Assembly: GCA_018221125.1 (NCBI GenBank)
Contig: JAAOYC010000031.1
Location: forward strand, 1-32,703
DNA: 32,703 nucleotides
Direction of reading: 5' to 3'
DNA from: Candidatus Woesearchaeota archaeon
GTDB taxonomy: Archaea > Nanobdellota > Nanobdellia > Woesearchaeales > WJKL01
The position numbers and the translations under genes were made by a program. Below, piece after piece: positions 1 through 32,703 of this stretch; positions within the stretch are counted from its first letter, which is position 1, and every line of letters starts with the position of its first letter. The notes under the pieces are model-generated. The model had not been told where the DNA came from. It was given only the letters and a program-made list of their open reading frames with translations, and ran no database searches.

Positions 1-1323
1 GGAACAGCAGGAGGCCAGAGATATACAATAAGATTTACTGTTAATGAGGAAACAGGAGAACAAACATTTTCTAAAGGAACATTCGGAACAGGAGCCAACG
101 AATTTACTGTTAATAATGAAGAAGTGATGTCACAGATATTGTCTTTAAGCAAAGACGCTGATAAGGTTGAGCCTAGTGCAGGTAATCTCATAATCAGGAA
201 AGATGGAGAGATAGAAGGAAGAGTTGCACATGGAACCTATGAAGGTGTAGAGGGATATACTGTCTACAACAAGTATGATGGCAGGAATCCAGAGAGAATA
301 ACCACTGTATCAGATGATGGAAAAACAAGGATAACAGAGACTTATGATTATGGCATTGACTTAAATGGAGACGGAAAAATACAAGGAAGCGATGAGAAAA
401 ATGCAAGAACCTCAACAGGATGGGAAAAGACAGAAGAGATTGATAGAACAGTAACTTACAGAGAAGTAGATCATAAGATCAAAGTAGTAGAAAAAACAAC
501 AAGAAAATATGAACAAACAGATAAAGGAGCTGACAACACAAAAAGCTATACAGATCATACAGTGGATAGTACAACAGGACAGCCTCAGCGAATAACAATA
601 ACAAAAGATGGAAAGACTGCTACAGTGAAATTTACAGATGAAAACGGAGAGCCGCTTGATGCACCTTCATATGAGGGAGACGAAACTTTGCGGAAAACAC
701 TAGAAGAAGAATATGCTAATGAGCATGGAGCATGGACTTCAAAAACAGTTTTCTCAGCAATCAATTATGTTCTTACAGAGTTCCAGGGATTAGGCTTTTA
801 CTCAAGATTCCTTGATGACGAAAACATGGCTCGATGGAGGGAAGGTGTTGACGAGTTCTTCTCAGAAAGCATCTTTGGGATTGAATACTGGAAATCAGGG
901 ATATGCTCAGAATGGTTTGATAATGAACTGGATGAATCAGGAGTTGCATTTATGGAAACACCAGCTGGATTGGCTACAGCAGCTGCTCATGTAGAGGGAA
1001 AGATAAGCTCAGCAACAGAGCATCCGAACGGAACAACAGTATATCTCTATAAAGTATCAGCTTTCCTGAGATTGATAGAAGAGGAAGATGGAGAAGACAC
1101 TATATTCAATATCCAATTAACAAAAGGAAGCCAAACAAAAAATCTGTTAAGCGAAAACCAGAAAATAGAGCCAGGAGACGACTGGAGTGCAGCAGGAACT
1201 GACATCCTTATAGTGCAGGATACTGTAAGATATACAAAAGCTTGTATACATTTTATAAAAAGAGGGCAGTTTGATAAGTATTCAGAAGATATCAACAGTA
1301 GGCTATGCAATAGAATAAGATGA
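1..1323 (+). CDS. Partial secreted/surface protein (5' end outside window), with an EF-hand/dockerin-like DLNGDGKIQGSDE loop
   Basis: Frame 1 is open from base 1 through the listed ORF at 124 to TGA at 1321-1323; repetitive polar extracellular-type composition; Ca-binding-like motif near 358-396. Confidence 0.75.
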   Translation, partial: GTAGGQRYTIRFTVNEETGEQTFSKGTFGTGANEFTVNNEEVMSQILSLSKDADKVEPSAGNLIIRKDGEIEGRVAHGTYEGVEGYTVYNKYDGRNPERITTVSDDGKTRITETYDYGIDLNGDGKIQGSDEKNARTSTGWEKTEEIDRTVTYREVDHKIKVVEKTTRKYEQTDKGADNTKSYTDHTVDSTTGQPQRITITKDGKTATVKFTDENGEPLDAPSYEGDETLRKTLEEEYANEHGAWTSKTVFSAINYVLTEFQGLGFYSRFLDDENMARWREGVDEFFSESIFGIEYWKSGICSEWFDNELDESGVAFMETPAGLATAAAHVEGKISSATEHPNGTTVYLYKVSAFLRLIEEEDGEDTIFNIQLTKGSQTKNLLSENQKIEPGDDWSAAGTDILIVQDTVRYTKACIHFIKRGQFDKYSEDINSRLCNRIR

Positions 1324-2075
1324 AACTAAAATATTTTAAAGACCAATTAAAGGATTTTCTGGATTCATTTAGATTAAAGTTCAGTTTCCTTCAGATTATG
1401 CTGTTTGATTTGATATTCTATGCAGCAGTGATGCCTTTGACATATGCTGTAGCATCCATGGTAAACAAGCAGGGAGAAGGAATAAACACTGCAATGCTCA
1501 CACAAGAAGCAATAATGCAGGCATCAGAGGCAGAGCTTGTAGCATTAACATCCCAGATCAGAGGGCTTGTTGTAGGAGCAATAGTTGGCTTTGGATTACT
1601 GGCAGTGATTACATTAGCTGTCTGGTCTTTAACAAGAGGATTGATATATTCAAAACTATTAGGCAAAAAATACACTTCAAAATATTTCAAAAAATCTCTG
1701 CTGCTCAACTTAGTTTTAGGATTAGGTCTTCTATTGATAATACCTTTCATAGCAGTTTTAGTAAGAACACAAAGTGTATTCTTGGTATATGTTGCTTTTA
1801 TAATAATATTAGCAGCAGCTTACCTAGTAACATTGACCTATATCCAGTTTACAAAAAAGAATGCAATATTTAATTCAATCGGAGAAGGATTTAGTTTTGG
1901 AGCAAAAGCCCTTCCAAGACTTTTGCTTCCAGGATTGTTAATCTTAATTGTAGGATTCCTGATAAATAAGATAACATTAAGGCTTCCGTCTTCCCTTTAC
2001 ATCTCATTAATCATCTTTGTAGCCTATATGGCATGGGCAAGAACATATTTCATATCAGAAACAAAAAAAATATAA
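1320..2075 (+). CDS. Polytopic membrane protein, unknown function
   Basis: 251 aa with several hydrophobic segments; ATGA overlap with preceding gene. Confidence 0.85.
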   Translation: MKLKYFKDQLKDFLDSFRLKFSFLQIMLFDLIFYAAVMPLTYAVASMVNKQGEGINTAMLTQEAIMQASEAELVALTSQIRGLVVGAIVGFGLLAVITLAVWSLTRGLIYSKLLGKKYTSKYFKKSLLLNLVLGLGLLLIIPFIAVLVRTQSVFLVYVAFIIILAAAYLVTLTYIQFTKKNAIFNSIGEGFSFGAKALPRLLLPGLLILIVGFLINKITLRLPSSLYISLIIFVAYMAWARTYFISETKKI

Positions 2076-2076
2076 A

Positions 2077-2643
2077 ATGAAAATAAGCAACAAACAAATC
2101 ATATTAGATAAGGTAATAAATGAATTAGATAGGTTTGTTATAGATTTTACAAATATATTAAAAAAACATACAAACTATGTCATTGTTAGTGGTTATGTCA
2201 GTATTCTTTTTGGAAGAACCAGAACAACAGAGGATATAGACCTTCTAGTACCTAAGATGAATCTGGTAGATTTCAAGAAACTTTATCAGGATATTCTATC
2301 AAATAATTTTTGGTGCATCAATGCTGAAAATCCTGAAGTGATCTATAACGATTATTTAAACAAGGATATAGCAGTGAGATTTGCCAGAAAAGATGCAGCT
2401 GTCCCAAACATGGAGTTTAAACTTATAAGAACAATAGTGGACAAAACAAGTCTAAAAGAATCTATAGAAGTTAAAATAGGAAAAAACATCTTAAAAATAT
2501 CTCCACTCGAGATGCAGATAGCTTTTAAAAAGAAAATCCTTGGAGCTCCCAAAGATATGGAAGATGCCAGACACTTGGAAAAATTATTCAAAGATAGTTT
2601 AAATATGAAAAAGTTAAAAAAATATGAACAGATGTTAAGATGA
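2077..2643 (+). CDS. Nucleotidyltransferase-fold protein (AbiEii/DUF6036-like)
   Basis: Motif VSGYVSILFGRTRTTEDIDLLVPK resembles the GG(x)nG-R-T-xDID NTase signature. Confidence 0.7.
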   Translation: MKISNKQIILDKVINELDRFVIDFTNILKKHTNYVIVSGYVSILFGRTRTTEDIDLLVPKMNLVDFKKLYQDILSNNFWCINAENPEVIYNDYLNKDIAVRFARKDAAVPNMEFKLIRTIVDKTSLKESIEVKIGKNILKISPLEMQIAFKKKILGAPKDMEDARHLEKLFKDSLNMKKLKKYEQMLR

Positions 2644-2783
2644 TATTTGACAAAAAGAAAAATCAAAAAGAAAGATTTGAATTTATTGATTTTTGGGTAG
2701 AATACATGAAAACCCATGAAGACAAAGAATGGTCTAGGCAGCAGGCAATCATTATCAATTCAGTATTAAAAAGAACTAAATAA
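2640..2783 (+). CDS. Small 47-aa protein coupled to the NTase gene (not in ORF track)
   Basis: ATG at 2640 overlaps the TGA of the NTase (ATGA); translates MIFDKKKNQKERFEFIDFWVEYMKTHEDKEWSRQQAIIINSVLKRTK*; fills the gap before 2788. Confidence 0.65.
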   Translation: MIFDKKKNQKERFEFIDFWVEYMKTHEDKEWSRQQAIIINSVLKRTK

Positions 2784-2787
2784 GAAA

Positions 2788-4707
2788 ATGTCAAAAAAAA
2801 GAGGTCAGATAACGATTTTCATAATCCTTGGAATAATTATACTACTTTCTATTTTCCTGTTCATCTATTTTAGAGAGGCAGTAACTGTTTTTACACCAGA
2901 GAGGGTTATTCCTCCTGAGCTGGAGCCTTTGGATAATTTTGTCGGAGGCTGTGTAAACAGGATAGCAAGAGACGGACTTAACATTCTAGGTGCAAATGGA
3001 GGCTTCATCAGGTTCCCTGATGATATTGAGCTAGACCCAGGAGCTTCATTGAGAACAAATCCATTATTCCCCTCAATAAAAGTTCCTTTGTGGCATTTTA
3101 GAGGCACAACAAGAGTGCCTTCTGAAGACTACATGAAAGAGGATCTGGCTTATTACATCGACCAGAACCTTGATGAATGCCTCGATAACCTAGAAGCCTT
3201 CCAGGAGCAGTTTGAGATAATAGAGCTCGAGCCAAGAAAAGTATTTGTAGAATTGACAGACAGAAGCGTTGATGTTATCCTGGATTACAGGCTTGAGATA
3301 AGGTCATTAGCAGAAAATCAGACAACAAGAATAAATGAATTCAGGACTTCAGTTCCAGTAAGGCTGAAAACAGTTTATGAATTAGCGAGAAAAATCCTTG
3401 ATGAAGAGATTCTAGAGAAATTCATAGAAGTAAGGACCATTGACTTGCTGGCATTAGATGATGATATCCCTTATACAGGAATGGAATTCACATGCACCCC
3501 AAAAATTTGGTATATCCAGGATGTAAAGGCAAAACTAAAAAAATTGCTAAGAGCCAATCTTCCTATGATCAGGGTTGACAAAACAAGCTACCAGCCTGTT
3601 CCTCCAGACCAGCAGTATGTGAAAACCCATTACATATGGGATGTAACTGACTTAAAATATCCAACAACACATGTAAGCTTCAGTTATGAGGAATCATGGC
3701 CAATGGAGATGTATGTAAGGCCAAATGACGGCCCTATCCTAAAATCAAATGCTCAAAGAGGATTTGATCTGCTTTCATTCATGTGCATCCACATGCATCA
3801 CTTCACTTATGATATAAGATACCCTGTTCTAACAACAATAACAGATGACCAGGGAAAAAATCACGAGAAATACACATTTAGCTTTGCATTCGAAGCAGGC
3901 ATTGACCATAACTTCCCAGACAATACAAACTTTGGAATAAGTGAATTTAACTTTGAGCCAAGAGAAACATCAGAAAGATTCTGCCTTGAATCTGTAAAAA
4001 ACACCCTAAAAATCAGGACATTTGAGAATTTCACAACATTGTTTGGAGAAGAACACAATGATCTTCCAGGTGTTAATCTAACCTACACATGCATCAGATT
4101 GAAATGCCCAGTAGGACAGACAGAATGGCAGTTCAGAGGGCAGGAGGCATCTATTACAAAACAAGTTCCTTTCTGCGTGAATGGCGTTTTAAGAGGAACA
4201 AAAGAAGGCTACAAAGAGAACTATATCTTTGTAAGCACTGACTCAGAAAAGACAGTTGACCTTTACTTAACACCAATTATCTCCAAGAACATAACAGTTG
4301 TAAAACACTCTGTTTACGGGCAAAGAGTTGGTCAGGAAGAGTCTCTGAAAGACCAGTCAGCAATAATCACAATCAAAAAAGACAGGCATAAAAGTACAGC
4401 AGTATTCCCAACAGAATATCAGGGAGTATTATCTGAATTAGAATTCCTTGGAAAATGGGATTATACATATAATATTGAAATATTTTTAGTAGATGAAGAG
4501 ACCACTCTGGGAGGAGGCACAATATCAGGAGGATATAAAGCAAGCTGGACAATCCCTTGGAACAAGATAAAAGGAGCAAGAGAGATAAAATTCCATGTAG
4601 TTGAATGGCCTCATGTAGGAGAAGATGATGCAGAGAAATTTTTCGAATATATGACCAATCTTGAGGAGATGTCCCAGCAAGTCCCTTCACCAGAATTCAC
4701 AATATAA
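2788..4707 (+). CDS. Surface protein with class III (pilin-like) signal peptide
   Basis: N-terminus MSKKRGQITIFIILGIIILLSIFLFIYF has KRGQ followed by a hydrophobic helix, as in archaeal class III signal peptides; 639 aa extracellular-type remainder. Confidence 0.75.
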   Translation: MSKKRGQITIFIILGIIILLSIFLFIYFREAVTVFTPERVIPPELEPLDNFVGGCVNRIARDGLNILGANGGFIRFPDDIELDPGASLRTNPLFPSIKVPLWHFRGTTRVPSEDYMKEDLAYYIDQNLDECLDNLEAFQEQFEIIELEPRKVFVELTDRSVDVILDYRLEIRSLAENQTTRINEFRTSVPVRLKTVYELARKILDEEILEKFIEVRTIDLLALDDDIPYTGMEFTCTPKIWYIQDVKAKLKKLLRANLPMIRVDKTSYQPVPPDQQYVKTHYIWDVTDLKYPTTHVSFSYEESWPMEMYVRPNDGPILKSNAQRGFDLLSFMCIHMHHFTYDIRYPVLTTITDDQGKNHEKYTFSFAFEAGIDHNFPDNTNFGISEFNFEPRETSERFCLESVKNTLKIRTFENFTTLFGEEHNDLPGVNLTYTCIRLKCPVGQTEWQFRGQEASITKQVPFCVNGVLRGTKEGYKENYIFVSTDSEKTVDLYLTPIISKNITVVKHSVYGQRVGQEESLKDQSAIITIKKDRHKSTAVFPTEYQGVLSELEFLGKWDYTYNIEIFLVDEETTLGGGTISGGYKASWTIPWNKIKGAREIKFHVVEWPHVGEDDAEKFFEYMTNLEEMSQQVPSPEFTI

Positions 4708-4709
4708 AA

Positions 4710-7700
4710 ATGATAAAGAAAACAATGAAACTAATGGCAGTATTCATGGTTCAGCTAATCATATTTCTTCCATTAGTGTCATCCTTGGAAATATCTAATG
4801 TTGCAGCTAAAGACTCAACAGACAAGTTCGCGCTGATAACATGGGATACAGACGAGCCAGCTGACAGCAGGGTATTCTATGGAGAAGACAAGGAAAATCT
4901 TGCTTTGACAAAAACAGATATTGACAAGACAAGAAACCATTCAATGTTCATAGGAGATCTTCAGCCTTCAAAAGTCTATTATTACAAGGTCAAGTCTGTT
5001 AATGGAGGAACAGCAGAAGATGATAATGGGGGCCAGATGCATGCTTTCCAGACACAGCAGACAGACAATCTTCCGTCTTATATTGAGGTTGTTATCCCGG
5101 AATATTCCAACAAGGCAAGAATAGATATCAATGGAAAGACAGAGCCCCTGACAAGAGTGGACTTGTATGTAAATGATGTAAAGATAAGAAAATCAGACCC
5201 AAATGAAAAAGGAGAATTTAATTTCCCAAGTGTTGAGCTGAGTGTATTCAGGACAAACGAGATAAGGATAAATGCAGTTGATTCAGCAGGAAACACCGCT
5301 GAAAAAATCTTTTCTTCAACAGTTGACTTGATCCAGCCCGAGGTAACAATCCCTGGCCTGCCGTCCATTACAACAGAACCTTCCTTAGAGATATCAGGAA
5401 CAATTTCAGAACTAGCATTCCTTGAGATATCCTTGAATGAAGAAGTTATGTTTGGAGAATCACTTTCAAACTTTTCAGAAACTCTTTCCTTGGAAGAAGG
5501 AGCAAACAGCATAAAGATAAGAGCAATTGACAGGGCAGGCAACACAGCATCATTGACAAGGTCAGTAATCCTTGATACAACTCCCCCAATAATTGAAAAC
5601 CTAAAGCCAGAAGCAGGAGCATTTTTCTACGAGGGAGGAACAGAAACAAACATTGATGGAGATACAGAGCCCAATGCAAAAGTTGAATTATATGTTGACA
5701 AAGAGCCGGATGGAAGGCCTCATCTCAAGACAGATGCTGATCCAAACGGGCATTTTGAATTTGATGATGTTGATTTAGAAGGGCCTTTCCTGGAGCATAT
5801 CGGAGGACTGGAAGGAGATATAGAAATTGGTTATGCTCCGGTTCCTTCAGAAGAAACAACAGAAGAAGCTGAATCACTAAGAGAACAGGAAAGAAGAGGA
5901 GAAGGCAAGCAGGAAGAAAGAACTGTCAAGCTTTATTTTGTTGTAAGAGATGCTGCAGGACATGTAACCCAGGAGCAGATAAGCTATACAATAGGCACCT
6001 GCTTTGCAGGAGGGATGAACTGGGGAGTCAACAATCTTATTGAATACCAGTCTCCTAATCTTCTAAGTCCAGAAAGATTGGGAGAAGGAACAGAGCTGAT
6101 ATCAGCAATACTAAATCTTTCTTACAGAGGCTTTGGAGAAAATCCCCAGATAAAAAGCATAAGATTTGAAAAAGCCTGCGATGCAACAGAGATGGCTACA
6201 GATGAAAGATACAACATGAGCTGCAAGATAATTCCAAATTCTCCAACTTTATTAAAAGGAAATGACAAAAAGACATTATGGTATCTGAAATATAATCTGA
6301 ACAAGCTTGAAGGGCTTGATGATTTTACAGAAGATCTGAAAGAAGACCTGTCAAGACAATTTTGGTTCCCGTTAAAGATAAAGATTGAATATACCCATAA
6401 ATTATACGGAGGAAATGAGACAACAGAGTTCCAGACCTCTTGCATAAGGCTTGCTTATGTTGTTGATACAAGCAGGGTAGATCCTCGTGATGTTCTTCCT
6501 GACTGGCTTTTAGAAGATGGAACAGAATTCTTAAATGAAACAATCACAGATTTGAATAATTTAATTAAACAGTTAGATACTGTTGTAAAATATGCTGCTA
6601 TTGCATGCCTTGTTGGATTTGCAGCAAAGACATTGACAATAATGTACAGAAACTGGCAGTCTTGGTGGGATTATCTGCAGGACAAGACAATCTCTGTTAA
6701 AGATGATAAAGATAAGACCAAATGCCCTAAGCCTGGAAAAACAACAAAAAAAAGGATAGGGGCAGGAGGAGCAATCACTGATGATACAACCCAGGCTGAT
6801 CTGAGCACAGAGGCATTGGAAAACCGATGTCCTGCAGCAGCAGCTGCATGGAAAACAGAAGCAAGCGCATACAACTTATACAGGTGGGCTTGCGACAGGT
6901 TCCTTTGCTCAGGAACACCGGCAAAATGGACAGAAAAAGCAACACCTGTTGAAGTAAGGCAAAGAATAGAAAAAGGAAGGCTCTGCGCAGGAGAAGTAGG
7001 AACAGACAGGAAATTCTTAAGACCAGACCAGGAATGCTCTGATAAGCAGAAAAAACCTTGCTGGGAATATAGCGGCAAGCTGTATGTATTTTCAGGAAAA
7101 ACAACCACTAAAGAGGATGGAGGGACATACTATGAACTTCAGGAAGTCCCGGGTCCTGGAAGACTTCCAAGTCTAAGGACATTAGAGGCAGAAAGAGACA
7201 ATCAGGGAAGGCCAATGCTTATCCTGAAAAAAGATTGTGCAGAAGAATGCGAGAAAAGAGGATATCTTGGAGATAAAAAAGCAAAACCTCCTAGAGCCCC
7301 TGGAGAATGCATATCTAAGATATCAGAAGTTCTTGATTATGAGCATGCATTTGAACAGTCAGCTATCTGTCCAAATAAAGACCAGACCTGTTATTGCATC
7401 GGAAGGAAGCTGACAAAAGAAGAGCGTGCAGAAGTTACAGCAGTAGGAGAAGAAGAAAAAGAAAAATGGGATTATCGTTATGATAAATTAGGATACATAA
7501 CATATGACAAGTACAAATATTATGAGGGAAGAGACAAGTCAGCCTGCTTTGGGCAGGATAATTTTATATTCCGTGATAGCCCTTATCTAAATCCTCAGGA
7601 GATGATTCCAGCATTCCAATGCTTGTGTGTAAGCCAGATAAAGAACAGGCTTGTTTTGCTAAGAAACATGATGCAGGGATTATACAACTGCTTGATGCAG

Positions 7701-10004
7701 ATAAAGACAACAGGAACAGCAGATGCAGGCATATGCAAGGAGATATTTACTCAATATGTATGCAAATGGTTATATAGATTAGTATCATATTTCATGCAGG
7801 GCTGCATGCCTTGGTCAGGAACAGGCAAGGATAATGAAGTAGGGATAGAGGATTATATACAGGCAGGTTCCAGTTCAATCTTTGGAGGAGTATTTGAATC
7901 AACATCTGATCTCCAATCTGATTATGACAGCGCTGCAATGGATAATTTCCTGGGAGTTGGAGAAGAAACTGTTGCAAACAAGATCTGCCTTGGAGCAATG
8001 ACAGGAGATTGGGGATGGGATTTGGAAGGATTCATGGACACAGCATATGCAACACCATTCTACACATCTGCAAGGGCATTCCCGGCTGACAGGGAATACT
8101 TGACATGGAATCCAACTAATGATCTATCAACATATGAATACCAGGTTGCATGGATGATTGCTCCTGGCTGCGAGCTGGACAGCTATACAGTCAGCCTTGC
8201 TTGCGTAACAGACAATGAATTTTTCACCTTTGATGGGGTTAGCTGCGAGGGATTAAGAGAGAACCAGAATTCCCCTTCAGGCGGCTGTGATTGCATAGGA
8301 GTTTCCCAGAGCACTGCAGTAAACAAGGTTTCGCAAGACAGGCCAGGCCCTGCAAAGATAATCTATACTTCAAGAAGGGTTTCTCAGGGAATATTCCAGG
8401 ACGGAAGCAGGCATGTCACTGCTGAAGAAGCCCGCAGGTATGATCATGTCAAGATTACTGCCTATGTAAACAATGATGAGGATTTCCAAAAATGCATTCC
8501 AGAAGCAAACAGGGTTGGAAACAGGATTGGAGTGTTCTATTCTCCAATAACAGACGCAACAACTCATGACATAGCAGCATGCAGATGGGATCTTATCTCA
8601 GGTCAGTTCTTATGCAGGGGAGGAGGCCTGCTATGGGATCAAAGAGGAAGAGCTTACTTTGGAGATATCAAATGCGGAGACCAGGACTGCAAGGACAAGG
8701 AATTCTATGCAGGAGATAGAATAAGCATAAGCGACTTACAAGCCTATGCACAGGGAAAAGACCAGTGCCTGCAAGTCACCCTGAAGAATGGCTATGGATC
8801 AACTGTCTATAACAGAGACTTCCTTGTTAAAGCTAATCCAGACGATTCATCCCAGTTTACAAAAATCTCACCCTCTCCATTTAAAGTAGATATGATAGAA
8901 AAGCTGGATGATCCACATTTCACACGCTCAGTTCCAAGATATACGATTACTCCAACTGGATTAGTGCTAAGCAGGATAGAAGAGCAGGGAGAAATAACTG
9001 CTATTCCAGGAAACTATCCAATATGGATAAGACACGTTCAAACACCAAGTATAGGAAAATTCAATGGAGATTTCAGCCTTGATGGAACTACCTGGATTCC
9101 ATTTACTAAAGATACAGAGTTTCCTCCAATAGGAGGGATAAAATTCCAGATCAAGCAAAAGCCCCTTGGAGTATCAGAAACAGGGCAAAAGCAGTTCACG
9201 ATTAAGATAACACCTGTGTCAACAGTTGTAACACAGGCACCATGGCATCTATTCCTTGAATTAAGGCATTATCCAGAAGAAGGACAGTCCTGCACAGACT
9301 CGCGCTCAGAAGATATGATAAGCTATCAGGGAATCTTCCAAAAAAGAGACATTACATTATCAATTCTTCCTAAAACCCAGCAAGACTATAATAGATGTGA
9401 TCCAGGAGGAACAGTCTTTAACAGGAATGCGCAATGTGACTGCAACAGAGATGGAACAAAGACAGGAGCAGAAGATTGCGATGGAGACACAAAGGTTTAT
9501 TGCTATCAGAATAATCTTGAACAACAACCATCTTGCAAAGAGATACCTGCTTGCGTAACAGGAGACAGGCTAAACTCTGCTGCCTGCGACTGTGACTTAT
9601 ACGGAACAATAGATGAATATGAAAAAACTTGCAAGTACTGCATAGATAATATCTATTGCAGTGATACAAAGCCTGAGGTTGCAATTGCTGCTCAACCATC
9701 GCTCCCAACAGCAGATACATTAATAAAAACACTGACACAAGAAGAACTTAAAAAACTAAGAAATGCAGAATCCACTGCACCTTCTGATGCTTTGTGGATA
9801 TTGATTGAACATGGGGGTGACATTGTTTATTTAAAAATAATTGATAATCTATTATATGGCCAAAAAATAGGAGACATATGGAGAAGAACATCATATTCAG
9901 AAGACCCAACACAGAGAGTCATATATAGAAAAGTGAATGGGGGATTGCAGGTGTATTCCATGAAATATGATGTATGGCAGCAGACCCATATAATAACAAG
10001 ATAA
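4710..10004 (+). CDS. Giant secreted/surface protein: FnIII/Ig-like N-terminal repeats, internal hydrophobic segment, Cys-rich C-terminal part
   Basis: 1764 aa ORF; N-terminal hydrophobic signal; FnIII-like WDTDEPADSRVFYG...LQPSKVYYYKV; repeated ...AVDSAGNTAE / AIDRAGNTAS / VRDAAGHVTQ Ig-like ends; hydrophobic AAIACLVGFAAKTLTIM near 6595-6645. Confidence 0.85.
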   Translation: MIKKTMKLMAVFMVQLIIFLPLVSSLEISNVAAKDSTDKFALITWDTDEPADSRVFYGEDKENLALTKTDIDKTRNHSMFIGDLQPSKVYYYKVKSVNGGTAEDDNGGQMHAFQTQQTDNLPSYIEVVIPEYSNKARIDINGKTEPLTRVDLYVNDVKIRKSDPNEKGEFNFPSVELSVFRTNEIRINAVDSAGNTAEKIFSSTVDLIQPEVTIPGLPSITTEPSLEISGTISELAFLEISLNEEVMFGESLSNFSETLSLEEGANSIKIRAIDRAGNTASLTRSVILDTTPPIIENLKPEAGAFFYEGGTETNIDGDTEPNAKVELYVDKEPDGRPHLKTDADPNGHFEFDDVDLEGPFLEHIGGLEGDIEIGYAPVPSEETTEEAESLREQERRGEGKQEERTVKLYFVVRDAAGHVTQEQISYTIGTCFAGGMNWGVNNLIEYQSPNLLSPERLGEGTELISAILNLSYRGFGENPQIKSIRFEKACDATEMATDERYNMSCKIIPNSPTLLKGNDKKTLWYLKYNLNKLEGLDDFTEDLKEDLSRQFWFPLKIKIEYTHKLYGGNETTEFQTSCIRLAYVVDTSRVDPRDVLPDWLLEDGTEFLNETITDLNNLIKQLDTVVKYAAIACLVGFAAKTLTIMYRNWQSWWDYLQDKTISVKDDKDKTKCPKPGKTTKKRIGAGGAITDDTTQADLSTEALENRCPAAAAAWKTEASAYNLYRWACDRFLCSGTPAKWTEKATPVEVRQRIEKGRLCAGEVGTDRKFLRPDQECSDKQKKPCWEYSGKLYVFSGKTTTKEDGGTYYELQEVPGPGRLPSLRTLEAERDNQGRPMLILKKDCAEECEKRGYLGDKKAKPPRAPGECISKISEVLDYEHAFEQSAICPNKDQTCYCIGRKLTKEERAEVTAVGEEEKEKWDYRYDKLGYITYDKYKYYEGRDKSACFGQDNFIFRDSPYLNPQEMIPAFQCLCVSQIKNRLVLLRNMMQGLYNCLMQIKTTGTADAGICKEIFTQYVCKWLYRLVSYFMQGCMPWSGTGKDNEVGIEDYIQAGSSSIFGGVFESTSDLQSDYDSAAMDNFLGVGEETVANKICLGAMTGDWGWDLEGFMDTAYATPFYTSARAFPADREYLTWNPTNDLSTYEYQVAWMIAPGCELDSYTVSLACVTDNEFFTFDGVSCEGLRENQNSPSGGCDCIGVSQSTAVNKVSQDRPGPAKIIYTSRRVSQGIFQDGSRHVTAEEARRYDHVKITAYVNNDEDFQKCIPEANRVGNRIGVFYSPITDATTHDIAACRWDLISGQFLCRGGGLLWDQRGRAYFGDIKCGDQDCKDKEFYAGDRISISDLQAYAQGKDQCLQVTLKNGYGSTVYNRDFLVKANPDDSSQFTKISPSPFKVDMIEKLDDPHFTRSVPRYTITPTGLVLSRIEEQGEITAIPGNYPIWIRHVQTPSIGKFNGDFSLDGTTWIPFTKDTEFPPIGGIKFQIKQKPLGVSETGQKQFTIKITPVSTVVTQAPWHLFLELRHYPEEGQSCTDSRSEDMISYQGIFQKRDITLSILPKTQQDYNRCDPGGTVFNRNAQCDCNRDGTKTGAEDCDGDTKVYCYQNNLEQQPSCKEIPACVTGDRLNSAACDCDLYGTIDEYEKTCKYCIDNIYCSDTKPEVAIAAQPSLPTADTLIKTLTQEELKKLRNAESTAPSDALWILIEHGGDIVYLKIIDNLLYGQKIGDIWRRTSYSEDPTQRVIYRKVNGGLQVYSMKYDVWQQTHIITR

Positions 10005-10009
10005 ATAAA

Positions 10010-10858
10010 ATGAAAAAACCAAAAAATATCCAGGAAAATATAATCTTAGATTCATTAAAAGAATCAGTAGATGTAATAAAGAAGAAAAGAGGCTATTTTG
10101 GAATACTTTTCATAACTCAACTGGCTTTCATAATTGCATTGTTCTTTATATTAGGCGCATTTGTAGCTTACTCAACCCAGATGATGGAGCAAGCTCAGAC
10201 TTTCTTTGAAGACTTAGGGGATGTTCCAGCTGATATGGATCCAATTGGAACAGCCAGCTTATTGGAGAATGCAGATGAAATCTCTGTAGTCTACAACAGC
10301 ATGATGGATTTCAGGAACAGAATGGTATTATTAGGTTTCATAGCATTTGGAATATACTTATTATTAGGAGGATTGAATTGGGATCTGGCTAATCTTATGG
10401 TTAATGAAAAATCTTCTTTTATCCTGTATGAAGTGATGTTTTTCATCTCTACTGCAGTCTTCACAATAACAGCATTCCTTTTCACAGGCTTTTTCATAAG
10501 CCTCTTAAACTATATTGGAACAGGACCATTGGCAAGACTGATATTCATGATAGTATTGACAATGATATTCTACTTTGCATTCATCTCCTTTGGTTTGATA
10601 AACAAATATGATACAAAGCAGAAGACGCAGTTCCTAAAGCATACAATCAGGCTTGGCTACAAGAAATTCGGGACATTATTATTCAGCTTTTTCTTCATGC
10701 TGCTGATAATAAGCATATTTGCAGGAGTTATCTATTATTCATTGACAGACCCAATCTGGATTTTCCCAATAGCAGGCATCTTCTTGTTTATCCTTGCACT
10801 GGCATGGGGAAAGATATATTTCCTGATTACAGTTAAAAAAGTAAATGAAAAAATTTAA
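10010..10858 (+). CDS. Polytopic membrane protein, unknown function
   Basis: Hydrophobic helices; listed ORF starts at 9974 inside the upstream gene, but ATG at 10010 (MKKPKNIQENII) directly after the upstream stop is more plausible. Confidence 0.8.
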   Translation: MKKPKNIQENIILDSLKESVDVIKKKRGYFGILFITQLAFIIALFFILGAFVAYSTQMMEQAQTFFEDLGDVPADMDPIGTASLLENADEISVVYNSMMDFRNRMVLLGFIAFGIYLLLGGLNWDLANLMVNEKSSFILYEVMFFISTAVFTITAFLFTGFFISLLNYIGTGPLARLIFMIVLTMIFYFAFISFGLINKYDTKQKTQFLKHTIRLGYKKFGTLLFSFFFMLLIISIFAGVIYYSLTDPIWIFPIAGIFLFILALAWGKIYFLITVKKVNEKI

Positions 10859-11784
10859 GAAACAGTTTCTGGAATCTCTATTCCATGTTCTTCGCATTTC
10901 TTAATGATATATTCCGGAACATCCATAGTTACACCAGGATTCATCTCATACTTCCATTCTGTATTATGCATGCCTAGTTTTATAGCATTCTTCAGGCATC
11001 CTTCAACAGCTCCTTCAGTCTTTTTTTTGTCTTCTTTGCTCAATCTCTCCATATCACAGATTATCTGGATTTTCATTTCATAAATATCCTTATCATAAGC
11101 TTCTCTAAGATCTTTTGGCACATCAGCCCCTATTAAATCCAATGCATCAACATAAGAAAGGTCCAAAGATCCTTTTGTTTTGGTAAAGTATTTCTCAACT
11201 TCATCTCCCACAAATAAATTCACTGATTTTCCATCAGCATCAGGAAACCTATAACCTCTGCGCATAGGGTTTATCTTTCCCTCTATTTCTAGACCAAAAT
11301 ACAGGAATTCCATGCAGCTGATTTCAATATCTCCTTCTGCAAGCTCCCAATTAGTTTTGCGATGGTCATGCTCAAATCTCTGGGAATATTCCCCAGTTTG
11401 GAATTTGATTGCATTTTCCACTCCTAGTTCAAAATCAGAATTCAGTACTCCCAACTGCCATGTTATATCAACATATTTGTTTCTTCCGTGATTATGTGTA
11501 TATTCTTGTTTTGTCTCAACCAGAACTTTGCTTCCTGCTGACAGATCCTTGACTCTTTGATACAGGTCATTGACTGTCTTTTCCATCTCTTCATATTGTT
11601 TTTCATATCCTTTTGGAACTAATCCAAAATTAACAATCATAAAATCTTTAAACTCGTCTCCAGTTGATTCTCCATTTCTTATTTTTTTCCGGATTTCATT
11701 TTCTTTTTCATATCTTTCAGATTTAGCAGTTTCAATCTTTTTTTCTAACCCTTCAATATCTTTCATATCATCTTCTAATTTCAT
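10855..11784 (-). CDS. Hypothetical protein (309 aa), last gene of purine operon
   Basis: Complete ORF with coiled N-terminus, 6 nt downstream of purM; stop overlaps the convergent gene stop (TTAA). Confidence 0.75.
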   Translation of the reverse strand: MKLEDDMKDIEGLEKKIETAKSERYEKENEIRKKIRNGESTGDEFKDFMIVNFGLVPKGYEKQYEEMEKTVNDLYQRVKDLSAGSKVLVETKQEYTHNHGRNKYVDITWQLGVLNSDFELGVENAIKFQTGEYSQRFEHDHRKTNWELAEGDIEISCMEFLYFGLEIEGKINPMRRGYRFPDADGKSVNLFVGDEVEKYFTKTKGSLDLSYVDALDLIGADVPKDLREAYDKDIYEMKIQIICDMERLSKEDKKKTEGAVEGCLKNAIKLGMHNTEWKYEMNPGVTMDVPEYIIKKCEEHGIEIPETVS

Positions 11785-11790
11785 TTTGCA

Positions 11791-12966
11791 TCAACTCGTA
11801 TATCCTATAAAGTCTTCTTTTCCTTTTTGACCTAATGGATTGTGTATCGTTGTTCTTAAATCTTCTTCATCACTTGCTTCTACTTTCCCGACAATCTTTG
11901 CTGTGTTCTTTCCTTGCTCACTCTCTCCTTGTTCATTGATCAGCTGAACAACTCTTTCTGCAATGTCTTGTGTAGGAACTATGTAGGCAAATCCCATACC
12001 CATATTCTGTTTTTTATAGGCTGTGTGGGCATCCCATCCAGATTCTTCCATAAGAAGCTTATGGATAGGCAGTGGTTCTAATGCATCAGTAATCTCAAAA
12101 GAGACTCCTTCTCCAACCCTGTTAAAATTATGAAGCCCGTTTCCTGTGATATTTACTCCATAGATATCCTTGCTATCAAATTCTTTTCCAACCAAAGCAG
12201 CTTCTACAAGATATAATGCTGTAGGAACCTGCATTGCTTCCAAAATAGTCTTTCCTTCCAGAATTTCTGGCTTGTCATCAAGCTTGAACCTTCCTTTGTA
12301 CTGGCTTTTCCATTCTTCCCTGTATTCAAAATCTGATGTGAATAATGCATGCCTTGCTCCAGTATAACCATTGCTGTGCAATCCGCTTGAAGAGACTCCT
12401 ACAATAGAATTTCCTGGCTTTGGATCTAGATTTGGAACTTTCTTTTTGTCAATATATCCAGTCATCACAATCCCAAAATCAACTCCTTTGTTAGGAACAC
12501 CCAATGAAATCATCTCATCAAGAGAAGCAGTCTCCATCTTTCCTATGTTCAGGTCCCATTGCACATCAGGTATCTTTATCCTTTCCAATGCATCAACAAA
12601 ACCATCCATGATTTCTCCCATATGCTTCTCTTCAACTTCAGTCTGGCAAGCCATATAGATGTTGATTGAATCAGGGATTCCATGGATCAATGTAGCCAAG
12701 TCATTTGCACTCATTGCAACACCATCTGTAGGCCCTTGTCTATAATTATTAGACCAAGCACTTAAGAAAAGCTTTGTCCCATTCCCGTCAACCAAGAACA
12801 CAGAGTAATAATTTGTATTTAGCGGATTTTCCCTTAATTCAGCAAAAAAGCCTTTTGCTTTATCCACTCTTCTGTTGAACAGCCAAGGCGCTCTTTCAAG
12901 AGCCTTTTTACCGCTTGCAATTGCAACTTCTTCACTTGCTTCATAATCAGCTGTATCTTTTGGCAT
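11791..12966 (-). CDS. purM: Phosphoribosylformylglycinamidine cyclo-ligase (AIR synthetase)
   Basis: PurM-like features: TDGVAMSANDLATL, GSIVGVSSSGLHSNGYTGAR-like segment, GMGFAYIVP. Confidence 0.88.
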   Translation of the reverse strand: MPKDTADYEASEEVAIASGKKALERAPWLFNRRVDKAKGFFAELRENPLNTNYYSVFLVDGNGTKLFLSAWSNNYRQGPTDGVAMSANDLATLIHGIPDSINIYMACQTEVEEKHMGEIMDGFVDALERIKIPDVQWDLNIGKMETASLDEMISLGVPNKGVDFGIVMTGYIDKKKVPNLDPKPGNSIVGVSSSGLHSNGYTGARHALFTSDFEYREEWKSQYKGRFKLDDKPEILEGKTILEAMQVPTALYLVEAALVGKEFDSKDIYGVNITGNGLHNFNRVGEGVSFEITDALEPLPIHKLLMEESGWDAHTAYKKQNMGMGFAYIVPTQDIAERVVQLINEQGESEQGKNTAKIVGKVEASDEEDLRTTIHNPLGQKGKEDFIGYTS

Positions 12967-12968
12967 TT

Positions 12969-13799
12969 TTATTCCCCCTCATGCAGATTTTTAATAGCAA
13001 CTTGTTCTTTTTTGTATTCCCAATCATCTTTTGAAAGCATGCACGCTGAACTTACTGCAAATTTCCCCATTGCTTCGTAAATACCATTTGCAATATCCTG
13101 CTGGGTTTCAGGTATTACTGTTTCGACTTCTAATCTGATATCTCTTGGTTCTCCAGTAAAAGCAGGCAATGGATTTTGATTTACACCTTCATATGTTGCA
13201 ATCATTTTTGCTTGTCCTTCTACTAAAGGAAATTTATAGAAACAATGTAAAGGCTCTCCATTGGTATCCCTTTTAATTACACCCAACATAGCATAATCTC
13301 CTTGCACAACTCCGCATATCCTTGGTGTAAAATTTGGATCATCTGGTTCATAACAAGCAATGTCGATTGTTCTTCCGTCTTTTGTTTCCATATAGTGAGG
13401 CTCGCAAAAAGACATAGGCAGCAAATCTTCAATAGGAAGTTCTCTTTCCATAAATCTTCGGTACATATCAGCTGCATCTCCAATTAAATTTGTTTGCACC
13501 CCATTGCTTACTATAATAGTTCTACCAATTTTCACTATAGCATCATACACTAATAAAGAAGGGTCTCCTTTTGCAAGTTGTTCTGGATCTGTTACATCAA
13601 TAGAAATTCTTTTTTTATCTTTAGTAGCTTTAAGTTTTCTTGCCTGACTAGATTCACTTCTTCCAGAAAGACCATAAGCCACAACATTTGCTCCATCATA
13701 GCTATGCCCTGCATGAGAGCCTCTCTTTGTCCTTCCAATTATAATAACCCTTCCTGGGTATTCCATTTCAGCTAATTTTTCTAATCCTTCCATTTTCAT
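12969..13799 (-). CDS. purO: IMP cyclohydrolase, PurO family
   Basis: N-terminus YPGRVIIIGRTKRG...YGLSGRSESSQAR matches the YPGRGIIIG...MGRSxNSRNR pattern of PurO/IMP cyclohydrolase; start set at ATG 13799 after GGGGGGA SD rather than the TTG at 13808. Confidence 0.8.
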   Translation of the reverse strand: MKMEGLEKLAEMEYPGRVIIIGRTKRGSHAGHSYDGANVVAYGLSGRSESSQARKLKATKDKKRISIDVTDPEQLAKGDPSLLVYDAIVKIGRTIIVSNGVQTNLIGDAADMYRRFMERELPIEDLLPMSFCEPHYMETKDGRTIDIACYEPDDPNFTPRICGVVQGDYAMLGVIKRDTNGEPLHCFYKFPLVEGQAKMIATYEGVNQNPLPAFTGEPRDIRLEVETVIPETQQDIANGIYEAMGKFAVSSACMLSKDDWEYKKEQVAIKNLHEGE

Positions 13800-13812
13800 T
13801 CCCCCCAAATTA

Positions 13813-14877
13813 TTATTTTAAAAATCCTCTGTCAGCCAATGCTGCTAGGATTACTTCTTTCCTTGGCTCTGTTGTTATTTCAGTTGGTGTTCCTGTTATT
13901 GCTTCTCTGATGTTGCAGTATAATACAACTCCATCTCTCAATACATCATCATCCATGTGGTGCGCTGCTAATTCAGCTTTTTTCTCTGGAGTATGCAGTT
14001 CAAGTCTTTCAACATAATCCCTGAAATGCTGCTTATCTCCCTGCACAATTGTAAATTCATTCTTCTCTTCATTCAATGCATATTTGTCCTTATCCCATAT
14101 CCTAGAAGAATCTGGTGTTACACATTCATCAATCAGGATAATCTTTCCATCTGGAAGATAACCAAATTCCCATTTTGTGTCTGCCAGCAGTTTTCCTTTT
14201 GATTCTAGATCTGAGTGTATCGTATTATATAATCTGAATGAAGCATCAACAACATAAATCAAATCTCCTGGAGTCTTTAATCCAAATGCTTGATAGTTTT
14301 TCCTGATTATGTCAACTGTAAGCTTTGGATCATCTACTTCTGGATCCATTCCTTCAAATTCAGGAATGTCAAAATCTTTTACCTGCCCTTTTGCAGTTGG
14401 TGTGAAGATGACTTCATCAAGCATCTCATTCTTCCTGTATCCAGGTCTTAGATTTACACCGCAGAATTCTGCTCCTTGTTCAGGGCCATTTGCTTTTGAA
14501 TAACCTCTCCATCCTGAGCCTGTAATATATTTTCTAAAGACCATTTCTACTAAAATCTGGTCTGCTTTATCCACAAGCCACGTGTTTGGAGCTAGGTTTT
14601 CCCTGAAATGATTTGGGATTATGTTTTCTGTTTTTCCAAAATATTTGGAAGAGATTCCATCTAAGTTATCTCCTTTTGCATATACTTGCCTCTTATGGAC
14701 AACATCGTGTGTTGATAAATCATCACTTGATACTATTATCAATTGTTCTCCAAGATCATAAACATTCCTTACTTTACCTGTTTTTGGAGGAGCTACAACC
14801 TTAACTTCAGGCCATATCTCTTTCTTCAGTGTGTTTTCCAGAACTTCTGGTGTTATTTGACTTTTATCTATTGTCAT
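13813..14877 (-). CDS. purC: Phosphoribosylaminoimidazole-succinocarboxamide synthase
   Basis: GKVRNVYDLG, SSDDLSTHDVV, RKYITGSGWRGY, DTKWEFG, IDECVTPDSSRIW are SAICAR synthetase motifs. Confidence 0.92.
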   Translation of the reverse strand: MTIDKSQITPEVLENTLKKEIWPEVKVVAPPKTGKVRNVYDLGEQLIIVSSDDLSTHDVVHKRQVYAKGDNLDGISSKYFGKTENIIPNHFRENLAPNTWLVDKADQILVEMVFRKYITGSGWRGYSKANGPEQGAEFCGVNLRPGYRKNEMLDEVIFTPTAKGQVKDFDIPEFEGMDPEVDDPKLTVDIIRKNYQAFGLKTPGDLIYVVDASFRLYNTIHSDLESKGKLLADTKWEFGYLPDGKIILIDECVTPDSSRIWDKDKYALNEEKNEFTIVQGDKQHFRDYVERLELHTPEKKAELAAHHMDDDVLRDGVVLYCNIREAITGTPTEITTEPRKEVILAALADRGFLK

Positions 14878-14879
14878 TT

Positions 14880-15731
14880 TTATTCTCCTCCAATCTGAAA
14901 ACCATTATATCCTAAAGGTTTTCCATCAACATAAACAGCTCTCCATTCATCAAAATGAGCTTTCTCAGTTCCTAAACCAATCCTTCCTTCAGAAATCATC
15001 TTCAAAGCAGTTGTTAAAGCAGGCCAGTCACTAGCCTCTTTTTGTCTGTCTTGATGACCTATTTCAGTATCAGTTCCATCAACATACTGTCTTAATTGTG
15101 CTGTTCTTTCTTCAAGAGGAAGTCTCGAGAATTCTCCATTAACCCTAACCCAATGGCCTTGTGTCAAAATTTCTCCATGGTCTTCACCATCATCTACTAT
15201 AATTACTGAAGACTTTGTTGATAGTTCACCAGCTTTTATTGCATCATAAACAGCATCATCTCCAATATAAATTCTTGAATCTCCCTCACCGAATGGTGGC
15301 AGATGAGAAGGATGAATATTAATTATCTTGTCAGGATAAGATTCTAACAATGGCTCTTCAACTAATCTCATGTATCCTCCAAGAACAATCAAATCAATGC
15401 CAAAGCCCACTTCCTCTTCAAACATATGAAGTAAATGAACAATATCTTGATTGAATCTAATACTTTTTCTTTTGTATTTAGCCATTGCTTTAGAATTTCC
15501 TTGCGCTTTCTTCCAACTGCCGCATGCGTGGTAGCCATTAATCATCAATTGCTCAATCTCACTCAATTCCTTTAAATCAAATAGCTTGGCATTTGGTTTG
15601 TCAGAAAAAATCAAGACAGGTTCTATAACCTTGGCACATTCTCTTAGATTAGTGCCGCTTCCAGAGCCAAATCCAACCCAGTGAAAATCTTCTGGTTTTC
15701 CGTCATAAATTCTTTTTATTTCTTCTGTCAT
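14880..15731 (-). CDS. purN: Phosphoribosylglycinamide formyltransferase-like (PurN type)
   Basis: IVLGGYMRL, NIHPSHLPPF and VDDGEDHGEIL supply the formyltransferase Asn/His/Asp residues. Confidence 0.8.
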   Translation of the reverse strand: MTEEIKRIYDGKPEDFHWVGFGSGSGTNLRECAKVIEPVLIFSDKPNAKLFDLKELSEIEQLMINGYHACGSWKKAQGNSKAMAKYKRKSIRFNQDIVHLLHMFEEEVGFGIDLIVLGGYMRLVEEPLLESYPDKIINIHPSHLPPFGEGDSRIYIGDDAVYDAIKAGELSTKSSVIIVDDGEDHGEILTQGHWVRVNGEFSRLPLEERTAQLRQYVDGTDTEIGHQDRQKEASDWPALTTALKMISEGRIGLGTEKAHFDEWRAVYVDGKPLGYNGFQIGGE

Positions 15732-15733
15732 TT

Positions 15734-17074
15734 TTATTCCAACCCTTTATCACCAATATCATTTCTGTGGACAAATACTTCTACATCATTCAGTTCTCTT
15801 GTAGCTTTCATAATCACATCCACAGCTGCATAAGCTTTATCCTGCGCCCCCTCAAGCCCTTTAGCTGAATATGCAGTTACTCCAAGAACTCTTCCACCAG
15901 CAGTTACTATTTTCTTATCTTCCAAACCAGTTCCTGCATGGAAAACCTTAACATCGCGCCTTTTGGAAACTTCTTTCAATCCTCCAATTGGAAATCCTTT
16001 TTCATAGCTTGCAGGATAGCCATTTGATGCCATTACAATACAGCAGGAAGCTCCTGGCTTGAATTCAACATTTACTTCATCAAGTTTTCCATCCAGAGCA
16101 GCTGATATAGGCTTATACAATCCGTCTTTAAACATCATTACAGCTGGCTGTGCTTCTGGGTCTCCAAATCTGCAGTTATACTCCAAAATCTTAGGACCCT
16201 CTTCTGTCATAATAACAGCAGCATACAAGAATCCTTTGAACTCTTCTCCGCCTTTTTGCATTTCCCATACTAATGGTGCCATCATCTCATTTGCAACCTT
16301 TCTAACCATTGCAGGATCTGCAACCTTAGCAGGTCCATATGCTCCCATTCCTCCTGTATTCGGACCTTCGTCTCCATCAAGCAAAGGCTTGTGGTCTTGT
16401 ATAGACATTTCTAAAGGAACAACACTCCCTCCATCAGAAATTCCAAAAACAGAAAACTCCTGTCCAAATAATCTTTCAGAAATTAAAACCTCAGGACCAT
16501 AAGCTGCAGCATGTTCATGTAATTTAGATAAAGCTTCTTCTCCACTATCACAAACATAAACACCTTTTCCTCCTGTTAATCCTCTTGCTTTAATTACAAT
16601 TCCTTTAGGAGTAGCCATTTTCTTTATTGCTGCTTCAGCAGCATCTGTTGTAGTGCATAACATAGATTCTGCTTGAGGAATACCTGCCCTATACATTATA
16701 TCACTAGAATAAGATTTATCAGCTTCTATATCAGCAGCACCACTAGTTGGACCAAATATTCTGTCATATCCTCTTTCATTGAAAAAATCAACAATGCCAT
16801 CAACCAAAGGCTGTTCAGGACCAACAACAACCATATCAATACTTTCTTTTTCAACAAGGTCAGCAAGTTTTTCAAAATTCTCTTTTTTTGTTCCATCAAA
16901 AGCAACAAGTTCTCCAGAATCATCCTTTACTTTTACATTTTTTCCTTTTTTCTCAGCATCAGTTCCAGGATTTCCTTTTGCATAAAGAACTTCATCAACT
17001 TCTGAATCTTGAGCAATACTATAACCTAAAGCATGTTCTCTTCCTCCACTACCAATAATTAAGACTTTTTTCAT
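15734..17074 (-). CDS. purD: Phosphoribosylamine-glycine ligase
   Basis: VLIIGSGGREHALGY, VVVGPEQPLVDGIVD, GPNTGGMGAYGPA, EYNCRFGDPEAQ are PurD motifs. Confidence 0.95.
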   Translation of the reverse strand: MKKVLIIGSGGREHALGYSIAQDSEVDEVLYAKGNPGTDAEKKGKNVKVKDDSGELVAFDGTKKENFEKLADLVEKESIDMVVVGPEQPLVDGIVDFFNERGYDRIFGPTSGAADIEADKSYSSDIMYRAGIPQAESMLCTTTDAAEAAIKKMATPKGIVIKARGLTGGKGVYVCDSGEEALSKLHEHAAAYGPEVLISERLFGQEFSVFGISDGGSVVPLEMSIQDHKPLLDGDEGPNTGGMGAYGPAKVADPAMVRKVANEMMAPLVWEMQKGGEEFKGFLYAAVIMTEEGPKILEYNCRFGDPEAQPAVMMFKDGLYKPISAALDGKLDEVNVEFKPGASCCIVMASNGYPASYEKGFPIGGLKEVSKRRDVKVFHAGTGLEDKKIVTAGGRVLGVTAYSAKGLEGAQDKAYAAVDVIMKATRELNDVEVFVHRNDIGDKGLE

Positions 17075-17086
17075 TTTTCATTCCTC

Positions 17087-17884
17087 CTATTTCATAGCAT
17101 CTACTGCTGCTTTAAACATAAGACAGGTAGGCTCATAGACTCCACTTGTTGTTTCTTTTTCCCTCTTGACTGCAGCCCTGTCAGGTCTTTGGAAATCATG
17201 ATGCAGTCTTTCAAAATGAGGGAACAACACCAAATTATTATCCCATCCAAATCCTGCAATATCTGCAGTTGAACCATTTGGATTATATCTGTCTCCTTTT
17301 GATGATTTATAGAAATCGCACATATGCCCTTTTTCATATGTTAATGCAACCAGGTTTCTCTCTTTTACAACTTCTAATAAATCTTTTCTTATAGTTATCC
17401 TTCCTTCACCATGGGATATTGGAGCAAATATAGGATCTTCATACATTTTCAAATAACTAAGCCAAACATTATCATTTTTAGGATTGACTTTTGTATCCCA
17501 GAAACTTGTTTCGTGTTTTCCAGAATCATTCTGCATTGTTCCTACAGGTATTGGGAACAAATCTAATTTAGCCAAGACCTGCAGCCAGTTGCATACGCAA
17601 TATATTGGGAAACTCTCATCGTGTAGTTTTTCATATAATTTACCACGAAGCCCAGAAGCTTCAACTCTGTTTTTAATTGATTGTCCTGCTCCTAATTGGT
17701 CTCCCATTGTAAAACCGCCAGGCAATCCAGCTCCTTGATAATCATCTATTAAAGAAGGCTCTGCAATCAGATCATTCAGATGCCTGTACTCAACATCAGC
17801 TCCACCAAGCTTATCAAAACAATAACCTAATTCTTCATGTGAATTAATTCCAAGTCCAGTTGGTATTATTACTTTGGGTCTCAT
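17087..17884 (-). CDS. purQ: FGAM synthase glutaminase subunit-like
   Basis: GLPGGFTMGDQLGAG, VCNWLQVL (nucleophile Cys) and ISHGEGRI match class I GATase PurQ; ATGA overlap with purL. Confidence 0.85.
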   Translation of the reverse strand: MRPKVIIPTGLGINSHEELGYCFDKLGGADVEYRHLNDLIAEPSLIDDYQGAGLPGGFTMGDQLGAGQSIKNRVEASGLRGKLYEKLHDESFPIYCVCNWLQVLAKLDLFPIPVGTMQNDSGKHETSFWDTKVNPKNDNVWLSYLKMYEDPIFAPISHGEGRITIRKDLLEVVKERNLVALTYEKGHMCDFYKSSKGDRYNPNGSTADIAGFGWDNNLVLFPHFERLHHDFQRPDRAAVKREKETTSGVYEPTCLMFKAAVDAMK

Positions 17885-20800
17885 GCTGCTTTCTTAACCT
17901 CCTTGCCATGATAAACTCCTAACAAATCATCCACTGATTCAGATATAAGCTCATTAGTACCTTGAGAAATTCTTAAGCTGTCTCCCCCTACAACTCCAAC
18001 AAGACTGTATTTTTCATCAAATATTTTTTCAAACTCTGTTTTATTTCCAGCATTGATAGTAACAAGGAACCTTCCTTCTGTCTCGCTATACATCTGTTCT
18101 CTCCATGTTAAATTATCTTCCTGATGAACCCGATTCAAGTTCAAGTCAATTCCACGTTCTCCAGCCATTGCACTGCTCCTGGCAGCCATTGCTAATCCTC
18201 CTGCCTCAATATATATAGCTGATTGCAGTAATTTATTAGATTTATTTATTTTCTTGAAAGTATCAAACGCATCAGAAACATCTTCATCACTGACCTTTCC
18301 AATATGCAGGTCATCTTCCACTCTTTCTCCATACATATTATGATATTCAGAACCCCCTAGATTATCTTTAGTGCTTGCTCCAACAACATAAACTAAATTT
18401 CCTTCTTCTTTTACATCTATTGTAACTAAATCATCAACATTATCAATCTTAGCCATTGTAGTCATAAGAATTGTCGGGAATACTCCTCGTTTTACAACAT
18501 TTCCATCTTTATCATACATTGTTGCCTGGTTATACATGGAATCTTTTCCAGAAATAACAGGAATCTCACATCCAGTTATAACTTCTGCCATTCCTTTGTT
18601 AGCCTCAATAAGCATCTGTTGATATTCAGGCTGGTCAGAGCTCTGCCATAGTGCCTGGTCTGTTGCAACCATATAATCCATTCTTCCGCCCATTGCAACA
18701 TTATGGCCAATCCCCCTTAAGAATGCATTTCTTCCCATTTTTTCAGCATCAATATACACCTGTCTTTCTGAATGTCCATATGATTGTATAAGTCCTTCTA
18801 TATCTCCTAATTCTACTGAAGTGCATGCTGCCTTTGTTGAGACCCTTCCCTTGCCCTGTATGCAATGCTGCACACTCAGTCCTTTTACAGTGCTGTCCAT
18901 CCTGTCTGTAAAGCCGGCAACACTTCCTAAATTAGGTCTTCTATGCATTGCATCAAAGTCAGATTTGATCAGTCCTTCTAATGTCTCTCCAGCTTCACGC
19001 AATGTTTCTAAAACAGCATCATTAAATTTATACTTTAATTCATCTTTTTCTTGCTCTGATAATCTGTATTCAGCAGGCTTTAAGTTTCTATGAGGGAATC
19101 CATGATTTATAAAATCCATATCCATATCAACAACTTTTTCTCCATTTGCATAGACAATTGCCCTGCCAGAATCAGTAAAGCAGCCAATATCTGAAAACTC
19201 AACTTCATGCTCTTTCATTATAGCTTCAATCGCATCTTTATGTTTCATATCAACAGCAATTGCCATTCTTTCTTGCGACTCATTCAGGAAAAGTTCTGTA
19301 GCTGTCATTCCTTCATATTTTACAAGCAGCTTGCTCAAATCAATATCTAATCCGCCTGTTTCTTCAGCCATCTCAAGTGATGCGCAAGATACTCCTCCTG
19401 CCCCTAGATCAGTTATAAATTTGATATATCCTTTATCACGAAGCTCAAGCAAAGCTTCAAACATCTTTCTTTGAGTATAAGGATCCCCTATCTGAACAGC
19501 TGTTGCAGGAGAATTAGCACTATATTCTTCAGATGAGAAAGTAGAACCATGAATACCATCTCTTCCAGCTCTTCCGCCAATAATATACAATCTATCTCCA
19601 ACATCAATATGTTTTTCATGCGTAGGCTTTCCATTAACTTCTATTGGTGCTCTTCCCCAGCTTCCAACACCCACTTGGCATTTACCGTTATAATTTTCAT
19701 GATGCTGACAGATTGCTAAATTAAGAGCAATTCCCATCTGGTTTGCTCCTTCCTCAACACCAGAAACAACACCACCAAATATCTGCTTTGGATTAAGAAG
19801 TAATTCTTCAAGGCTGAATCCTCTATCCAATGCAGTTTTATCAGTAACATTCTTCCATTCCTCATCATCAGGAGTTATAATCTTCTTGAAATATTTTCTT
19901 TTATCATCTTTATGCCCTAAGAAATAAAACAAGAAATTTCCAATGACTTCAAATCCTAAACCAGTTCCAGCAGGGTCTCTGTTGACTCCAACAATTCCTG
20001 TTATTGATCCTCCATAAGGGTCTAAGGCTGAAGGTGAGTTGTGAGTTTCATTTTTTAAGCCAATAAGCCATTTATCATTAAATTTGAACACGCCAGAATT
20101 ATCTTTGTAGATTGAAACTCCAAGATGAGGTTTTTTCTTCAAAACTTCTAATGTTGGAGCCCTGATATATTCTTGGAATATTCCATTTTCTTTTCCAGGA
20201 ATAGATGCATTATACAAGGAATGCCTGCAATGCTCGCTCCACATTTGTGCAAGAAGTTCAAGCCCGACATCAGTTATTACTCCCTTTTTATTACCTTCTC
20301 CCTTTGTATGTAATTCAGATAAAGCATATTTAACTATTGCATCCATATAATCTAAATCATAATTATCCTTAACTAAGGCTAAAGTTCCACCTCTTAGCTT
20401 GTCAATATCTTTTTGGCTCATTTCTGGCTTTACAAGGTCCAGATTCAATGTTCCTAATTTTCCTGTTCTTCTTAATTCCTCGTTGTCCATGCTTCCCAAA
20501 TCAATAGGAAACATATTAGCACGTTCTCCTAAATCAACAGGATGGATCTTTCTTTCAAATCCTCCCTGTTCTTCAAATTCATTCCTTTTCAGAATAGTGA
20601 TACCATGGATCTGAGGATTAGACGCTACTCTTTCTAACTGGTCTTCTAAAGACTTATTGAATTCTCCTGTTATGTAATGGACATTTGAAGTGTAGACATC
20701 AGCATCTTCAACTCCAATCAATCCCAGATCTTTTTTTAATACTCTTGCAGAATTATCAGTTACACCTGGCTTGAAATCAACTTTTATTGCAAAACCCCAA

Positions 20801-21036
20801 TCTTCTCTTTTTACTCTCTGATTGATCAGTGCTTCTTGCGTAACAGGATGATGGACAAGTTTGCTCGTTCTTTCTAATCCTTCTACATCAAAATCCATAT
20901 CAAACGTGAAAAAACTTGTGCTGAATGCTCCTGCTTTCTTGATTCCAACATCTCTCAAAGCCTCTTCAAGAGCAGAAATAGTGTCACTTTCCCCTATTTG
21001 CTTATCAACAACTTCTATAGTATTTATACTGGCCAA
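17881..21036 (-). CDS. purL: FGAM synthase synthetase subunit with fused PurS-like N-terminal region
   Basis: 1051 aa with MWSEHCRHSLYNA, GETHNSPSALDPYGGSITGIVGVNRD-like segment, ITDLGAGGVSCASLEMAEETGG; N-terminal VDFKPGVTDNSARVLKKDLG resembles PurS; TTG start after GGGGG SD. Confidence 0.9.
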   Translation of the reverse strand: MASINTIEVVDKQIGESDTISALEEALRDVGIKKAGAFSTSFFTFDMDFDVEGLERTSKLVHHPVTQEALINQRVKREDWGFAIKVDFKPGVTDNSARVLKKDLGLIGVEDADVYTSNVHYITGEFNKSLEDQLERVASNPQIHGITILKRNEFEEQGGFERKIHPVDLGERANMFPIDLGSMDNEELRRTGKLGTLNLDLVKPEMSQKDIDKLRGGTLALVKDNYDLDYMDAIVKYALSELHTKGEGNKKGVITDVGLELLAQMWSEHCRHSLYNASIPGKENGIFQEYIRAPTLEVLKKKPHLGVSIYKDNSGVFKFNDKWLIGLKNETHNSPSALDPYGGSITGIVGVNRDPAGTGLGFEVIGNFLFYFLGHKDDKRKYFKKIITPDDEEWKNVTDKTALDRGFSLEELLLNPKQIFGGVVSGVEEGANQMGIALNLAICQHHENYNGKCQVGVGSWGRAPIEVNGKPTHEKHIDVGDRLYIIGGRAGRDGIHGSTFSSEEYSANSPATAVQIGDPYTQRKMFEALLELRDKGYIKFITDLGAGGVSCASLEMAEETGGLDIDLSKLLVKYEGMTATELFLNESQERMAIAVDMKHKDAIEAIMKEHEVEFSDIGCFTDSGRAIVYANGEKVVDMDMDFINHGFPHRNLKPAEYRLSEQEKDELKYKFNDAVLETLREAGETLEGLIKSDFDAMHRRPNLGSVAGFTDRMDSTVKGLSVQHCIQGKGRVSTKAACTSVELGDIEGLIQSYGHSERQVYIDAEKMGRNAFLRGIGHNVAMGGRMDYMVATDQALWQSSDQPEYQQMLIEANKGMAEVITGCEIPVISGKDSMYNQATMYDKDGNVVKRGVFPTILMTTMAKIDNVDDLVTIDVKEEGNLVYVVGASTKDNLGGSEYHNMYGERVEDDLHIGKVSDEDVSDAFDTFKKINKSNKLLQSAIYIEAGGLAMAARSSAMAGERGIDLNLNRVHQEDNLTWREQMYSETEGRFLVTINAGNKTEFEKIFDEKYSLVGVVGGDSLRISQGTNELISESVDDLLGVYHGKEVKKAA

Positions 21037-21080
21037 TCATAATTCCCCCTTAGGTCCCTATATATAGAGGTCTGATTAAT

Positions 21081-21138
21081 TCATTTAAATATTTTTTGTA
21101 GAATTTGTCGTCCTAAATTTGGGACAAATAGAATTATT
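21081..21138 (-). promoter_or_regulatory. Promoter/operator module upstream of purL (copy A)
   Basis: tcatttaaatatttt (21081-21095) and ggacaaatagaattatt (21122-21138) recur at the same spacing in copy B; TTTGTC-N13-GACAAA dyad. Confidence 0.6.
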
Positions 21139-22084
21139 TTGAAGATTTATCTTCCACAGCATTAGTATTCCCAGTAACTGGATCAGTTATAGCCCTGCCT
21201 TTATATATCATTTCCAAATATCTTAATTCTCCTGACAGCACATATTTCTCTTCTTTGCCTCTTCTGCTAAAACAATGGATAACTTTTGAGCATTCTTCTT
21301 TCTCTAATAAACCATCTAATCTGTTTGGCGGAATACCTAAAGCTCTTGCTATCTTTTTCCTGGCACTGTTGGATGAAAGAAGCATAATTCCATTGAAATT
21401 ATCAAGTAATCTTATAAAACTCGCTCCAGAAATCATCCCTTCTTCTGTTCTTAGATATAATGCCACATCATTTGCTACATCTTCATCTCCAAAATAAGGA
21501 TGCACTTTCTTAAGAATCTTTTTCACATAAGAAACATCATACTTCTTGTCCTGCTCTAACTCTACAGCCTCTCCTTGAATCTTAAAACTTACTCTCGGTT
21601 CATATTCCCCTGTTTCCCTGCCTTTTGTTATCTGAAATATATTTTTTGTTGTCATTTCATAGGATATATCCTCTACAAGGCTCTCTAATCTTTTAGCTTC
21701 AATGCAAGGAATTTTTGTTTGGTTTATCCAAAGCAGATAAGGTTCTTTACAGCCTTTTAATTCTTTATTAAGCAGGATTTTAACTTCTTCAGCAGATGTT
21801 CCAGCCATTTCTGCAATTCTGCTATATTCTCCTGCAGTTAAGAGGATATGATGCTCTAAACTCTTTACTAAACCAACAATATCTTTTCCAGGAACAAGCA
21901 TTGCCTCTCCTGCAATCTTCTTCCATAACTGCTTTACTTTAGATTTATCCAGCCCTTCATAAGCATGAAGCATCATTTCTTCAAAAACAGGAAATCCATA
22001 ATCCAGCTCAGGATTCACAGGATACTCTCCTTTTTCTCCAGAAATAAATGGAAATGCAATAAATCTTTTTTTAGGCTCAGCCAT
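21134..22084 (-). CDS. Hypothetical protein (316 aa), possible HTH-like segments
   Basis: Complete ORF with promoter-like TTTATAAAG upstream; segment ARKKIARALGIPPNRLDGLLEKE is HTH-like by eye only. Confidence 0.7.
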   Translation of the reverse strand: MAEPKKRFIAFPFISGEKGEYPVNPELDYGFPVFEEMMLHAYEGLDKSKVKQLWKKIAGEAMLVPGKDIVGLVKSLEHHILLTAGEYSRIAEMAGTSAEEVKILLNKELKGCKEPYLLWINQTKIPCIEAKRLESLVEDISYEMTTKNIFQITKGRETGEYEPRVSFKIQGEAVELEQDKKYDVSYVKKILKKVHPYFGDEDVANDVALYLRTEEGMISGASFIRLLDNFNGIMLLSSNSARKKIARALGIPPNRLDGLLEKEECSKVIHCFSRRGKEEKYVLSGELRYLEMIYKGRAITDPVTGNTNAVEDKSSK

Positions 22085-22167
22085 AGAAAAAAGAAGTAAA
22101 ATATTCTTTATAAAGTTTCTATTTTAAGGCGCAATTAAAATAAGAATCTTCATTATACCCAACAAAT

Positions 22168-22224
22168 CATTTAAATATTTTATCCAACTTCTGTTGTCAT
22201 AAAACTAGGACAAATAGAATTATT
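22168..22224 (-). promoter_or_regulatory. Promoter/operator module upstream of the 316-aa gene (copy B)
   Basis: tcatttaaatatttt (22168-22182) and ggacaaatagaattatt (22208-22224); TTGTC-N10-GACAA dyad. Confidence 0.6.
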
Positions 22225-22897
22225 CTTTAGGTTTTTCTGGAGTAAACAAATGGCTGATATCCACTCCCTTTGGTGTAGGAATTGGGCCTTTATTTCCTCC
22301 TTCTTCTAATGCTTGAGAAATACCTTCCTGTAGGGTATAAGGATCTCTATTTTTCCCAACAGTTCCAGTCTTATCTCCAACTGAACAACTTCTATATCCT
22401 GAAGCACCACCATCTAAAGCATGCATTATGTGTTTACCAGGCCATGCTGGTATTCTATACCCTGCATTTATGCCACCATGTGAAAAAAGAACATCTCTAC
22501 ACTCTCCATCAATTCCAGTTAATACAGGTATTGGTTTTCCATCTAACAGATGTCCTGCATTAGGACCGCCCAGATCAATATCATAGAGAAAAACTCTGCT
22601 ATTCTCTACAAAGATTGGAAATGATGCTATGCCCACATCTGATTTTAATTCAGCCTCTATTCTTTGGTAATCTTCAGAACCAGCATAACCTTCTTGCTCT
22701 AGTCTATGCACTTGAAGAGCATTTGCTTCTATTCTCTCATATAATTTTCTTTTTCCCTCAGGCATTCCAGGGAAATAATGAGTTTCAACTTTAGCCGGAT
22801 CAATACCTCTTTCTCTAACCTGTTCTTGTCCTTCTTCATCTATATCTAAAGGAAGTAACCTCAATGTTCTCAATTGTGCTTTTAAATCTTTATCCAT
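22220..22897 (-). CDS. Hypothetical protein (225 aa)
   Basis: Complete ORF; TATA-like TTTTTATATAG about 25 nt upstream of ATG. Confidence 0.7.
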   Translation of the reverse strand: MDKDLKAQLRTLRLLPLDIDEEGQEQVRERGIDPAKVETHYFPGMPEGKRKLYERIEANALQVHRLEQEGYAGSEDYQRIEAELKSDVGIASFPIFVENSRVFLYDIDLGGPNAGHLLDGKPIPVLTGIDGECRDVLFSHGGINAGYRIPAWPGKHIMHALDGGASGYRSCSVGDKTGTVGKNRDPYTLQEGISQALEEGGNKGPIPTPKGVDISHLFTPEKPKE

Positions 22898-22990
22898 AGT
22901 AAAATAGAAAGATTCAGCTATATAAAAAGGTGAGGGAAATATTTATATACCGCAAGAAAAATCTTTATTTAAATCAAGGGGGAATGCAAA

Positions 22991-23740
22991 ATGGTATTTT
23001 ATAGTTTTTCAGGATTAATCGGCTTGGCAATATTAGTTCTTATCTCAAGCTTGAAAATTGTTAAAGAATATGAACGTGGAGTAAGATTCACACTGGGAAA
23101 ATATTCAGGAATAATGAATCCTGGATTAAAACTAGTCATTCCAGTTCTACAATCATGGCAAAGAGTTGACATAAGAGTCAAGGCAATTGATGTTCCTGAC
23201 CAGGATGCAATCACAAAAGATAATGTTTCATTAAAAGTAAATGCTGTTCTGTATTACAAAGTTGCTGATTCCAAGAAAGCAATAATTGAAGTTGAGCATT
23301 TCAACTATGCTGTTTCTCAATTAGCACAGACAACAATGAGAGATGTAGTTGGAGAAGTTACTTTAGACGAATTATTATCAAAAAGAGATTCTGTTTCTAA
23401 AAGAATAAGGGAAATAGTAGACAAAGCAACAGACCCTTGGGGAATAAAAGTAGAATCAGTTGAGCTAAAGCATGTTGAGCTTCCAGAGCAGCTGAAAAGG
23501 ACAATAGGAAAAGAAGCAGAAGCTGAAAGAGAGAAAAGAGCTGTAATAATCAAAGCATCAGGAGAAGTGATTGCAGCAGATAACATGGCAAAAGCAGCAA
23601 CAACACTGGCAACAGCACCTGGAGCCCTGCATCTAAGAACTCTGCAGACACTGAATGACCTAAGCTCAGACAAATCCAACACAGTTGTATTTGCAATCCC
23701 TCTGGAAATCTTAAGGGCAATGGAAAAACTGAAAGAATAA
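22991..23740 (+). CDS. SPFH/stomatin/prohibitin-like membrane protein
   Basis: N-terminal TM then VKEYERGVRFTLGKYSGIMNPGLKLVIPVLQ...RVDIRVKAIDVPDQDAITKDNVSLKVNAVLYYKV; GGGGGAA SD. Confidence 0.92.
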   Translation: MVFYSFSGLIGLAILVLISSLKIVKEYERGVRFTLGKYSGIMNPGLKLVIPVLQSWQRVDIRVKAIDVPDQDAITKDNVSLKVNAVLYYKVADSKKAIIEVEHFNYAVSQLAQTTMRDVVGEVTLDELLSKRDSVSKRIREIVDKATDPWGIKVESVELKHVELPEQLKRTIGKEAEAEREKRAVIIKASGEVIAADNMAKAATTLATAPGALHLRTLQTLNDLSSDKSNTVVFAIPLEILRAMEKLKE

Positions 23741-23823
23741 TTCTTTTTTTATTTTTCTTTGGAAATTGATTTAATGATAATTAAGTGAATAAGGGCAAGA
23801 ACCAGAAGGTTTATATATAACTA

Positions 23824-23853
23824 ATTATATATCAACTATAGGTGATATATAAT
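23824..23853. promoter_or_regulatory. Inverted repeat over the TA operon SD and start codon
   Basis: attatatatca-actatagg-tgatatataat: 11-bp perfect inverted repeat, 8-nt spacer. Confidence 0.65.
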
Positions 23854-24076
23854 GGCTCCAACAACCATACAACTTGATAAATCAATAGTAAACATATTGA
23901 AAGAGATACGGGAATATCCTAGACAGACATATAATGAACTGATTCAACATATGGTGCAGGTTTTTAAGAGCGTTAAAAAGAAAAACCAGTATGATGAATT
24001 CCTTCATAAGATTCAACAGGCTAAGATGCAGGAGATCTGGGACAATAAAGAGGATGAGGCATGGGAAAATGCCTGA
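23852..24076 (+). CDS. Putative antitoxin (short ribbon-helix-helix/RelB-like)
   Basis: 74 aa, MAPTTIQLDKSIVNILKEIREYPRQTYNELI...; immediately upstream of PemK/MazF-like gene. Confidence 0.65.
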   Translation: MAPTTIQLDKSIVNILKEIREYPRQTYNELIQHMVQVFKSVKKKNQYDEFLHKIQQAKMQEIWDNKEDEAWENA

Positions 24077-24117
24077 TTTTTACCAGATCAAGCTGCGAAG
24101 GAACATGGTGAGTGAGT

Positions 24118-24429
24118 ATGCTTAAAGCAGGCGATGTAATATTAACACAGATTCAATTTACAGATACTTTTGAAATCAAAAAAAGACCTGCTTTAATTTT
24201 ATTTGAAGAACTGGATAACATAGTTGTAGCTGGAATAACAAGCAATAAAAAAATGAGAGGAGTTCCTCTTACTAAAAAAGAAGGTGCAGTCAAAGATAGC
24301 GTTATAAAATTAAATTACATTTTTACTATCTCTAAAATGATGATTGAAAAGACATTATTCTCTTTATCTAATGGAAAGAAAAAGATAGTTTTTGACGAAT
24401 TAGTAAATAGATTAAAGAATCTGCAGTAA
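24118..24429 (+). CDS. PemK/MazF-type toxin
   Basis: LKAGDVILTQIQFTDTFEIKKRPALILFEELDNIVVAGITSNKK matches PemK pattern; ATG 24118 has GGTGAG SD (track starts at GTG 24112). Confidence 0.8.
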   Translation: MLKAGDVILTQIQFTDTFEIKKRPALILFEELDNIVVAGITSNKKMRGVPLTKKEGAVKDSVIKLNYIFTISKMMIEKTLFSLSNGKKKIVFDELVNRLKNLQ

Positions 24430-24504
24430 ACAATTCTTGCCTTTTCTCAATTGTGCCTAATCTTTTCTATACACAAAAGAATTTAAAAGTTAAAAAAAGA
24501 ATTT

Positions 24505-24876
24505 TTATTCATCCTCTTGGATATAGCATCTACTGTTGAATTTATTCATCCCATACATTCTTAAATTTACTTGAACACCAACATCTCCTGCCAGTAATAC
24601 TGCTTGAGCTCCACCCATTGACATTATCTGCATTGCTCCAGCTCCAACAACACCAACAGCTTTTCCTAATTTGTAATAAGTTGATTCACTGTCTAATCTA
24701 GGGTCAGCTTCAACTATTTTCACAGCAAATCCTCCTAGAGTTATATTATCAGTTAGATGAGTGTATAAACTTCCGATAGGATCAGAAGAAAGCGCCATGC
24801 CATGAGTAAGCCCTCCTAAAAACTGTATTTTTCCGTCATGCTTTTCCACAGCATCTTCTAAACATAGTTCTGTCAT
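24505..24876 (-). CDS. Hypothetical protein (123 aa)
   Basis: Complete ORF in a gene-sized gap; no recognised motif. Confidence 0.5.
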   Translation of the reverse strand: MTELCLEDAVEKHDGKIQFLGGLTHGMALSSDPIGSLYTHLTDNITLGGFAVKIVEADPRLDSESTYYKLGKAVGVVGAGAMQIMSMGGAQAVLLAGDVGVQVNLRMYGMNKFNSRCYIQEDE

Positions 24877-24933
24877 GTAAAAGTATAATTATAGAATTAT
24901 AAAAAGCTTATGTAAAAAATAAAAATAAAAAAA

Positions 24934-25635
24934 TCACCTGATATTATAAACAAGTGATATCTGTCCTGTTACATCAACTTTCTGAGGCATTACCTGAGCA
25001 GCTTCGTCAACAGCCATTGCTCCAACTGTCTTTTCCATTGAATACATATAAGGCCTGTAGTGATAGCTTGATTCTGAAACAGATCTTACACTTCCAAGCT
25101 TTACACCTAGGCTGTCTGCAATTGTCTCAGCTTTCTCTTTTGCATTCTTTGTTGCCTCTGCCAAAGCCTGTTTCTTGAATTCCTGTTCTTTCTCCTCACT
25201 CAATCCAAAGTTGATGTTATTGATTGTATTTGCTCCATTGCTGACACAAACATCCACTATAGGTCCAACTTTATTCAGATTAGTTGTGCTTATCTTTAAT
25301 GTCTGGGTTGCTCTCCAGCCAACAACCTTGCTTTTTCCATCTTCATATCTTCTCTCTTCATACAAGCTTAATCTTTCTGTCTCAATATCATCTTCTGAAA
25401 TGCCCTTGTATCTTAATCCATCAATAATGTCATTGATTATCTTGTTTGCTTCATTTTGAGCATCTTCTGCAGTTAGCTTAACAACAGAGATTCCAGCCCA
25501 AACCTCTGCTTCATCAGGATCAAAAGTAAGCTCAGATGTTCCCTGCACATTAATCACTTTATTATCTCCTTGCTGGCATCCAACTAATGCCACCAAAGCC
25601 ATAATCAAAACCGCAATTATTATTTTTTTTATCAT
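24934..25635 (-). CDS. SIMPL-domain (DUF541) lipoprotein
   Basis: Start at ATG 25635 after GGAGGT SD gives lipoprotein signal MIKKIIIAVLIMALVALVGC; INVQGTSELTFDPDEAEVWAGI and later features typical of SIMPL. Confidence 0.85.
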   Translation of the reverse strand: MIKKIIIAVLIMALVALVGCQQGDNKVINVQGTSELTFDPDEAEVWAGISVVKLTAEDAQNEANKIINDIIDGLRYKGISEDDIETERLSLYEERRYEDGKSKVVGWRATQTLKISTTNLNKVGPIVDVCVSNGANTINNINFGLSEEKEQEFKKQALAEATKNAKEKAETIADSLGVKLGSVRSVSESSYHYRPYMYSMEKTVGAMAVDEAAQVMPQKVDVTGQISLVYNIR

Positions 25636-25644
25636 TTTGTATAC

Positions 25645-25687
25645 CTCCAAAAATTTATTTTTGGAGACCAGTGGAACTTGCTTCCAC
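25645..25687 (-). promoter_or_regulatory. Two consecutive hairpins in the serpin-SIMPL intergenic RNA
   Basis: Minus strand: GTGGAA-GCAAG-TTCCAC (25671-25687) then CTCCAAAAA-TAAA-TTTTTGGAG (25645-25666), whose 3' arm contains most of the GGAGGT SD (25643-25648). Confidence 0.65.
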
Positions 25688-25696
25688 GCTGCCTCC

Positions 25697-26962
25697 TTAG
25701 TTTGCAGTAGGGTCAACTACTTTTCCCATAAATAAGATGTTTCCTGTTCCTTTTTCCTGTATCAGGAAGATAAATGGATGGTCTGCCCTGAAGATATTGG
25801 TGGGCATGGCAGCTGTCAGTTCCATGACAACAGCTGTTGCAGCTGCTGCTTCTGTTCCTTTTTCATCAACTTTAACATAAGCTTGATGGATTACATTACC
25901 AATGTAGAGATCATTTGAACCATCCATACCTGAGAAATCAGCCTGTCCTGACTTAAATGCAGTTGGCATTCCCATCTGCTCTAATGTTTCTTTCATAAAA
26001 TACTTTGTCTCAAACTTGAATTTAGGAAGATAGATTGAGTCCATCTTTGTCTCCTGCATTTTGCTTTTGTATTCATCAAGTTTTTCAGAGGATAATTCAA
26101 TATCTCCAAGAGTATAATCATAAGTAATTATCTCATGTGTTTCATAATCATATTCTTTTCCTTGTTTTGGCAGTAAAATCAGCATTGAAATTTTCTCGCC
26201 TTTGTAAGGTAACTCTAAAATTTGTAAATTCCCCATATCAGCATAATTTAATCTTGCCTTATCAGGATCCATGTACATCATTGGAACTTTTACTGTATTT
26301 TCTGGAGTTATCTTGAAATCATGTTCACGAGTATCAGATTTATCAAACTCCCATTCCCATGTTCCTTTGAAATAGATTGCATTTGTAAGAACCAACCTTG
26401 TCAATGGACCTAGTACCCCGCTTGGAATTAAATCTTTAATTTTATTGTTGGTCTGTTCTTCTATAAAACTATTAATAGTTTGTCTTGATTTTTCTGTTTC
26501 CTTGATAAAATCTACATTTACTGCTTTTCCACCATAATAATTTTCAACTTTGCTTGTATAATCCTGTAGAAAAGGGTAATCCTGTTGAACCCATAAAGCA
26601 TTTCCTGTCTTTAATTCATAAGCTTTGTTTGCTTCATTAATATTGTTATAAATTGCAGCAAAATTTGGCCTTAATATATTATTATCCGGAAAATGAAAAA
26701 CATCAGCTATCTCTTTTGCAGTATCCCCTTTTGCTCCTTCATAAGTCATTGCCAAAGCAGAAGAGATACTGTAAGGAGAGAAGAATGCATTTCCTTCTTG
26801 ATTTAGTTCTTTGTATAAATCAAAAGCAAATTGGTTGTTTGCATCAACTACCTGTTTAATTCCTTCAGCTGTTGCCTGGGAATCATCTGCAGGTATTGGT
26901 TTTCCACCGCATCCTGATATAATCAAAAGTGATATTAGCAATATACTCATTATTATTTTCAT
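25697..26962 (-). CDS. Serpin, predicted lipoprotein
   Basis: NAFFSPYSISSALAMTYEGAKGDTAKEI, LVLTNAIYFKGTWEWEFD, VDEKGTEAAAATAVVM hinge, FRADHPFIFLIQEKGTGNILFMGKVVDP; lipobox-like LLIISGC; ATG 26962 has upstream GGAG. Confidence 0.95.
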   Translation of the reverse strand: MKIIMSILLISLLIISGCGGKPIPADDSQATAEGIKQVVDANNQFAFDLYKELNQEGNAFFSPYSISSALAMTYEGAKGDTAKEIADVFHFPDNNILRPNFAAIYNNINEANKAYELKTGNALWVQQDYPFLQDYTSKVENYYGGKAVNVDFIKETEKSRQTINSFIEEQTNNKIKDLIPSGVLGPLTRLVLTNAIYFKGTWEWEFDKSDTREHDFKITPENTVKVPMMYMDPDKARLNYADMGNLQILELPYKGEKISMLILLPKQGKEYDYETHEIITYDYTLGDIELSSEKLDEYKSKMQETKMDSIYLPKFKFETKYFMKETLEQMGMPTAFKSGQADFSGMDGSNDLYIGNVIHQAYVKVDEKGTEAAAATAVVMELTAAMPTNIFRADHPFIFLIQEKGTGNILFMGKVVDPTAN

Positions 26963-27051
26963 TTTATCAATCTCCATATAGTCATGTTAGAAGTTAAGGT
27001 ATACCTTTATAAATACCTGTCGTAGATTGCAAGTTGAGTTGAAGTTAACCC

Positions 27052-27936
27052 TTATAAAACCTCTTTCAAAGACTTAATTGCAACTTCTATCTGTTTATTT
27101 GAAGGCTCTTTTGTTGTTATCTTCTGGACCAATAACCCAGGCATTGTGATTAATTTAAGCACTTTAAACTTGCTGTACTTATCACTTGCTTTCAAAACTT
27201 CATAAGATATAGCTGCAATAAATGGAATCAATAATATCCTCAAAGGAAACAAGATTCCTTTTTGCAGCCAAAAACCCAGATCTAAAAATCCAGAATAAAC
27301 AGAGATGACTAATATAGGGAGTATTGAAAACACTAAAATACTTATCATCAGGACAATGATCAAAAAGCTTGTCCCGCATCTTGTATGCAGTGTTGTAAAC
27401 TTCTTTGCATTAGCAACTGTTAATTTCTTTCCAGCTTCATAGCAGTGAACAGCCTTATGTTCAGCACCATGGTACTGGAAAACTCTCCTGATATCTTTCA
27501 TAAAAGATATCCCTATGACATATCCTAAAAACAACACAATCTTGATAACACCATCAATCAGATTAAAGAGGATTGGATTGACTTCTTCTTTAACCCCGCT
27601 AAAGATAGCCAGAACATAAGGCAAAGCAACAAAAAACAATAATGTAATGGAAAAAGTAAAAAACAATGTCAAAAACACATCTCTTTTTGTTATCTTCTCA
27701 TGCTCATCCAGCTGCTGGTCTGCACTCCAGAGCAAAACTTTTGTGCCTTTGACCAAAGTATCAATCAGGATAACAGCTCCTCTAAAAAAAGGCCATTTTG
27801 CATACTTGTTCTTCTTCAGTCTCTCTTTCTTTGTCTTGATCTTATTATTAGGCAGTCTTACAGAAACAGCTAGTTTTGTAGGAGAACGCATCATAACTCC
27901 TTCAATAACAGCCTGCCCTCCAATATGTTCAACCAT
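27052..27936 (-). CDS. DUF1385 (YqhQ-like) membrane protein
   Basis: GGQAVIEGVMMRSP N-terminus, YHGAEHKAVHCYEAG, HTRCGTSFL are DUF1385 hallmarks. Confidence 0.9.
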   Translation of the reverse strand: MVEHIGGQAVIEGVMMRSPTKLAVSVRLPNNKIKTKKERLKKNKYAKWPFFRGAVILIDTLVKGTKVLLWSADQQLDEHEKITKRDVFLTLFFTFSITLLFFVALPYVLAIFSGVKEEVNPILFNLIDGVIKIVLFLGYVIGISFMKDIRRVFQYHGAEHKAVHCYEAGKKLTVANAKKFTTLHTRCGTSFLIIVLMISILVFSILPILVISVYSGFLDLGFWLQKGILFPLRILLIPFIAAISYEVLKASDKYSKFKVLKLITMPGLLVQKITTKEPSNKQIEVAIKSLKEVL

Positions 27937-28019
27937 AAAGAAATATTTTAATCTGAATTATTTAAGTGTTTCTAATTCACAAAGCTTTTTAAAATATACT
28001 AACTAATTAAATAACTAAT

Positions 28020-28835
28020 ATGGAAAATAATAGATGTAAAGGCATGCCTTGGTGGAGTTTACCCATCTTTGGAGCTGTGTTTATAATGGGATATATTCAT
28101 AGCAATATTATATTTCAAGACTATAGTCAACAAAAAAATCAGAATCAACAGAAAGTAGAAGTTTCTTCTAAAGCATCACAAAATGAGGAAACAAAATTAG
28201 AATATACTATAACAAAACAGGATTCAGTTCCAACATTTTTTGGAGGAGGAAGAGGTCCTAAAAAGATTTATTCTTCACCAGAAGAAAAAACAGGCATAAG
28301 CGCAGAGATACATGTTGGCGTACAAGATGAAGGAGGAAAAAATCCTGGTTTGGCTGAAATTGTTTTATATGAAGACGGAAAAAGAGTACCACACAACTTC
28401 TATATTAACAAAACAAATTGTCTTTCTTCAGTACCTGTTAAACACGAAGAACCTGGAAAACACACTTATTTTGTAGAAGCAACAGATTTTGATGGTAATA
28501 CAACAAAGTCAGATGAACTTTATATTGAATTTACTGGAAAATTATCAGACCTTCCTCCAGAGTTTATTAGATTTGAAGTAGGAGATAAAGGACAACTGTT
28601 AATGATGGTTTCTGATGAAGGAGATAATAAAGGAATTAAAACTGTCTCTGTATATGAAGAAGGCAAGCTAATAAAAGAATTTGATGGAAGAGGAGAATCA
28701 TCATTCCTCAAATCTATGCCTTTAACAGATAGAATTACTGATGGGAAAAGAAATAAATATTATGCAGAAGCAGTTGATTTAGGTGGAAACAGAGTAAAAT
28801 CAGACACCCTTGGAGTAACTTTAACAGAAAAATAA
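28020..28835 (+). CDS. Membrane-anchored protein with two Ig-like repeats
   Basis: N-terminal TM; internal repeat YFVEATDFDGNTTKSDELYIEFTGK / YYAEAVDLGGNRVKSDTLGVTLTEK. Confidence 0.75.
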   Translation: MENNRCKGMPWWSLPIFGAVFIMGYIHSNIIFQDYSQQKNQNQQKVEVSSKASQNEETKLEYTITKQDSVPTFFGGGRGPKKIYSSPEEKTGISAEIHVGVQDEGGKNPGLAEIVLYEDGKRVPHNFYINKTNCLSSVPVKHEEPGKHTYFVEATDFDGNTTKSDELYIEFTGKLSDLPPEFIRFEVGDKGQLLMMVSDEGDNKGIKTVSVYEEGKLIKEFDGRGESSFLKSMPLTDRITDGKRNKYYAEAVDLGGNRVKSDTLGVTLTEK

Positions 28836-28915
28836 TTATAACCCCAAACAATTATCAATCTCTTCAGCAACATCTCTTAATTCTTTGCATGTTTTAAAAA
28901 TATCTTATGTGCACA
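28836..28915 (-). pseudogene. Decayed copy 1 of the 3' end of the HTH gene 29616-30020
   Basis: Minus strand reads ...DIFKTCKELRDVAEEIDNCLGL* against DVSKACKDLRDVAQEIDGCLGL* of the intact gene. Confidence 0.8.
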
Positions 28916-28948
28916 TTTAAACGAAAGAATAAATGTTTATGTGCACAT
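28906..28948. repeat. Pair of TATGTGCACAT palindromes forming an imperfect inverted repeat
   Basis: TATGTGCACAT at 28906-28916 and 28938-28948; flanking TAAAC / GTTTA also inverted. Confidence 0.6.
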
Positions 28949-28956
28949 ACAATTTT

Positions 28957-28990
28957 TTACAATCCCAAACAATTATCAATCTCTTTAACC
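28957..28990 (-). pseudogene. Decayed copy 2 of the HTH gene 3' end
   Basis: Minus strand reads VKEIDNCLGL* ending in TAA, matching EIDGCLGL*. Confidence 0.65.
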
Positions 28991-29061
28991 ACTGGTCACT
29001 GGACATGTGCGCTTAAAGCTTATAAACTAGTTCTATCTAACATATGTAATGAAAAAAAGAA

Positions 29062-29118
29062 AAGTGGCCAAGAATGGCCAAAAACACCTGATTGAAAAAT
29101 CAAGTAAGCGTATCGAGC
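29062..29118 (+). pseudogene. Degenerate tRNA copy
   Basis: 29088-29118 (ctgattgaaaaatcaagtaagcgtatcgagc) aligns with 29197-29226 in the tRNA below; D-arm-like GTGGCCAAGAATGGCCAAA upstream; no T-arm or acceptor recovered. Confidence 0.55.
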
Positions 29119-29138
29119 AAATATATTATGGTAATCAA

Positions 29139-29150
29139 AGTATATAAAGA
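29139..29150 (+). promoter_or_regulatory. TATA box of the tRNA gene
   Basis: agTATATAAAGa ending about 17 nt before the tRNA 5' end. Confidence 0.6.
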
Positions 29151-29166
29151 TTTTGGTTTGGGTAAA

Positions 29167-29272
29167 GGCGAGGTGGCTGAGTCAGGCTTAAAGCGTCTGA
29201 TTGAAGGTCAGGTAGGCGTATCGAGCGCTTCGCGGGTTCGAAACGCTACTTACGGAAATCCCGTCCTCGCCG
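29167..29272 (+). tRNA. Type II tRNA (long variable arm), G73, apparent anticodon GAA (29203-29205), with 16-nt T-loop intron; amino acid uncertain (Ser-like body)
   Basis: Acceptor GGCGAGG (29167-29173) pairs with CCTCGCC (29265-29271); D-stem GCT/AGC with G18G19; anticodon stem TCTGA/TCAGG with loop TTGAAGG; variable stem AGGCG/CGCTT; T-stem GCGGG/CCCGT. Confidence 0.8.
29243..29258 (+). other. Candidate 16-nt noncanonical tRNA intron in the T loop
   Basis: Removing acgctacttacggaaa restores the canonical T arm GCGGG-TTCGAAT-CCCGT; TTCG/CGGA central 4-bp helix with AAA and AAT 3-nt bulges resembles a relaxed bulge-helix-bulge. Confidence 0.65.
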
Positions 29273-29306
29273 CCCAAAATACCATAAGAAACATTTTGAT
29301 GAATGG

Positions 29307-29612
29307 TTAAAATAGTCCACTCATCTTTGATTTCAATGATGTAATTAATTCAGGTTGGTTATATTGATAAACATCAGGAATATCTAATGAAAGAATTTGT
29401 TTTTGCATATATTCCTTTGGAAATCTTTTGGAAAGCTCAGTTCTTTGTGAATCTTCCATAACTACAATAGCATCAGCCCATTGGAGATCAGAAGCTGTTA
29501 CAGGAGATTCATTAAACAATCCTGCAGACTTAGTTTCAAACATATCTTTAAACATTTTCTCTGCTGTTTTGCTTCGATTTTCGTTTTGATTGCAGATAAA
29601 CAATATTTTCAT
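29307..29612 (-). CDS. Low-molecular-weight protein tyrosine phosphatase-like protein
   Basis: ILFICNQNENRSKTAE gives the CX5RS P-loop; 101 aa. Confidence 0.8.
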   Translation of the reverse strand: MKILFICNQNENRSKTAEKMFKDMFETKSAGLFNESPVTASDLQWADAIVVMEDSQRTELSKRFPKEYMQKQILSLDIPDVYQYNQPELITSLKSKMSGLF

Positions 29613-29615
29613 AAT

Positions 29616-30020
29616 CTATAACCCCAAGCAACCATCAATCTCTTGAGCAACATCTCTTAGATCCTTGCATGCTTTGCTTACATCCTTGTGGATCTCTTCA
29701 ACTAATTCAGAAAGATTCTCAACTCTTAGCATGTATTTGTTCTTTTCTCTCACAACCATCCCAGAACTCATCAATTTATTCACATGATGCACAACAGTTC
29801 CTCTGCTCAGCTCTAATTTTAATGCAATCTCATCAGAAGATAGAGGCTCTTTTGCCTTTGAAGCCTTTAATAATTCAATAAAAATCCTAAAACAGGACTT
29901 ATCCTTGTCTCTTAGGTTGAACAATCCTAAGGAATTCCCAAACCACTGCAAAGACCTGTTGATATCCTTTTGCTCTGGCTTAGAGATTTTAATGATTGTT
30001 ACCCGCTTTTCAAATAACAT
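29616..30020 (-). CDS. Winged-helix (ArsR-like) transcriptional regulator
   Basis: LSSDEIALKLELSRGTVVHHVNKLMSSGMVVREKNKYMLR wHTH; divergent from grpE. Confidence 0.85.
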   Translation of the reverse strand: MLFEKRVTIIKISKPEQKDINRSLQWFGNSLGLFNLRDKDKSCFRIFIELLKASKAKEPLSSDEIALKLELSRGTVVHHVNKLMSSGMVVREKNKYMLRVENLSELVEEIHKDVSKACKDLRDVAQEIDGCLGL

Positions 30021-30085
30021 ATTCCATTAAATATTTTACTATTATTTAAAGTTTTTCCAAAAACTTTATATATAAGTAGTTTATC

Positions 30086-30108
30086 TTAAATCAACATGGT
30101 TGATTTAA
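30086..30108. promoter_or_regulatory. Palindromic operator candidate in the HTH/grpE intergenic region
   Basis: TTAAATCAAC-ATG-GTTGATTTAA perfect 10-bp inverted repeat, just downstream of TATA-like ACTTTATATATAAG (30063-30076). Confidence 0.7.
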
Positions 30109-30162
30109 AATCAACAAGTATGGTGTTTAGGAAATAGTTTTTCTTAAATCGGGGGATTTGAA

Positions 30163-30591
30163 ATGTCAGAAAAAAAGAAATCTAAGAAAAAAGAAGATAC
30201 TAAAGAAATCACTATTTTGCTGAAAAAAGTTCAGGCTGACTTTGAAAACTATCAAAAAAGAACTGAAAAAGAAAAACAGCAGTTTGTTGAATATGCCTGC
30301 TCAGATATGATTAAAGATTTGCTCCCAATTCTTGATTCTTTTGAACTAGCATTAAAAAATACTCAAAACAAAGACATAGAAGTGTTGTATAATCAGCTAA
30401 AACAGCTGTTAGAATCAAAAGGACTAGAGAAAATAAAAGCATTAGACAAGAAATTTGATCCTTTTTTGCATGAAGCATTGATACAGGAAGCTTCTGATAA
30501 AGAATCAGGCATTGTTTTAGAAGAACTGCAGACAGGATATAAGTTCAAAGATAATATTATCCGCCCAGCAAAAGTAAAGGTGAGCAAATGA
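30163..30591 (+). CDS. grpE: Nucleotide exchange factor GrpE
   Basis: ADFENYQKRTEKEKQQFVEYA, DLLPILDSFELAL, FDPFLHEALIQE, LEELQTGYKFKDNIIRPAKVKVS; GGGGGA SD. Confidence 0.93.
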   Translation: MSEKKKSKKKEDTKEITILLKKVQADFENYQKRTEKEKQQFVEYACSDMIKDLLPILDSFELALKNTQNKDIEVLYNQLKQLLESKGLEKIKALDKKFDPFLHEALIQEASDKESGIVLEELQTGYKFKDNIIRPAKVKVSK

Positions 30592-30752
30592 GAATAGACA
30601 ATCCAGCAGGAGCAAGAGCAGCTTTTAAAGAACGCCATAAAGATTTGGAAACAATAGCAGCAAAAGCAGGCAGGATGGCCAAGCCGCAACCAATATACGA
30701 ACCTCTAAAATATGAAAATAAGCAAAAAGACTACAATAGCAGAAATCCTTAG
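30588..30752 (+). CDS. Possible small 54-aa protein (not in ORF track)
   Basis: ATGA overlap with grpE stop; MRIDNPAGARAAFKERHKDLETIAAKAGRMAKPQPIYEPLKYENKQKDYNSRNP*; overlaps next gene by 41 nt. Confidence 0.4.
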   Translation: MRIDNPAGARAAFKERHKDLETIAAKAGRMAKPQPIYEPLKYENKQKDYNSRNP

Positions 30753-31224
30753 ATTAGGAGACAGCTGCAAAAGATGCAACAAGTGCTGCACTTATGGAAC
30801 TGGCTTTTTGACAAAAGCCGACATCCACAGGATTGCAAGGCATTTGAAGCTGACAGAAGCTGGCTTAAAGAAAACTTGTTTAGAACCTGTAACTAAATTC
30901 AACACAACATTATACCGTCCATTATCAGTAAAGAACAAGAAACCATACGGAACATGCATGTTTTTTAATGCAAGCAAAGGATGCACAATCCACAAGGTAA
31001 AACCATTGCACTGCAGGATATCAACCTGCGATGAAAATGGAGAAGAGATTTCAGTTTGGTTTCATCTGAATTATTTTGTCAATCCAACTGACCCAGAGTC
31101 TATAAGGCAGTGGAAATTATATTTGGATTCAGAAGGAAAGAACATCCCAGGAGGAACTGTTGAAGAATTAGTTCCTGATAAAAAGATATTAAAGAAAATA
31201 CTGAATTACGAGGTGCTAAAATGA
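30712..31224 (+). CDS. YkgJ-family cysteine-cluster protein
   Basis: CKRCNKCCTYGTGFLTKADIHRIA...CMFFNASKGCTIHKVKPLHCR. Confidence 0.88.
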   Translation: MKISKKTTIAEILRLGDSCKRCNKCCTYGTGFLTKADIHRIARHLKLTEAGLKKTCLEPVTKFNTTLYRPLSVKNKKPYGTCMFFNASKGCTIHKVKPLHCRISTCDENGEEISVWFHLNYFVNPTDPESIRQWKLYLDSEGKNIPGGTVEELVPDKKILKKILNYEVLK

Positions 31225-31673
31225 AGATTGAAAAAGCAAACACAGAAGAACTAAAACAATCAGTTCAATTGTATAAAGAAGCATTTCCAGTGCATAACAT
31301 CTTTCAAAAACCAGAAGATGAAGTTTTTAATTATCTGGAAACAATTGAAGGAGAACTTATTGTGGCAATTGAAGATGATAAAGTTGTTGGAGGACTGTTG
31401 ATAGTTTATGAAGAGAAGATCCCAGAACATACAAGAGCAAGATTCAAGCATATAGCAGTTGCAAAAGATCATCAGCATAAAGGAGTTGGCTCTGAATTGC
31501 TGAAAAAAGCAGAAGAGATTGTTGGAAAAGGAAAAATAGAGATTCACGCTGCTGAAACAGAAGAAGAACTTGCTGAATTCTATAAGAAGAATGGATATGA
31601 AGTAGAAGGAGAACTAAAATCTCATTACAGGCCAGGAGAAAAATGTACTATTTTAGGGAAGGTGTTAGAATGA
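31221..31673 (+). CDS. GNAT-family N-acetyltransferase
   Basis: FKHIAVAKDHQHKGVGSELLKKAEEI acetyl-CoA-binding motif; FYKKNGYEVEGEL. Confidence 0.9.
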   Translation: MKIEKANTEELKQSVQLYKEAFPVHNIFQKPEDEVFNYLETIEGELIVAIEDDKVVGGLLIVYEEKIPEHTRARFKHIAVAKDHQHKGVGSELLKKAEEIVGKGKIEIHAAETEEELAEFYKKNGYEVEGELKSHYRPGEKCTILGKVLE

Positions 31674-32299
31674 AGGTGGTTGTATTAATAGAAGGAGTTC
31701 ATGAAGATAAATTAGATGATGAAGGAAAAATCATTGGCTGCACTGAGATATGTGGAGCAATAACTTTATTGAAAGCAGAAAATGAAAAAGAAGAAAATAT
31801 TATTGTGGATACAGGAAATCGTGGTTTTGAACAAGAGATTATTACTGCATTGAAGAAAGAAGGACTAAAACCAGAAGATGTTGGTTATGTCATTAACACA
31901 CATAGTCATTTTGATCATCTTGCTAATAATTATCTTTTCAAAAATGCTAAAGTGACTGCAAGTGGAATATGGTTTAACAATCCTGATAGATCCCTGGACC
32001 TTATAGAACCAGCAAATATCCCTGGGATAGAGATAATTAGCACACCAGGCCATGCTCCAAGTCATATATCAGTTATAGTAAAAAGTGAAGGAAAAACATA
32101 TGTTATTGCAGGAGATGCTATGCATGAGAGATATATCAAAGAAGGATTGGTAGGTTTCCCGCCAAATCAAGATTATATTGACAGTGCCAAAAAAATAGTT
32201 GACATGGCAGATGTAATCATCCCAGGGCATGGAAGAGTTATACAAGGTAATGATTTAGAAGAATTAAAACAAGCTGTTTACAAGATGGAGGTTAAATAA
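31670..32299 (+). CDS. Metallo-beta-lactamase-fold hydrolase
   Basis: NTHSHFDHLANNYLF (HxHxDH) and STPGHAPSH; start at ATG 31670 overlapping the GNAT stop. Confidence 0.9.
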   Translation: MKVVVLIEGVHEDKLDDEGKIIGCTEICGAITLLKAENEKEENIIVDTGNRGFEQEIITALKKEGLKPEDVGYVINTHSHFDHLANNYLFKNAKVTASGIWFNNPDRSLDLIEPANIPGIEIISTPGHAPSHISVIVKSEGKTYVIAGDAMHERYIKEGLVGFPPNQDYIDSAKKIVDMADVIIPGHGRVIQGNDLEELKQAVYKMEVK

Positions 32300-32300
32300 A

Positions 32301-32657
32301 ATGACTGAAAAAAAATCAATAAACATAGGGATCAATGATGGAAATGAATTCTTTGCTCACGAAACAAGTGTTCATTTTAATCCAACACAGTTCATCATAG
32401 ATTTTAGGAATATAACACCAAGACTAGACCCAAGAGCAAAAGAAACACCATTCATGGTATTAAAGCATAATCTGATATTGATTGACCCGTGGCATGCAAA
32501 AGAAGTCTTAAGGATCTTGACAAACACAATTGAAAGATATGAAAAGCAGTTTGGCAGGATTGACCAGCCAAAAGCAGTGAAGAAATACCTGAAAGAAGCG
32601 AAGAAGCTAAAAGACAAAAAAGTACCAAAATCACAAACACCAAGTTATATGGGGTAA
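32301..32657 (+). CDS. DUF3467-like protein
   Basis: HFNPTQFIIDFRNITPRLDPRAKETPFMVLKHNLILIDPWHAKEVLRILTNTIERYEKQFG. Confidence 0.75.
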   Translation: MTEKKSINIGINDGNEFFAHETSVHFNPTQFIIDFRNITPRLDPRAKETPFMVLKHNLILIDPWHAKEVLRILTNTIERYEKQFGRIDQPKAVKKYLKEAKKLKDKKVPKSQTPSYMG

Positions 32658-32660
32658 AAG

Positions 32661-32703
32661 ATGGATGAGATAGAAGTCAAGATATTGGAGATCGATCCAG
32701 ATA
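32661..32703 (+). CDS. Partial CYTH/CyaB-like (class IV adenylate cyclase family) protein
   Basis: MDEIEVKILEIDPD... runs off window end; matches the EIEVKxLEID start of this family. Confidence 0.5.
   Translation, partial: MDEIEVKILEIDPD

Follow-up and report, generated by a model that had tools for sequence, protein, structure and literature searches.

Several archaeal surface systems invite comparison with the locus described below. In Sulfolobus, the Bindosome (BasABC/BasEF) joins an ATPase/platform pair to large class III-signal binding proteins that differ from classical pilins, and SlaB anchors the S-layer. In pilins, a glutamate at position +5 is common, though not strict in archaea. 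Archaeal type IV pili may include minor pilins and large PilY-like adhesins, and a census of these systems found nanoarchaea whose type IV ATPases could not be matched to cognate pilins as well as, in other archaea, large adhesin-like proteins encoded beside class III proteins (Makarova, Koonin and Albers 2016, PMC4858521).

The locus described here lies in the window, i.e., the whole stretch of DNA analysed (32,703 nucleotides from a Candidatus Woesearchaeota archaeon), which is one entire contig (G000:C10) of a fragmented 0.96 Mb assembly. A preliminary description had listed at least seven tightly packed genes on one strand, and the ORF listing agrees: positions 1-10858 contain seven ORFs on the same strand with spacings of -4 to +5 nt (Table 1). 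The window holds only part of the operon, which begins on a second contig from this genome. The last 21 nt of that contig (G000:C8, 6447 bp) are identical to the first 21 nt of the window and in frame with them. G000:C8 supplies c3a (714 aa), B (1021 aa) and the N-terminal 250 aa of p1, so that the full operon reads c3a-B-p1-p2-[p3-p4]-c3b-p6-p7 over ~17 kb. The gene next after p7 (10855-11784) lies on the opposite strand and precedes a purine-biosynthesis-like run; judged by eye, PurM/PurO/PurC/PurN/PurD/PurQ/PurL-like genes occupy 10855-21036 on the minus strand, convergent with the operon.

Table 1. Operon features in the window, with their junctions and the evidence for each assignment.
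Feature	Position	Strand	Junction with preceding ORF	Basis
p1, secreted protein of 683 aa whose last 440 aa are encoded here (N-terminus with signal peptide on G000:C8)	1..1323	+	5'-partial, truncated by contig edge	contig overlap; in relatives, homologues lie between B and p2
p2, 251-aa 6-7-TM membrane protein, p7 paralogue	1320..2075	+	ATGA overlap	hhalign; no consistent Pfam match
p3, nucleotidyltransferase, weakly DUF2204-like; insert, outside the surface system	2077..2643	+	1-nt gap	52/193 genomes, at other sites; missing from relatives' operon
p4, 47-aa p3 partner; inserted mobile pair	2640..2783	+	ATGA overlap	homologue beside 18/19 other p3 homologues
c3b, 639-aa class III-signal protein: one N-terminal TM, 8 Cys, extracellular alpha/beta and Ig-like domains	2788..4707	+	4-nt gap	177/193 genomes; AF2 model; conserved Cys
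predicted leader MSKKRG, prepilin peptidase cleavage G6↓Q7	2788..2805	+		motif statistics over class III proteins
p6, giant secreted protein of 1764 aa with a signal peptide, FnIII/Ig-like domains and a Cys-rich core (50 Cys)	4710..10004	+	2-nt gap	Pfam; adjacency to c3b
p6 residues 598-661: predicted 64-residue helix with moderately hydrophobic segment 628-646	6501..6692	+		AF2 model of 426-1365; hydropathy
p6 residues 960-1023: Cys helical hairpin common to B	7587..7778	+		hhalign B vs p6
p7, 282-aa 6-7-TM membrane protein, p2 paralogue	10010..10858	+	5-nt gap; alternative start at 9974	hhalign; after p6 in 31 loci

Judging from homology within the operon, it is one cassette that has been doubled, each copy encoding a class III-signal protein (c3), a giant Cys-rich secreted protein and a 6-7-TM protein. 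This is because the members of the two halves are homologous to each other: c3a and c3b align with an hhalign probability of 100 over 614 columns, p2 and p7 with 99.9 over 249 columns, and B and p6 with 98.3 over the 64 columns of the Cys-rich hairpin. Sister orders of this class also have a large, mostly Cys-rich protein after c3, and in about half of 17 loci a p2/p7-type gene comes after the giant. No second cassette copy adjoins any of the 17, some of which are truncated by the end of a contig. On the simplest reading, an ancestral three-gene cassette underwent tandem doubling in the lineage of the window.

The preliminary description had made its proposal depend on conservation of the neighbourhood across DPANN, and the neighbourhood is conserved. 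Among named relatives (metagenome genomes of Woesearchaeota and Nanoarchaeota), p6 lies directly 3' of c3b in 77 of 80 loci, usually only a few nt away (median), and because it recurs in this way the arrangement is more than chance. Of the three exceptions, one is cut off by a contig end (L139), one has an additional 135-aa ORF between the two genes (L117), and the third is L115, which was counted as an exception and whose locus map does show p6 next to c3b. Where p7 follows p6 (31 loci), the median gap is 2 nt. Inserts were found at 1 of 64 c3b-p6 junctions and 1 of 24 c3a-B junctions; at the p2-c3b junction they were found in 11 of 27 cases (median gap 457 nt) and at p1-p2 in 6 of 28. Relatives of c3b occur in 177 of the 193 genomes of the order, or 125 of 135 high-quality ones, and a profile search recovered the c3 family in 241 of 279 genomes sampled across the phylum. 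The cassette is carried by almost all Woesearchaeota and relatives, tiny symbiotic-type archaea. These counts bear on the idea that unrelated genes are co-transcribed here by happenstance. The idea is consistent with p1, whose length and sequence vary greatly among relatives, and with the clearly foreign p3/p4, but it is contradicted for c3, the giant and the 7-TM protein by order-wide and class-wide conservation of the c3-giant pair and by duplication of the whole cassette. It holds for p3/p4 only, and for the operon as a whole it is very improbable.

That no named system could be recognised, as first noted, agrees with our searches. Pfam, NCBIfam and the PDB gave no usable match for c3, p2/p7 or the cores of the giants, and NCBIfam names no cassette protein, giving weak Ig-like (OmpL47) matches below cut-offs. 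A search of openly licensed papers found no description of this cassette. A viral origin was considered and rejected, as a search of viral contigs found no relative.

The class III signal first read on c3b is supported by its homologues, in which the motif [KR][GAS]↓QxTxF is nearly strict. Of 144 distinct class III proteins, 135 were scored, by a script that required Q at +1 and a hydrophobic stretch and left the minus positions free; position -2 is K/R in 130 of the 135 and position -1 is G/A/S in all of them. The c3 proteins thereby have the class III signal of type IV pilins (basic -2, small -1, one hydrophobic helix). The glutamate at +5 is absent, as this position is F in 130 and Y in 5 of the 135 proteins. 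One clade, which includes the c3b homologues at L101, L110 and L114, has a Lys/Arg/Ser-rich leader of ~20-50 residues instead of the usual ~6. The source genome also encodes a third class III relative (G000:C56 4354-12617, L050), beside a protein of 2135 aa that carries carboxypeptidase-regulatory and Ig-like domains and is followed by several one-TM proteins.

The AF2 model of c3b is confident (pLDDT 91.6) and shows a TM helix (residues 4-32), a break or linker (33-42), a second helix (43-69), an alpha/beta part and C-terminal beta domains. A pilin fold would have one long, unbroken first helix that packs against a beta head, and this model has none. The top 50 Foldseek matches to PDB structures include no pilin. 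Fold matches are only partial, to Ig-type proteins; the best of them, TIE and SlaB, reach a TM-score of at most 0.15 by query length. A PDB sequence search with the c3b profile gave no match. Eight Cys are invariant or nearly so across 62 c3b sequences.

The membrane helix followed by a flexible linker and an ectodomain would also suit a motor-independent envelope lattice, in which c3 proteins would serve as stalks in the membrane, the giants would coat the surface, and the class III signal would fix only leader and anchor, with no filament being built. Foldseek found a local match of c3b to the S-layer protein SlaB (E 4e-5), the gene dose is large for such small genomes, and the cassette is unlinked to a motor. 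The SlaB match, however, is weak and lacks global similarity (TM-score 0.14/0.18), probably reflecting common Ig-like domains. The strictly kept prepilin-type processing motif and the near-universal type IV motor in the same genomes also argue against a lattice, which we regard as a tentative second choice.

The N-terminal part of p6 is FnIII/Ig-like (Pfam Glucodextran_B, 2.3e-8; Big_13; others), and its domains are of this kind only, with no DUF2341/PilY domain. Its Cys-rich core has no significant Pfam match. In this core, ~30 Cys are conserved in >=85% of 60 aligned homologues; B has 27 Cys, and conserved Cys are present in c3b, B and p6. The AF2 model of p6 residues 426-1365 is moderate (pLDDT 75.6), and the core model has no significant PDB match, which weakens the case for a surface assembly. 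Across their 36 members, p2/p7 have no consistent Pfam match. The 'EF-hand' of p1 is a single 12-residue loop (residues 120-131 of the partial protein), and 3 of 30 homologues have any EF-hand-type match, so that the EF-hand-like label was dropped.

The prepilin peptidase family PF01478 is present above its cut-off in 178 of 193 genomes and the platform family PF00482 in 158. The source genome has its A24 peptidase on G000:C68. A 760-aa TadA/FlaI-type ATPase occurs in 190 of 193, with roughly 55-64% identity in most, and is usually followed by a 730-aa protein with 8-9 TM segments, which is present in 114 of 118 genomes. The latter matches T2SSF weakly (E 0.8); we call it platform-like because distant 620-aa relatives likewise adjoin secretion ATPases. 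In the source genome, the ATPase and a 728-aa platform-like protein lie on G000:C38 (28646-33161, L226). The co-occurrence of prepilin peptidase and secretion ATPase in the same genome is a pilus-type feature. The 35 genomes without PF00482 had been taken as motor-less, which would exclude a pilus motor. This was withdrawn: PF00482 misses the platform-like protein beside the 760-aa ATPase, and weak T2SSE matches in the six inspected of the 35 are the full-length ATPase, followed by the platform-like protein.

A nearby ATPase or TadC-like platform had been suggested as something to look for, and none appears in the operon maps; both genes lie elsewhere, mostly on other contigs. One genome (G006) has a divergent type IV pilus locus (L059 89-5471, G006:C1) with T2SSE, two T2SSF and small one-TM proteins, at least ~3.5 kb from the c3a end of the operon; as it was seen in G006 alone, linkage of the cassette to such loci was rejected. 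The 760-aa ATPase is also present in genomes without detectable c3 (family f38) and therefore has other substrates. As motor and cassette are both near-universal, their co-occurrence cannot decide whether the cassette uses the motor. The c3/giant cassettes are nonetheless candidate substrates of the orphan secretion ATPases. The early label 'pilus-like' may hold: the processing motif, the peptidase and the presence of a type IV-type motor in the genome speak for it, and the motor's location outside the operon, the broken first helix and the structure matches speak against it. The class III signal, the ATPase and the platform-like protein, together with the almost constant pairing of giant and c3, might also fit a pseudopilus-like device for type II-like secretion (or DNA/nutrient uptake), with c3 acting as its piston or tip and the giants as its substrates or receptors. 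However, the cassette has no small pseudopilin, and the giants bear adhesin-like Ig domains rather than obvious enzymes, which makes such a device improbable.

The preliminary description had counted the nucleotidyltransferase p3 and the 47-aa p4 as operon members. Both are missing from the operon in relatives, and p3 homologues are patchily distributed, at other genome sites in 52 of 193 genomes; p3/p4 are a travelling pair inserted between the two cassettes and lie outside the surface system. A p4 homologue adjoins 18 of 19 other p3 homologues inspected, so that the two genes move as a unit without the genes around them. The p4-family proteins are 41-77 aa long with the motif W..Y...H.DK.WS.QQ...INS, and a PADLOC search with p4 gave no match. 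The pair is probably toxin-antitoxin-like, a candidate unnamed module: it resembles MNT-HEPN and other such modules in joining a nucleotidyltransferase to a small partner and in its patchy distribution, although p4 is not a HEPN protein. It sits where relatives have MNT nucleotidyltransferase+HEPN, ParE and PIN genes, which with p3/p4 itself are among the p2-c3b inserts; by eye only, some p1-p2 inserts resemble PIN, Fic and HicB proteins. More generally, toxin-type genes gather at the cassette joints (L074, L076, L085, L108, L116, G159:C5 and others), with the c3-giant joints intact.

Taken together, the cassette is most likely a DPANN-specific surface assembly, perhaps served by an orphan type IV-filament motor. 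We give a probability of about 0.55 to the reading that the operon encodes a motor-served assembly on the cell surface, made by an ancestral cassette that is present twice, as c3a-B-(p1)-p2 and c3b-p6-p7. A surface assembly is suggested by the c3-giant adjacency, the almost never interrupted core junctions and the homology of the cassettes; by the retained processing motif and the frequency of peptidase, ATPase and platform-like partner; and by the c3-giant pairs of sister orders, the confident c3b model and the conserved Cys. The census cited above (PMC4858521) also speaks for this reading. The reading is weakened by the motor being encoded away from the cassette in the loci inspected, by the other substrates of the ATPase and by the lack in c3b of E at +5, a continuous pilin-like first helix or a pilin among its top PDB matches. 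In this model, c3 would be exported N-in, and the chromosomal prepilin peptidase would remove its short basic leader at [KR][GAS]↓Q. The N-terminal helix would remain in the membrane, with a disulfide-stabilised ectodomain outside, the disulfides of the cassette proteins being formed outside the cell. The giant Ig/Cys-rich protein, secreted via its own signal peptide, would dock on the c3 ectodomain as an outward adhesin or effector part, and the 6-7-TM protein may be a membrane partner for export or assembly. The 760-aa ATPase and the 730-aa platform-like protein, encoded elsewhere, would probably act as the motor for extending or displaying the complex. The extracellular assembly with its own membrane components that was first proposed is supported, its adhesive or host-contact function being putative.

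How Woesearchaeota and relatives, mostly uncultured, touch other cells is a question for which this operon offers a concrete gene set. The cassette is part of the lineage core, is unnamed in Pfam and NCBIfam, has no solved fold and takes up to ~17 kb of ~1 Mb genomes. It also offers candidate substrates for the nanoarchaeal secretion ATPases left without cognate pilins (PMC4858521). We speculate, with considerable doubt, that it could be the main cell-contact organelle of Nanoarchaeia-class DPANN and the cognate substrate so far missing for the near-universal orphan type IV-type motor; its class III proteins, which are not pilins, would then bring giant disulfide-rich adhesins to partner cells.

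Compared with the Bindosome, the cassette likewise has large non-pilin class III-signal proteins, with an ATPase/platform pair in the genome. Unlike the Bindosome, no substrate-binding domain was found in it, the giant partner has no Bindosome counterpart, and the 760-aa ATPase scores 58 bits against the BasE model NF053672 (cut-off 1000 bits). With the S-layer stalk SlaB, c3b shares the plan of a membrane-anchored chain with Ig-like domains. Unlike those archaeal type IV pili that have minor pilins and large PilY-like adhesins (Makarova, Koonin and Albers 2016, PMC4858521), the cassette has no pilin fold match, F rather than E at +5, no DUF2341/PilY domain and a motor and peptidase outside its locus; it is duplicated as a whole, and its families are absent from Pfam and NCBIfam. 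Like these pili, it combines a class III signal with an A24 peptidase and a VirB11/TadA-type ATPase in the genome, a large secreted protein beside the class III protein, and conserved cysteines. As the pilin fold and an assembly ATPase and platform in the same locus were looked for and not found, we do not class the cassette as a type IV pilus, and it may work with the same motor.
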